DNA of 51,678 nt, from contig JAHFQW010000009.1 of the NCBI GenBank assembly GCA_023259115.1, forward strand, positions 1-51,678, given 5' to 3'. Positions 1-51,678 of the stretch are shown here, piece after piece. Below the pieces are notes generated by a model. It had not been told where the DNA came from and searched no databases. It saw only the letters and a list, made by a program, of their open reading frames with translations. This stretch comes from an archaeon. GTDB lineage: Archaea; Nanobdellota; Nanobdellia; Woesearchaeales; GW2011-AR9. Each line of letters opens with the position of its first letter. Within the stretch, counting starts at the first letter, position 1. The position numbers and the translations under genes are program-made.

Positions 1-285
1 TACCAAAAAAAAAATCGAGAGAATAAATTAAAATTCACCAGAATAATTTCAAAAGAGAACGTTAACGATAGATTTCTCCCCTGTTTAGATTCATATAAAT
101 GTGCTCTAAATCAGAATCCAGATTTATATCTCATAAGTTCCTATGGATATGTAGACTTAGAACAGAAACTATTCCTAATGTCTCCAAATAAATTTCCAGG
201 AGAAGAAACATGTAAAAATATCGAATGGAATAAAACTTGGTATATCAATTGCTTTCTAAAAAATTTAAATTGTTTAAATTTATAA
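1..285 (+). CDS. C-terminal part of an unidentified protein (truncated by the window edge)
   Basis: Frame 1 is open from the first base to a TAA at 283-285, giving 94 residues with no start visible, so this is the 3' end of a gene entering from the left. The last 60 residues contain four scattered cysteines (as in LPCLD, TCKN, INCF and LNCL), aromatic residues and no membrane segment, which fits a secreted or surface domain. I do not recognise the family. The following 65 bp up to 350 are AT-rich and non-coding, and the next gene converges from the other strand. An open frame of this length in AT-rich DNA is suggestive but not conclusive. Confidence 0.55.
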   Translation, partial: YQKKNRENKLKFTRIISKENVNDRFLPCLDSYKCALNQNPDLYLISSYGYVDLEQKLFLMSPNKFPGEETCKNIEWNKTWYINCFLKNLNCLNL

Positions 286-350
286 TTATTCTAAAATAAT
301 TAAATTGAAGTTTGACAAGAAAAAATTAATTATTCAAACACTTCTATAAA

Positions 351-419
351 TTAACAAGAAGGAAAACTTTTATCAAAAGCATAAAAATTAAACAACAAAG
401 TAATATCATCATTATCAAT
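351..419. repeat. 69-bp repeat copy A (dockerin-coding 3' end)
   Basis: Positions 351-419 match 5924-5992 with a single difference (T at 368, C at 5941). Both copies encode the terminal FNFYAFDK-(S/G)-FPSC of a dockerin-like repeat including the stop codon. Such identity at synonymous sites points to recent copying or gene conversion between the two secreted proteins. Confidence 0.9.
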
Positions 420-908
420 CTTCCCATCACAATTCACATCACCCACACTCTCTGGAGTAGAGCCACATGATTTGCCAGAACTATCTTTAAATTCTGTAAT
501 CTTCTTATTCACATAATCATTAAGAATTGTTATATCATCATTATCAATCTTCCCATCACAATTAACATCTCCTTTAATCACTTTCTGCGCAAGGTCATAC
601 CCTTTATCGGTAGAACCAATAGAGATATCCTGCCCAGAATAAGAATCAGTCACTGCCATATCCATAGAGTAACTTGCATCATATTGTCGCTGTCCACCTG
701 CGTCATAATTCCTACTTTGATTAATATCATAAGAACTCGTTTGTACAGGATCCTCACACACTCCTCTCACCACATTACAAATTCTCTCTCCTTTGCAATC
801 CTGATCCGACTTGCATGTAACTGCTTGATAACTCAAAGTAGGTTCGCTTACACAACCATACAACGAACCAAGTACTGCTCCCACGAGAATATTCTGTAGA
901 GATTTCAT
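351..908 (-). CDS. Secreted lipoprotein with Asp-rich linker and two dockerin-like repeats
   Basis: This 185-residue protein starts with a short hydrophobic segment ending in LYGC, a lipobox-like site that would lipidate Cys19. A small disulfide motif with the pattern C-x3-DQDC-x4-ICN and GVC follows at about residues 32-52, then a D/S/Y/Q-rich linker, then two dockerin-like repeats, each beginning GDVNCDGKIDNDD (about residues 113 and 156). The DxNxDGxIDxxD spacing is the calcium-binding loop of type I dockerins, which bind cohesins on scaffold proteins. The last 69 bp are almost identical to the 3' end of the 5924-8029 gene. A TATA box at 933-940 lies about 28 nt upstream of the ATG, suggesting a leaderless mRNA. 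The lipoprotein signal and Asp-rich linker look bacterial. Confidence 0.8.
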   Translation of the reverse strand: MKSLQNILVGAVLGSLYGCVSEPTLSYQAVTCKSDQDCKGERICNVVRGVCEDPVQTSSYDINQSRNYDAGGQRQYDASYSMDMAVTDSYSGQDISIGSTDKGYDLAQKVIKGDVNCDGKIDNDDITILNDYVNKKITEFKDSSGKSCGSTPESVGDVNCDGKIDNDDITLLFNFYAFDKSFPSC

Positions 909-932
909 TCACCACTAGAAAGAAACAAACGA

Positions 933-940
933 TATATAAA
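933..940 (-). promoter_or_regulatory. TATA box for the dockerin lipoprotein gene
   Basis: TATATAAA on the plus strand (TTTATATA read toward the gene) is centred about 28 nt upstream of the ATG at 908. That spacing would place transcription start at or next to the start codon. Confidence 0.55.
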
Positions 941-1013
941 TCTTTCGCTAAAATGGGCTAATATTCTCATTTTTAACAGAAACATTTTTAACAACAAACA
1001 TCACAAGCACCAC

Positions 1014-1706
1014 ATGACAATAGGCATCATTGGCGCCATGGATGAAGAAATTTCAATTTATCTAAAATCTCTGCACAACTCCAAGAAAACATCCTATAAA
1101 ACATTCACCTTCTACCAAGGCACCCTCCACCACAAAAACGTCATCATCGTCAAATCCGGCGTTGGAAAAGTCTTTGCCGCCATGATAAGCCAATATCTTA
1201 TCGACAAATTCCAAGTTTCAACCATCCTCCTCTCTGGAGTTGGCGGCTCATTAAACAAAAATTTAAACATAGGAGATGTTATTATCGGAAAAGATTCTGT
1301 GCATCACGATTTTGATGCTATTGCACTTGGATTTCAACGTGGACAGATTTCTTACACAAATTATCGTTTTTTTAACGCTGATAAAACACTTCTCACCATT
1401 GCCCTAACCACGAAATTACACAAACACAAAATAATTGCCGGCAGAATTCTCACCGGCGATCAATTCTTCACCCAACGTGAAAAAAAGAAGCATAAATATC
1501 TTACAGAAGAATTACAAGGTGACTGCATTGAAATGGAAGGAGCAACCGTCGCCCAAGTATGTACCATCAACAACATCCCTCATCTTATCATCCGTACTAT
1601 TTCAGACCAAGCCAACGGCACAGCCGTAAAAGATTATAATGCATTTAAACACATTGCCGCAGAGAATTCGTTTAAGATAGTGGAGAATATAATCCAAAAA
1701 TATTAA
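1014..1706 (+). CDS. mtnN: 5'-methylthioadenosine/S-adenosylhomocysteine nucleosidase
   Basis: This 230-residue protein has the full length and motifs of the MTA/SAH nucleosidase branch of the PNP/UDP phosphorylase superfamily. It would hydrolyse 5'-methylthioadenosine and S-adenosylhomocysteine to adenine plus a thioribose, as part of S-adenosylmethionine by-product recycling in the cytosol. The N-terminus GIIGAMDEE places the catalytic Glu at residue 12. LLSGVGG at 72-78 forms the core strand, IEMEGA at 172-177 holds the ribose-binding Met-Glu pair, and SDQA at 197-200 carries the catalytic Asp198. It converges on the minus-strand kinase gene, overlapping it by 4 bp at their 3' ends. No partner methionine-salvage gene is adjacent. 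Confidence 0.92.
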   Translation: MTIGIIGAMDEEISIYLKSLHNSKKTSYKTFTFYQGTLHHKNVIIVKSGVGKVFAAMISQYLIDKFQVSTILLSGVGGSLNKNLNIGDVIIGKDSVHHDFDAIALGFQRGQISYTNYRFFNADKTLLTIALTTKLHKHKIIAGRILTGDQFFTQREKKKHKYLTEELQGDCIEMEGATVAQVCTINNIPHLIIRTISDQANGTAVKDYNAFKHIAAENSFKIVENIIQKY

Positions 1707-2338
1707 ACCATGATTTCTCTAACAATTGTATCTACAGTTAAATCAGAAGTATCGTAAATCTGTTTGTTACGGATCTTACTTTTCTCAAAAAAATCCATGT
1801 ATAAATCTCTCTTTCGTCGATTGTTATCGTAATCAAAAAGATGTGTTGGAATCTCAAATGAGGGGCCATTTTTTCTCGCTCGTTGCTCAAGAGTTTTTTC
1901 CATCCTCTCCCTTAACACTTGGTCATTAAGAGATAGAATAACTAACTTACCTTCAAAAAGATTAATCTGATTCTCCAAAAAATCATATGTCCAATTTGCA
2001 TCCACATCTAAAACTATTCTTTGGTATACATAATCAGTAGGATGCAATCTTTCACAAATAAAATCATCTAAATAATTATTCTTCATAAATACCACGGCAG
2101 CTTCAACACGTTTTAAATTGTAATCAACCGCATCTTTTCTGATGGATTCTGGTATTTCTGTAAGATAAGGATCACATTTCCCCTGTAATCTCTGCACTTG
2201 TTTCTGATAATAGTCGCTAAATTTTAATATAGTTGAACCAGGCATTTGTTTACGCAATGCTTGGATAAGCGTAGTTTTACCCGCATTAGTAACTCCATCT
2301 ACAATAATCACTTTTCGGGAAAGAGAGGGGACGGGCAT
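1703..2338 (-). CDS. P-loop nucleoside/nucleotide kinase-like protein
   Basis: This 211-residue protein has a Walker A motif GVTNAGKTT at residues 15-23 right after a hydrophobic strand (VIIVD). The architecture resembles small P-loop kinases such as deoxynucleoside or thymidylate kinases. A later ICERLHP at about residues 93-99 resembles the DRY/ER(H)-type substrate-side motif of deoxynucleoside kinases, and basic residues between about 135 and 160 (RERMEKTLEQRARK) may form the LID. The substrate cannot be fixed from the sequence. It is the last gene of a minus-strand operon behind the Nudix hydrolase (19-nt gap) and the AbrB-PhoU regulator, which suggests a nucleotide or phosphorylated-metabolite role. 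Confidence 0.7.
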   Translation of the reverse strand: MPVPSLSRKVIIVDGVTNAGKTTLIQALRKQMPGSTILKFSDYYQKQVQRLQGKCDPYLTEIPESIRKDAVDYNLKRVEAAVVFMKNNYLDDFICERLHPTDYVYQRIVLDVDANWTYDFLENQINLFEGKLVILSLNDQVLRERMEKTLEQRARKNGPSFEIPTHLFDYDNNRRKRDLYMDFFEKSKIRNKQIYDTSDLTVDTIVREIMV

Positions 2339-2357
2339 AGATACTACTCTAAAGTTT

Positions 2358-2849
2358 CTATTTTATAAACTTTTCGAACAGTTTTAAGAATGGATCAACA
2401 AAAGCAGTAGAATTCTGCTTAATTTCAGATTTTAATCGTGGAATCAATATAAATTTGTGTTGTACAATTTCAGTTTTATCAAAAACAAAATGCTCCTCAC
2501 ACAAACCCCCCCATAACTCTATAAACACAACATTACCCCGAGGGTGGATATACTTTAACTTAAATAATTTTTTAAGAGGCACATTGATCCCTAATTCTTC
2601 CTGCAATTCCCTCGCCGCAGCATCTTTGTAAGACTCTCCTGCTTTCACATGCCCACCCGCTGCCGAAGTCCATTGATTCGGATAACTTTCTTTTGACCCA
2701 GGGCGCTTACAAATCAATAATTCATGATTTTTATTAAAAATGTAAATATGAACTGACCTATAATTTAATTTCTTTTGTTTCACTTCATGTTTCAAAGCAC
2801 AACCTAGCACGTTGTCCTTTTCATCTACATAATCGATTATTTCTTCCAT
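2358..2849 (-). CDS. Nudix hydrolase, isopentenyl-diphosphate-isomerase-like subgroup
   Basis: This 163-residue protein carries a complete Nudix box in the GX5EX7REUXEEXGU pattern from Gly66 to Ile88 (GHVKAGE, then RELQEELGI). The glutamates at 81, 84 and 85 are the expected Mg2+ ligands. The N-terminal half (EIIDYVDEKDNVLG, then the ICKRPGSKESYPNQW segment) resembles the YfcD/IPP-isomerase-like Nudix group. Substrates in this group are diverse, so hydrolysis of an X-linked nucleoside or prenyl diphosphate is all that can be said. The ATG lies 1 nt after the stop of the AbrB-PhoU gene, so the two are almost certainly co-transcribed. Confidence 0.85.
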   Translation of the reverse strand: MEEIIDYVDEKDNVLGCALKHEVKQKKLNYRSVHIYIFNKNHELLICKRPGSKESYPNQWTSAAGGHVKAGESYKDAAARELQEELGINVPLKKLFKLKYIHPRGNVVFIELWGGLCEEHFVFDKTEIVQHKFILIPRLKSEIKQNSTAFVDPFLKLFEKFIK

Positions 2850-2850
2850 T

Positions 2851-3735
2851 TTAAAAATAAGTCATATGATGAACTAATTCCTGTACCGTATAGAGACGAT
2901 TGAAAACATAAATATTAGATGAACCCAATTTGTAAAACTTCTCAACATTCTTTTCCGCCATCTTTCTTTCCATTCTAAACTGAATAAACAATTCTTGGTC
3001 AAAATGTTTAAACAAAGAATAAAAAGATCGATTCATTTTGTTGATATACTGAAAAAAGGTAAAAATCTCTTTTCGTATTTTTGGTTTATGCGTCAAAACA
3101 AACTCTGCCAGAAACCGAAATTCGTCCATTGTCGCTTCAATCATGGTAATCAACGTATATAAAATGTAAGGATTTTTCTCACCCTGATAATCCTGAATAT
3201 TAAACATTCTTCGGCAAAACAAAGAAAGTTTATTACATTCGATCTCTTTTGTAAGTGTAAGTTTAACTTTGTCATAATTAGATCTTTTCAGCCCTTCCTC
3301 CAATTCTTCCCCCATTGAAATAAGAATAAATAAAAGTCTATTAAGCATATTTTCAAATTGTTCTTCGATACCCTGAGCAACATTTTTAATTACACAAGTG
3401 TTTTCTGTTACAGTAACTATTTCAAATCCAAGTAAATAGGAAATCTCTCGTTCAATCAGAGAAATAACATTTTTATCTTGAAATGTTACTTTGATTTCGT
3501 CATACCCCAGCACATAAAGTCGAGTTATATCTCGAGGAGAAAATTTTTCAGAGGTTGGGATGTGTATTTCAACAAATTTTGAACTTTTTTTCCGTTCTGG
3601 ATTAATTATCAGCGACTTTCTTTGTAAAGCTATTTCAACCTCATCTCCTTGTTTTATTCCATGTTTTTTAACCCAAATACTAGGCAAAGAAACAGTTAAC
3701 GTGGCATATCCATGCTTTACAACTTTTCGTTTCAT
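2851..3735 (-). CDS. AbrB-type DNA-binding / PhoU-domain regulator
   Basis: This 294-residue protein opens with a SpoVT/AbrB swapped-hairpin domain (residues 1-50: VVKHGYATLTVSLPSIWVKK, then GDEVEI). The rest is helical and PhoU-like, with acidic and polar helices around residues 120-280. This AbrB-PhoU fusion is a typical archaeal form of the phosphate-uptake regulator; PhoU proteins normally modulate Pst phosphate transport or signalling. No pst genes are in the window, so the target is unknown. It heads a tight three-gene minus-strand operon with a Nudix hydrolase and a P-loop kinase, so it may control or sense nucleotide or phosphate metabolism. Confidence 0.8.
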   Translation of the reverse strand: MKRKVVKHGYATLTVSLPSIWVKKHGIKQGDEVEIALQRKSLIINPERKKSSKFVEIHIPTSEKFSPRDITRLYVLGYDEIKVTFQDKNVISLIEREISYLLGFEIVTVTENTCVIKNVAQGIEEQFENMLNRLLFILISMGEELEEGLKRSNYDKVKLTLTKEIECNKLSLFCRRMFNIQDYQGEKNPYILYTLITMIEATMDEFRFLAEFVLTHKPKIRKEIFTFFQYINKMNRSFYSLFKHFDQELFIQFRMERKMAEKNVEKFYKLGSSNIYVFNRLYTVQELVHHMTYF

Positions 3736-3806
3736 AAACTGCTTTAATTACCCTACTTTAAAAATCTTTTGGAATACACACTAGTACACATTCCATGTGC
3801 AAAAAG

Positions 3807-3813
3807 TATATAT
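3807..3813 (+). promoter_or_regulatory. TATA box for the 46-residue zinc-finger gene
   Basis: TATATAT lies about 26 nt upstream of the ATG at 3836. The spacing predicts a leaderless transcript beginning at the start codon and supports the short gene as real. Confidence 0.5.
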
Positions 3814-3835
3814 CTTTTAGAAATACCTCTTGCGT

Positions 3836-3976
3836 ATGGTTGAATTACCGTGTTTATCGCTTCAAGTCCAGAATGAAAAGAAATGCCCCTCTTTATGTCG
3901 TGACGGCACTCCCTGTCTAAATAAAGCACACAACAGTGAATATTGCACAAAGCACAATCAAACATTAAAAACATAA
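3836..3976 (+). CDS. 46-residue zinc-finger-like peptide
   Basis: ATG at 3836 to TAA at 3974-3976 encodes 46 residues. It carries the pattern C-x3-C-x5-C-x9-C-x2-H (CPSLCRDGTPC, then EYCTKH). This matches a widespread short zinc-binding motif in which CxxxTxxGxxC is followed by YCxxH; the metal role is inferred from the ligands. A TATA box sits 26 nt upstream, and the stop lies 16 nt before the ATG of the GRDP-like gene, whose GGAGG site fills the gap, so the two are likely co-transcribed. A longer minus-strand frame covering the same bases lacks any recognisable feature and is rejected. Transfer or partner binding (DNA, RNA or protein) is not determinable. Confidence 0.7.
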   Translation: MVELPCLSLQVQNEKKCPSLCRDGTPCLNKAHNSEYCTKHNQTLKT

Positions 3977-3992
3977 CACCGGAGGCAAAAAC

Positions 3993-4529
3993 ATGAACCC
4001 ACAACCATTAGAACAACGAATCTATCAACAAAGACAGAAATACCAAATAAAAGCACGAACAGATATAATACTCCCTGAAACCAGCAGAGATTTATTACAC
4101 CGATTAGATACATTCAATGCCCCATACCTAGAAGAAAAATTACTACAAAAAGATGTATTTAATACATCAGAAGAATACCTTCAACACTTAGTGGAATTTA
4201 AGAAATATGTTTTTCTGGCAACCATTACACCAGAAAATATGGCCATGACAAGTCCTAAAGTAGATGAAGTTTGGCATCAATTTATCCTCTTTACAAGAGA
4301 ATACCATGCATTTTGTTCACAATTTGTCGGAAGATATCTTCACCATACACCAAAAACAAGTCATACCCCCATGAACGAAGAAATCCCCATTGACCAATTT
4401 GTCAAAGCATATAAAACATATTTTGGAGAAATTCCTGAACTCTGGAATATTTCATCAGCAAAAACATCCTGTAGCAGTTGTTGCAGTTCCGGCTGTGCCT
4501 CTTGTGGCAGTGGACCCAGTGTACATTAG
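3993..4529 (+). CDS. GRDP-like (glycine-rich-domain-containing-protein-like) protein with Cys-rich tail
   Basis: This 178-residue protein carries the signature VDEVWHQFILFTREYHAFC around residues 89-107 and GRYLHH shortly after. It is characteristic of the GRDP/DUF1399-like family known from plants and some bacteria, whose biochemical role is unclear. Conserved His and Asp residues in the signature suggest metal binding. The last 25 residues are a Ser/Gly/Cys run (CSSCCSSGCASCGSG), the Cys-rich tail often seen in prokaryotic members. No signal peptide is visible. The start is fixed by GGAGG ending about 8 nt before the ATG. It follows the zinc-finger peptide and precedes a metallopeptidase-like gene, so all three may handle metals. 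Confidence 0.7.
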   Translation: MNPQPLEQRIYQQRQKYQIKARTDIILPETSRDLLHRLDTFNAPYLEEKLLQKDVFNTSEEYLQHLVEFKKYVFLATITPENMAMTSPKVDEVWHQFILFTREYHAFCSQFVGRYLHHTPKTSHTPMNEEIPIDQFVKAYKTYFGEIPELWNISSAKTSCSSCCSSGCASCGSGPSVH

Positions 4530-4574
4530 AGAATTATCAGAAAACAATACATAACCTCATTAAAACTCAGTACC

Positions 4575-5198
4575 ATGACTAACAATACCACCCTCACCTT
4601 CCAATACTCTCCCGCATACGATCGCTTTCTATTACAGTTAATAAACCGGAATGAATCAGATAGTTTCTTTGAGAAAAGACGAACAATATGTAATGAATTT
4701 TCCAAGACATTTGTGCCAGAAAATATCTCTTTTTTAGAACAAATGAAAGAGAATATGTCGAAAACGCTGGGGATTGAAAATAACCAAAAAATAACTATCT
4801 ACGTTATTCCCAGCATGCCTCGTTCAGGACTTCCATCAGGATTTTCCGATCCATTGACTATTTCCTTGGCACGAACTACTCTAAAAGGAGAGCAAAAATA
4901 TACCCCAGAACAATTAATCTGTTTAATTACCCATGAAATCGCACATCATATCCAACATCCCCTGCGAAAAACATCCTATTCTAAAACCATGAAAAAAATC
5001 TATCCTGAAATGCTCATTCGAAATCATCTCTTGACATATGCTCTCTTGATTTCTGTTCTTCCGCCTGATTTGTTCAAAATAGAAGAGAAAAAAGCACAAA
5101 AACAGGAACAGTACAAAAAAGCACTAGAAATCGTGCAAAAAACCGGCGCAGAGTCAATTATAACAAATGCCAGACAACATCTCCATCATGAACCATGA
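4575..5198 (+). CDS. Putative zinc metallopeptidase (HExxH)
   Basis: This 207-residue protein has one HEIAHH motif at residues 120-125, fitting the zincin pattern HExxH with ligands His120 and His124 and catalytic Glu121. The motif lies in a helix preceded by LICLIT, as in gluzincins. A third metal ligand is not obvious; Glu145 or a nearby residue is a candidate. The C-terminal third is lysine-rich and probably helical. No signal peptide is visible, so a cytosolic site is likely. The 3' end overlaps the next gene by about 11 bp, implying translational coupling. I do not recognise a named family. Confidence 0.6.
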   Translation: MTNNTTLTFQYSPAYDRFLLQLINRNESDSFFEKRRTICNEFSKTFVPENISFLEQMKENMSKTLGIENNQKITIYVIPSMPRSGLPSGFSDPLTISLARTTLKGEQKYTPEQLICLITHEIAHHIQHPLRKTSYSKTMKKIYPEMLIRNHLLTYALLISVLPPDLFKIEEKKAQKQEQYKKALEIVQKTGAESIITNARQHLHHEP

Positions 5199-5691
5199 TT
5201 ACATAATTGTTCGCGGACCAATTGGTGTAGGAAAAACAACCATCGCAAAGAACCTTGTGAGAATGATGCGAGAAAATGGACAGTCTTGTTCATATTTCAG
5301 TATTGATGATTGCTGTTTAAATCTTGTAGGTGGTCCTTATTCATTTGAAAAAAAATCACTTGTATTTCATATTCTAACGCCATTACTCCAAGAGCTTATT
5401 TCGCAAAAGTATACGCCCGTTATTGAAGGATTATTAAATAAACAACAGTGTAACGAACTTAAAAATCTTATTCAGGGAAACCCATTGTACATTACTCTCG
5501 TTGCATCTTTAGAGCAATGTATTGCCAGAGATAGCATACGAGAAGGATATAAAAAAAGAGGTGTTGAACGTGTAACCACAACGTGGAATTGGCTAAACAC
5601 AGAATGTATAGAAAATGAACATATTATTGATAATTCATTTACCACGGAGGAAGTTGTGCGAGAGATATATTCATTAAAAAACAAAAAATAA
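5188..5691 (+). CDS. P-loop kinase-like ATP-binding protein
   Basis: The ORF is open from an ATG at 5167, but the ATG at 5188 (MNHDYIIVRGPIGVGKTT) is preferred. It places the Walker A motif GPIGVGKT at residues 10-17 in the normal N-terminal position and cuts the overlap with the upstream gene to 11 bp. The protein (167 residues from this start) resembles AAA_33-type small-molecule kinases: a strand-P-loop-helix start, then VIEGL (second strand with an acidic residue) near residue 76, and an arginine-containing LID (RDSIREGYKKRG) near residue 115. The phosphate acceptor is unknown. It is coupled to the HExxH protein, so the pair could act together, but no pathway is evident. Confidence 0.65.
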   Translation: MNHDYIIVRGPIGVGKTTIAKNLVRMMRENGQSCSYFSIDDCCLNLVGGPYSFEKKSLVFHILTPLLQELISQKYTPVIEGLLNKQQCNELKNLIQGNPLYITLVASLEQCIARDSIREGYKKRGVERVTTTWNWLNTECIENEHIIDNSFTTEEVVREIYSLKNKK

Positions 5692-5923
5692 TTTATAAAA
5701 AAAACCATGGAGTATTAAATATGTATTTAAATATGGACCATCCTGCTGTTTATATGACAACTATTCAGAATTGTCCTATTAAGCATAGTTTCATAATGCA
5801 GGTTATGTCCAGCAGCAAGCAATAAGGGGAAAAATGCAGTTTAATGGAACTCAATTTACGCAACTATGCTTAGATAATTTGGTACAAGATGTAATATAAC
5901 CCACAGAATTATCTATAAATCAA
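5692..5923. other. 232-bp intergenic region with an 11-bp perfect inverted repeat
   Basis: No coding frame was found here. TAAGCATAGTT at 5780-5790 and its exact complement AACTATGCTTA at 5862-5872 would fold into an 11-bp stem around a 71-nt loop. The flanks CAGAATTG and TAATTTGG can extend the stem imperfectly. It may be a structured non-coding RNA or the end of two convergent transcripts. The loop holds a GC-richer stretch (about 5799-5818). Confidence 0.4.
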
Positions 5924-5992
5924 TTAACAAGAAGGAAAACCTTTATCAAAAGCATAAAAATTAAACAACAAAGTAATATCATCATTATCAAT
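5924..5992. repeat. 69-bp repeat copy B (dockerin-coding 3' end)
   Basis: Second copy of the 351-419 repeat, with one base difference. It encodes the C-terminal dockerin-like repeat of the 701-residue protein. Confidence 0.9.
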
Positions 5993-8029
5993 ATCTGTAT
6001 CACAATCAAGATGTGCCGCAACCATAGCACTTAAGCAACTTTCTGGAAATTTATTATCAAACGCATAATACTTAAAAAGAATTGTTATATCATCATTATC
6101 AACACTCCCATCACAATTCACATCACCTTTCATAACCTTCTCTCCTGCCCCACTCTGACCCGTCACACTCTTTTCCTTAACCCCAAACCCCATTTCCCCA
6201 GATGTACATGACTTCTTCACCCCTTTATCAGTAACATAAATATGTTTTTCCACTGTTTGCACAGGACACCATTTTTTTTCACTTTTATCCGGATTAGCAC
6301 AACCAGTAAAAGGTCCAGAAATACTTTCTTTTTTCACCTCTTTTCCATTAGTATCTGTCGTAGATTCAGTCTTAGAATAATACCACTCACCATCTTCACA
6401 CCCTTTTGCCAACGTAGAACTATCACAATACAAATATTTCCCCATCCCCTCTTTATACACATTCTTAACATTCTTCTTATTTTCAATTGCACACCATGTT
6501 TCATCACCAAGACATCCAATCTTTGATCCATCACTAAACTTACTAAAATCATACCACGAACTACTACACTCATCAGAACCAGTATCAACCAATTGAAATG
6601 TTCCAGAAACCTTCTCCAAACTAATATCCTTCACAATCACTTTTAAATACCATTTTGATAATGCATACGTATGGGAAACTGAACCATCACCATCCACAAC
6701 CCAATTCTCAACAGAATCTAATCCTAATTTTCCAATTGAAATGGTATTAAACAATAATATATTAAAATAAGCCATCTGATATGTTTCACCCGTCTCTAAT
6801 TGAAAAATAGTAACATCTCCCATATTTTTCAACTCAAACGACTGCGGCTGTATTGTAACGACATTCGCATCAGTACACTTGTTATCAGTGCTACAATATT
6901 TCCCCTTCCCGCACGACTTAAATGCACATCCCACCCCACAATACCCCTCACAATCATATTTCAGATTAACCCATTTCGCATTCACACATTTATAAAGTAT
7001 TTCTTCAGAATTTATTACTGCATATGTACTTTTCCCACCATTTTTTTCCTCACAAAGTTGATCCTCTTGCGAACCTACACTTCCAAGATTACACAACAAA
7101 TTTTCATGATCATTCAAACGTCCTCGATCTGTATTCTTGCAAATAGGAGACCACACAGAACCATCACAAACATAAGCTTTACCTCCATTTACAATAGCAA
7201 TAGAACCCATCTCTTTTCCCTCACATAATGCACTCCCACCTAAACCACTTTGTACATTACACAATACTTTTCCGTCAGAAGCAAAAACAGAAGAAGCAGT
7301 TTTACATACAGTATCCCATTTATAACTTGACCCATATTTATTGCATTGATACACTTTACCATCATTCCCTTTATCTAAAAACCCTTCACTATAACTAAAA
7401 CACCCCCTACTCTTTACTTTAGAATTCCCACACAAAATTGCACCATCATTTTGTAAAGTAATTGAATCAGAACAGCCCGTATCAATCCATTTCTTATCTT
7501 TACAAAAAAAATTACCATCAATATCTCCAGAAACACATGGATAATTCAACCACTGACCCCCTTTACAGATATATTTTTGTGTTCCATCACTCACATGATC
7601 CTCAGGCTCGAAATATACATCACCATTCGGAGTACTATCCTCACAAACATACCAATTTTTCTTAGAACATAAATAATGTTTATTTTCTACAAGCATATCA
7701 CTTACAAATTTCAAACCAGCATAATTTTCCGATGTTGGAGCATCACACATCGCCCATTTAAAACTATTACCAAAAGGAGTAGTACACATTATCTGAAAAC
7801 CACTATCTTGTGAAATAACATACCCGATATTACCTCCATTACATTCAATTTGCCCAGTATACAGCTCCCCCGCCTTCCCCGTCACCGTCTCTTCTCGTCC
7901 TGTAAACCAAAACACACCCACAAGTAAACCAATCAACATAAGAACAATGAACACAATAAAACCCATCTTCCTACGTACAACCGCATCATGCTCAGAACTA
8001 CCCTGTCCATACACTCTCTTTTTCATCAA
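5924..8029 (-). CDS. Membrane-anchored secreted protein with Cys/Trp repeats and C-terminal dockerin-like pair
   Basis: This 701-residue protein has a positively charged N-terminus, a membrane segment at about 23-45 and a membrane-proximal VTGKAG. The extracellular region from about 60 to 380 holds at least six copies of a short element with the pattern [YF]-x-C-x(3-8)-W-x(2-6)-C, for example YLCSKKNWYVC, YICKGGQWLNYPC and AYVCDGSVWSPIC. A non-repeated beta-rich domain follows (about 395-490), then further Cys motifs. The C-terminus is dockerin-like: GDVNCDGSVDNDD at about 635 and a second, degenerate DCDTDIDNDD near 675. The two C-terminal repeats mirror those of the 351-908 lipoprotein. Function is unknown; a calcium-dependent surface assembly or carbohydrate role is inferred from dockerins. 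Confidence 0.75.
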   Translation of the reverse strand: MMKKRVYGQGSSEHDAVVRRKMGFIVFIVLMLIGLLVGVFWFTGREETVTGKAGELYTGQIECNGGNIGYVISQDSGFQIMCTTPFGNSFKWAMCDAPTSENYAGLKFVSDMLVENKHYLCSKKNWYVCEDSTPNGDVYFEPEDHVSDGTQKYICKGGQWLNYPCVSGDIDGNFFCKDKKWIDTGCSDSITLQNDGAILCGNSKVKSRGCFSYSEGFLDKGNDGKVYQCNKYGSSYKWDTVCKTASSVFASDGKVLCNVQSGLGGSALCEGKEMGSIAIVNGGKAYVCDGSVWSPICKNTDRGRLNDHENLLCNLGSVGSQEDQLCEEKNGGKSTYAVINSEEILYKCVNAKWVNLKYDCEGYCGVGCAFKSCGKGKYCSTDNKCTDANVVTIQPQSFELKNMGDVTIFQLETGETYQMAYFNILLFNTISIGKLGLDSVENWVVDGDGSVSHTYALSKWYLKVIVKDISLEKVSGTFQLVDTGSDECSSSWYDFSKFSDGSKIGCLGDETWCAIENKKNVKNVYKEGMGKYLYCDSSTLAKGCEDGEWYYSKTESTTDTNGKEVKKESISGPFTGCANPDKSEKKWCPVQTVEKHIYVTDKGVKKSCTSGEMGFGVKEKSVTGQSGAGEKVMKGDVNCDGSVDNDDITILFKYYAFDNKFPESCLSAMVAAHLDCDTDIDNDDITLLFNFYAFDKGFPSC

Positions 8030-8275
8030 CTTCCAGAGAACCCTTTTTCATTTATATACTTTGCTATATTTCCCAGAGGAAAATTTAAAAAGAATTACTC
8101 TATCCCTCCACCACGAAACTCATTCACACACACCTATCACCGCAACGGCAAACCTCTTAACTTTTCAAATCTAGAAAAAAAAATAACCCCTCTCTGTCAA
8201 AAATATAAAATCGACCCATTTTAAAATATACCAAACACATAAAAAAATAAAATATAAAAAGCGCCACGGCCCGGA

Positions 8276-8315
8276 CTTTCACACCAGCATTCGAATCAGT
8301 ATCAATACACTAATA
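8276..8315 (-). other. 40-nt BHB intron in the tRNA-Ser T-loop
   Basis: The precursor folds as T-stem CCCGG/CCGGG, 3' bulge AGU, 4-bp helix UUCA/UGAA, 5' bulge AAU, then an outer helix UAUUAG/CUGGUG. Cutting after the second base of each bulge yields the T-loop UUCAAAU exactly. Introns in the T-loop are non-canonical. Confidence 0.88.
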
Positions 8316-8345
8316 TTTGAACCGGGAATCCCAAAGGGACAAGAT

Positions 8346-8402
8346 ATCTGCGAAGATTTGATGCTCATCGAAAGGAAAACCTTATTCTTGCATCAACGCA
8401 TG
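8346..8402 (-). other. 57-nt canonical (37/38) BHB intron in tRNA-Ser
   Basis: Helix UUGC/GCAG lies between a 5' bulge UAC and a 3' bulge AUA. Inside the intron a 7-bp stem UUGAUGC/GCAUCAA closes the structure. Cleavage after the second base of each bulge restores the 7-nt anticodon loop UUGCUAA. Confidence 0.88.
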
Positions 8403-8586
8403 TAGCAATCTTGCGCATTACCAGATTGTGCCACCGTGGCTTAAAACATAGAGCAACACCACTGTTTTTTAAATGTTTCGCCAATTAAGAACAATCCCAA
8501 AAAAACCTAAAACATAACCACAAATCCCCACCAAAAACAGAAAAACACCAAACAAAAAAGAAAAAAAATTCTTTTAAACAATCAAT

Positions 8587-8973
8587 CTATTCCACACTAG
8601 ACGTCTGTGGCATACCCGCCCGATGAATTCGCGCAAAATAAGGCACCGCAACAACATAATCCTCGCCAAATCCCGCAATATCCCCATCAATTGCTTCACA
8701 GGTTTTTCGCAATTTCGTAATTGCTCTCTTCAACTCAACTAAATCTTTGTCTTTAAGAGGACGAATATTCACAAGAGCAATCGTTGAACCTTCTCGCAAC
8801 ACATCAAGCACTTCTTTAATATCTTCAAACTCTTCCATCACAAACGGTCGAACAGAAATTTTTGCTTTCTCCCCCGCTGCAGGCGTCTGCCCAACTTCCA
8901 CATACCCTTCCGGACTATTATCTTGGGAAGGCCGACTAAACTTTTCTTTTAACTGCAATAAAAAGTCTTTCAT
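8587..8973 (-). CDS. sepF: Cell division protein SepF (archaeal type)
   Basis: This small protein of the DUF552/SepF family has a core from ISVRPFVMEEFEDI to AVPYFARIHR (about residues 39-120). SepF links FtsZ to the membrane in archaea that have FtsZ. A GTG nine bases upstream (8982) is in frame, but the ATG at 8973 is preferred: it starts the amphipathic segment MKDFLLQLKEKF used by SepF to bind membrane, and GTGAT just upstream acts as the ribosome site. This gives 128 residues. A flexible Pro/Gly-containing linker (about 15-35) connects helix and core. No ftsZ is in the window. A TATA-like TATATAAA lies upstream at 9032-9039. Confidence 0.9.
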   Translation of the reverse strand: MKDFLLQLKEKFSRPSQDNSPEGYVEVGQTPAAGEKAKISVRPFVMEEFEDIKEVLDVLREGSTIALVNIRPLKDKDLVELKRAITKLRKTCEAIDGDIAGFGEDYVVAVPYFARIHRAGMPQTSSVE

Positions 8974-9071
8974 AGTAATCACATCCTCTTTAATATATCA
9001 TTTTTTTATAACACTCACAACACTTCCTCATATATAAACATTTTTATTGTGCAGTGCTTCTATCCTATCTA

Positions 9072-10565
9072 CTACTTTCCTCCACCTAAACGCACTCCAT
9101 TGGAATAGCTTTTACTCGCAAGGCCTTTCTTCTTATATTCTACACCTGCTCGAGGTAAATCCAACTCCCCTAAAATATCTAATTTCGCTCGTACTTTGTA
9201 CGTAATAAGCCTCTCTTCCTCCCCATCCAACTCTGAGATGTGCCACGAAATCCTCGTACCTCCACCCAGGTGTTTGATTTCATCCGGCTTTAACGTCCCC
9301 ATATCCGCACCCCTCTCCACATGTGCAATCGCCGGAACTTCATCATGCACAACTAAATTTTTAAGAGGTTTATTCTTACGATTAACAATATCAAGCGTCA
9401 CTTTAATCTCAGATAAAGCTCCCTCTTCCCCTACCTGTGTCACAAGCGCCCTCTTCTTAATAACCACCGGTGACTGAACCGAAACATAAAATACTACAAA
9501 CAACACAACAAACAACACAAAATACAAATAAATGCGATAATTAATCACAAACGGCAACGCCAAAGACTCATGTGGTGCCAAAGATCTCGTCCACTCTAAA
9601 TAAAACCCACCTGTATCTCGCACACGACTCTCCACTCCTCCCGCCACTAAATACTCCCAAAACGACACAGGAACCCTAACCTTCTGCTCATTGAGCACAT
9701 TCCCTTTATTTGTAATCGTTGCTAAACCAAACTTCTTGAGCAAAAACGTATCATAAGCAACATCAACCACAAACGGCGAAGCAATCGTCTCCACTGCCAC
9801 TTTCTTCTCAACCACTTTCACCACTTGCCCCTCTTTTTCAAACACAAAAAACAGCGTATACTCTTTTGGTTGTTGAATCTCTGAAGGAATTATCGTAAAT
9901 TCCAACGTCTTCTTCTCAAGTGGAGGCAAATCAACTTTAAATTCCTTTTGAAACTCCGACATATCACTGGTAACCTTAACCGTTAAACCAGTCAAATTAA
10001 GTGGATTTTTATTTTCCAAAAATAACTTTACCGACAAAGGTTTTTGCGGATTTATCTTCTCATCCATATCAATAACCGTGTGAATCGAAGGCAGATAATC
10101 AACCGCATACTCTGGACTCAAATACACTTTAAGTGGTACAGTTTGTTTTTCTCCCAAATCGCTATCCACACTTAATAAAATCGCATAAACACCCGGTGGC
10201 AACTCCTCAACCGCCCTAATTTTCATAAGAACCGTATAACTCTTTCCTGGTTCTAGCTCCACAATCTTATCATGAATTGGTGAAGCCTCAATATCCCATC
10301 CTTGCCCCACCTGTAACGAGTAGAGAGTATACCTCTGCACAACTGTTACCGGATTTGTAATAGTAACCTTAAACGATGCCACTTCACTTGGTTTAATTTG
10401 ATTAACCACCGACAACACGCTAACAGGAGACAAAGGAGACGACTCAGCCAACACCCTCAAAGAAGAGAGTGAAAAAGAGAGCAAAATAAACAATAACATC
10501 AACACAAAAATAGATCCAAACCTTTTCTTGCCCGCACTCTGTTGTAACACGTAAATCCACCTCAT
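9072..10565 (-). CDS. Signal-anchored beta-sandwich surface protein with internal TM segment
   Basis: The start at 10565 (MRWIYVLQQ) is preferred over the in-frame ATG at 10586, because a TTTAAATA box at about 10593-10600 lies about 30 nt upstream, fitting a leaderless mRNA. The 497-residue protein has an N-terminal hydrophobic segment ending in VLAES, then Ig-like/CARDB-type beta domains (about 45-285: VTITNPVTVVQRY, LEPGKSYTVLMKI), an internal TM segment near 350 (YLYFVLFVVLFVVFYV) and a C-terminal domain with DUF11-like features (VNRKNKPLKNLVVHD). It is divergent from the three membrane-protein genes beginning at 10752, suggesting a shared envelope or secretion role. I do not know the family name. 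Confidence 0.65.
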   Translation of the reverse strand: MRWIYVLQQSAGKKRFGSIFVLMLLFILLSFSLSSLRVLAESSPLSPVSVLSVVNQIKPSEVASFKVTITNPVTVVQRYTLYSLQVGQGWDIEASPIHDKIVELEPGKSYTVLMKIRAVEELPPGVYAILLSVDSDLGEKQTVPLKVYLSPEYAVDYLPSIHTVIDMDEKINPQKPLSVKLFLENKNPLNLTGLTVKVTSDMSEFQKEFKVDLPPLEKKTLEFTIIPSEIQQPKEYTLFFVFEKEGQVVKVVEKKVAVETIASPFVVDVAYDTFLLKKFGLATITNKGNVLNEQKVRVPVSFWEYLVAGGVESRVRDTGGFYLEWTRSLAPHESLALPFVINYRIYLYFVLFVVLFVVFYVSVQSPVVIKKRALVTQVGEEGALSEIKVTLDIVNRKNKPLKNLVVHDEVPAIAHVERGADMGTLKPDEIKHLGGGTRISWHISELDGEEERLITYKVRAKLDILGELDLPRAGVEYKKKGLASKSYSNGVRLGGGK

Positions 10566-10690
10566 TTTTATAAAAAAACAAAACAAAACTAGTATTTAAA
10601 CCCATCGTTTTTAATGATATAATGATAGTAATAAGTAGAAAAACTCCTCGTCATACAGCAAACAGAAAAAACAAGCAAAAAGAAGAAACA

Positions 10691-10698
10691 TTTATATA
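10691..10698 (+). promoter_or_regulatory. TATA box for the three-gene membrane protein operon
   Basis: TTTATATA about 57 nt before the ATG at 10752, with AGAGG near 10739-10743 as the ribosome site. The archaeal promoter spacing predicts a leader of about 30 nt. Confidence 0.5.
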
Positions 10699-10751
10699 GT
10701 CTACTTTTTTTATAAACCCAGTCAAAAACTAAGTCAAAAGAGGAATAATAG

Positions 10752-11306
10752 ATGGCCCAAGAAAGTATGTTTAGAGGTGTAATATCATTCCTAGATCAAA
10801 TAGGAATGTATGATATTGTACTGCCTTTTCTGCTCATATTTACAATAGTATTTGCCATTTTCGAAAAAACCCGTATTCTAGGCATTGAAAAAATCGATGG
10901 CAAAGAATACACCAAAAAAAATCTCAATGCCATGATTGCATTCGTCATTGCATTTCTAGTCATCGCCTCAACCCAGCTCGTTGCCGTCATAAATCAAGTC
11001 ATGGCCCAAATAGTTCTGCTGCTCCTCCTCGCTGTTTCATTCCTCTTACTCGTCGGCGTATTCTTTGGCACCGGCGAATTCACATTAAAAGACTATCCCA
11101 ACTGGATAAAATTTTTCATGTTTTTCATGTTCATAGGCATCGTCGCCATATTCCTCAACTCATTAGGCTGGCTCAGCTATTTCACAAGTCTTGGCTCCAA
11201 CTGGAACCCTGAATGGACCAGCGGCATCATCTTCCTCATCATAATCTTGGGATTCATGTACTACATCACCAAAGATTCATCACCCCCAAAAGAAACAAAA
11301 AAATAA
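10752..11306 (+). CDS. Multi-pass membrane protein, family member 1
   Basis: This 184-residue integral membrane protein has five predicted TM segments and a short basic C-terminus (KETKK). Near the N-terminus it has the signature YDIVLPFLLIFTIVFAIFEK, followed by TRIL and an insert before the second TM. The following two genes repeat the pattern [LV]-L-P-F-[LI]-L-x-F-T-I-V-F-A-x-x-[EQ]-K-T, so the three form a paralogous family. I do not recognise a named function. Being adjacent to coiled-coil proteins and a secretion ATPase, they are candidates for a pilus or secretion membrane platform, which is inference from position only. Confidence 0.65.
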   Translation: MAQESMFRGVISFLDQIGMYDIVLPFLLIFTIVFAIFEKTRILGIEKIDGKEYTKKNLNAMIAFVIAFLVIASTQLVAVINQVMAQIVLLLLLAVSFLLLVGVFFGTGEFTLKDYPNWIKFFMFFMFIGIVAIFLNSLGWLSYFTSLGSNWNPEWTSGIIFLIIILGFMYYITKDSSPPKETKK

Positions 11307-11327
11307 ATCAAAAAAAGGAGGCACATC

Positions 11328-11906
11328 ATGGCATTATCATTTTACAACCTTGCAACATACTTTCAAGCATACGGTATAATGGACGTTCTACTCCCATTTA
11401 TTCTCGTCTTCACCATCGTATTTGCCGTCATGCAAAAAACAAAAATTCTAGGTGATAAAAAACAATTCAATGTCATCATCGCCCTCACTCTCGGGCTCTT
11501 ATTTATCGCCCCCCATATTGGTGGAACGTATCCCCTCGGCTACGACCCCGTCCAAGTCATGAATGAAACACTTCCAAGTATCTCCCTTGTCTCTATTGCT
11601 GCCATCATGTTGCTTCTCCTCATGGGTATCTTTGGCACCGGTTTTGCCGCCGCCGCCACACCTGTTATAGCTCTCGCCGCTCTTGGTTTCGTCATCTACA
11701 TATTTGGAGCATCTCTGCGTATATGGACTGGCCCTAGCGACACATTTTACTGGTGGACTCCCGACATCACCGAACTCATGGTCATCTTGTTAATCTTTGG
11801 ACTAATTATTTGGTTTATCACCCGTGAACCTACCTCAACCACTGGTATGGACACATTCAAAAAAGTCTGGGGAGGTATCTCCAGCATGTTTGAACAAAAA
11901 AAATAA
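11328..11906 (+). CDS. Multi-pass membrane protein, family member 2
   Basis: This 192-residue paralog of the 10752 gene has the shared N-terminal segment MDVLLPFILVFTIVFAVMQK. It has about five TM segments, a TGFAAAATPV turn and a soluble tail (DTFKKVWGGISSMFEQKK). AAAGGAGG at about 11313-11319 lies upstream of the ATG, a strong archaeal ribosome binding site, and the gap to the previous gene is 21 nt. An operon with 10752 and probably 12000 is likely. Function is unknown. Confidence 0.65.
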   Translation: MALSFYNLATYFQAYGIMDVLLPFILVFTIVFAVMQKTKILGDKKQFNVIIALTLGLLFIAPHIGGTYPLGYDPVQVMNETLPSISLVSIAAIMLLLLMGIFGTGFAAAATPVIALAALGFVIYIFGASLRIWTGPSDTFYWWTPDITELMVILLIFGLIIWFITREPTSTTGMDTFKKVWGGISSMFEQKK

Positions 11907-11999
11907 TCCCAAAATAATAAACACAATAATACCCTAAACATCATAGAAAATATACATAAAACTAGAGTAAAAAATAAAAATAGAACTAAATAACTAAAA

Positions 12000-12605
12000 A
12001 TGGCAACCATCCTCGACCTCGGCCTACTTCAATCATTTAGCAGTATTTTTCCCGTCATTCTCATCTTCGCCATGGTCTTTGCCATCCTGCAAAAAACCAA
12101 AGCCGTGGGAGATTCTATTGGCATTAATTCCATTATCGCTGTAGCCATCTCATTCATGGCCCTGCTCTCAGATACTATCATCAAAGTCATCAACTTCATG
12201 ATCCCTTGGTTTGTTGTCGCCATTATTTTCTTCCTGCTCCTCATCCTCCTCTTTCAAGTATTTGGCGCCAAAGAATCAAACATTTGGGATTATGTAAAAA
12301 ATGATCGTGCTGTCGGATGGGTCATTGTTGGTGTTGCCATAATCATCGTCTTCGCCGCATTTGCCAATGTATTAGGACAACAACTCACCGAAGCATCCAT
12401 CCAGCCTAGTTCTACATCATCAAGTATGTATAGCAGCAACACAACCAACGTATATAGTAGCTCCACAAATAGTGGCGGTGTAGCAACCGGCAACTTCCAG
12501 CAAAATATTTACTCAACCTTATTTCATCCAAAAGTACTCGGCGTTCTTGTCCTCTTCACAATCGCCATCTTTGCCGTAGCTCTTCTAACTGGATCTGCAG
12601 CATAA
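12000..12605 (+). CDS. Multi-pass membrane protein, family member 3
   Basis: This 201-residue third paralog has SSIFPVILIFAMVFAILQKT at about residues 14-33. It has four or five TM segments and differs by a hydrophilic Ser/Thr/Asn-rich loop (about 135-170: SSTSSSMYSSNTTN) likely outside the cell, with several N-x-[ST] sequons. It ends in a TM plus short GSAA tail. The 93-nt gap before it is AT-rich, so it may have its own promoter. Its membrane placement is clear but its role is not. Confidence 0.6.
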   Translation: MATILDLGLLQSFSSIFPVILIFAMVFAILQKTKAVGDSIGINSIIAVAISFMALLSDTIIKVINFMIPWFVVAIIFFLLLILLFQVFGAKESNIWDYVKNDRAVGWVIVGVAIIIVFAAFANVLGQQLTEASIQPSSTSSSMYSSNTTNVYSSSTNSGGVATGNFQQNIYSTLFHPKVLGVLVLFTIAIFAVALLTGSAA

Positions 12606-12671
12606 ATCTAATCGTGTTAAAAAAATAAATTAATAAATTCTCAAAAAAAAAGAAACACATCAAAAAAAAAT

Positions 12672-13277
12672 CTACTTCTTCAACCTCTCTGTCACTGAAC
12701 TCAACTCTTTTACATTCTCAACAAACATCGGAATTGTATCTTTAAACACTTTTCCCACCGCTTTGAGCTCCGTATCAACATCACCCATACGTGTATCATA
12801 ATCCTCTAACTTTCCTAGCACCCCTTGATGTAATGCCCCAAAATCCTCTTTAAGCTTTTTCACATCACTCTCAAGTATTTTCTGCTTATCCTCAAACTTC
12901 TCTTTCCACTCAATTATTTTTTTAACTTCAGTTATCAGCTCATCCCATTTCTCATCCACAATCCTCTCCACTAACTCCTCCATACGGCCATACAACGCAT
13001 CCGTCCCTTCTCCTTGTTGCGGTGATTGCTGCCCCGCCAAACCATAATTCCCACCACTCGGTGGATTAAGCATCATGCCACTTCCTAACCCCGTCATACT
13101 TCCCCCTCCATTTCCCCCTTGACCATAAGAATCAATTTGTGAAATCGCCGCATGCACCTGATCTGGAGAAAACCCCCCACGCATCAACTGCTCCACAATA
13201 TCATTATCTGTCACTCCCTGCGCACGTAACTGCTCTACATCAGAAACAGGTAATCCACTTTGAGTAAACGCTGGCAT
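12672..13277 (-). CDS. Coiled-coil protein with N-terminal UBA-like helical motif
   Basis: This 201-residue protein starts with a short helical unit (residues 12-48: VEQLRAQGVTDNDIVEQL, then GGFSPDQVHAAI) resembling UBA/CUE-type three-helix motifs seen in small archaeal proteins. A Gly/Gln/Ser-rich linker (50-85) precedes a long coiled coil (about 90-195), rich in Glu and Lys. No TM segment. GGTGAT precedes the ATG, a good ribosome site. A 32-bp element shared with 51424-51455 lies upstream. It is convergent with the membrane trio and in line with the next coiled-coil gene, so a scaffold role is plausible. I do not recognise the family. Confidence 0.6.
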   Translation of the reverse strand: MPAFTQSGLPVSDVEQLRAQGVTDNDIVEQLMRGGFSPDQVHAAISQIDSYGQGGNGGGSMTGLGSGMMLNPPSGGNYGLAGQQSPQQGEGTDALYGRMEELVERIVDEKWDELITEVKKIIEWKEKFEDKQKILESDVKKLKEDFGALHQGVLGKLEDYDTRMGDVDTELKAVGKVFKDTIPMFVENVKELSSVTERLKK

Positions 13278-13302
13278 ATATCATCACCTTTTTGATAGTT
13301 AT

Positions 13303-13334
13303 TATAATAAACGTGTGAAATAATCAAATAATAA
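13303..13334 (-). promoter_or_regulatory. 32-bp upstream element, copy A
   Basis: TATAATAAACGTGTGAAATA and the 12 bases that follow match 51424-51455 with three differences. Both copies sit just upstream of a minus-strand gene (starts at 13277 and 51375). It could be a promoter-proximal operator shared by the two genes. Confidence 0.45.
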
Positions 13335-13340
13335 GAGTAT

Positions 13341-13787
13341 TTATGTCTTTTGTTGCAAACCCAAACTTGCCCCCTCAACTACTTCTTTTTTGCCTCGCTC
13401 ACTCTCAACTCTTCCTCTCTCCCCCAGTTTGGCTGTAACCACTCTCTCTACATCCCGCTGTGTCACAAACGTCAACGGATTCCAATAATCCACATACTTG
13501 CGCAACACCATAATCTCTTCTTTACCCGCCGTCTGTTTCAACTCTTTCACAATCAAATCCATCTGCCGCCTCATCAGTTCCTGCTGTCGTTTAACCTCTA
13601 AAACCTCATCACCCATCAATTTAATCTGTTTCTTCAGCTCACTACTCTTTTTGATAGAATCATTCTTCACTAAATCCACTTCTCGCAATAAACTATTTGC
13701 CTTACTCTCTAAACTCTTCACCCATACATAAAGCTTAGAACTATCAAAACTGCCACTCTCCTGCACTATTTTTGTTGGTGTTGCCAT
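13341..13787 (-). CDS. Coiled-coil protein with YWNPLTFV motif
   Basis: This 148-residue soluble protein is mostly helical: a coiled coil covers about residues 20-95 (heptad-like Lys/Glu/Leu stretches). A conserved-looking block KYVDYWNPLTFVTQRDVERV at about 103-122 is followed by a charged tail. Similar short coiled-coil proteins occur near archaeal pilus or flagellar genes, but I cannot name the family. It shares a divergent promoter region (13788-13984) with the secretion ATPase, making a partnership plausible. No catalytic residues are visible. Confidence 0.55.
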   Translation of the reverse strand: MATPTKIVQESGSFDSSKLYVWVKSLESKANSLLREVDLVKNDSIKKSSELKKQIKLMGDEVLEVKRQQELMRRQMDLIVKELKQTAGKEEIMVLRKYVDYWNPLTFVTQRDVERVVTAKLGERGRVESERGKKEVVEGASLGLQQKT

Positions 13788-13984
13788 AATACAAATAAAT
13801 TTATTAATCGGAAACGTATTAGTTTAAGTTATAGTAAATATCCTTGCATTCAAACTTAAAGAGCAAGAAACCATAATAAACTTATGTGAGCATTAAAAAG
13901 TAGCACACAGACTTAAATCACACAAACTTAATAAGTGCAATTCCCTCAAAATAAGAAGCAAAATAGAAAGGTGTTAGAGAAAAG

Positions 13985-16291
13985 ATGATAGATGACCAAA
14001 ATCCCAAAAAATGTTTCGAATACGAAACCTACCACGAAGGAGAAAACAAAATTCTCAAAATTTATCTGGAAAAATGCCCATTTCCTCCTTCTCTGGAATA
14101 CAGCGAAATATGTATGGCAAAAACCGTCGATCTCCTACTCCAAAACTCTGGTATCACCATTATTCTTCTCAGCCAATTTCGTGAATATGAATATGATTAT
14201 CCCCAAGTAAAATATCTCATCGACCTCGCTTTATTATACAAACGCCTCAATAAAGAGGAACGTACAACCTACACCAAAATAATTACTAATCCCGAGCACG
14301 AACGCTACATCCGCACAAGTTTCGCCCAATTTCAATCACTGCTCACAAAATCCCTCAAAGAAGATCCTTTTGCTGCCTACGTCCAACTCAAACGTCTCGA
14401 ACGCCGCGAAAAAACTCTTCTGGACAACATCATCGATAATCGTCACAAACTCTCTCAACAACTCTTCATTCAAATAATTGAACAAACCCTCAAATCCATT
14501 GAACAACTCCCTCTCATCACTCTCCTCCTCCCGCATACCAAAGAGTACACTCTCGCAGATCGCACCATCTACAACAACATCTTTCACCCAACCACCCGTC
14601 CCGACTTTATGTACACAAAGCTCGTAACCGATTATCCCGAAGGCAACTTACAAGAAAGCTATCAATTCACCTCCAGCCCCTCCGACAACGAATCCTCTCA
14701 AGTAAACATCTTCTCATTTGATGACAACATCAAAATCATGTACCATCTCACACCTCCTGAATTTACATTTGAAGAAGAACTCTACGAACTCCTCGATGAC
14801 GCAAAACGTATCATGGCCGAACATAAACCAGCTAAAGAAGAATTCGTCGATCCAGAACGTATGCGAGACGTCTTCTTAAGCATAGGTAAAGATCTCTTAA
14901 ACGACTTAATCTCACATCGCAACCTCGATATTCCTGAAGAAAAAGTCAACCAACTCGCTCAAGCCCTTCTTCGCTACACCGTCGGCTTTGGCTTAATTGA
15001 ACTCCTTCTCGCCGATCCCCGAGTACAAGACGTCAACATAAATTCACCCAATGGTCAACTTCCTATTTTTATCGTCCACCAAGATTACGGTGACTGCTAC
15101 ACCAACATTTACCCCACCCATCTCGAAGTGGAAAGCTGGGCCACAAAACTACGTTTAATCAGCGGCCGCCCCTTTGATGAAGCAAATCCCATTCTTGACA
15201 CAGAACTCAAAGTAACTGGTTTCAGTTCACGTGTCGCCGCCATCACCGCACCCCTCAATCCTTCCGGCCTCGCCTTCTCATTTAGAAGACATCGTGACTA
15301 CCCTTGGACTTTCCCATTATACCTTCAGCCAAAAGTAAAAATGTTCAACCCCCTCGCCGCAGGCCTCCTCAGCTTTCTCATTGACAACAACGCCGCCATC
15401 CTCATCGCCGGAACAAGATCTAGTGGAAAAAGCAGTCTGCTTGGAAGTTTCCTTGTTGAAATCATGCGCAAAACCAGAATTATTACCATTGAAGACACCT
15501 TTGAACTGCCCCAAGAATCACTGCGTACATTAGGATACAATCTCGAAGCACTCAAAGTAGCCTCCGCCCTCTCCTCCCCCGGTTCTGAAGTAGACGCCTC
15601 TATTGGTATTCGTTCTACCCTGCGTTTAGGCGACTCCGCCATCTTTGTTGGCGAAGTAAGAAGCAAAGAAGCAGTAGCGCTTTTTGAAGCCATGCGTGTC
15701 GGCGCTGCCGCCAACGTCGTCGCAGGCACCATCCACGCTGACAGCCCATACGGAGTATACGATAGAGTCGTCAACGATATCGGCGTTCCCAAAACCTCAT
15801 TCAAAGCCATTGACATCATTGTCATTGCCAACCCCGTCATCTCCGGCCTCAAAAAATACAAACGTATCCTCAGAATAACCGAAATTCGCAAAGAATGGGA
15901 TGACGATCCGCTAAAAGAAAACGCCTTTGTCGACTTAATGGTGTACAACCCTAAAACCGACCAATTAGAACTCACCGATGACTTCATCAACGGCAACTCC
16001 GACATCTTAAAACGCATGGCTGGACGTATCAAAGAATTTGCCGGTGACTGGGACGCCGTCTGGGACAACATCCAATTACGAGCAAACATAAAACAAGCCA
16101 TCGTTGACAAATTCACCCAAACCAACGACCCCTCATTACTTGAAGCAGATTTCATCATCAAATCCAACGACATCTTTCATCTCATCTCCGACAAAATAAA
16201 AGAACAAACCGGCAAACTCGATTCACAAGCCATCCTCTTCGAATACAACGACTGGTTAAACAAAGAAGTAAAAAAGAAAGAAATGAAATAA
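13985..16291 (+). CDS. Type II/IV secretion system ATPase (FlaI/CpaF-like)
   Basis: This 768-residue protein is a secretion ATPase of the VirB11/PilB/FlaI superfamily that powers pilus or protein export. The C-terminal ATPase domain has Walker A GTRSSGKSS at 476-484, an Asp box region (IITIEDTFELP near 504), Walker B AIFVGEVR at 552-559 and a His box GTIHADS at 581-587. The N-terminal 300 residues are a long extra domain with little similarity I recognise. It ends with an extended helical tail (690-768). The ribosome site GGTG lies 11-14 nt upstream. The partner TadC/FlaJ-like membrane protein is at 19671. The likely substrates are the pilin-like proteins of the window, by inference. Confidence 0.88.
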   Translation: MIDDQNPKKCFEYETYHEGENKILKIYLEKCPFPPSLEYSEICMAKTVDLLLQNSGITIILLSQFREYEYDYPQVKYLIDLALLYKRLNKEERTTYTKIITNPEHERYIRTSFAQFQSLLTKSLKEDPFAAYVQLKRLERREKTLLDNIIDNRHKLSQQLFIQIIEQTLKSIEQLPLITLLLPHTKEYTLADRTIYNNIFHPTTRPDFMYTKLVTDYPEGNLQESYQFTSSPSDNESSQVNIFSFDDNIKIMYHLTPPEFTFEEELYELLDDAKRIMAEHKPAKEEFVDPERMRDVFLSIGKDLLNDLISHRNLDIPEEKVNQLAQALLRYTVGFGLIELLLADPRVQDVNINSPNGQLPIFIVHQDYGDCYTNIYPTHLEVESWATKLRLISGRPFDEANPILDTELKVTGFSSRVAAITAPLNPSGLAFSFRRHRDYPWTFPLYLQPKVKMFNPLAAGLLSFLIDNNAAILIAGTRSSGKSSLLGSFLVEIMRKTRIITIEDTFELPQESLRTLGYNLEALKVASALSSPGSEVDASIGIRSTLRLGDSAIFVGEVRSKEAVALFEAMRVGAAANVVAGTIHADSPYGVYDRVVNDIGVPKTSFKAIDIIVIANPVISGLKKYKRILRITEIRKEWDDDPLKENAFVDLMVYNPKTDQLELTDDFINGNSDILKRMAGRIKEFAGDWDAVWDNIQLRANIKQAIVDKFTQTNDPSLLEADFIIKSNDIFHLISDKIKEQTGKLDSQAILFEYNDWLNKEVKKKEMK

Positions 16292-16393
16292 TGAAACAGA
16301 GTGGAAAAGTAAAAAAATAAAGGAATAAACCCGAACAGAGAAAGAAAACACAGAAATCAAAACATATAAATAACTCCCTGCAAACCTTAAATC

Positions 16394-17215
16394 ATGAACC
16401 AAAAATACCAGCGTGAACTCACAATCTCACTAAAAATTGCCAAACAAGCAACCAAAGCCATTCTCAAAATCTATTACAGCAAGATGGAAACAAAAACAAA
16501 AGATGACCATACCCTTGTCACAAATGCCGATATTCTAGCCAATCACATCATTATCAACGGCTTGCAAAAAGCATTTCCCAAAGATGGCATTATCAGCGAA
16601 GAACTACAAGACATCAACACCAAAAGCCATCGTATTTGGTACATCGATCCCATTGATGGCACACGCAGTTTTACCGAACATTCCGATCAGTTCGCCATCC
16701 ATATTGGCCTTACCCAAAAAAATATTCCTATATTTGGCATAGTCTACAAACCCGTTTCGGGAGAATACTATTATGCCATAAAATCACAAGGTGCCTATTG
16801 CATCAGTCCACTAGGCACAAAAACAAAACTTGCAACCAAAAAAAATCAAGATTATCAAGACCTAAGCCTCACCATATCCAAAGACGCCCTGATCATCGAA
16901 AAATGGAAACATATCTTTGAAGCACTTCACAGCAAAAAAATTATGATTTGCGGTAGTGAAGGACTACGCATCATGAAAGTTGCAGCCGGAATCACCGATC
17001 TGCATACAACAGAAACACCCGATAAATGCAGCACATGGGACATCTGTGCCCCCCATATTATTGCTCAAGAAGCCGGTGCCTATATCACCTATATTGATGG
17101 AACACCTATTACCTACCATCAGCAGCATAAATTAGGCAAACAATTCCTCGTTGCCGCAAATAAAGAAGTCGCAGAATATGCTCGTAGAATAATACAGGAA
17201 AAGCAAAAAGGCTAA
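16394..17215 (+). CDS. Inositol monophosphatase-family phosphatase (CysQ-like)
   Basis: This 273-residue protein is a Mg2+-dependent phosphatase of the IMPase/FBPase superfamily. The metal-binding motif DPIDGTRSF lies at 85-93 (Asp85, Asp88), preceded by the Glu pair of IISEE at 66-70 and followed by WDICAPHII near 213-221, whose Asp is the third metal site. Sequence around YKPVSGEYYYAIKSQGAY resembles 3'(2'),5'-bisphosphate nucleotidase (CysQ) more than inositol phosphatase. The protein probably removes 3'-phosphate from adenosine bisphosphate or acts on sugar phosphates; the substrate is not certain. A TATA-like ATATAAAT lies about 28 nt upstream of the ATG. Confidence 0.85.
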   Translation: MNQKYQRELTISLKIAKQATKAILKIYYSKMETKTKDDHTLVTNADILANHIIINGLQKAFPKDGIISEELQDINTKSHRIWYIDPIDGTRSFTEHSDQFAIHIGLTQKNIPIFGIVYKPVSGEYYYAIKSQGAYCISPLGTKTKLATKKNQDYQDLSLTISKDALIIEKWKHIFEALHSKKIMICGSEGLRIMKVAAGITDLHTTETPDKCSTWDICAPHIIAQEAGAYITYIDGTPITYHQQHKLGKQFLVAANKEVAEYARRIIQEKQKG

Positions 17216-17259
17216 TACAAAAACCATTCGGAAATTCGCCAGCCAAACAAAAGTAAAAG

Positions 17260-18324
17260 TTAAAGCACCTCTCCCGCAAAATCGTATCGCATCATCTCTT
17301 TCGTTTTTCTAATATCCCCTGCCGTTTGAGCAAGCACCCACCGCATTTTAACCATCGCTTTTCGCGCACTCAAATAGCCCAGTGCAATTGCCCCCCTCTT
17401 CTCCAACTCTTCATCACGCAACGTCGCCGCAAGAGTAAGATTCGATTCAATCGATGTTCGAATCGCCACAGGAACTCCTCGATCCAAATACTTCTTCACA
17501 AATTCATAACGCACAGGATTGATCCCCACTCCCACCTGAGCATCTAAAACCATCCCCTCCAACACAGAAGAATTATAATTAGAAAGCACATACTCATCAC
17601 AAGGCATCAATGTAATCAAACCAACATGAGAATTAAATCCAGAGACCAGTTCCGGCAATTCTCCCGCATATCGAATTGCATAATTCTCAGACACATTAAT
17701 TTTTCCATCACGTACCATCGCCAAATGTTCAATGGTAGAACGAAATGAATCACTCCCGCGAGAACTATACTTAAAAATCGTCGACCCACGATATATATTT
17801 GTAAAACGAGATTCCCTATCCCCAGAAAAACACAACACCACTTCAGGAATAACACCACTCGCAGCAACCAAAACACTATCTTCCAAATGCCGTTGCACAT
17901 GCGCTCTATCCTGATCTATTGGCAGCATTGCTCCCGTAAGAACTACCGGTTTATTCAGATTACGTAACATGAGGGATAACGCCATTGCCGTATCCTCCAT
18001 CGTATCCGTGCCATGTGTCACAACAATTCCCGAAATATCCTCTCGATGCAAATAGGGAAAAATCGTTTCTGCTAATTCACACCACTTCAACGGTGTCATA
18101 TTAACACTATCAATAATCCCTAAATCACACAATTCAATATCAGCAATATCTTCTAAACTGGAAAAAGAATTCAGAACTTGTGCCCCTGATAGCTCCACTC
18201 TATATGCCCGTACCATCTGCCCCGTATATATCTCAAAAGAAGAACCATAACTCACTCCCGCAATTGTACCTCCCGTTGTAATGAGAGCAACTTTTGGTTT
18301 CGGCAGGTTCATAAGTTTCGTCAT
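17260..18324 (-). CDS. L-asparaginase (AnsA/AnsB family)
   Basis: This 354-residue member of the asparaginase/glutaminase superfamily carries the N-terminal catalytic Thr motif TTGGTIAG (residues 16-23) and the second motif THGTDTMEDTA (103-113), including the Thr-Asp pair. LTGAMLPID follows near 137. It would hydrolyse L-asparagine to aspartate and ammonia. The related archaeal GatD (Glu-tRNA-Gln amidotransferase subunit) normally has an extra N-terminal domain of about 80 residues, which is missing here, so a plain asparaginase is preferred even though a tRNA-Gln lies in this window. No gatE is nearby. It follows the cysteine desulfurase gene on the same strand with a 51-nt gap. Confidence 0.85.
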   Translation of the reverse strand: MTKLMNLPKPKVALITTGGTIAGVSYGSSFEIYTGQMVRAYRVELSGAQVLNSFSSLEDIADIELCDLGIIDSVNMTPLKWCELAETIFPYLHREDISGIVVTHGTDTMEDTAMALSLMLRNLNKPVVLTGAMLPIDQDRAHVQRHLEDSVLVAASGVIPEVVLCFSGDRESRFTNIYRGSTIFKYSSRGSDSFRSTIEHLAMVRDGKINVSENYAIRYAGELPELVSGFNSHVGLITLMPCDEYVLSNYNSSVLEGMVLDAQVGVGINPVRYEFVKKYLDRGVPVAIRTSIESNLTLAATLRDEELEKRGAIALGYLSARKAMVKMRWVLAQTAGDIRKTKEMMRYDFAGEVL

Positions 18325-18375
18325 AATAAAAATAAAATAAGCCCGTAGTTTTTAAACATTTCCACCATAATCACT

Positions 18376-19569
18376 CTAGGATAGTAACCCAACGCGACGC
18401 AAATCACTAACCCCTTGCTCAACCACCCTAACCACCCTCTTCAAATCCTTCCAAGTAGTTCCCCGTCCAAAACTTAAACGTACAACTCCTCGTGCCACTT
18501 TCTCAGATAATTTCATCGCCCTCAACACATAACTCACCTGAATCTCCTGTGCACTACACGCACTCCCCGCAGAGATATAAATCCCTTGCGCACTCAACGC
18601 CCTAACCAACGTATCAGCCTCTACTCCTCGAAAGCCCACACTCAATAGTGTTGGCACACTCATCTCTAAATCACTCACAACAAATACATCCGAAATTTTC
18701 TTCTGCAACTCAGACACAAATTTCTGCCGTAAATCATGTAATCGCCGCAACTCTTTATTCTTCTCTTTCTGCAACAATTCCAGCGTACAAACAAATCCCC
18801 TAATCCCCACAACATTCTCCGTACCACTGCGCAACCCCCACTCCTGCCCTCCACCAAATATCACAGGCCTAATCAAAACCCCAAAACGCACATACAACAA
18901 CCCCATTCCATGTGGCCCATACACTTTACTGCTATTAAGCGTCAGCAAATCCACTCCTAATCGCCCAACATCCAAATCTAACAATCCCGCTTGACACGCA
19001 TCAGTATGAAATAAAATAGTATGTGATTTGGTCTGTGATTTAATTTGTAATTTGACCTGTGATCGTAACTTTAACATCCTCGAAATCTCATCAATTGGCT
19101 GTATCATTCCCGTTTCATTATTCACATATTGTATTGACACAAGTATTGTATCTTTTCGAATCAACTTTTGAACATCAGAAACACAAACTCTTCCTTGCGC
19201 ATCAACCTCTACATAATCCACCTCAAACCCTTCTTTCTCCAATTGCGCACAACATGCAAGTACTGCTTTATGTTCAACTCTACTTGTAATAATATGTCTT
19301 CCTCTGTTTCTATTCGCTCTCGCCACCCCTAACAACGCCAAATTAATACTCTCCGTCCCACCCGATGTAAACACCACCAAATCATTCGTATCCGCATGCA
19401 GTACTTCTCTCATTCCCCTGCGCGCATCCTCTATCAACTCCCGTGCCACCATACCCATAGAATGCACACTACTCGGATTTCCAAACTCTTCTTCATATGT
19501 ACGCATCGCCATGAGCACTTCTCGACGCACAGGAGTTGCAGCAGCATAATCTAGATAAACTTTTTTCAT
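18376..19569 (-). CDS. Cysteine desulfurase (IscS/NifS family)
   Basis: This 397-residue PLP enzyme transfers sulfur from cysteine for Fe-S cluster and tRNA thiolation. The core landmarks are YLDYAAATPV at the start, SRVEHKAV with His100, HTDACQ at 188-193, the PLP lysine in NSSKVYGPHGMG (Lys215) and the mobile-loop cysteine in SAGSACSAQ (Cys338). The residue before the PLP lysine is Ser where IscS has His. Residues about 166-183 (KLRSQVKLQIKSQTKS) form an insertion rich in K, S and Q, built from an imperfect DNA microrepeat (19019-19066). No IscU scaffold gene is adjacent. The start is unambiguous and full length fits the family. Confidence 0.9.
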   Translation of the reverse strand: MKKVYLDYAAATPVRREVLMAMRTYEEEFGNPSSVHSMGMVARELIEDARRGMREVLHADTNDLVVFTSGGTESINLALLGVARANRNRGRHIITSRVEHKAVLACCAQLEKEGFEVDYVEVDAQGRVCVSDVQKLIRKDTILVSIQYVNNETGMIQPIDEISRMLKLRSQVKLQIKSQTKSHTILFHTDACQAGLLDLDVGRLGVDLLTLNSSKVYGPHGMGLLYVRFGVLIRPVIFGGGQEWGLRSGTENVVGIRGFVCTLELLQKEKNKELRRLHDLRQKFVSELQKKISDVFVVSDLEMSVPTLLSVGFRGVEADTLVRALSAQGIYISAGSACSAQEIQVSYVLRAMKLSEKVARGVVRLSFGRGTTWKDLKRVVRVVEQGVSDLRRVGLLS

Positions 19570-19670
19570 TATAGATATCAGAAGGGGTATTATTTATAAA
19601 CATTATTGAGAGCAATCTTTTTAAACACCATCGCCCTCCTTAGAATAAAAGAATAAAAGGGGCCGGAGAG

Positions 19671-21872
19671 ATGAACAAACCAGAATACGAAGAACTTCTA
19701 CAAAAATATAAAGATCGCGTACAAAAAGAATTTGGCCAATCACAAGTAACATCGCAGCCAAAAATAACCTCACGAGAATACGAAGACTTTAAACGTGAAC
19801 TCTATCCTGCGAGATATACATTATACGAAAAAGCCTGTAACTATGCCGGCTCTCTTCTCAAAGTCGGTGTCGATCAAAAAACCGCAGAAAAGCTGCAAAA
19901 AAATCTCGACGTCTGCCATCTCAACACCACCCCCTCAGGTGTCATCTCCTTATCCATCGCCCTTCCTCTTCTTGTCATCGTCATTGGCTCTTTAATCTCA
20001 TTTGCTATCTTCAACATGCTCTTCTTTGTCATCTTCTTCCTCATCACCGGCGTATTAATGATTCCCGCCCTTCAAAAAACACCAGAATTGATGGCCAATA
20101 CCTGGAGAATGAAAACCTCTAATCAAATGGTGCAAAGCATCTTCTATCTAGTAACGTATATGCGCCACACCCCAAACTTAGAACGTGCCATCGAATTCGC
20201 CGCAAACCACCTCGAACAACCTCTCTCTCTGGACTTCCGCAAAATCATGTGGGATGTTGAAACACAAAAATACGCAACCATTCGTGACTCCGCCAACGCC
20301 TATCTTGACCAATGGAAAGAATGGGATAAAGAATTCGTTGAATCATTCCATTTGATTGAATCCTCATTATACGAACCCTCAGATGAACGCCGCCTCACCC
20401 TGCTTGATAAAGCGCTCGATGTAATTCTCAACGGCACCTACGAAAACATGCTCCACTACGCCCATGAATTAAAATCACCTATGACCATGCTACACATGCT
20501 AGGAATCATCCTGCCCATCCTAGGCCTTGTCATTCTACCTCTTGTCGTAAGCTTCATGGCCGGCGGCGCATCACCTTTCACCACCGCCATTTACATCGCC
20601 GTTCTCTACAACGTCAGCCTTCCCATTGGCGTCTATTACTTAGGAAAAATCATTCTCTCCAAACGCCCAGCAGGATATGGCGCAACCGACCCCAGCGAAA
20701 AACCCGGCGCACAGAACCTGCGAAACATCAACATCCATCTGGGTAAAAATTCCACCCTAAGCATCAACCCTATCCCTTTTAGCATTGCCCTCTTTGCCCT
20801 AACCCTCTTTATTGGACTAATTCCACTCCTCATGCACAGCCTAAACACCAGTGACATCTCCTTCAACGAAAAAGAAACATTAAAACTACTCGACTACGTC
20901 TGTCCGCCTGAAAAAGGCATTGGCTGCGCCGAGCAAGACAAAATCGGCCCATATGGTATCGGCGCATCTATCCTCTCTCTGGTCATCATCGCCGGACTTG
21001 GATTATCCATAGGACTCTACTACTCCCTACGCTCCAAAAACGTAATCCAAATCCGTGAAAAAACAAAATCATTAGAAGACGAATTTGCCTCCGCTTTATT
21101 CCAGCTTGGCAATCGTTTAGGAGACGGCATTCCCGCCGAAATTGCCTTCGCCAAAGTAGCCCAAAATATGGAAAACTCCACTTCCGGAGAATTCTTCAAT
21201 CTCGCAGAAAAAAACATGACCAAACTTGGCATGGGTTTAGAACAAGCCCTCTTCGACCCAAACGTTGGCGCGGTCACCATCTTCCCCTCTAAAGTCATTG
21301 AATCCTCCATGAAAGTCTTAATTGAAAGTGCTAAAAAAGGCCCACGCATTGCCGCGCAAGCGCTCCTCTCCATGTCTCGCTACATCAAAGAAATTCACAC
21401 CGTAGAAGAACGTCTCAAAGATTTAATGTCTGACATCATCTCCTCCATGAAAGCCCAAATCAGCTTTCTCACTCCTGCAATCGCCGGCATTGTCATAGGA
21501 ATTACTTCTATGATCTCAACCATCCTAACCAAACTCTCCGCCCAACTCTCAGCTATAACAAGCCAAAACGCCGCCGGCTCCACAGGGACTGGTGGTTTTG
21601 CCGATATGTTAAACATTTTTGGCATTGGCATTCCGACCTATCATTTTCAAATCGTCGTTGGCATTTACATCATCCAAATCACATTCATCTTAACCATTCT
21701 TGCCAACGGAGTAGAAAACGGTGCAGATAAATTAGGAGAACGCTACGCCCTAGGCAAGAACATCATCAATAGCACTCTTTTATATTGCTTCATCGCCACA
21801 GTCGTAATTATCCTCTTCAACCTCTTCGCAAGTACCATCTTAACAAATACCCTGCCCGGAGTGACACCATAA
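19671..21872 (+). CDS. TadC/FlaJ-like type II secretion F-domain membrane protein
   Basis: This 733-residue polytopic protein resembles archaeal FlaJ/TadC and GspF-type platform proteins that pair with a secretion ATPase to assemble pili. It has an acidic soluble N-terminus (1-90), two TM segments near 95-145, a cytoplasmic helical region (T2SSF-like, about 150-260), TM segments near 270-325 and 365-390, a second cytoplasmic helical region (about 470-600) and a final TM group (605-725). The duplicated soluble/TM pattern is the two-F-domain arrangement. GGCCGGAG 5 nt before the ATG is a possible ribosome site. It likely works with the ATPase at 13985; the intervening genes are on mixed strands. 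A HAD gene follows after 1 nt. Confidence 0.82.
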   Translation: MNKPEYEELLQKYKDRVQKEFGQSQVTSQPKITSREYEDFKRELYPARYTLYEKACNYAGSLLKVGVDQKTAEKLQKNLDVCHLNTTPSGVISLSIALPLLVIVIGSLISFAIFNMLFFVIFFLITGVLMIPALQKTPELMANTWRMKTSNQMVQSIFYLVTYMRHTPNLERAIEFAANHLEQPLSLDFRKIMWDVETQKYATIRDSANAYLDQWKEWDKEFVESFHLIESSLYEPSDERRLTLLDKALDVILNGTYENMLHYAHELKSPMTMLHMLGIILPILGLVILPLVVSFMAGGASPFTTAIYIAVLYNVSLPIGVYYLGKIILSKRPAGYGATDPSEKPGAQNLRNINIHLGKNSTLSINPIPFSIALFALTLFIGLIPLLMHSLNTSDISFNEKETLKLLDYVCPPEKGIGCAEQDKIGPYGIGASILSLVIIAGLGLSIGLYYSLRSKNVIQIREKTKSLEDEFASALFQLGNRLGDGIPAEIAFAKVAQNMENSTSGEFFNLAEKNMTKLGMGLEQALFDPNVGAVTIFPSKVIESSMKVLIESAKKGPRIAAQALLSMSRYIKEIHTVEERLKDLMSDIISSMKAQISFLTPAIAGIVIGITSMISTILTKLSAQLSAITSQNAAGSTGTGGFADMLNIFGIGIPTYHFQIVVGIYIIQITFILTILANGVENGADKLGERYALGKNIINSTLLYCFIATVVIILFNLFASTILTNTLPGVTP

Positions 21873-21873
21873 C

Positions 21874-22542
21874 ATGAAAAATCACAAACCTTTTAAAACA
21901 ACAAAATCAAATAAGAAGAAGAATAGCCTCACAAAAAAATATCAACCAAAGAATTACCAATACTACCTCTTCGACCTCGACAACACACTAATAGACACAA
22001 AAATATACACCATCATATATCAACCCATTCTTACCATGATTCAAAAAAAGAAATCGCTCCCCCTCACTCAACTCCACCACAAAGCCGCACTGCTCAAAAT
22101 AAAAAAAAACGCCTCAGGCAATTACGACACAGGACATTTATGTAAATCATTCAACCTCCTCCCAGAATATTACCATATTCTAAAACAACATCTCAAAAAA
22201 AATCCCACTCTCAAACAACATGTCCTGCATCTCTTCAAATCCCTCAATCAACAACACAAAACCATTGGAATTGTATCAAATAGCATGACCAAAACCATTC
22301 AACTTTTTCTCAAAACCTACAACCTTACAAAATACGTAACATTCATCTACACCCAAGAAAACGCCAAACTTCAAAAATCCCACCCTTTTTTCTGGAAAAA
22401 ACTCTCTAAATCACATCACCTCAAACCATCACAAACCATCATCATCGGCGATAATCCCAAAGATGACTTCATGCTCCCTCAGCGTCTAGGCTTTCATACA
22501 TTCTTAATTATGAATGACGCAGACCTATTAAAAATCAAGTAA
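21874..22542 (+). CDS. HAD-superfamily hydrolase
   Basis: This 222-residue protein has the HAD motif I YLFDLDNTLID (nucleophile Asp in the first DxD pair at about residues 34-36), preceded by a Lys-rich leader of about 25 residues. Motif II IGIVSNS lies near residue 131, and motif III/IV IIIGDNPKDDF near 192, with the Asp pair binding Mg2+. This matches the HAD-IA subgroup with a small helical cap (about 45-110). Such enzymes dephosphorylate small molecules such as phosphoglycolate or nucleotides; no substrate is inferable. Its ATG lies 1 nt after the TadC stop, suggesting co-transcription. Very high Lys content (more than 15 percent by eye) reflects AT-rich DNA. Confidence 0.85.
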   Translation: MKNHKPFKTTKSNKKKNSLTKKYQPKNYQYYLFDLDNTLIDTKIYTIIYQPILTMIQKKKSLPLTQLHHKAALLKIKKNASGNYDTGHLCKSFNLLPEYYHILKQHLKKNPTLKQHVLHLFKSLNQQHKTIGIVSNSMTKTIQLFLKTYNLTKYVTFIYTQENAKLQKSHPFFWKKLSKSHHLKPSQTIIIGDNPKDDFMLPQRLGFHTFLIMNDADLLKIK

Positions 22543-22579
22543 AAAAAGATTAAACGTAAGTAAATTAAAGAAATAAATA

Positions 22580-22675
22580 TGGGACCTCGGGGATTTGAAC
22601 CCCGGACAACCACGTCTTCAGCGTGGTGCTCTTTCCTGTATCTTTTAGAGACATCCCAGGCTGAGCTAAGGTCCC
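22580..22675 (-). tRNA. tRNA-Phe (anticodon GAA) with a D-loop BHB intron
   Basis: On the minus strand, acceptor GGGACCU (22675-22669) pairs with AGGUCCC, followed by discriminator A at 22580. The anticodon stem CCACG/CGUGG holds loop CUGAAGA with anticodon GAA (plus-strand 22617-22619). T-arm CGGGG-UUCAAAU-CCCCG is perfect. The D-loop is 31 nt long instead of 9. Excising 22 nt gives D-loop AGCCUGGGA and a 74-nt tRNA. CCA is not encoded. A TATAAATA sequence about 27 nt upstream (plus-strand 22698-22707) is a probable TATA box. The gene lies between convergent neighbours. Confidence 0.95.
22633..22654 (-). other. 22-nt BHB intron in the tRNA-Phe D-loop
   Basis: Precursor pairing: D-stem GCUC/GAGC, 3' bulge AAA, 4-bp helix CCUG/CAGG, 5' bulge GGA, outer helix UGUC/GAUA with a 7-nt loop. 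Cutting after the second base of each 3-nt bulge gives D-loop AGCCUGGGA exactly. This strict BHB fit supports the boundaries. Confidence 0.9.
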
Positions 22676-22754
22676 GCATAGAGGAAAATCTATCTTTTAT
22701 TTATAATAGTTTTGGTAAAATAAACCTCCTTGGCCCCTACCTCTCCCACAAACA

Positions 22755-22762
22755 TTTATATA
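22755..22762 (+). promoter_or_regulatory. TATA box for 22785
   Basis: TTTATATA centred about 27 nt upstream of the ATG at 22785, predicting a leaderless mRNA. Confidence 0.55.
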
Positions 22763-22784
22763 CCAAAAAAAAATACCCTTACAC

Positions 22785-23603
22785 ATGAAAAAGAGGCGAA
22801 CATCAAAAACATCTAACAAAACCAACATCAAAAACCCCATTCTCAAAAAAGAAGTCAAACATAAACCATTTTGGGCCCTCCTAGGCATACTTCTCCTCGT
22901 CACATTTATTATCTTCATTAATAAAACCCAAACCAGCCTCAATCTCACAGGACACGCCGTACAAGTCATCTCATATCAACCCCAAGGAAGCCAACTCTTC
23001 TTTGAAATACGTAACGTTCCTAACCTCAAAGATGGCACCGCCCATTTCTCAGACACCGTCAAAAACAGTAAGATTACCATAAATGAACAATCTATTCCTA
23101 AATTCAAGGGCACTGCTCTCTCCGCATTTGATATAGAATCTCCCGAATCCACAAAAATAAGTCAAATTGACCTCACATTTAAAATCAAAAAAACAAATAT
23201 TACTAACGCTAAATTATTACCAGCTGAACTCACCCTCTATCAAAATGACCAACCAGTCTACTTATCAATTGAGAAAGAAGAAGGAGAATACACCTACTTT
23301 AAAACAACCATCAACATGTTTGGCACATACATTTTAGGTAAATCCAGAATAGAAATCACCTCCACACCAACAACAACCACGCCAGAACTCAAAGAAACGA
23401 CACCTCCCCCTCAACTTCAAGAGCCAAAAGCTCTAGAAGAACAAAAGCCAATAATAGTTGAACAACCAAAACCCCTAATCATAAGCATAACACCCAGTGG
23501 AGAAGCAACACAACCACCCGCAACTTCCACCACATCACAACCACTCCCAAAACCATCAATCTGGCAAAAAACCAAAGACTTCTTTAAAAACATCTTTAGA
23601 TAA
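22785..23603 (+). CDS. Single-pass membrane-anchored protein with proximal LTGHAV motif
   Basis: This 272-residue protein has a strongly basic N-terminus (KKRRTSK), a TM segment at about 30-50 (FWALLGILLLVTFIIFI), a short spacer and then LTGHAV, a membrane-proximal motif shared with other surface proteins here. Residues 60-185 form a beta-rich domain with many K/T/N residues. A Pro/Thr/Glu-rich stretch (about 190-255) follows and the C-terminus ends with an amphipathic basic helix (IWQKTKDFFKNIFR). The topology is N-in with the beta domain outside. Function is unknown. The TATA box at 22755 would make the mRNA leaderless. Confidence 0.7.
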   Translation: MKKRRTSKTSNKTNIKNPILKKEVKHKPFWALLGILLLVTFIIFINKTQTSLNLTGHAVQVISYQPQGSQLFFEIRNVPNLKDGTAHFSDTVKNSKITINEQSIPKFKGTALSAFDIESPESTKISQIDLTFKIKKTNITNAKLLPAELTLYQNDQPVYLSIEKEEGEYTYFKTTINMFGTYILGKSRIEITSTPTTTTPELKETTPPPQLQEPKALEEQKPIIVEQPKPLIISITPSGEATQPPATSTTSQPLPKPSIWQKTKDFFKNIFR

Positions 23604-23692
23604 AAAAAAATAATTTAATCCTTCTCTTAGAAGAATAATATCTTCAAACACATTGAAAAGAACAAATACTAAGAAAAAAACAAAAAAAATAA

Positions 23693-23827
23693 TCAATAAC
23701 CCCTGCAATCACTGCAATAATATCTATTCGCATTCTCAACCACAATTCGCTTATCACAGCTCTTACAACATCTCTGGATCTTAAACTTCTTAACCTCTTG
23801 AAAAACGTGTGCTTTCAGTTTAATCAC
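23693..23827 (-). CDS. 44-residue zinc-ribbon protein
   Basis: This minus-strand frame encodes 44 residues with two CxxC pairs (CKSC at 21-24, CSDC at 38-41), the usual knuckles of a zinc ribbon, and a basic first half (KLKAHVFQEVKKFKIQ). The start is uncertain: GTG at 23827 coincides with GAGGGTGAT, which also looks like a ribosome site, so the true start could be elsewhere. I see no other ORF in the 428 bp between 23603 and 24032. A TATA-like TTTATATAC lies upstream on this strand (near 23895). Small zinc ribbons of this kind often bind RNA polymerase or ribosomes, but I do not recognise a family. Confidence 0.6.
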   Translation of the reverse strand: MIKLKAHVFQEVKKFKIQRCCKSCDKRIVVENANRYYCSDCRGY

Positions 23828-24031
23828 CCTCTTTTTTGTAAAAGCACCCTCAAATGAGGAAATACTTTAAGTAGGTAGTAAACAAACAAAGTATATAAAT
23901 GTTTTGCTTCAGCAGCCGCTAAAAGCGCAAATATTTATAAAAGATTTATAAATAAACTCCCTTTTTGATAACCAAAGAGACAAATAGAAAATTGCATTTA
24001 ACAGCATTTCCTCTGCTAAAAACCACTAACC

Positions 24032-25060
24032 ATGAATTTCGAAAAAATCCCTCCCGTAGATAACGGCAAAACGCTACTCGATTTAGCATTTCGCAGAGCG
24101 CGCGAACACCTCTCAGAAAAAAAAATCTCGGGAGACCACTTTGCCAAGATGCACAAATTTGAAACCATCAAAATTGACACTATCAAAGACATCCTCTGCT
24201 CACGATTAATCAAAACCACGCAAAACTTCCCCCAAACACAAGAACTACCTCCTTTTTATCAAAAATTGCTCACAATTACCCTTGATTTTGCCGCATTCAA
24301 AAAATCACTCGCATCCATGCAATGGGCCATTCAAAAAATTCGCGCTTTCCAACGCCTATACAACTCAAAAATCCAACGTGAATCTAATCCCCAGCGCATC
24401 AAAGCCCTCTCCAATGAATATTATGGTCGCATTTCCTCTGTACTAAAACAAATCAATCCCCAACTTCTTTATTTAGAATACTCACGCAAGATGATGCGCA
24501 CCTATCCTGACATCAAAGAAATGTTCACTCTCTGCATCTACGGCTTTCCTAACGTAGGTAAAACAACTCTTCTTAATCATCTTGCCCACACCAAAGCCGA
24601 AGTCGCCGCCTACGCCTTCACCACCAAAAGCATCAATGCCGGCTACATCACTCTCAACGAACAAAAAATTCAATGTCTTGACGTCCCAGGCATCCTCGCC
24701 CGTGATGAAAAACTAAATCCTATTGAACGTCAAGCCGAACTCGTCTTAGATGAACTCGCCAACATCATCATCTACATTTTCGATTTGAGTGAATACTCCG
24801 GGTACTCCATCAAAAAGCAAGAACAGCTCTACCAAAAGCTCAAACGTGAACAAAAGCATAAAATCATCCTCTATCTAAGTAAAATCGACCTCACCGACCC
24901 AGATATAATAGCCCAATTCAAAAAAGACCATAAACAACACTTCTTCACCAAAGAAACCATTGAAGAAATGAAAACTGAAATTTTAAGCCAAAAAGAAAAA
25001 TTTGATGAAAAGAAACGAGAAGAAAAACCCGTAGAAGTCCCAGAATCAATCTCTTCTTAA
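24032..25060 (+). CDS. Nog1-like (OBG/TRAFAC class) GTPase
   Basis: This 342-residue GTPase has G1 GFPNVGKTT at 171-179, a G2 region near FTTKSIN (197-203), G3 DVPG at 217-220 and G4 SKID at 283-286 (Ser in the first position where NKxD is usual). The long helical N-terminal domain (1-165) with MHKFETIKIDTIKDI resembles Nog1, a GTPase for large-subunit ribosome assembly. It has a Lys/Glu-rich, probably coiled C-terminal tail (300-342). Function: likely ribosome biogenesis GTP hydrolysis. The preceding 428 bp contain the zinc ribbon gene on the other strand. No ribosomal gene is adjacent. Confidence 0.85.
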   Translation: MNFEKIPPVDNGKTLLDLAFRRAREHLSEKKISGDHFAKMHKFETIKIDTIKDILCSRLIKTTQNFPQTQELPPFYQKLLTITLDFAAFKKSLASMQWAIQKIRAFQRLYNSKIQRESNPQRIKALSNEYYGRISSVLKQINPQLLYLEYSRKMMRTYPDIKEMFTLCIYGFPNVGKTTLLNHLAHTKAEVAAYAFTTKSINAGYITLNEQKIQCLDVPGILARDEKLNPIERQAELVLDELANIIIYIFDLSEYSGYSIKKQEQLYQKLKREQKHKIILYLSKIDLTDPDIIAQFKKDHKQHFFTKETIEEMKTEILSQKEKFDEKKREEKPVEVPESISS

Positions 25061-25101
25061 TCACAAAAAATATACAATAAAGACAGAATAAGAAACACCT
25101 A

Positions 25102-25137
25102 AGTTTCATATATACGTAACTCAGAAACTACGTAACT
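25102..25137 (+). promoter_or_regulatory. Candidate operator: AGTTTC/GAAACT dyad and TACGTAACT direct repeats
   Basis: AGTTTC (25102-25107) and GAAACT (25124-25129) form an inverted repeat, and TACGTAACT occurs twice (25113-25121 and 25129-25137), 16 bp apart. They lie 45-80 bp before the winged-helix gene, where autoregulation would act. The 16-bp spacing is close to one and a half DNA turns. Confidence 0.4.
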
Positions 25138-25182
25138 TCTCAAATAGTAAACTTTAAAAAGCCCAAGAATATTATCCCCATA

Positions 25183-25461
25183 ATGCCTGAAGAACATATA
25201 GAAGAACGGCTCTCTCGCGCCATTAGCGCCTCCTCACGTAGACATATTCTGCGCCTTCTCGCAGATAAAGAATTAACAGTAAAAGAAATCGCCCAGCAAA
25301 CCCAGCAATCCGTCTCTCTCGCCTCCCGCCATCTCAAACTTCTACACGATCTCGGCTTTCTAAAACTACGTAAAGCCTATCCTCACAAATTCTACTCATT
25401 AAAATTCAAAGAACTAAAAGAACTACTCATCGTATACGACAAAGTAATTACCAAATTATAA
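25183..25461 (+). CDS. Small ArsR/MarR-type winged-helix regulator
   Basis: This 92-residue protein is a single winged-helix DNA-binding domain. Helix 2 and 3 are VKEIAQQTQQSVSLASRHLK (HTH at about 34-55, with the recognition helix SLASRHLKLL), followed by a wing (LKLRKAYPHKFYSL) and a C-terminal helix for dimerisation. No metal-binding cysteine motif is present, so it is not a metal sensor of the ArsR type. Upstream are an inverted repeat and a direct repeat that could be its own operator, and the next gene begins 45 nt later, so it may control the large surface protein. Confidence 0.75.
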   Translation: MPEEHIEERLSRAISASSRRHILRLLADKELTVKEIAQQTQQSVSLASRHLKLLHDLGFLKLRKAYPHKFYSLKFKELKELLIVYDKVITKL

Positions 25462-25506
25462 TTAAAATAGAGAAAAAAACTAAAAACATAAAAAATCAAA
25501 CAAAAC

Positions 25507-28500
25507 ATGAAACAAAAGATTAATTTTCAAAAAAAGAATAAAAAGCGTTCAACACTCAGTGAAAAGCTATTTCTTCTTGCAATCTTACTTATCACAAGCA
25601 TAATCATCCTCAATATAAGCACCAATGCAACACAACATACCTCTACCTCAAAATCCACCACCCAACAATCAACATTCCTCAGTCAAATTCAAAAAATCAC
25701 CCAACACATTTCATTAAATACCAATCTCCTCACCGGTGCCTTCATCGGAACACAAGACTTAGGAATACAAAGTATTGGCCCAACCGATGATCTTAACTCA
25801 TTCCTCGATACATTCACCGGAGGAATCAACACTTCATTCTACGGCAACGTCACCTCCGTCATCAACATAAGTTACAACAACAATAATATTCTTGTAAATG
25901 GTTCTGTGACCACTTTTGCCAGCGCAGAGATAGTAACATACCAAAACTTGTCATTAAACACATTTAACGCCAGCGTCACCATCAATCTCAGCAACACCTC
26001 TCCGAGTATGACTGGAAATGCTATTGCGCAAGCCAGTCTCTTAACCCTAAACAATAGTAATACCTCGCAAGGAACCTCTGAATGTTATGTCGCAGTAAAT
26101 ACTACCGGGATTTACACACTAGTTGCTAAAGCCAGTTTTAACTCCAAAAATTCCACCATCCTCACTGGCTCTGGAACAAACACCGGCTTTGGCACACTAT
26201 CCATGCATTTCGACAATAGCACCAATCAAATCACCTGCTCTTTTGGTGGATCCACCGTCGTAAACGCTATAACCCAAATAGGAGAGGAATTTGGTATTGG
26301 CTTAAGTGGAACACTCGGTTCCGAAGCACTTAGTCCTCCCACAGGAGGAATCAACCTCACCTTTGACAACTTCAACTACACCCGCACCTTAAACGAACCT
26401 CTCTGTGGCACCTACAGCACCAGTGTCACACTCAAAAATCATGTCAGCGCTTCGGGAACTTGTTTTACATTTACCAGCTCAAACCTATTCTTAGATTGTA
26501 AAGGATTCAACATCACCTTTGGCAACGCCACTGGTTCTGCGTATGGTGTCAACCTAGACACAAACTCACCTCGGATAAATGTAACCGTAAAAAATTGCAA
26601 CATTAATGATATCGTAGGTGGTACAGGAGACATTGGCATTCGCTATTATCAAAGCCATGACAACGGCACCATCTGGAATAACACCATTATATCACCCTCT
26701 GATGTCGCCGCCATCACCATATATTACTCCAACAACACCAACATCACAAACAATATCATCACCACTAACGCCAGTTCCACCGGCTTAGATATAGAATACT
26801 CTCAAAACACCATTATTGAGAATAATTTCATCAACACCTCAACCAGTAGCAATGGTATTTTCATTCTTACCGGCAATGCCACCATTGATGGAAACACCAT
26901 TAACACTTCCGGTTCAGGAGAAGCCATCTCGCTCTCCTCCACCCTCAATGGCACAATTATCCAAAATAATATAATTCACACACTCGGAAATGGAGGAGAT
27001 GGCATCGATCTGGCAACCAGTATCTCCACCCTCATTCAAACCAATATGGTCACCTGTGGTGGAGGACCTGTCAGCACCTGTCTCTCGCTCAGTAGTTCTA
27101 ACTCGAGTATTATTCGTGATAACAATATAACCTACACCGGTTCCGCAGGCGTCGGAGTCGGTATTTCAGTTAATTCCGAAAAAAATTACTTCATCAACAA
27201 CAATATCACCTCCACAAGCCTTGGCGAAATCTCAGACACCACCGCCAGTGTCTATCTCAATTATGTAGTGTATAACAACAGCTTTGGTGAAATCAAATGG
27301 CTTGACAACGGCACCGGTTCATTGCCCCGCAATCTAACCATGAGCCTCAATCGTACATTAGGCTTTGGCAGTAATATTTTCATCGGGAACAATACCATCG
27401 CACTAAACAAAAGTGCCTGGGCGTTTGGTGCTATTAGTAGCCTTGCTAACCTCACTTTGTATGGTATAAACCTCTCATCTGTTAACAGCATCAACAAAGT
27501 CGAAAACTTCACAACCGATGCTGTGCAAATTCAAGCAGCAGGCCCAAATTGTATAAATCTTGGGTGTAATAACATTAGTTACATCGGTAACACTTTAAAA
27601 TTTAACACCTCAAATTTTAGTAGTTTTGCAGCAAATTATAGCACGTTTGGTGGAGCGACTTCTTCTTGTGGCCTACTTTCAACAACGACTACATTAGTAA
27701 GTAGCGTAAGCAGTACCTCAACTTGTTTTCATATCAATGCCTCAAACATCATTCTAGACTGTTCTGGATACACCATCACCTATTCCACCGCAGGAACTCT
27801 AGGATATGGTATAAATAACTCAGGATATTCTAATATAACCATCCAAAACTGCCGTATTGTAGAAGGAAATATATCCACAAATAGTAAATACGGAATCTAT
27901 TTTCAAAAAAATACCACTGGTGACTCCGTACCACAAAAAGGCACTATTTTTAACAATACGCTAATCACTTCTGGTGCAAGCTCCAATGCCATAGAATTAG
28001 ATGATGCAAATTTAACAAATGTCAGCTCCAATCTCATTAATACAACCGGTTCATCAGCTCATGGAATGTTCAATACAAGAGGAAGTAATGTTTCTATCAT
28101 GTATAATAAAATTATCGTATTTAATAGTAGTGCAGATAATATTATTCTTGCCACAAGCCCCAATTCATTTCTCTCCTCAAACAATCTTACCTCCTATGGA
28201 ACTTCATCTAGTACCATCGATGTTCGTGAAGCATCAGGAACAACTTTCACCTCAAATAATTTAACTAATTTTGGAGAAACCGCAACCGTATTTAATTTTA
28301 ATAGTGCTTTTGTAAGCAACAACGTAACTATCATCTCCAATGAAATAAGAGGAAATGGCTCCGTAACCTATCTTCTCTTATTACAAAGAGTAAATAACAG
28401 TCTAGTAAATAACAATCAACTATCTGAAAGTACGAGTGGCATAGGAATTTATTTTGACACATCCACCGGAAACACATTAGTAAATAACAACATCAGTGTA

Positions 28501-30981
28501 CCCGATGGTATTGGTGGAACATGGGAAATACGTGATGACAACGCCAATGATGGTTTCTTTAACTATTTAATTTATAACAATTCTTTTGGTGAAATCAAAT
28601 GGATTGATAACGGCACAGGGAGCTTTGGTCGTAATTTAGATGTACAGATTGATCGAGATATCAGTTCCACCTCAAACATATTTATTGGAAACAACACTAT
28701 TGCCGTAAATGCATCTGCATTTCAAATCGGGAAAATAAATTCCACCGCAAATCTCACCTTATTTTCCGTAGGTCTCTCATCAATAGGCCAAATACAAAAA
28801 GTTGTTAATTTTACTACAAATAGCACCGAAATTCGCAGTGCCGGAATAAATTGTACACCCAGTGGAGGTTGTTCTATTATAAGTTACACAGGAGGAACAC
28901 TTAAATTTAATACCTCTTCATTTAGCAGCTTTGCAGGGAACTTAACTGCCGTTGACAGTATACCTCCTCTCTTCAACCCTCTCCCCACCAACCAAACCTC
29001 TGAATTTGGTGATTTTTTTAGTTACGATTTCAATGCCACAGATGACGTAGCAATCTCCACGTATGGAATTAATTACACCTCGCTCTTCAGTATCAACTCC
29101 ACCGGTGGATTAGTTAACATCTCAGCACTCAGTACGCCTGGCAACTATCAATTCAACATCTCCATCAACGACACCTCCAACAACAGAAACAATACTTTCT
29201 TCAAAATAACCATACAAGACACCATTGCACCAAGCTTCATTCCCCTTATCGCAAACCAAACACTCGAAGTGGGAAATTCATTTAGTTATGACATCAACGC
29301 CACGGATGCGTTATTTGCCAATTACAGCACCAACTACACATCTCTATTCATATTCAACAGCACAGGAGGATTAACAAACACATCAAGTATCACAACCCTT
29401 GGCAGATTCATCTTCAACATCTCCATCAATGACACCTCCAACAACAGAAACGGCACATTCTTCATGATCACCATGCAAGATACCATAGCACCCAGTTTCA
29501 TTCCTCTTGTCACAAATCAAACAATTGAATACGCAACCCAATTCACATATGACATCAACGCCACAGATATTTTATTTGCCAACTACAGTATAAACGACAC
29601 CCAGTTTAGTATTAACAACACGGGAGGAATTGTCAACACAACTCATCTGTCCATTGGAGGCTACATACTAAACATCAGTATCAATGACACTTCCAACAAT
29701 AGAAACAGCACTTTCTTCAAAATAACTATTCAAGATACTACCATCCCAACAATTAGTAATATTAGTAATCTCACCTTTGACAACACCTATAACTTAATCG
29801 CTCAGTACAACGCCAGCGATAACGTCAACATCAGTACTTGGTTCACCAACGACACATCACACTTCACCATAAACACTACTGGGTACTTCAAAAACACCAC
29901 CATTCTAACTCTTGCAACATACTGGATTAATATATCTGTAAATGATACATCAAACAATAAAGCAGGGTTAATTATTTTTGTCAATGTCACCGCCAATGTT
30001 ATATCGTCTTCCAATTCAGGGAGTGGTAACTCCAACAACAATGGCGGTGGAAGCAGTAGTAGTAGCAGCGAAACCTCAACCACAACAAGCCCTAGTGCTC
30101 CAGCCACAAACCCCACACAAACCGCTGACAAACCACAATCAGAAACTCCTCAACCAACTACCTCCCTCTCAATTGACACGGGAAGCAGTTCAGGTAAATC
30201 CTCAGAAAACAACCAAGAATCAGCCACCTCCAAAACCACACAACTCACCGGTGTCACCGCCGCAGAAAACACGCAAAATAACCAGAATAGTCCTTTTGCC
30301 ACAGGTTTTGCTCTGTTCCAAAACGCAACAAGCATCGCAACCAAATACAGCACTTTCTCCCTAAGCTTATTTGCATTTATATTCCTACTAAGCATAACTG
30401 TTTACACATTTAAAACAATACGAAAAATCCCTTTTAGAAAAGTTCCAACAATGATTGAGAAACCACTTCCAAAAACATTTATAGAAAAACCAACACAAAA
30501 AATCCTAACAAAATCTACATCCCAACCATCACCTTATGAAACAGAACTTCAATCCATTTCGCAAGAAATCCAAGGCTATGGCATACAAATCAAACCAACA
30601 TCCCCCCCTCATTCCCATAAAACATTTCTAGATCGATTTAAACCATCAACATATTCAACATATAAATCAGTAATAATGGAAACACCTGCCTCAAAATCAC
30701 ACTATGATAAACAACTCCAAAAACTAGAACAAGAAATAGCCAACCTAGAACGTCCTATTCCAACAACTAATTTAAAAACAACACCTACCTCTCAATTGAA
30801 ATGCCAAAGCACCAGAGAACTCCTAGAGCGAAAAAACAACACATTCAATCAAGCAACCACAACACCAACACAAAATTCAAAAATAACCAACCAAAAAAAC
30901 AAGTCCAATCGCTATAGTGAACGCTACCACAAAGAACTTGAGAAAATAGAACAAGAAATAACCAAACTTCGTCAGACATAA
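25507..30981 (+). CDS. Giant surface protein: two beta-helix domains, four Ig/cadherin-like repeats, C-terminal TM and coiled tail
   Basis: This 1824-residue protein has an N-terminal TM at about 18-38, LTGAF near 75, and an N-terminal beta domain. A parallel beta-helix (Asn-rich PbH1 repeats) at about 282-715 is the part nearly identical to the 44830 protein; a second, diverged beta-helix covers about 716-1150. Four Ig/cadherin-like repeats start near 1153, 1241, 1331 and 1413, each with F-x-P-L-x-x-N-Q-T type openings. A Ser/Thr/Gly/Pro linker (1500-1610) precedes a TM at about 1616-1637. The cytosolic tail has three amphipathic units beginning YETELQ, YDKQLQ and YHKELE. N-x-[ST] sequons are very frequent, implying N-glycosylation. 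Role: adhesin or surface anchor, inferred from the fold. Confidence 0.85.
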   Translation: MKQKINFQKKNKKRSTLSEKLFLLAILLITSIIILNISTNATQHTSTSKSTTQQSTFLSQIQKITQHISLNTNLLTGAFIGTQDLGIQSIGPTDDLNSFLDTFTGGINTSFYGNVTSVINISYNNNNILVNGSVTTFASAEIVTYQNLSLNTFNASVTINLSNTSPSMTGNAIAQASLLTLNNSNTSQGTSECYVAVNTTGIYTLVAKASFNSKNSTILTGSGTNTGFGTLSMHFDNSTNQITCSFGGSTVVNAITQIGEEFGIGLSGTLGSEALSPPTGGINLTFDNFNYTRTLNEPLCGTYSTSVTLKNHVSASGTCFTFTSSNLFLDCKGFNITFGNATGSAYGVNLDTNSPRINVTVKNCNINDIVGGTGDIGIRYYQSHDNGTIWNNTIISPSDVAAITIYYSNNTNITNNIITTNASSTGLDIEYSQNTIIENNFINTSTSSNGIFILTGNATIDGNTINTSGSGEAISLSSTLNGTIIQNNIIHTLGNGGDGIDLATSISTLIQTNMVTCGGGPVSTCLSLSSSNSSIIRDNNITYTGSAGVGVGISVNSEKNYFINNNITSTSLGEISDTTASVYLNYVVYNNSFGEIKWLDNGTGSLPRNLTMSLNRTLGFGSNIFIGNNTIALNKSAWAFGAISSLANLTLYGINLSSVNSINKVENFTTDAVQIQAAGPNCINLGCNNISYIGNTLKFNTSNFSSFAANYSTFGGATSSCGLLSTTTTLVSSVSSTSTCFHINASNIILDCSGYTITYSTAGTLGYGINNSGYSNITIQNCRIVEGNISTNSKYGIYFQKNTTGDSVPQKGTIFNNTLITSGASSNAIELDDANLTNVSSNLINTTGSSAHGMFNTRGSNVSIMYNKIIVFNSSADNIILATSPNSFLSSNNLTSYGTSSSTIDVREASGTTFTSNNLTNFGETATVFNFNSAFVSNNVTIISNEIRGNGSVTYLLLLQRVNNSLVNNNQLSESTSGIGIYFDTSTGNTLVNNNISVPDGIGGTWEIRDDNANDGFFNYLIYNNSFGEIKWIDNGTGSFGRNLDVQIDRDISSTSNIFIGNNTIAVNASAFQIGKINSTANLTLFSVGLSSIGQIQKVVNFTTNSTEIRSAGINCTPSGGCSIISYTGGTLKFNTSSFSSFAGNLTAVDSIPPLFNPLPTNQTSEFGDFFSYDFNATDDVAISTYGINYTSLFSINSTGGLVNISALSTPGNYQFNISINDTSNNRNNTFFKITIQDTIAPSFIPLIANQTLEVGNSFSYDINATDALFANYSTNYTSLFIFNSTGGLTNTSSITTLGRFIFNISINDTSNNRNGTFFMITMQDTIAPSFIPLVTNQTIEYATQFTYDINATDILFANYSINDTQFSINNTGGIVNTTHLSIGGYILNISINDTSNNRNSTFFKITIQDTTIPTISNISNLTFDNTYNLIAQYNASDNVNISTWFTNDTSHFTINTTGYFKNTTILTLATYWINISVNDTSNNKAGLIIFVNVTANVISSSNSGSGNSNNNGGGSSSSSSETSTTTSPSAPATNPTQTADKPQSETPQPTTSLSIDTGSSSGKSSENNQESATSKTTQLTGVTAAENTQNNQNSPFATGFALFQNATSIATKYSTFSLSLFAFIFLLSITVYTFKTIRKIPFRKVPTMIEKPLPKTFIEKPTQKILTKSTSQPSPYETELQSISQEIQGYGIQIKPTSPPHSHKTFLDRFKPSTYSTYKSVIMETPASKSHYDKQLQKLEQEIANLERPIPTTNLKTTPTSQLKCQSTRELLERKNNTFNQATTTPTQNSKITNQKNKSNRYSERYHKELEKIEQEITKLRQT
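26350..27654 (+). repeat. 1305-bp near-identical repeat, copy A (beta-helix coding)
   Basis: Matches 45724-47028 at a constant offset of 19374 bp. By eye the only difference is T at 27615 versus C at 46989, a synonymous Asn codon. Both copies are in frame within a surface-protein gene. Flanks diverge at once on both sides (26349 A versus 45723 C; 27655 G versus 47029 A). No transposase or inverted ends are visible. Confidence 0.93.
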
Positions 30982-31071
30982 ACAAAAGTGATAATCAATT
31001 TCTAATTCTCCTAAAGACGCGTCTTATAGTCAATAAAACTTAGAGCTTGACTCCGTAAAAAATAGAACAGT

Positions 31072-31665
31072 TTATTCAAATGACGAAGGGCATGGTTTTG
31101 TAAGATTAAGAGCTCCTACTACTTTTACAAAATTTTCATTAGGTAATTGTGTTATATAATCTAAAAGTGAATCTCTGGCTTTTGTTATATTTTCGTATAC
31201 TAAATCAATTATTTCATCCCAAGACCACTTATCCGGTTTGTGAGCCCTAACAAGTCTCTCTAATATTTCTTGAGGAGTCTTTCTTTCATTACTTGAATAC
31301 AATTTATACACCTTAGAAAAATAATCATTTGGATTATCTCCTTCTAAATGTAAAGAGTGAGCCAGATAAAAATCTATTTCGTTCCGTATTTTTCCAGCAC
31401 CATATATTCTCAGTGGTAGATTTCCTTCAAATTCTACTAATGCTATAGGATCAATATGAGCAACCCAAATTGGTGGACCTGAACAATCAAATACTCCTTC
31501 AGAAGAAATAAATGTTGACACAATTTGCAAAGTAAAATATCGTTCTGGAGCATGAAACCTATAATAAGAAAAAGAATTATTCCCCATTTTCCATCTTTCA
31601 AAGTGTTCTGAATATTGTAATGGTTTTTCAAAACAATCTTTAATTTTTCTTAATTCAAGTTTCAT
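31072..31665 (-). CDS. Uncharacterised cytosolic protein
   Basis: This 197-residue protein is without a signal peptide or TM segment. The sequence is aromatic- and charge-rich (FERWKMGNNSFSYYRFHAPERYF) with mixed alpha/beta character; the C-terminal part looks helical (about 130-190). No catalytic motif is recognisable. Base composition on the plus strand is T-rich with a weak C excess, unlike most minus-strand genes here, and it is divergent from the TrmB-like regulator with about 107 bp between starts. The two may be a newly acquired regulator-target pair. I do not recognise the family. Confidence 0.55.
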   Translation of the reverse strand: MKLELRKIKDCFEKPLQYSEHFERWKMGNNSFSYYRFHAPERYFTLQIVSTFISSEGVFDCSGPPIWVAHIDPIALVEFEGNLPLRIYGAGKIRNEIDFYLAHSLHLEGDNPNDYFSKVYKLYSSNERKTPQEILERLVRAHKPDKWSWDEIIDLVYENITKARDSLLDYITQLPNENFVKVVGALNLTKPCPSSFE

Positions 31666-31772
31666 TTTTACAAACCTAGAGAGATACGAGAATGCTATTT
31701 ATTATTTACTTACCCCCTTTGGAGATATAAGATAGAAAGTTTTAAAAGTACACTAAATTAATCTGAAAAATC

Positions 31773-32504
31773 ATGGAAGAAGATATATTTCGAGACTTGG
31801 GATTTTCAGAGCGAGAGATAAAAGTCTATTTGGCCCTGCTTGAACTAGGAAGCACAACTGTTGGTCCTATTGCTGCTAAGACAAGACTTCAACACTCAAA
31901 AGTGTATCAAACATTGGAAAAACTAATTGATAGAGGTTTGACAACTTTTGTGCTAAAATCTAAAACGAAATACTTTCAAGCAGAAGAACCAAAACAAATT
32001 CTTGCAATAATCAAAGAAAAAGAAAGAAACTTCAATGAGATTCTACCAAAACTTGAGCAAAAACAACAACAAGCCCAAAGTCCTCAAACTGCAAAAGTCT
32101 ATGAGGGTTATAAAGCGATTAAATCAATGTTTGATTCCATACTTGATGAGCTTGATAGTAAAAGTTATTATTATGTTTTTGCTTTCAAAGATGAGTATGT
32201 AGAATCTCCACTTGCTTCTCGTTTTTTGAGAAATATTCACCAACAACTCTCAGAAAAAAAAGTAGATGACCGTCTTATTGCTCATAAATCTATTAAAAGA
32301 GAATTTCTTAAAAACTATTCTGACATTCCTAAAATAAAACACAAATTTACCTCTCTAAAAATCCCTTTTGGCCTAATGATTATTGATGATAAAGTTATCA
32401 ATTGGGTTTGGGGAAAACGCCCTACTGCTATAGAAACAGTATCAAAGCAAATAGCAAATCAATACAAAGAATTTTTCTTGGAGATCTGGAATTTTTCAAA
32501 GTAA
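31773..32504 (+). CDS. TrmB-family transcriptional regulator
   Basis: This 243-residue archaeal TrmB-like regulator has an N-terminal winged helix (residues 1-75: FSEREIKVYLALLELGSTTV, then HSKVYQTLEKLIDRGL), a short coiled linker (85-110) and a C-terminal effector-like domain (about 115-243). TrmB proteins respond to sugars or stress and repress or activate transport genes. The sugar-binding subdomain of classical TrmB is longer, so this is a shorter variant whose ligand is unknown. Its base composition (12 C and 10 G in the 60 bases at 31861-31920) contrasts with flanking C-rich genes, and it is divergent from the uncharacterised gene at 31072-31665. Confidence 0.85.
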   Translation: MEEDIFRDLGFSEREIKVYLALLELGSTTVGPIAAKTRLQHSKVYQTLEKLIDRGLTTFVLKSKTKYFQAEEPKQILAIIKEKERNFNEILPKLEQKQQQAQSPQTAKVYEGYKAIKSMFDSILDELDSKSYYYVFAFKDEYVESPLASRFLRNIHQQLSEKKVDDRLIAHKSIKREFLKNYSDIPKIKHKFTSLKIPFGLMIIDDKVINWVWGKRPTAIETVSKQIANQYKEFFLEIWNFSK

Positions 32505-32573
32505 CCCGCCCCAAACTAAGGTATTACTACGTCAAGCCCTCTATGCACAAAAAACTCAAACAACATCCAAAAA

Positions 32574-33089
32574 TTAAACTGCCACAACTTTACACGGACA
32601 AGGAAACTTGCTCGCTCCTCGATGTAACGCTTCTCTACCCACTTTCAATTGGCTCTTGCTCAAACGCAACTCAAATAACGCCTGTCCTTCTTTAACCCGT
32701 GCTGCAGCACTAATAGCTTTCCCATATGACCTCTGCATCCCCTTACTCATACGATCAGCCCCTGCTCCAGCTGCCAGAGGATTCTCACGTAAAACATGAA
32801 AAGGATAAATCTTAACACGAAAATGATATTCTTTTCCTAAAGCTTTTTCTAAAACACGATTTGCCGTCATCCGCGCAGCCTCAATCGCATTGTGACGAAC
32901 ATTCATACTCCGCGTAGACGTCAACAACAACTTGCCGTCATATTCTTTTTGCTGCGTACCCATATCAAACTTTGTAATCTTAATACTTGGGAATCCCCCT
33001 CGAACAAAATTCTTCTTGGAATACTTACTAATGCGAGTATAAGGTCGCTCCAAATTCTGATATGCTGAAAACTTACGAATTTTTACCAT
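32574..33089 (-). CDS. rpl10e: Large-subunit ribosomal protein L10e (uL16)
   Basis: This 171-residue protein is typical of archaeal L10e/uL16: basic N-terminus KIRKFSAYQNLERPYTRISK, central blocks HNAIEAARMTANRVLEK and RVKIYPFHVLRENP, and the Ala/Gly-rich P-site loop AAGAGADRMSKGMQRSYGK near 106-125. It stabilises the peptidyl-transferase centre and tRNA binding in the 50S subunit. It sits 3' of the Cys-rich gene and argS on the same strand, separated by about 63 bp of AT-rich sequence, so it may have its own promoter. Length is normal and no insertions are seen. Confidence 0.97.
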   Translation of the reverse strand: MVKIRKFSAYQNLERPYTRISKYSKKNFVRGGFPSIKITKFDMGTQQKEYDGKLLLTSTRSMNVRHNAIEAARMTANRVLEKALGKEYHFRVKIYPFHVLRENPLAAGAGADRMSKGMQRSYGKAISAAARVKEGQALFELRLSKSQLKVGREALHRGASKFPCPCKVVAV

Positions 33090-33152
33090 ACTACATCAAA
33101 AAACCCCCTATTTATAAAGATTTCGTGTGCCAAAAATAGCAAAATCCTAACT

Positions 33153-33725
33153 CTATCGCATACCCTGCAAAGCTCCTCGTCTCTTGAGCCTAAATTCGTT
33201 CCACAACCCCCCACTATCCATCAGAATAGAATACGTAATATTATCTAACTTACGTGCCGCAATAAATTGTAAAAACTCATCTTGCTTCGTAACATCCCAC
33301 GTCGCAAATGCTTTTGCCGTATCACATAAATAATGAATATCACAATGGCCCTCTCGTAAATCTTCTCCTTTGTGACGCGCCGGATGCAGTGGACAACCAA
33401 TCCCTTCCTCTAATTTCACCAAATTTCGACACACCCCATGACGTAAATCTGACGCCGCATTCCTATCCCGAAATCGCACATATTCCTGCGTCGTATTAGG
33501 CCTTGTTTCAGCAAACTCTGCCGTGTTCATTCGAATAGCCTCATTAATTTTCTCCTTAGACAAAAAATCATGCCCGCAACAGCCCATGCATCCGCCATTC
33601 TGCTGACATAACACCGTAAAATGCTTATTTGTTCGCTGCAACTCCGAAAACTGTTCTTGCACATCCCCCCTGACATTCACAGGAACATCAACAGAAACCG
33701 TCACATAATCACCCATCAAAATCAC
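33153..33725 (-). CDS. Cys-rich protein of unknown function
   Basis: The 190-residue frame starts with GTG at 33725, overlapping the argS stop by 4 bp. An ATG three codons on (33716, MGDYVTVSV) with GTGAT upstream is an equally good start. It has a CxxxxGCMGCCGH cluster near 39-51, then CR near 99, a C-x2-H-x3-H segment (GCPLHPARH) near 111 and C-x4-YLC near 128-133. These residues look like metal or Fe-S ligands, in a pattern similar to but not identical with YkgJ-type zinc/iron cluster proteins. It is translationally coupled to argS. I cannot name its role. Confidence 0.6.
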   Translation of the reverse strand: MILMGDYVTVSVDVPVNVRGDVQEQFSELQRTNKHFTVLCQQNGGCMGCCGHDFLSKEKINEAIRMNTAEFAETRPNTTQEYVRFRDRNAASDLRHGVCRNLVKLEEGIGCPLHPARHKGEDLREGHCDIHYLCDTAKAFATWDVTKQDEFLQFIAARKLDNITYSILMDSGGLWNEFRLKRRGALQGMR

Positions 33726-35542
33726 ATCTCCTCAGGTGCATAAATTCCCAGTATTCCCAACCCATTTGCCAACACTTGACGCGTTGCATCCACTAACGCC
33801 AACCGAACATCCTGCATTTTAGTATCCTCGCTCAACACGTGACAAGCATGATAAAACTCATTAAACGCTTGTGCCAAATCCAAAAGATATCGACAAAGAA
33901 TATGAATCCGTAAATGTTGCGCCGACTCATCCACTCTCTCTGAAAATTGAGACAATAAAGTAACCAATTTCAATTCAGAATCCTCTTTGAGTAAACTTGC
34001 ATTACGTGCATCAATTTTTCTTCTCATCTGCGCAGAACCTTCTATTAAAGACTTACGTAAAATCGCACAAGCACGCGCATGCGTATATTGTAAATACGGC
34101 CCTGTTTCACCCTCAAAACTCAACGACTCTTCTGGATTAAACACAATATCCCTAATCGCATCTGTTCGCAGCAAAAAAAACTTAATCGCTCCTAGCGCAA
34201 TAAACTCCGCTCGTTTTTTCTTCTCTTGTTCTGGCAACGCAGGAAATCTCTTAACCACCTCTCCATGTGCCATCTCTGCCACTTCATCCATCAGATCATC
34301 CGCATCAACCACCGTCCCTTCACGTGATTTCATTTTCCCCGTTGGTAGATTAACCATTCCATAACTAAGATGAAATAACTTTTGCACAAAACCATACCCC
34401 AACAATTCTAAAATACGAAACAACTGTAAAAAATGTAAATTTTGTTCCGATGCCACCACATAAATTAATTTGTCAAACGCATAATCTTCATATCGTAACT
34501 TTGCCAAGTACATATCCTGCGTAATATAGATAGACGTCCCATCTGCTCGCAACACCACTTTATTTGGCAATTTATGATGCAATAGAGTTGGTAATTTTTT
34601 TCCTGCAAATATTGTATCAATCTTCTCAACACTAATCTTCTCAATACTAACATTCTCTAGGGGCGCCACAATTGCTCCTGTATCATCTTTTTCAAAAACT
34701 CCTCTCGCAAAACCTTCCATTACCATCTCCTTGCCTTTCTCATAACATCTCGATTCAAAATACTCTTTCTCAAACCAAACACCAAATCTCTTATAGGTCT
34801 GCGCAAACCCAGTTAACACCCATCGATTCATCTTCTTCCAAAGCGCCCGCACTGTTGCATCACCTTGTTCCCATTTCTGCAACATCTCTTGAACTTCTTC
34901 TTCTAATTTAGGGTCTTCTTTTGCTTTCTGCGCATACAGCACATAAAAATCACCCACAAAATGATCACTTTTCTTATCTGGCGTCTTCCATTTTCCATCC
35001 TCATCTTTTCCCCACTTTTGATACGCCAGCATCGACTTGCAAATATGCACTCCCCGATCATTTACAATATTAACCGGATGAACCTCATTGCCCATAAAAG
35101 ACAATAAATTACAAATCGCTCCCCCTAGTGACATATTACGCATATGACCCAAATGGAGAGGCTTATTCGTATTAGGCCCGCAATACTCCACTAAAATCTT
35201 CTTCTCTCTCTTCTGCGAACTCTTCTGCGAACCAAATTTTTTCTTCTGCTTCAAAATCTTACCAATTGTCTGTTGCGCCAGAAAAGACTTATTCATATAA
35301 AAATTAACATACGGCCCCGCAGCCTCTACTCTAGACAAGAATAATAACTTTGGAATCTTCTCCTGCAACTTCTGTTGCAACTTCTGAGCATTCTCAAACG
35401 CATTTCCTCCTAACTTAAAACATCCAAACGCATAATCCCCTAACATAGCATCAGGTGGCACCGCCAACAATAAAGAAATATCATTGAGAGGCAAACCCGT
35501 CACATCATGCAGGAGTGTTACAATATCATCGCGAATAGTCAT
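33722..35542 (-). CDS. argS: Arginyl-tRNA synthetase
   Basis: This class I synthetase charges tRNA-Arg. The start at 35542 (MTIRDDIVTLLHDV) is chosen because it begins the normal N-terminal additional domain; an in-frame ATG at 35647 adds 35 hydrophobic residues without homology. The 606-residue protein has the HIGH-type HLGH at 130-133 (KPLHLGHMRN) and a KMSKS-like KMKSREG in the segment NLPTGKMKSREGTV. The C-terminal DALR-type anticodon domain includes FNEFYHACHVL and LVDATRQVLANGLGILGI. The gene ends overlapping the next gene by 4 bp. No defects are seen. Confidence 0.95.
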   Translation of the reverse strand: MTIRDDIVTLLHDVTGLPLNDISLLLAVPPDAMLGDYAFGCFKLGGNAFENAQKLQQKLQEKIPKLLFLSRVEAAGPYVNFYMNKSFLAQQTIGKILKQKKKFGSQKSSQKREKKILVEYCGPNTNKPLHLGHMRNMSLGGAICNLLSFMGNEVHPVNIVNDRGVHICKSMLAYQKWGKDEDGKWKTPDKKSDHFVGDFYVLYAQKAKEDPKLEEEVQEMLQKWEQGDATVRALWKKMNRWVLTGFAQTYKRFGVWFEKEYFESRCYEKGKEMVMEGFARGVFEKDDTGAIVAPLENVSIEKISVEKIDTIFAGKKLPTLLHHKLPNKVVLRADGTSIYITQDMYLAKLRYEDYAFDKLIYVVASEQNLHFLQLFRILELLGYGFVQKLFHLSYGMVNLPTGKMKSREGTVVDADDLMDEVAEMAHGEVVKRFPALPEQEKKKRAEFIALGAIKFFLLRTDAIRDIVFNPEESLSFEGETGPYLQYTHARACAILRKSLIEGSAQMRRKIDARNASLLKEDSELKLVTLLSQFSERVDESAQHLRIHILCRYLLDLAQAFNEFYHACHVLSEDTKMQDVRLALVDATRQVLANGLGILGIYAPEEM

Positions 35543-35725
35543 AGCCCTATAAAACAGCCTTTGATTTATATTACTTTTGAAGAAAATCAAACACATAAAA
35601 AAAAGTATTGAGGATTTTGAATAAGCCCATTTTTCATTGATAGTCAAACTCTACCAAATATGAATTAATCAAACTTCTCTATTTACTCAAAATAGAGGGA
35701 GGGAATGAGTGAGCAATCATTTTCT
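35543..35725. other. 183-bp intergenic region with a 26-bp dispersed repeat
   Basis: No ORF was found. Positions 35656-35681 match 51526-51551 with one difference (T at 35676, C at 51546). Further matches of the type GAGGATTTTGA occur in both places (35611 and 51511), so this region and the right end of the window share an intergenic repeat with an insertion in between. Confidence 0.5.
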
Positions 35726-38700
35726 TTATTGACCTCGCAAACGTCTCAATTCTTCCTCTACATCATCCAAACTATACCCCAAACACTTTTTCTGAGGTGA
35801 AAAAGAGACAGAAGAATAAGTAGAAGAAACACCCTCCTTCTCTATTTTCAAGCCGCGTTGACTAACTAATTCTTTTTTCAACTGCTGTAAACGATCTTTC
35901 TCGAACAGCAATTTCTCACGTTGAAATTCCAGTTGCCGTTTCTCCTCATCAAATCTATTTTTACTTTGTTGTCGTATCAACTGTTCTTCTTGTTCCCTAC
36001 GTACTTTTTCTTGTTCCCATTCTAATTGTTTTCGCCCTCTCTCCAATTCCACTCTTTTCTGCACATCCAAATAATCTAAATGTTTTTTTTCTTCTGTTAA
36101 ACGCACTTTTTCCCGTTGTTCTTGCTCACGTAATTCTAAATCCCTCTGCTTCTCTTGTGAAGTCTTATACAAACCAATAGTATGAAAAAAATCTTTCCAC
36201 CAATTCTCTCGATCATCCCATCGCTTCTCACTCGCATCTCTCTTTGCCCGTTCCAACTCCACAATTCTTCGTTTCTCAATTTGTAATTTCCACCGTTCTT
36301 CCTTTTTACGTCGATCATCTTCATTAGTTAACAGCACATTTTTTTTCTTTTGAGAACGAAAAGTATCCCTCTCTTGTTCTTGTTTGCTGCGTCTTGCAGA
36401 CTCCCGTACCCACTCTTCACGTTGCTCTTCCAACTTCAACTCCTCTTTCTCCAGCGCCAAATTCTCTTTTGCCAATTCCATTTTCTCTTTAGGAGAACGC
36501 AGCCCTAACACCCCACAAAAAGTCTTAAACAACAATATCCTTTGTTTCCATCGCAGCACTCGTTGCGCTTCTTTTTGTGATTTCTTCTCTAACAAAAATC
36601 TTTTTTTCTCATTCCGTAAATCTAATCGCTCTTTCTCCTCTTTCAAACACAACTGTCGTTGCTCCTCCACTTGCTTTTCTTTTTCTTTTCGTAAATTCTC
36701 CTCTTGCATTCTAAACCACGTTCTCTGCCGCTCTTCCTCCACCCGATGGCTTCGTTCATGATCTGATAATTCTTGATCAAACTTCTGTTTATATACCTCA
36801 TCCATAGCGGCATTTTTGTATTGGGAACGAGAGATACGTTCTTCTTCTTTTTGTATCTGATCTCTCCATTTGTTTTCATCCTCTTTCTCAATATACACAT
36901 CACCTTTACTCACTGCAATTGCTGAACGATTCCCCAAATGCTTCTTCATCTCCTCAGGAGAACTCTTGTCAAATAGCTCCACTTTTCCCTTACCAATATT
37001 AATCGTAACATTTTTTCTTTCCCTGCGTCGCAATAAAAACAAAAAGACCAACATCCCAAACAGCAGAAAAAGAAATAAAACCAACAGCATCAAATTAGAA
37101 CGTCCCTCTGTTGTACCAAACGAAAATGCACTTCCTACAACACTTTTTTGAACATTTAGTGATGATTGTTGCACTATAACACCTCCACATCCTCGTCCCA
37201 ACGGTAAGTTCACTGCAATCCCGCACCCATTCACATCGCGACACGCCCTCTGCTGTATCTCCCCTAATTGACAAGATTCTGGATTCCATCCTGTACACTC
37301 CCATTGCGGCTTACAAACACAAGCTTGCTGTTCGACAACCTCAATCACTTTACAATTTGAACGCACTTCTATACAATTTCGCGTTTGTGTCTGAGTTGAA
37401 GAACAAATCCCCCACCCCGGACATTTCTGATCATAGGTACATACCGCACCTTGCAACACTTCTACTAATTTTTCAGATACAACCGTAACTGTTTTAGAAC
37501 TAGAACTACCACCACCGCCCCCTCCTCCGCCACCGCCAGAAGAACTCCCGCTTGATCCACTACCCGAACCACCTCCGCTACCCCCACTGCCACTATCACT
37601 ACCACTTCCAGATCCTCCCGACGCATCACCCACTTCCACCGCCGCAGAATGACTCAATCCTGTAATGCGATACTGCGCACCTAAATCCGTACAGGTAAAT
37701 CCCAACGTAATACTGCCATTACATGGAACTTTCACCTCACTCTCACCCGTACAATTAATAGAAATCTCAGAAAGACTTGTCACCGCTTTATCTTTCACGC
37801 ACACACTATTTCGCTCAATATCAATATTATCAATGTAGATCGTCTTCTTAGCTCCTGCCGTTAAATTAATTCCTTTCACAATAATACTCCCCTTCGTCGC
37901 AGTAGCGCTTTGTTTAAGAATCGTAATATTTCCTAAAGATAATGGAATACCCAAACTAAAATCATAATCAAACTCTACCAACGGATTTGTGATATTCGTA
38001 ATATTAATTTTCTTCATACTAGAAAATTGCGCAGACGTATTAAACGAACCATCCACCGTCAGATTAAATCGAGCAATGTTCCCATTAATATTACTCACAT
38101 TACCATTTAAAAAATCAACCGAATTCGCAACTCCATCATTATCATCATCCAAATCAAATTCATCTGAAATACCATCTCCATCTGTATCCAAACCCAACGT
38201 AAAGTTAAGTGCACTCATATTTATATTACCAACCACATCTGTAGCATACACAAGCAAACTATGATTCCCAAACCCTTTTACCGTATCAGAAACATTAATC
38301 CCTATCTGCACATCCGTACAAGAACTACATAAAGTTATATTGCCTAAACCATCTAAATCATAAATGAGTGAGCCCGTTTCTGAAATCGAAATATTAAGAA
38401 CAAACGATAACTTTGTCGAATTCTCAAAAATTCTCGGCTTATTGATAGTAATCAGCGGAAGAACTGTATCTCCTGTGACATTAAGCGTTATATTGTTAGA
38501 GTACGTAATATTAACACTATCATTCGCAATAAATTGCACCCACGTCACCCCTGCCCAATTTGACTGCGGTTTCAACGTTATTTTTCCTTTATTAACGCTG
38601 GAAGGATTATTATCAATCTCCACCGTCACATATCCCCCTGTAACCGCTGTGTAATTCAACGAATCATTTTCAAAATCACTAAAATAATCATCTAAATCAT

Positions 38701-39217
38701 AGCCCGTCAGCCAAACATTTTGCTCCCATTGCAAACTAGGAAACGACGTACCCAACACAGGCACAGAATTATTAACATCTAAAATAAAAGAAGTACTCGC
38801 ATTTAACGCGCAACCAATTGCTGCATCTGCCACCGTAATCAAAATAGGATACACCCCTATATCTGTACGAAACGGCGTAATATTAATCAGGCCCGTACTC
38901 TCATTAATCACAAATAAAGAAGTATTGTCATAATACGTCAAACTGCCATTTCCCGGATCCGACGCATTCACTTTATAGGTAAAATTAGTATTAAAATGTC
39001 CGCGTTGTGTCGCAATCTCATTAATTGTCGGAGGATAATTCACACACATCATCACCTGCCCCGTAACCGAAGACACCGTTCTTCCGGTAATCGTCATCAT
39101 CGTAACCGCATTGATACAACTAAGAACAACTAGAATCAACGCAATAATTCCCATCAACCTCTTTTCCCGCATAGAATTAAACAGAAAAGAAAACACATCT
39201 ATAAACCTTTGTTTCAT
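35726..39217 (-). CDS. Large surface protein: Ig-like and TSP3 repeats, TM, long charged coiled-coil tail
   Basis: This 1163-residue protein has an N-terminal signal/TM (about 18-36) ending ITGRTVSSVTGQVM, a TG motif seen in the other surface proteins. Extracellular part: cadherin/Ig-like domains (about 45-330), a thrombospondin-type-3 calcium repeat DTDGDGISDEFDLDDDNDG near 345, further beta domains, a Gly/Ser run (about 525-570), then a Cys-rich domain (590-665). A TM near 690-710 (LMLLVLFLFLLFGMLVFLFLL) is followed by a 440-residue cytosolic tail, almost all Glu/Arg/Lys/Gln, ideal for a long coiled coil or single alpha-helix. The C-terminus YSLDDVEEELRRLRGQ resembles the tail of the 25507 protein. 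Confidence 0.85.
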   Translation of the reverse strand: MKQRFIDVFSFLFNSMREKRLMGIIALILVVLSCINAVTMMTITGRTVSSVTGQVMMCVNYPPTINEIATQRGHFNTNFTYKVNASDPGNGSLTYYDNTSLFVINESTGLINITPFRTDIGVYPILITVADAAIGCALNASTSFILDVNNSVPVLGTSFPSLQWEQNVWLTGYDLDDYFSDFENDSLNYTAVTGGYVTVEIDNNPSSVNKGKITLKPQSNWAGVTWVQFIANDSVNITYSNNITLNVTGDTVLPLITINKPRIFENSTKLSFVLNISISETGSLIYDLDGLGNITLCSSCTDVQIGINVSDTVKGFGNHSLLVYATDVVGNINMSALNFTLGLDTDGDGISDEFDLDDDNDGVANSVDFLNGNVSNINGNIARFNLTVDGSFNTSAQFSSMKKINITNITNPLVEFDYDFSLGIPLSLGNITILKQSATATKGSIIVKGINLTAGAKKTIYIDNIDIERNSVCVKDKAVTSLSEISINCTGESEVKVPCNGSITLGFTCTDLGAQYRITGLSHSAAVEVGDASGGSGSGSDSGSGGSGGGSGSGSSGSSSGGGGGGGGGGSSSSKTVTVVSEKLVEVLQGAVCTYDQKCPGWGICSSTQTQTRNCIEVRSNCKVIEVVEQQACVCKPQWECTGWNPESCQLGEIQQRACRDVNGCGIAVNLPLGRGCGGVIVQQSSLNVQKSVVGSAFSFGTTEGRSNLMLLVLFLFLLFGMLVFLFLLRRRERKNVTINIGKGKVELFDKSSPEEMKKHLGNRSAIAVSKGDVYIEKEDENKWRDQIQKEEERISRSQYKNAAMDEVYKQKFDQELSDHERSHRVEEERQRTWFRMQEENLRKEKEKQVEEQRQLCLKEEKERLDLRNEKKRFLLEKKSQKEAQRVLRWKQRILLFKTFCGVLGLRSPKEKMELAKENLALEKEELKLEEQREEWVRESARRSKQEQERDTFRSQKKKNVLLTNEDDRRKKEERWKLQIEKRRIVELERAKRDASEKRWDDRENWWKDFFHTIGLYKTSQEKQRDLELREQEQREKVRLTEEKKHLDYLDVQKRVELERGRKQLEWEQEKVRREQEEQLIRQQSKNRFDEEKRQLEFQREKLLFEKDRLQQLKKELVSQRGLKIEKEGVSSTYSSVSFSPQKKCLGYSLDDVEEELRRLRGQ

Positions 39218-39249
39218 TAAAAATAATTACTTTAGAATGGAGAAATAAG

Positions 39250-39257
39250 TTTATATA
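39250..39257 (+). promoter_or_regulatory. TATA box for the pilin-like cluster
   Basis: TTTATATA about 78 nt upstream of the ATG at 39331, with a GGAGGTGA ribosome site at 39319-39326. It probably drives the surface cluster starting at 39331. Confidence 0.55.
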
Positions 39258-39318
39258 TGCGAACTATCTTCTAGATTTCAAATTCAAACTCAAACTAGTC
39301 GATATAAGCTAACGTAAA

Positions 39319-39326
39319 GGAGGTGA
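39319..39326 (+). promoter_or_regulatory. Strong ribosome binding site (GGAGGTGA)
   Basis: GGAGGTGA is a perfect complement to the archaeal 16S 3' end and lies 4 nt before the ATG at 39331. It confirms that start and illustrates the ribosome-site style used here. Confidence 0.75.
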
Positions 39327-39330
39327 ATAC

Positions 39331-39660
39331 ATGAAGAAAAAAATTCAACCTGCAAGAAAAATGCAAAAAACAAAACCGGCAATTGTGTCTAACAACGACA
39401 TCTCAAACAAAACTGTGCTAATGGTGCTTGTAATATTTATCGTTGTCAGCGTAATAAGTATTAATCTATACTTCAAAGCAACAGAAAAAGCACAGCCTAA
39501 ACTGTACATAAATGAGGGTAAAACAGAAGGAAAAGTAAGTGTCACATTATTGCCACCAGAACAAGTAAGTAATGGCAGTGGACAAATACGAGAACCAACC
39601 TCAAATAGTGCGCAAGGACAAGTGCTCTTAACCATCGAAAAGAGTAATAAAACAAATTAA
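39331..39660 (+). CDS. Pilin-like short membrane protein 1
   Basis: This 109-residue protein has a basic N-terminus, NDISNKTVLMVLVIFIVVSV (TM at about 28-48), then a short soluble part. The NDISN start of the TM is shared with the proteins at 39707 and 42206, so the three are a family. It lacks the TGAV motif and the FG-x-G/ENTGN module of the other two. Ribosome site GGAGGTGA supports the start. No class III signal peptide is visible, so processing by the archaeal prepilin peptidase is not evident. Function unknown. Confidence 0.65.
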   Translation: MKKKIQPARKMQKTKPAIVSNNDISNKTVLMVLVIFIVVSVISINLYFKATEKAQPKLYINEGKTEGKVSVTLLPPEQVSNGSGQIREPTSNSAQGQVLLTIEKSNKTN

Positions 39661-39696
39661 AAAACATAAAATTAAAACAAAATATTAAAAAAAAAA

Positions 39697-39701
39697 GGTG
39701 A
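39697..39701 (+). promoter_or_regulatory. Ribosome binding site GGTGA fixing the start at 39707
   Basis: GGTGA lies 5 nt before the ATG at 39707. The GTG at 39698, in frame, overlaps it and is therefore not the start. Confidence 0.6.
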
Positions 39702-39706
39702 ATAAT

Positions 39707-40561
39707 ATGAATGATATTTCCAATAGAAGCATAGTCGCGCTACTCGCTGTAGCCTTAGTCATAACCGTCATAGGCACTGCCGTGAGCGTCAGTAAACTCG
39801 ACGGACTGCAAAACAGATACAATGTATTAACCGGTGCTGTAACATCAAGCAGTTCCTCCGGTCAAACCAACATAACCATCACTTCAACTACCGAGATCAC
39901 ATTGGGAAATAGTAATATGAACTTTGGTACGGGGAGAGTAAATGCAACATGTTCCCAATGTAGCATGGATTCAAATAGAAGCGTTTCTAACGTCTACACC
40001 AACCAATCAACAGTGGGTGGGAATATTGCGACTGACGATCGAAATTGCTGTCTGAGTTTCAGTGCGGTCTCAAGTGGCTTCTTAATTGAAAATACCGGAA
40101 ACGTTAACGTCTCTGTAGGATATACTTGTGCTGGAAACTGTACTCGCTCATCTTTCATTGGTGGTAGCTTTGCCGGACCCATTGCGAGAGGAAACAGTAA
40201 CGGTCTTGACATCAAAATAACACCGCAGGTCACTCGTAGTGAAGCCGGTGAACAAGGAACCACAGACATAACTGCATCTTGCGTGGGAGGAGGAACGTTG
40301 TATAGGGACAGTGGATGGAACATCACCAATTCAAGCACGTATTCGCAATCAGGCGCAAGTTACGGTGCCCCTGCGCAAACCTACCTCGCCCTGAGTCCCC
40401 AAGGACACTGGTTATGTGGAAATTACACCAACTCCCCGTTAATGCCTGACCAGGTAAAAAATGCCGGAGTACTCGATATTAACCTAACGGTCACTAACGA
40501 CGCTTTAGGTACAGGTGTACGAAGTTCATTAACCTTGACGTTCAACGCCACATCGCAATGA
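39707..40561 (+). CDS. Pilin-like surface protein 2 (ISN-TM-TGAV, FG...ENTGN module)
   Basis: This 284-residue protein starts MNDISNRSIVALLAVALVIT, the TM, followed by SKLDGLQNRYNVLTGAVTSS. An extracellular domain of Cys/Ser/Asn-rich beta strands contains MNFGTGRVNATC near 70 and ENTGNVNVSVGYTC near 130, and a WLCGNYTN segment near 242. The same elements occur in the 42206 protein. N-x-[ST] sequons are frequent. The N-terminal layout (short polar head, TM, then helix and hydrophilic domain) is pilin-like, but no KRG/Q cleavage site is visible. It may form or decorate a filament, by inference. The start is the ATG with GGTGA upstream. Confidence 0.7.
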   Translation: MNDISNRSIVALLAVALVITVIGTAVSVSKLDGLQNRYNVLTGAVTSSSSSGQTNITITSTTEITLGNSNMNFGTGRVNATCSQCSMDSNRSVSNVYTNQSTVGGNIATDDRNCCLSFSAVSSGFLIENTGNVNVSVGYTCAGNCTRSSFIGGSFAGPIARGNSNGLDIKITPQVTRSEAGEQGTTDITASCVGGGTLYRDSGWNITNSSTYSQSGASYGAPAQTYLALSPQGHWLCGNYTNSPLMPDQVKNAGVLDINLTVTNDALGTGVRSSLTLTFNATSQ

Positions 40562-40631
40562 ACGAAGAGTAATTTTTTTTTCTTTTATTTTTTTAATATT
40601 CTAATTCATCCAAAAAAAGGTAAAGAATAGT

Positions 40632-41792
40632 ATGGCAAATACAATACAAAAAGTAATTCTACTCCTCATTTTCCTCATTCTCATTCAAACATCATTTGTC
40701 ACGGCCCTTGGTCTGAGCGGGAAAAAATTAGGTCCTCTCATCTATGTCCCTGGAACCACAGTCACAAACAGTTATCACATTGAAGGAACTGATAAACCCG
40801 TCAAAGTAACAATAGATGGCGGTGGCATATTCAAACACCTCTCCACCACTCCCATTCAAGACAACAACTTTGAGTTGATACTCGACTTTCCCAAAGACGA
40901 AAAAATTCTTCCCGGAGAGTATATTCTTGGCCTAACCGTTGTCGAAGAACCAAACCTCGAGAATGGCGGTGGTATCAATATACTTGTTGCCGTTTCAAAA
41001 AATATTCGCATTGAAGTCTACACCTACGACAAAGAAATAAAAGCCACATTAGATGTGCCTAATGTAAACCAAGGCAGTAAAACAAAAGTAGGGTTAGGTG
41101 CAGCAAGTGTAAGTTATACTAATATCAACAAAGTCCAAGGAGAAATCATCCTCTATGATAACAAGAACCATGAATTGGCCCGAAAAACCACCGAAGAAAA
41201 ACCCCTCAAAAGCATGCAAGGAATAGGCTTCACCGAAACATTTGATACAGAAAAACTAGAACCAAATACCTACTTCGCCAAAGGAATTATAACCTACGAT
41301 GGCAAACAAAAAGAACTCAATACCTCTTTTCTTATCGGAAACATGGATTTAGTAGTAAAAGACTACACCAAAGAACTCCCCCCCGGATTTAGTGACTTTA
41401 CCATTAAAGTAAGTAACCACTGGGGAAACAACTTAAACAACATTTATGCCAAAGTCATCCTTGACAACCAAGAACTTCTGCAAACCCCCAGCATCAATCT
41501 TGCACCTTGGGCTGATGGAGAACTCAAAGGCATTATCAAAATCGATCTCGAACCAAAAAAATACGCTGGAAAATTAAAACTATTTTACGAAGGAGAAACC
41601 AAAGAAGTACCTATAGACATCACCATAAAAAAACTTTTAGAAGCAACAGCCCAAGAACAAAAACCACAGCAAACAAGTGAGTTCCCCACCGTATTAGTTA
41701 CCGTTGGAATTCTCATTATGGTTATTCTTCTACTTGCCATGATCTTTATACTCAAAAGAAAACAACCGGGTGAAAAAAAAGATGAGTTTTAA
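40632..41792 (+). CDS. Signal-peptide protein with Ig-like domains and C-terminal TM (surface-linked)
   Basis: This 386-residue protein has an N-terminal signal (VILLLIFLILIQTSFVTA, about 7-25), an extracellular region of Ig/beta domains (about 28-345) and a C-terminal TM (350-373) followed by KRKQPGEKKDEF. It is similar in layout to the 47932 protein (GLSGKK versus GISPAKT at the mature start). Such paired proteins, anchored by a C-terminal TM, resemble DUF916-type cell-wall accessory proteins and could act as chaperones or anchors for the pilin-like proteins. Its ORF end overlaps the next start by 11 bp. Function is inferred from layout. Confidence 0.6.
   Translation: MANTIQKVILLLIFLILIQTSFVTALGLSGKKLGPLIYVPGTTVTNSYHIEGTDKPVKVTIDGGGIFKHLSTTPIQDNNFELILDFPKDEKILPGEYILGLTVVEEPNLENGGGINILVAVSKNIRIEVYTYDKEIKATLDVPNVNQGSKTKVGLGAASVSYTNINKVQGEIILYDNKNHELARKTTEEKPLKSMQGIGFTETFDTEKLEPNTYFAKGIITYDGKQKELNTSFLIGNMDLVVKDYTKELPPGFSDFTIKVSNHWGNNLNNIYAKVILDNQELLQTPSINLAPWADGELKGIIKIDLEPKKYAGKLKLFYEGETKEVPIDITIKKLLEATAQEQKPQQTSEFPTVLVTVGILIMVILLLAMIFILKRKQPGEKKDEF
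41768..41773 (+). promoter_or_regulatory. Ribosome binding site GGGTGA fixing the start at 41782
   Basis: GGGTGA lies 8 nt before the ATG at 41782. An in-frame GTG at 41770 overlaps the site, so the ATG is preferred. Confidence 0.55.
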
Positions 41793-42201
41793 AAAAATAA
41801 TCGTAATAATAAGTATTGTATTAATTATCGCAAGTATTGCCACAAGCACCTATATGCTCTGGCCAAAATGTTCTGATGAACAAAAAATTTATGCCACGGC
41901 TTTTGTAAATAGGGCCACCAGTAATTATTGGGGGATGAACACTGACAAAAATTATCTTGCCTTCGGAGGCACATCCATTGGCAGTACCCTCAAACGCACT
42001 ATGGTCATTAATCATAAGAAAGATGCCCAAGTAAATATAACTATTGCTGGTGACATTGCCCCCTATGTATCCATTGAACCCGCCAATATAAGCATTACTG
42101 CAAACACAAATCAAGAAGTACACTTCTACTTCAAACCCCTCTCCAATGCTCATCACGGTAATTATACAGGTGTAGTCACCTATTGTTTCCAAGACAAGTG
42201 A
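41782..42201 (+). CDS. Short membrane-anchored Ig-like protein
   Basis: This 139-residue protein has an N-terminal TM (KKIIVIISIVLIIASIATST, about 4-24), a cysteine and tryptophan next to it (MLWPKC), and a beta-rich extracellular domain (about 40-139) with LAFGGTSIGS and SIEPANISITANTNQ. The start at 41782 overlaps the stop of the previous gene by 11 bp, indicating coupling. The next gene begins 5 nt later. The fold resembles immunoglobulin-like domains of cell-surface assembly proteins. Exact function unknown. Confidence 0.6.
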   Translation: MSFKKIIVIISIVLIIASIATSTYMLWPKCSDEQKIYATAFVNRATSNYWGMNTDKNYLAFGGTSIGSTLKRTMVINHKKDAQVNITIAGDIAPYVSIEPANISITANTNQEVHFYFKPLSNAHHGNYTGVVTYCFQDK

Positions 42202-42205
42202 ACCC

Positions 42206-43075
42206 ATGAACCACATTTCTAACCGTAGCATCCTAGCATTAATTGCTATCACCCTGATTATATCCACAGTAAGTACTTTTATCAGCATCAGTAAACTCGA
42301 CGGACTGCAAAACAGATACAATGTACTAACCGGTGCTGTAACATCAAGCAGTTCCTCGGGTCAAACAAATATAACCCTCGCCGCAACAACCTCAATTACT
42401 CTTGGCATGGAATTGATCAATTTTGGATCTGGACGAGTAAATGCCAGTTGTGACTATTGTAATATTGATACCGATCTGCATACTGCCACAAGTTATTATA
42501 GCAATGGTTCGATAATCCTCCAAGACACACACTGCTGTATCGGATTTAACACCAGTGGTAATTCCAATGTAGATGGTTTCACTATAGAAAACACCGGCAA
42601 TGTCAATGTTTCCGTTGGCTACACCTGTTCAGGTAATTGTACTCATACTTTATTCGTTGGCGGAACATTAGGTAGTCCGATGGGGGGAATTGAACTTCGA
42701 ATCTACCCCGGCATGAACGGCGCAACATCAGAACTCGGTGGTTTTGATACCCAACAATCTTGCGCCGGTGGCGGAACACTCTATCGAGATAGCAGCTGGA
42801 ACGCCACAAATGACAGTAGTTATACCAATCCAAGCAACTTTTCTTACACCGGAGGCACACAACCAATAGGTTCAGCCAATGGTGCCCCTCGTGACTTTGT
42901 ACTCAGCTCCCGCGGCCACTGGCTCTGTGGAAATAACACCAATTATCCTTTAATGCCCGATAACACTAAAGACGCTGCAAATCTCGCCATCAATCTCACC
43001 ATTCCTAGAAACGCTCCGGGCACTGGTATAATGAGCTCATTTAGCTTAACCTTCAACGCTACATCTGCCGGATAG
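42206..43075 (+). CDS. Pilin-like surface protein 3 (paralog of 39707)
   Basis: This 289-residue paralog of the 39707 gene has the start MNHISNRSILALIAITLIIS (TM), then SKLDGLQNRYNVLTGAVTSS, identical in this stretch. The ectodomain has LINFGSGRVNASC near 72, ENTGNVNVSVGYTC near 131 and WLCGNNTN near 244. The DNA of the shared region (42292-42370 versus 39795-39870) differs mostly at synonymous sites, showing selection on the protein. It follows the short Ig-like gene after 4 nt. Function is probably the same as its paralog: a filament or surface-layer component, by inference. Confidence 0.7.
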   Translation: MNHISNRSILALIAITLIISTVSTFISISKLDGLQNRYNVLTGAVTSSSSSGQTNITLAATTSITLGMELINFGSGRVNASCDYCNIDTDLHTATSYYSNGSIILQDTHCCIGFNTSGNSNVDGFTIENTGNVNVSVGYTCSGNCTHTLFVGGTLGSPMGGIELRIYPGMNGATSELGGFDTQQSCAGGGTLYRDSSWNATNDSSYTNPSNFSYTGGTQPIGSANGAPRDFVLSSRGHWLCGNNTNYPLMPDNTKDAANLAINLTIPRNAPGTGIMSSFSLTFNATSAG

Positions 43076-43118
43076 AAAAAATTCTCCTCACTCAACATAC
43101 CCCAACATACTCAAAAAA

Positions 43119-44108
43119 TCATGGACACTTTCCAAAATCAAAACCATCAACTTTCGTACCTTTACCTTGTAATCCCTTCATAGCAAGACAAGCCGGTACA
43201 TTATATTGCAAAGGATTTCCTTCCACCGTTAACGTTTTCAATTGTCCCAACACTCCCAACACCGACACATCAATAATTTTATTTTTACCTAAATACAACG
43301 CATGTAAATTCCCAAGCTTTCCCAGAACAGAAACATCTACAATCTTATTTTCATATAATTCCAACTGCTCAACATTTTGTAACCCCGCAAAAGCGCCCAC
43401 ATCACTAATTTGATTATGAGATAAAAGAAGCATTTGTAATTCCACCAAATCTTTCAAAGAGATAACATTACTAACCAAATTAAATGAAAGATCAAGCTCT
43501 TTGAGTTTCGTCAATCTACTCAGAGAAATAATATCAATAATATAATTATCTGATAAATCCACATTTTCAACATTCGTAAAACATTCTAAGCCCTGTAAAT
43601 TCACAATTCCTTTTTGGATCAACTCTAACTCTTTCACCTCACTCACATCTTTCTGATAGATTTTCATACCCATAGGAACTTTAAGATAATCATGAATCGC
43701 TTTCTCTAAATTCACATCCGCAAAAACAATCATTTCATTATAAGTCGGACATTCTCCTGGAATATAGCTGGTAGTTGTAACATCTCCCGCAATTCCCCCC
43801 CCTGAAATATCATTTTGCGCATCCACAGCATCCAGTGAAGCATCTTTTGAATAGAGAGCATCTGAAACAACGGCAACTATGGAATCAACCACCTCCTTTT
43901 CCAAAATTTGATCCGCAGAAACTAACCCCTCTAATGATGAATCATGTCCACCACCCTCTTTAACCTCAAAAACAGATGTATCAAATCCTCCCGCATCAAA
44001 AACTCCCGCATATAATCCCTGTTGTGACAAAGTAGATGCGCCTTCAACTCCACATCCAGAAGAGATAGAAAGTACAGTCGAAATCACATAAGAAGCAGGG
44101 GGTTTCAT
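43119..44108 (-). CDS. Leucine-rich-repeat lipoprotein
   Basis: The start at 44108 (MKPPASYVISTVLSI) is chosen over 44129, because it begins a signal peptide ending SSGCG, a lipobox-like site. The 329-residue protein then has a D/S/E/V-rich linker (about 20-130) with clusters such as KDASLDAVDAQND, then at least five 22-residue leucine-rich repeats (about 170-310), of the SDS22/internalin type: L-x-x-L-x-L-x-x-N-x-[IV]-x-D-[IV]. Such repeats bind proteins. The lipobox and Asp-rich linker echo the 351-908 lipoprotein. It lies opposite to the pilin cluster and may be a surface recognition protein. Bacterial origin is suspected, not shown. Confidence 0.8.
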   Translation of the reverse strand: MKPPASYVISTVLSISSGCGVEGASTLSQQGLYAGVFDAGGFDTSVFEVKEGGGHDSSLEGLVSADQILEKEVVDSIVAVVSDALYSKDASLDAVDAQNDISGGGIAGDVTTTSYIPGECPTYNEMIVFADVNLEKAIHDYLKVPMGMKIYQKDVSEVKELELIQKGIVNLQGLECFTNVENVDLSDNYIIDIISLSRLTKLKELDLSFNLVSNVISLKDLVELQMLLLSHNQISDVGAFAGLQNVEQLELYENKIVDVSVLGKLGNLHALYLGKNKIIDVSVLGVLGQLKTLTVEGNPLQYNVPACLAMKGLQGKGTKVDGFDFGKCP

Positions 44109-44208
44109 TTTACTACCTATAAAAGACAATTATTTATAAACATTTTGTAACTAGAGAATACACATCCCCGAGAAGTGCATTAATAAGATAATAACAAAAA
44201 GAGATTAT

Positions 44209-44290
44209 AATAAACAAAAAAAGAATAAATATAAACAAAAAAAGAGATAAATAAATAAAAACATACAAAAATAAACAAAAAGAGAGAAAT
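44209..44290. repeat. A-rich leader with three ATAAACAAAA repeats
   Basis: ATAAACAAAA occurs at about 44210, 44231 and 44271, each followed by more A and G. The run is almost free of C and G on the plus strand. It precedes the regulator-adhesin operon; a TTTATA element (44292-44297) is the probable TATA box about 25 nt before the GTG at 44321. Confidence 0.4.
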
Positions 44291-44320
44291 ATTTATAAAA
44301 AACAGAATAAATCTCAGCTT

Positions 44321-44833
44321 GTGCCATTAGACAAACCAATTCCCAACACCGTACTCCTCGCAACACTCCCCTCAGAAGAGATACTAAAACAACTCTTTCT
44401 CAATCTTCATTCCCAGCAAAAACTCAGCCTCTCTTCCCTCATTGACCTATATCAACAAACCGTTAAAGAACCTTTTATTCCCCTCTTCATATTCACAAAA
44501 ACACCAAATCCTGCCCAAGCACTCGTAAAATACCTCAAAGAGAAAGAAAATTATTCCCATAACGACATCTCCTTGCTTCTCCACAAAGATCCAAAAACGA
44601 TCTGGGGAATTTCTCAACGTGCAAAAAAATTAAAATTCCACCAAAATAAACTCCATCAACAAACTCCCTACCAATTCCCTCTCTCTATTTTCCAAGAATC
44701 CTCTCGTACCATCTCCGAGAATATCATTCTTTATCTTAACAAAACATACCATCTCCAAACCAAACAAATCGCCAAACTACTAGAAAAAAGTCCTAATACC
44801 ATCGCCGTCTTATTAAAACGAGCCAAAGCATGA
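44321..44833 (+). CDS. HTH regulator coupled to the adhesin gene
   Basis: This 170-residue protein starts with GTG at 44321. Two helix-turn-helix units are visible: SHNDISLLLHKDPKTIWGIS near 78-97 and TKQIAKLLEKSPNTIAVLLK near 148-167, the latter with the spacing of a sigma-70-region-4 like HTH. The N-terminal 70 residues are helical. Its stop overlaps the ATG of the 995-residue adhesin (ATGA, 44830-44833), so it is translationally coupled and may control that gene or phase of the surface cluster. No sensing domain is visible. Confidence 0.6.
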   Translation: MPLDKPIPNTVLLATLPSEEILKQLFLNLHSQQKLSLSSLIDLYQQTVKEPFIPLFIFTKTPNPAQALVKYLKEKENYSHNDISLLLHKDPKTIWGISQRAKKLKFHQNKLHQQTPYQFPLSIFQESSRTISENIILYLNKTYHLQTKQIAKLLEKSPNTIAVLLKRAKA

Positions 44834-47817
44834 ACTCAAACCAAAAAAACAAAGAGAAACTGCACCAAGAAATCATCGAACTAGAAAATATCCTTCGTAA
44901 AAAAATAATCGCCAATCAGCCAAAAGACATCCCCGCTATTAAAGAAAAAATCGCTCAAAAAAAATATTTTCTAAGTATAATTGATTCACAGCAAAAAAAT
45001 CATAACCAATACTTTAACCATTACACAAAGAAAAGAATAATATCTATCATTATTCTAACTTTAATCTTAGGTATAAGCATAAGCCTCCTATTCAATACAA
45101 ACAATCAACAAAATCTCACCGGTGCCTTCATCGGCCCACAAACCATTAAAATTCAAAGTTTTGACATCACCGATGATCTTGTATCATTTGTCGACACTTT
45201 CACAAACGACATCAATAGTTCACGCTATCTCAACGCCACAAACAATCTTGTATTAATGTATCAAAATGGTGCCGTACTTATTAACGGCTCAGTATCCAAT
45301 GTAAATGGTAACGCCACTCTAACCACGATTCAAAATCTTACTCTAAATAATTTTAATGTAAGCGTTACAATTAATCTTACAAACACCTCCCAAACATTTG
45401 TCTCTAGCAGCAATGTCGCCGGAGGGATAGCTTTCGTCAATCAATCTGATGTCACAAAATTCATTAAATGTGAAGTTATTCTCAACAACACCCAAGGGTA
45501 CGAAATCCAAATCAAAAATAAATTTGGGCCAAGAGGGAATAATAGCGCAGTTCCCACAGGTGCAGGCACACTGCGTATGGGATATGATAACCTAAGTCAA
45601 ACAGTAACCTGCGATTTTGCCGGCTCTTCCATAAGCTACGTCACAACAAATATAGGAGAAGAATATGCTTTACAATTAGAAGGAAGTATTGGTTTTGCCG
45701 GTTTTGGATCACCTACAGCAAGCATCAACCTCACCTTTGACAACTTCAACTACACCCGCACCTTAAACGAACCTCTCTGTGGCACCTACAGCACCAGTGT
45801 CACACTCAAAAATCATGTCAGCGCTTCGGGAACTTGTTTTACATTTACCAGCTCAAACCTATTCTTAGATTGTAAAGGATTCAACATCACCTTTGGCAAC
45901 GCCACTGGTTCTGCGTATGGTGTCAACCTAGACACAAACTCACCTCGGATAAATGTAACCGTAAAAAATTGCAACATTAATGATATCGTAGGTGGTACAG
46001 GAGACATTGGCATTCGCTATTATCAAAGCCATGACAACGGCACCATCTGGAATAACACCATTATATCACCCTCTGATGTCGCCGCCATCACCATATATTA
46101 CTCCAACAACACCAACATCACAAACAATATCATCACCACTAACGCCAGTTCCACCGGCTTAGATATAGAATACTCTCAAAACACCATTATTGAGAATAAT
46201 TTCATCAACACCTCAACCAGTAGCAATGGTATTTTCATTCTTACCGGCAATGCCACCATTGATGGAAACACCATTAACACTTCCGGTTCAGGAGAAGCCA
46301 TCTCGCTCTCCTCCACCCTCAATGGCACAATTATCCAAAATAATATAATTCACACACTCGGAAATGGAGGAGATGGCATCGATCTGGCAACCAGTATCTC
46401 CACCCTCATTCAAACCAATATGGTCACCTGTGGTGGAGGACCTGTCAGCACCTGTCTCTCGCTCAGTAGTTCTAACTCGAGTATTATTCGTGATAACAAT
46501 ATAACCTACACCGGTTCCGCAGGCGTCGGAGTCGGTATTTCAGTTAATTCCGAAAAAAATTACTTCATCAACAACAATATCACCTCCACAAGCCTTGGCG
46601 AAATCTCAGACACCACCGCCAGTGTCTATCTCAATTATGTAGTGTATAACAACAGCTTTGGTGAAATCAAATGGCTTGACAACGGCACCGGTTCATTGCC
46701 CCGCAATCTAACCATGAGCCTCAATCGTACATTAGGCTTTGGCAGTAATATTTTCATCGGGAACAATACCATCGCACTAAACAAAAGTGCCTGGGCGTTT
46801 GGTGCTATTAGTAGCCTTGCTAACCTCACTTTGTATGGTATAAACCTCTCATCTGTTAACAGCATCAACAAAGTCGAAAACTTCACAACCGATGCTGTGC
46901 AAATTCAAGCAGCAGGCCCAAATTGTATAAATCTTGGGTGTAATAACATTAGTTACATCGGTAACACTTTAAAATTTAACACCTCAAACTTTAGTAGTTT
47001 TGCAGCAAATTATAGCACGTTTGGTGGAACAACAAACTCCCTTCCTACCGCTCCCACCACCGGCCGCCCATTCAACGGCTCAGGTATCACCAACCGCACC
47101 CCTACATTTGAATGGTTTAATTCAACTGACACCGATGGCGACCCCATTTCATATCACCTCGAAGTGGATGACAACCCCACATTCAACAACCCTGAAATCA
47201 ACATCTCTGCCATCTCCCCCATCGCCGGTTCACTCAACACCACCTACTTCTCAAGTATCGGCATCGTTGAACTCACCATCGACACTAAATATTACTGGCG
47301 TATCCGTGCCAATGATAGCACAGGATATGGTGATTGGTCCAATGGCGCAACCCTAGATGGCCCCAGTTCCAACAGCAATCTCTCCAACTTCACCATAAAC
47401 TCTCTTCTCTCCTTCACCTTCACCAATAACGCCATTGAATTCGGTGAACTCGCTCGTGGCACCAACACCAGCACCATCTCCGGCACTCCCCTCCCCATGC
47501 GTGCTGAAAACACCGGCAACATCGAATCCAACATCAGCATTAACGCCTCCCCCATGTTCACCTCAGTTGCATTTAACACCAGTTGGTATCAATTCAAAAT
47601 CAGAGCCAACGAATCAAACGCATTTTATACTCCATTAAGCACCACTATCTGGACCAACATGAGCAATTCCACCACCCTCAATCACATCGTTAACCTCAGC
47701 TGGAGAGATATCAAAAACGACTTTTTAATGGACTTAAACATCTCCCTTCCCTACAATGAATACGGCGGATATAAATCCTCCATCATCACATTTACTATCA
47801 CCGGCTACTCTTCATAA
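44830..47817 (+). CDS. Surface adhesin: TM, parallel beta-helix, FN3-like and pilin-like C-terminal domain
   Basis: This 995-residue protein has a charged coiled N-terminal cytosolic part (1-65), a TM near 68-88, LTGAFIG near 96, an N-terminal beta domain, then a beta-helix at about 299-733 that is identical to residues 282-715 of the 25507 protein. After it comes an FN3-like domain (about 738-845: TPTFEWFNSTDTDGDPISYH, then KYYWRIRAND), and a C-terminal domain (855-995) with IEFGELARG and ENTGNIESNISI, resembling the FG/ENTGN module of the pilin-like proteins. No C-terminal TM. Sequons are dense. It may bind or cap the pilin filament, by inference. Confidence 0.85.
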   Translation: MNSNQKNKEKLHQEIIELENILRKKIIANQPKDIPAIKEKIAQKKYFLSIIDSQQKNHNQYFNHYTKKRIISIIILTLILGISISLLFNTNNQQNLTGAFIGPQTIKIQSFDITDDLVSFVDTFTNDINSSRYLNATNNLVLMYQNGAVLINGSVSNVNGNATLTTIQNLTLNNFNVSVTINLTNTSQTFVSSSNVAGGIAFVNQSDVTKFIKCEVILNNTQGYEIQIKNKFGPRGNNSAVPTGAGTLRMGYDNLSQTVTCDFAGSSISYVTTNIGEEYALQLEGSIGFAGFGSPTASINLTFDNFNYTRTLNEPLCGTYSTSVTLKNHVSASGTCFTFTSSNLFLDCKGFNITFGNATGSAYGVNLDTNSPRINVTVKNCNINDIVGGTGDIGIRYYQSHDNGTIWNNTIISPSDVAAITIYYSNNTNITNNIITTNASSTGLDIEYSQNTIIENNFINTSTSSNGIFILTGNATIDGNTINTSGSGEAISLSSTLNGTIIQNNIIHTLGNGGDGIDLATSISTLIQTNMVTCGGGPVSTCLSLSSSNSSIIRDNNITYTGSAGVGVGISVNSEKNYFINNNITSTSLGEISDTTASVYLNYVVYNNSFGEIKWLDNGTGSLPRNLTMSLNRTLGFGSNIFIGNNTIALNKSAWAFGAISSLANLTLYGINLSSVNSINKVENFTTDAVQIQAAGPNCINLGCNNISYIGNTLKFNTSNFSSFAANYSTFGGTTNSLPTAPTTGRPFNGSGITNRTPTFEWFNSTDTDGDPISYHLEVDDNPTFNNPEINISAISPIAGSLNTTYFSSIGIVELTIDTKYYWRIRANDSTGYGDWSNGATLDGPSSNSNLSNFTINSLLSFTFTNNAIEFGELARGTNTSTISGTPLPMRAENTGNIESNISINASPMFTSVAFNTSWYQFKIRANESNAFYTPLSTTIWTNMSNSTTLNHIVNLSWRDIKNDFLMDLNISLPYNEYGGYKSSIITFTITGYSS
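45724..47028 (+). repeat. 1305-bp near-identical repeat, copy B (beta-helix coding)
   Basis: The second copy of 26350-27654, in frame in the adhesin gene. Only one difference was found by eye (46989). The identity extends through variable-looking PbH1 repeats, so selection alone cannot explain it; recent gene conversion or duplication is likely. Confidence 0.93.
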
Positions 47818-47827
47818 AAAACACATC

Positions 47828-47935
47828 ATGATGAACATCAAAAAATTAGTTGAAAAACATTGGGACGAATTATTATTAGCTCTTAGTTTATTAGGTGCTT
47901 TATATTTTTTCCTAAAATACACCGGAACTTTATGA
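47828..47935 (+). CDS. 35-residue single-pass membrane peptide
   Basis: ATG at 47828 (or 47831) to TGA at 47933-47935 encodes 35 residues. A basic/acidic N-terminus (NIKKLVEKHWDE) is followed by LLLALSLLGALYFFL, one short TM, and KYTGTL. The stop overlaps the ATG of the next gene (ATGA at 47932-47935), and the start lies 10 nt after the adhesin stop, so it is translationally coupled and likely real. Small single-pass peptides in such positions may assist the envelope complex. I do not recognise it. Confidence 0.6.
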   Translation: MMNIKKLVEKHWDELLLALSLLGALYFFLKYTGTL

Positions 47936-49176
47936 AAACAAAAATAATAACATGGATAATCCTATTTCTGCTTAGTTTCAACTCTCTTCTTGCCCTAGGA
48001 ATAAGCCCTGCTAAAACCACTATCAACTCCGAAGAAACCAAATCCTACGCCGGCGAATTCTTAGTCATCAATAACGACCTCGAAGATATGGACCTCACCA
48101 TCTCAACCCAAGGCGAACTCGCCCAATATATCACTTTAAAAACAAAAGAAATATCTTTACATAGAGAGGGTGGAACCGGAACCATCTATTACACCCTAAC
48201 TCTCCCTGATAAAATACCCCCCGGAGAAACACTTGGCGCCATCATCGTACAACAAAAACCCTCCGCCGCCAATGAAAATACCGTATCCTCCCAATTAGTA
48301 TTATACCATAAAATAATCCTTCTTGGTCCTTACCCCGATAAATATGTTATCACCAAACTCAACTTCCATGAAAGTGGCAATACCATTCGCTTCGTCTCCG
48401 AAGTAGAAAATAAAGGCAAAAAAAATATTGACACCATTAAAACCATATTTTACGTCAATGACAAAGAACAGCAACAGCAAGTACTAGAAACACAACCAAC
48501 CTCATTAGCCGTACACGATGATAAACTACTTGACACAACCATTGATAAAAATAAATTTGTACCCGGACAATTTGAAGTACTCGCCATCACCACATACGAT
48601 GGGCAAAAAACCGAAGTAATAAAAAAACTCCAGATAGGAAAACCAGAGATAGACATAACCTACTTCGACAAATACTTCACATCCAATGAAGTCAACAAAT
48701 ATTCCCTAGACCTCCTCAACAAATGGAATCAGCAAATTGAAAACATCTTCGTAGATATTACCGTAAAAAAAGACAACACCCAAATAGACCAATTTCGCAC
48801 AAAATCAGTTGATCTAGACGCCCAAACCACCAAACGCATCAACGACTACTTTGACGCTAAAAATAAAAACCCAGGGTCCTACACTTTTGACATGGTTGTA
48901 AACTTCTGGAACAATTACCGCATGGAAACCAAAACATTCAAAAGCGAACTGCTGCCAAAAGAAAAAATATCCGCAATAGAGCATAATGTCCCAGAAGAAA
49001 CAATCACCGGAAAAGCAATAGAGAATGATAGCTCAACTAAAGAAATAGAACCTAAAAGTATAGATGCCAAAACAGGGATAATTATCGGTCTCCTCCTCTT
49101 CATTAGTATAATTTTAGTCATAATCTTAATTATCGTGAGGCAAAAAAAAGAAAATAAAGAACAGGACCAGTTATAG
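47932..49176 (+). CDS. Signal-peptide protein with DUF916-like beta domain and C-terminal TM
   Basis: This 414-residue protein has a signal peptide (ITWIILFLLSFNSLLALG, about 5-22), then GISPAKTTINSEE, the type of start used by DUF916-like accessory proteins that bind cell-wall proteins. Beta domains span about 25-340, ITGKAIEND (the TG-x-A motif) lies near 362, and a C-terminal TM (382-403) is followed by a charged tail. It is coupled to the 35-residue peptide. The overall layout matches that of the 40632 protein, so the two may support the pilin-like proteins and the adhesin. Function is inferred from layout. Confidence 0.65.
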   Translation: MKTKIITWIILFLLSFNSLLALGISPAKTTINSEETKSYAGEFLVINNDLEDMDLTISTQGELAQYITLKTKEISLHREGGTGTIYYTLTLPDKIPPGETLGAIIVQQKPSAANENTVSSQLVLYHKIILLGPYPDKYVITKLNFHESGNTIRFVSEVENKGKKNIDTIKTIFYVNDKEQQQQVLETQPTSLAVHDDKLLDTTIDKNKFVPGQFEVLAITTYDGQKTEVIKKLQIGKPEIDITYFDKYFTSNEVNKYSLDLLNKWNQQIENIFVDITVKKDNTQIDQFRTKSVDLDAQTTKRINDYFDAKNKNPGSYTFDMVVNFWNNYRMETKTFKSELLPKEKISAIEHNVPEETITGKAIENDSSTKEIEPKSIDAKTGIIIGLLLFISIILVIILIIVRQKKENKEQDQL

Positions 49177-49191
49177 AAAAATAGAATTACT

Positions 49192-49536
49192 TCACTTCCG
49201 ACGTGCATTCCTAAAATGCTTCTCCGCTTTACCTAGTTCAATTCGTTTTTGAATATGTTCTATCCAGCGGCTCCACATCCCTCTCTGATGATACGAATAG
49301 GCAATGCCATAATGCCTATTGAGTTGATCTAAATTAAACCGAATATCCTCAAGCACTTTGAGCTGTTTTCGTTCATGATACACTCGCATTGCCAGCAGAA
49401 TAAGATAAATCCCAAAAATACCTCCAACCACAATACTCAACTTAACCAACAATGGCTGCACTTTCTCAAATAGAGGTAAAAGAACAGATAACGGATCAAT
49501 ATCTTGCGTTGCGACCGATAACACACTCAAAACCAT
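49192..49536 (-). CDS. Small single-pass membrane protein
   Basis: This 114-residue protein has a short N-terminal stretch (about 1-15), an amphipathic helix (PLFEKVQPLLVKL), a TM segment near 33-51 (LSIVVGGIFGIYLILLAMRV) and a cytosolic basic half with YHERKQLKVLEDIRFNLDQL at about 53-72 and a Lys/Arg-rich end. The layout resembles small envelope proteins of DPANN, without a named family. It converges with the 47932 gene, the two stops being 15 nt apart. A TATA-like TTTATATAT lies upstream on this strand (about 49560-49568). Confidence 0.55.
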   Translation of the reverse strand: MVLSVLSVATQDIDPLSVLLPLFEKVQPLLVKLSIVVGGIFGIYLILLAMRVYHERKQLKVLEDIRFNLDQLNRHYGIAYSYHQRGMWSRWIEHIQKRIELGKAEKHFRNARRK

Positions 49537-49572
49537 ATATCAAAGTAAATAATCTACCTTTTTATATATTTC

Positions 49573-49580
49573 GTAAAGAA
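49573..49580. repeat. 8-bp target-site duplication, left copy
   Basis: GTAAAGAA immediately flanks the left end of the MITE-like element and is repeated exactly at 49733-49740. Confidence 0.8.
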
Positions 49581-49732
49581 GGGTCTGTCCAGAAAGCCAC
49601 CCGCCTGGCCAAGAAGAGTGCGAGAGAATCTTTATTTTAATAAAAAATTAAGTCCTATCCCCTCCACTTTCATATCAAGTACAGGTCGAGCACTCGGCCA
49701 GGGTGGCTTTCTCCACCATTCTGGACAGACCT
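49581..49732. mobile_element. 152-bp MITE-like element with 8-bp target duplication
   Basis: The ends GGGTCTGTCCAGAA (49581-49594) and the complement of TTCTGGACAGACCT (49719-49732) match 13 of 14. They are flanked by the perfect 8-bp direct repeat GTAAAGAA at 49573-49580 and 49733-49740. Inner ends also match imperfectly (AGCCACCC, TGGCC). There is no transposase frame, so it would need one in trans; 8-bp duplications occur in several IS families, such as IS1595, IS6 and others. It lies upstream of tRNA-Gln. Confidence 0.85.
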
Positions 49733-49740
49733 GTAAAGAA
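49733..49740. repeat. 8-bp target-site duplication, right copy
   Basis: GTAAAGAA immediately follows the right end of the MITE-like element, identical to 49573-49580. Confidence 0.8.
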
Positions 49741-49835
49741 AACTCCTATAAGAATTCTTTAAACCAAATCCAGAGGAAAATTTTATAAAGACCCCAAAAA
49801 GCCAGTTTGACACCTAGCCCCGTCGTCTAGTGGAC

Positions 49836-49848
49836 TCATACGCCACAA
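49836..49848 (+). other. 13-nt intron in the tRNA-Gln D-loop
   Basis: Helix GUGG/CCAC is formed with 5' bulge ACU and 3' bulge AAU; cleavage after the second base of each gives D-loop UAGUGGACUAG. Only one C-G pair can close the apical loop, so this is a minimal, relaxed BHB and the boundaries are less certain. Confidence 0.65.
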
Positions 49849-49866
49849 TAGGATAGAGCCCTTTGG

Positions 49867-49905
49867 TCTTGCAAGAGCCCTCATGGGATTTTAACCAAGA
49901 ATGAA
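49867..49905 (+). other. 39-nt canonical (37/38) BHB intron in tRNA-Gln
   Basis: 5' bulge GGU, 3' bulge AAA, outer helix CUUG/CAAG and a central helix CUUU/AAUG with one U-U mismatch. Cutting after the second base of each bulge gives loop CUUUGGA. Inner hairpin CCC-UCAU-GGG adds structure. Confidence 0.82.
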
Positions 49906-49941
49906 AGGCTTTGACGGCGGTTCGAATCCGCCCGGGGCTAC

Positions 49942-49948
49942 TTTTTTT
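49942..49948 (+). terminator. Oligo-T tract after tRNA-Gln
   Basis: Seven T residues begin 2 nt after the tRNA end, a typical archaeal transcription-termination signal. It lies only 4 nt before the pyrF ATG. Confidence 0.5.
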
Positions 49949-49951
49949 AAT

Positions 49952-50719
49952 ATGAACCTAACACCAAAAGAACAAATCGCCAGAGAAAAAGTATGTCTTG
50001 CGCTAGATGAATTAACAACAATAGAAGAACTAAAACAACGTGTACAAGAACTAAGCCCCGTGGTAGGTTTATTCAAAATCGGAAAAAGTTCATATACTCG
50101 ATTTGGTCCAGAGAGTATTAGAGTAGTGCAAGATTTTGGTGCTAAAGTATTTCTCGATTTAAAATATCATGACATTCCAAATACGGTACGAGACGCATCG
50201 CAAGCCGCAGCAGAACTAGGCGTCTACATGTTTAACGTCCATGCCTCAGGTGCAGTAAAAATGATGCAAGCAGCAATAGAAGGCACACAGGAAGGATCTG
50301 CAAAATACAACACAACAATCCCAAAAATTATCGGAGTAACCGTTCTTACAAGCCTCAATCAAGACGATTTAAACATACATCTAAAAGTTCCTGGAAAAGT
50401 AGAAGAACACGTTCTCCATTTAGCAAAAATATCATATGCCTCCGGTCTTGATGGTATTGTCTGCTCTGCTGCTGATCTACAACATATCAAAAGCCCAAAA
50501 AATCATTTTCCCACAGATTTCATGTATGTAACACCAGGAATTCAAGGACCAAATACACCCGCAGGAATTGATCAAAAAAGAGTATTCACTCCAGGACAGG
50601 CCATTCAAGATGGAGCCAGTATCCTCGTTGTAGGACGGGCCATTACTGCAGGCAAAACACCAGATGCCAGAATACAAGCCGGATACGAAATTCTACAAGA
50701 CATGGCAAAATACTTCTAA
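49952..50719 (+). CDS. pyrF: Orotidine-5'-phosphate decarboxylase
   Basis: This enzyme catalyses the last step of UMP synthesis, decarboxylating OMP. The start at 49952 (MNLTPKEQIA) is chosen because the frame upstream lies within tRNA-Gln. The 255-residue protein has the catalytic DLKYHDIPNTV at 69-79 (Asp69, Lys71, Asp74), the substrate motif FKIGKSSY near 41-48, VTPGIQG near 192 and VVGRAITAG near 228. Length and motifs are normal for the longer pyrF type. It begins 11 nt after the tRNA and seven T residues, so its mRNA may come from tRNA processing or a promoter within the tRNA gene. No other pyr gene is near. Confidence 0.95.
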   Translation: MNLTPKEQIAREKVCLALDELTTIEELKQRVQELSPVVGLFKIGKSSYTRFGPESIRVVQDFGAKVFLDLKYHDIPNTVRDASQAAAELGVYMFNVHASGAVKMMQAAIEGTQEGSAKYNTTIPKIIGVTVLTSLNQDDLNIHLKVPGKVEEHVLHLAKISYASGLDGIVCSAADLQHIKSPKNHFPTDFMYVTPGIQGPNTPAGIDQKRVFTPGQAIQDGASILVVGRAITAGKTPDARIQAGYEILQDMAKYF

Positions 50720-50799
50720 GAAAATATTATAGTAAATTCTGTTAATTGGGTAGGATAATTTTTTGCATTATCTATAATAATCCGAATCAACAAAAATAC

Positions 50800-51075
50800 T
50801 CAAATCACTTTCTCTCCCGTCTCTAAATCATAAATATGAATCACATTCACCGGACACACTTCTGCCGCTAACTTAAAACTCTCCAATTCATCCAGCGTAA
50901 ATTCTACCATCCATTCTCCTTTCTCATCTTTTGTAGCATTAATCAAATCCGCTTTATCATCCTGCGCATTCATCACCCATCTTTCTGGATGCACAGAAAC
51001 ACAAGAACCTGCCCCAATACAATTTGCTCTATCATATACCAACTTATACTTTTTCTTCATCCCCGTCTCACTCAT
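50800..51075 (-). CDS. Ferredoxin with three cluster cysteines (probable [3Fe-4S] type)
   Basis: This 91-residue protein resembles single-cluster ferredoxins of the Thermotoga/Pyrococcus type. Cys19 and Cys25 (NCIGAGSC) and Cys74 (EVCPVNVI) are the ligands; the second position of the CxxCxxC motif is Ala22 rather than Cys or Asp. Three cysteines would favour a [3Fe-4S] cluster. GGTG upstream supports the ATG at 51075. It precedes no recognised oxidoreductase, but lies 18 bp downstream of the 51094-51375 gene on the same strand, so an operon is likely. A role as electron carrier is inferred from the fold. Confidence 0.88.
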   Translation of the reverse strand: MSETGMKKKYKLVYDRANCIGAGSCVSVHPERWVMNAQDDKADLINATKDEKGEWMVEFTLDELESFKLAAEVCPVNVIHIYDLETGEKVI

Positions 51076-51093
51076 AAAAACACCAAGAATAAT

Positions 51094-51375
51094 TTACTTC
51101 TTTGATTTTAATTCCATTTTTTGATACTTCATCTTCAAATCTGCCAGTAAGCCAAACTTCACTTTAACATCTGAAATATCTCCGCAATCAACAATAACAT
51201 CTGCAAATTCTAACTCAATTTTCTCACCCACCGGACGTACCACTACTTTCTGCACTTCCGTTTTAGAAAACATCTTAAAGACCTCATCAAGCTGCTGCTT
51301 AGTATTAACTATCCATGTCTCCCGACACACATGCATCTGATGCTTCCCATTATACGTTTTAAATAAAAGTCCCAT
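51094..51375 (-). CDS. Small uncharacterised protein upstream of ferredoxin
   Basis: This 93-residue protein is without TM or signal peptide. The sequence alternates short hydrophobic strands and charged residues (MGLLFKTYNGKHQMHVC, VVVRPVGEKIELEFADVIV) and ends in a Lys-rich helix. Two cysteines (near 17 and 64) are present without a clear metal motif. It is the first gene of a probable operon with the ferredoxin (18-bp gap). A 32-bp upstream element is shared with the 12672-13277 gene. I do not recognise the family. Confidence 0.55.
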   Translation of the reverse strand: MGLLFKTYNGKHQMHVCRETWIVNTKQQLDEVFKMFSKTEVQKVVVRPVGEKIELEFADVIVDCGDISDVKVKFGLLADLKMKYQKMELKSKK

Positions 51376-51423
51376 ATCACTACCCTCACAAAACCATCAA
51401 AAGACCACCTATTTATAAATGTT

Positions 51424-51455
51424 TATAGTAAATGTGTGAAATAATCAAATAGTAA
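51424..51455 (-). promoter_or_regulatory. 32-bp upstream element, copy B
   Basis: Matches 13303-13334 with three differences (positions 51428, 51433 and 51452). It lies 49 bp before the start of the 51094-51375 gene. It may be a shared control site or part of a dispersed repeat. Confidence 0.45.
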
Positions 51456-51470
51456 CCTACAGAGTACTTT

Positions 51471-51504
51471 GAATAATCCCTATACTCATCGATATTCAAA
51501 GTAC
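51471..51504. repeat. Hairpin with ACTTTGAAT / ATTCAAAGT arms
   Basis: GTACTTTGAAT at about 51464-51474 and ATTCAAAGTAC at about 51494-51504 are exact complements around a 19-nt loop. This is followed at 51509-51551 by AGAGGATTTTGA and its near complement TCAAACTCCTCT. The region is non-coding. Confidence 0.5.
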
Positions 51505-51581
51505 TTCTTAGAGGATTTTGACTAGAAATATGAATTAATCAAACTCCTCTACATATTTACTTATTAGTAATGGTGAACAAA

Positions 51582-51678
51582 GCTTTGCTTCAGCAAAGTG
51601 TTGCATCAGCAACATTACTTGCTGATAAGCAAGTCACGAACGTCAGTGACTTGAGGAACGCTAGTGACTTTATCACGA
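51582..51678. repeat. Run of tandem short hairpins at the window edge
   Basis: Successive palindromes are CTTTGC-TTCA-GCAAAG (51583-51598), TGTTGC-ATCA-GCAACA (51599-51614), ACTTGCT-GATA-AGCAAGT (51617-51634) and AAGTCAC-(8 nt)-GTGACTT (51631-51652). A related 18-nt unit (GAGGAACGCTAGTGACTT) follows at 51653-51670. Stems differ in sequence, loops are similar. The run is cut off by the window end. Confidence 0.65.

Follow-up and report, generated by a model that had tools for sequence, protein, structure and literature searches.

Near-identity of one beta-helix module in two surface-protein genes of a Woesearchaeota-type archaeon: probable recent copying of a whole domain

In antigenic variation by segmental gene conversion, as exemplified by Borrelia vlsE, a stretch of a surface gene is overwritten from another copy. 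The case described here resembles vlsE-type variation in that a surface gene segment appears to have been overwritten from another copy, but that system has a silent archive, an expression site and strain variation, none of which is known here, where each species is represented by one genome. More broadly, ectopic gene conversion leaves a sharply bounded segment of near-identity, at silent sites as well, in paralogues that are otherwise old; this pattern is also seen here, with the differences that the tract is one whole domain, that it lies in an uncultivated DPANN archaeon, and that mechanism and direction are putative. Among archaeal surface proteins, the adhesin-like proteins of Methanobrevibacter smithii and Methanosphaera stadtmanae are built from a membrane anchor together with large domains of right-handed beta-helix fold and further domains (PMC11532034). 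The proteins considered here belong to a different phylum and are similar in domain make-up, a likeness of architecture rather than of compared sequences; the words "recombination" and "identical" were not found in the text of that paper (PMC11532034). Our literature search returned no report of such domain copying for Woesearchaeota.

The window, that is, the whole stretch of 51,678 nucleotides analyzed, is one entire contig (C21) of a Woesearchaeota-type metagenome-assembled genome (MAG; 1.57 Mb, 54 contigs, 96% complete). The named matches to the module described below are from MAGs of Candidatus Woesearchaeota and Nanoarchaeota. As judged from translations, other genes of the window include pilus/archaellum-type ATPase and membrane genes, an aminoacyl-tRNA synthetase and a ribosomal protein, and reading of the ORF translations revealed that the window is also rich in membrane-anchored secreted proteins. 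Rfam and tRNA scans of the window gave no matches, and an IMG/VR scan found no relative. Two of the surface-protein genes, genes A and B, share a near-identical tract; these genes and their parts are as follows.

25507–30981, plus strand: gene A, 1824-aa surface protein (ORF)
25729–26346, plus strand: N-domain of gene A (sequence comparison)
26350–27654, plus strand: module A1, the first tract copy, 435 codons (DNA comparison; family HMM)
27655–28968, plus strand: module A2, in tandem in gene A, a 41% identical module (module search, HMM, tree)
44830–47817, plus strand: gene B, 995-aa surface protein (ORF; Pfam)
45115–45723, plus strand: N-domain of gene B (sequence comparison)
45724–47028, plus strand: module B1, the second tract copy, with one synonymous difference at 46989 (DNA comparison; family HMM)
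47029–47814, plus strand: C-terminal region of gene B, 262 aa, conserved at locus B in relatives G007, G010, G013, G021 and G034

Both proteins begin with a transmembrane (TM) segment, an "LTGAF" motif and the N-domain. In protein A these are followed by modules A1 and A2, cadherin-like Ig repeats, a Ser-rich linker and a C-terminal TM segment (TM and Ig assignments made by eye from the sequence), and in protein B by module B1 and an Ig-like plus C-terminal domain. A motif of the form [LIV]-T-G-[AHKQ]-[AVFI], some tens of residues from a TM segment, recurs in eight of the window's secreted or membrane proteins and could serve these archaea as a signal for processing or sorting.

Motif carriers: 5924–8029 (minus strand), 22785–23603, 25507–30981, 35726–39217 (minus strand), 39698–40561, 42206–43075, 44830–47817 and 47932–49176

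Separately, Dockerin-like repeats (GDVNCDGKIDNDDIT), about 75% alike in DNA, occur at the C-termini of the secreted proteins encoded at 351–908 and 5924–8029 (both minus strand).

In an ungapped comparison, A1 and B1 differ by 1 mismatch in 1305 bp, a synonymous Asn codon (AAT at 27615, AAC at 46989), and the longest exact stretch within the repeat is 1265 bp. Each copy is in frame within an intact ORF, the one of 1824 codons and the other of 995. The similarity is far beyond chance, since blastn of the window against itself scored this repeat at 2353 bits and the next best at 233 bits. Upstream, the blastn alignment extends by 12 bp only, with four more mismatches, to 26338/45712; downstream there is no alignment at all. 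The coordinates, protein lengths, lone synonymous difference and in-frame sharing given in the preliminary description are thus all correct, and the strongly different flanks that it reported diverge at once on both sides. It had also raised further silent copies as a possibility; in the assembled genome, where repeats were checked by searches and a sample of contig ends, the tract occurs twice, with no third copy.

The proposal that the tract encodes a beta-helix domain of about 435 residues was upheld by Pfam, AlphaFold and Foldseek. Protein B matches NosD (PF05048; E 5e-6, above the gathering cut-off) and Beta_helix (PF13229; E 4e-5, just below it), matches that reflect the repeat fold only and provide no evidence for copper-site maturation. 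AlphaFold predicted a regular right-handed beta-helix at residues 40–330 (pLDDT mostly 80–97), with a less certain C-terminal part after it, and Foldseek returned right-handed beta-helix tailspikes, mannuronan epimerases and the adhesin PfbA at modest TM-scores. Together, these predictions support a right-handed beta-helix fold for the module, with no specific function. Against a 430-position profile that we built from the modules of relatives, the tract spans positions 2–429, and so constitutes one whole family module. Modules of this class were found in 29 of the 60 genomes searched, often several in one protein; the present genome has only four full modules. Between other modules, protein identity is about 40%, and A2 is the nearest relative of A1/B1 in the module tree (support 88/67, weak).

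The adjoining N-domains of genes A and B are 42% identical in amino acid sequence, with pS 0.72 and pN 0.42, versus pS 0.003 and pN 0 for the modules. The N-domains are homologous, and by sequence comparison their divergence is old. The surroundings of the two genes are conserved independently of each other:

24032–25060, plus strand: NOG1-type GTPase gene, conserved neighbor upstream of the locus A beta-helix gene (loci of relatives)
44321–44833, plus strand: gene for a 170-aa HTH protein, conserved upstream neighbor at locus B (G007, G010)
47932–49176, plus strand: 414-aa gene, conserved downstream neighbor at locus B

Locus A, a beta-helix gene after the NOG1 GTPase gene, is found in seven relatives (G002, G010, G019, G021, G027, G033 and G034), and locus B, a beta-helix gene with the gene B C-terminal region before the 414-aa gene, in G007, G010 and G021; in G013 and G034 locus B is cut by contig ends. 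Modules are present at both loci in relatives. A recent whole-gene duplication is therefore excluded: A and B lie at different, separately conserved loci and are not a recent duplicate pair. The order of N-domain directly before module also occurs in G049 and G024, which suggests, from sequence comparison, that both genes had this pair before any overwriting of the module.

Copying at the level of the domain is the best-supported reading because pS in the module is 0.003 versus 0.72 in the adjoining homologous domain, and because the two loci are conserved: silent-site identity in the tract lies far above that of adjoining homologous sequence, and both loci, to judge from the relatives, are older than the event, each with flanks of its own. 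Of the two possibilities offered in the preliminary description, recent gene conversion is thus the better supported, and cassette exchange that diversifies antigens is not supported. We propose, with a probability of roughly 0.66, that one recent ectopic gene conversion copied a whole beta-helix module between old paralogous surface genes 19 kb apart. Non-reciprocal homologous recombination would have copied one module between gene A and gene B, presumably beginning in homologous module DNA and ending where homology stops, and the agent would be the ordinary recombination and repair machinery of the cell. The grouping of A1/B1 with the tandem neighbor A2, weak in tree support, hints at gene A as the donor. 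The result would probably be an exchanged stalk or binding domain on a protein that is secreted and anchored in the membrane. Neither direct or inverted repeats beyond chance nor transposon-like border repeats were found at the tract borders, and no recombinase or transposase gene was noticed among the window ORFs, whose list was read by eye. Counting against the proposal, no near-identical pair of full modules was found among the loci from 18 relatives.

Whether the near-identity is itself a product of assembly has to be weighed alongside this reading. Four pairs of contig ends in the genome overlap by exactly 120 identical bases, and the assembly is therefore a de Bruijn short-read assembly, in which a 1265-bp exact repeat is normally expected to break the contig. 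Less similar modules, or those of two strains, may have been merged into one node used twice, so that the near-identity is overstated or one of the copies is incorrect; the graph would have a single linear path, and long reads would not have been needed for a program or curator to pass through the node twice. The position of the lone A1/B1 difference is in keeping with such merging of interior differences: it lies 39 bp from the border, within one k-mer length, where merging cannot act, and the chance of its lying so near a border otherwise is about 18% (240/1305 positions). Yet merging requires about 120 identical bases at both module ends in both genes, where other modules are about 40% identical, which means that the ends, at least, must share a recent origin in any case; modules also stand independently at both loci in relatives, and both ORFs run unbroken through the tract. 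We consider an assembly effect unlikely. The assembly caveat of the preliminary description is real, given these overlaps and a repeat far longer than they are, and is answered in part by graph topology, which sets the copy order: the 18-kb middle is bounded by the repeat on both sides, and left–repeat–middle–repeat–right is the sole linear path. If both copies exist, their order is thus fixed, and the interiors of both may stem from one merged node. A shared recent origin of the modules is likely, because the contig could form only with near-identical ends; the exact figure of one difference in 1305 bp is unproven. Elsewhere in the assemblies, contig ends C27/C35, C30/C5 and C1/C3 of G000 carry inverted stretches of 155–196 bp that are 90–98% identical, perhaps a dispersed repeat that breaks assembly.

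Two other mechanisms could produce a shared module. Duplicative insertion, in which illegitimate recombination newly placed a whole module in gene B (or A) and replaced no resident, would fit a right border that coincides with the end of detectable homology, and a module number that differs among genera at the same locus (at locus B, three in G010 and one here). It is at odds with the homologous N-domain just upstream in both genes, with the N-domain–module pair in G049 and G024, and with border microhomology no greater than chance, and we regard it as improbable. Considerably more improbable is a specialized system of cassette exchange or antigenic variation by which beta-helix modules are swapped among surface genes. 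Many relatives do carry modules in several of their surface genes, and graded similarities within genomes suggest recurrent copying, but the defining features of such a system are missing: the genome holds two tract copies and four full modules with no silent copy, the borders carry neither a conserved sequence nor repeats, and the window ORF list contains no noticed recombinase gene. Moreover, loci A and B of G010 and G021, as far as assembled, have no near-identical shared module, and copying makes both genes alike, not diverse. The antigen-cassette reading is accordingly not supported.

Gene conversion may have left other traces in this window and in relatives. Two membrane-anchored surface paralogues 2.5 kb apart (39698–40561 and 42206–43075) share a near-identical block of about 85 bp (KLDGLQNRYNVLTGAVTSSSSSGQTNIT), the rest having diverged:

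39794–39877, plus strand: short high-identity tract in the surface paralogue at 39698–40561 (blastn, codon comparison)
42293–42376, plus strand: its partner in the surface paralogue at 42206–43075 (blastn, codon comparison)

Within the block, 24 of 28 identical residues use the same codon, versus 48 of 124 outside, and pS is 0.18 versus 0.82 outside, a contrast whose significance is overstated, as the block was chosen for its identity. It looks like a short conversion tract, silent sites included, and merging by the assembler is an unlikely source because the tract is shorter than the 120-bp assembly overlap. At the module loci of relatives, within-genome repeats grade in similarity between about 70% and 96%, as in G049 (82% over 1141 bp), G006 (79% over 1321 bp), G019 (89% over 548 bp) and G001 (96% over 287 bp), a spread that would fit copying or tandem duplication on many separate occasions. 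The 89% repeat (L069, G019:C17, 1–548 and 2179–2726) and the 96% repeat (L187, G001:C3, 6916–7202 and 7429–7715) lie in or beside a module gene. Contig breaks in the module genes of relatives were also considered as a sign of widespread identical modules, and this sign was set aside: 25 of 50 genes are cut, versus 17–22 expected once the full length of cut genes is taken into account (P 0.008–0.18), and the excess is no longer clear. The contig ends of G010 and G021 in module genes have no identical partner at the other locus; tracing them gave only a 141-bp assembler overlap (G021) and a 92% match over 121 bp (G010). A broader proposal, which we advance speculatively and think unlikely, is recurrent module-wise conversion among a few conserved loci, whole beta-helix domains being exchanged as units and repeatedly homogenized, with the present pair the youngest. 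If true, the process would be ongoing and may adjust how these cells attach to their partners.

We judge the A1/B1 tract to be a recent copy of a domain from one surface paralogue to another, genuine either wholly or for the most part; events of this type are well known, and this one lies in a group that has been little studied. It also serves as a warning that MAG assemblies may conceal or merge such repeats. If reads confirm it, the pair would be a clean case, from a DPANN archaeon, of gene conversion on the scale of a domain, and would hint at how small-genome, possibly host-dependent cells remodel their giant surface proteins.
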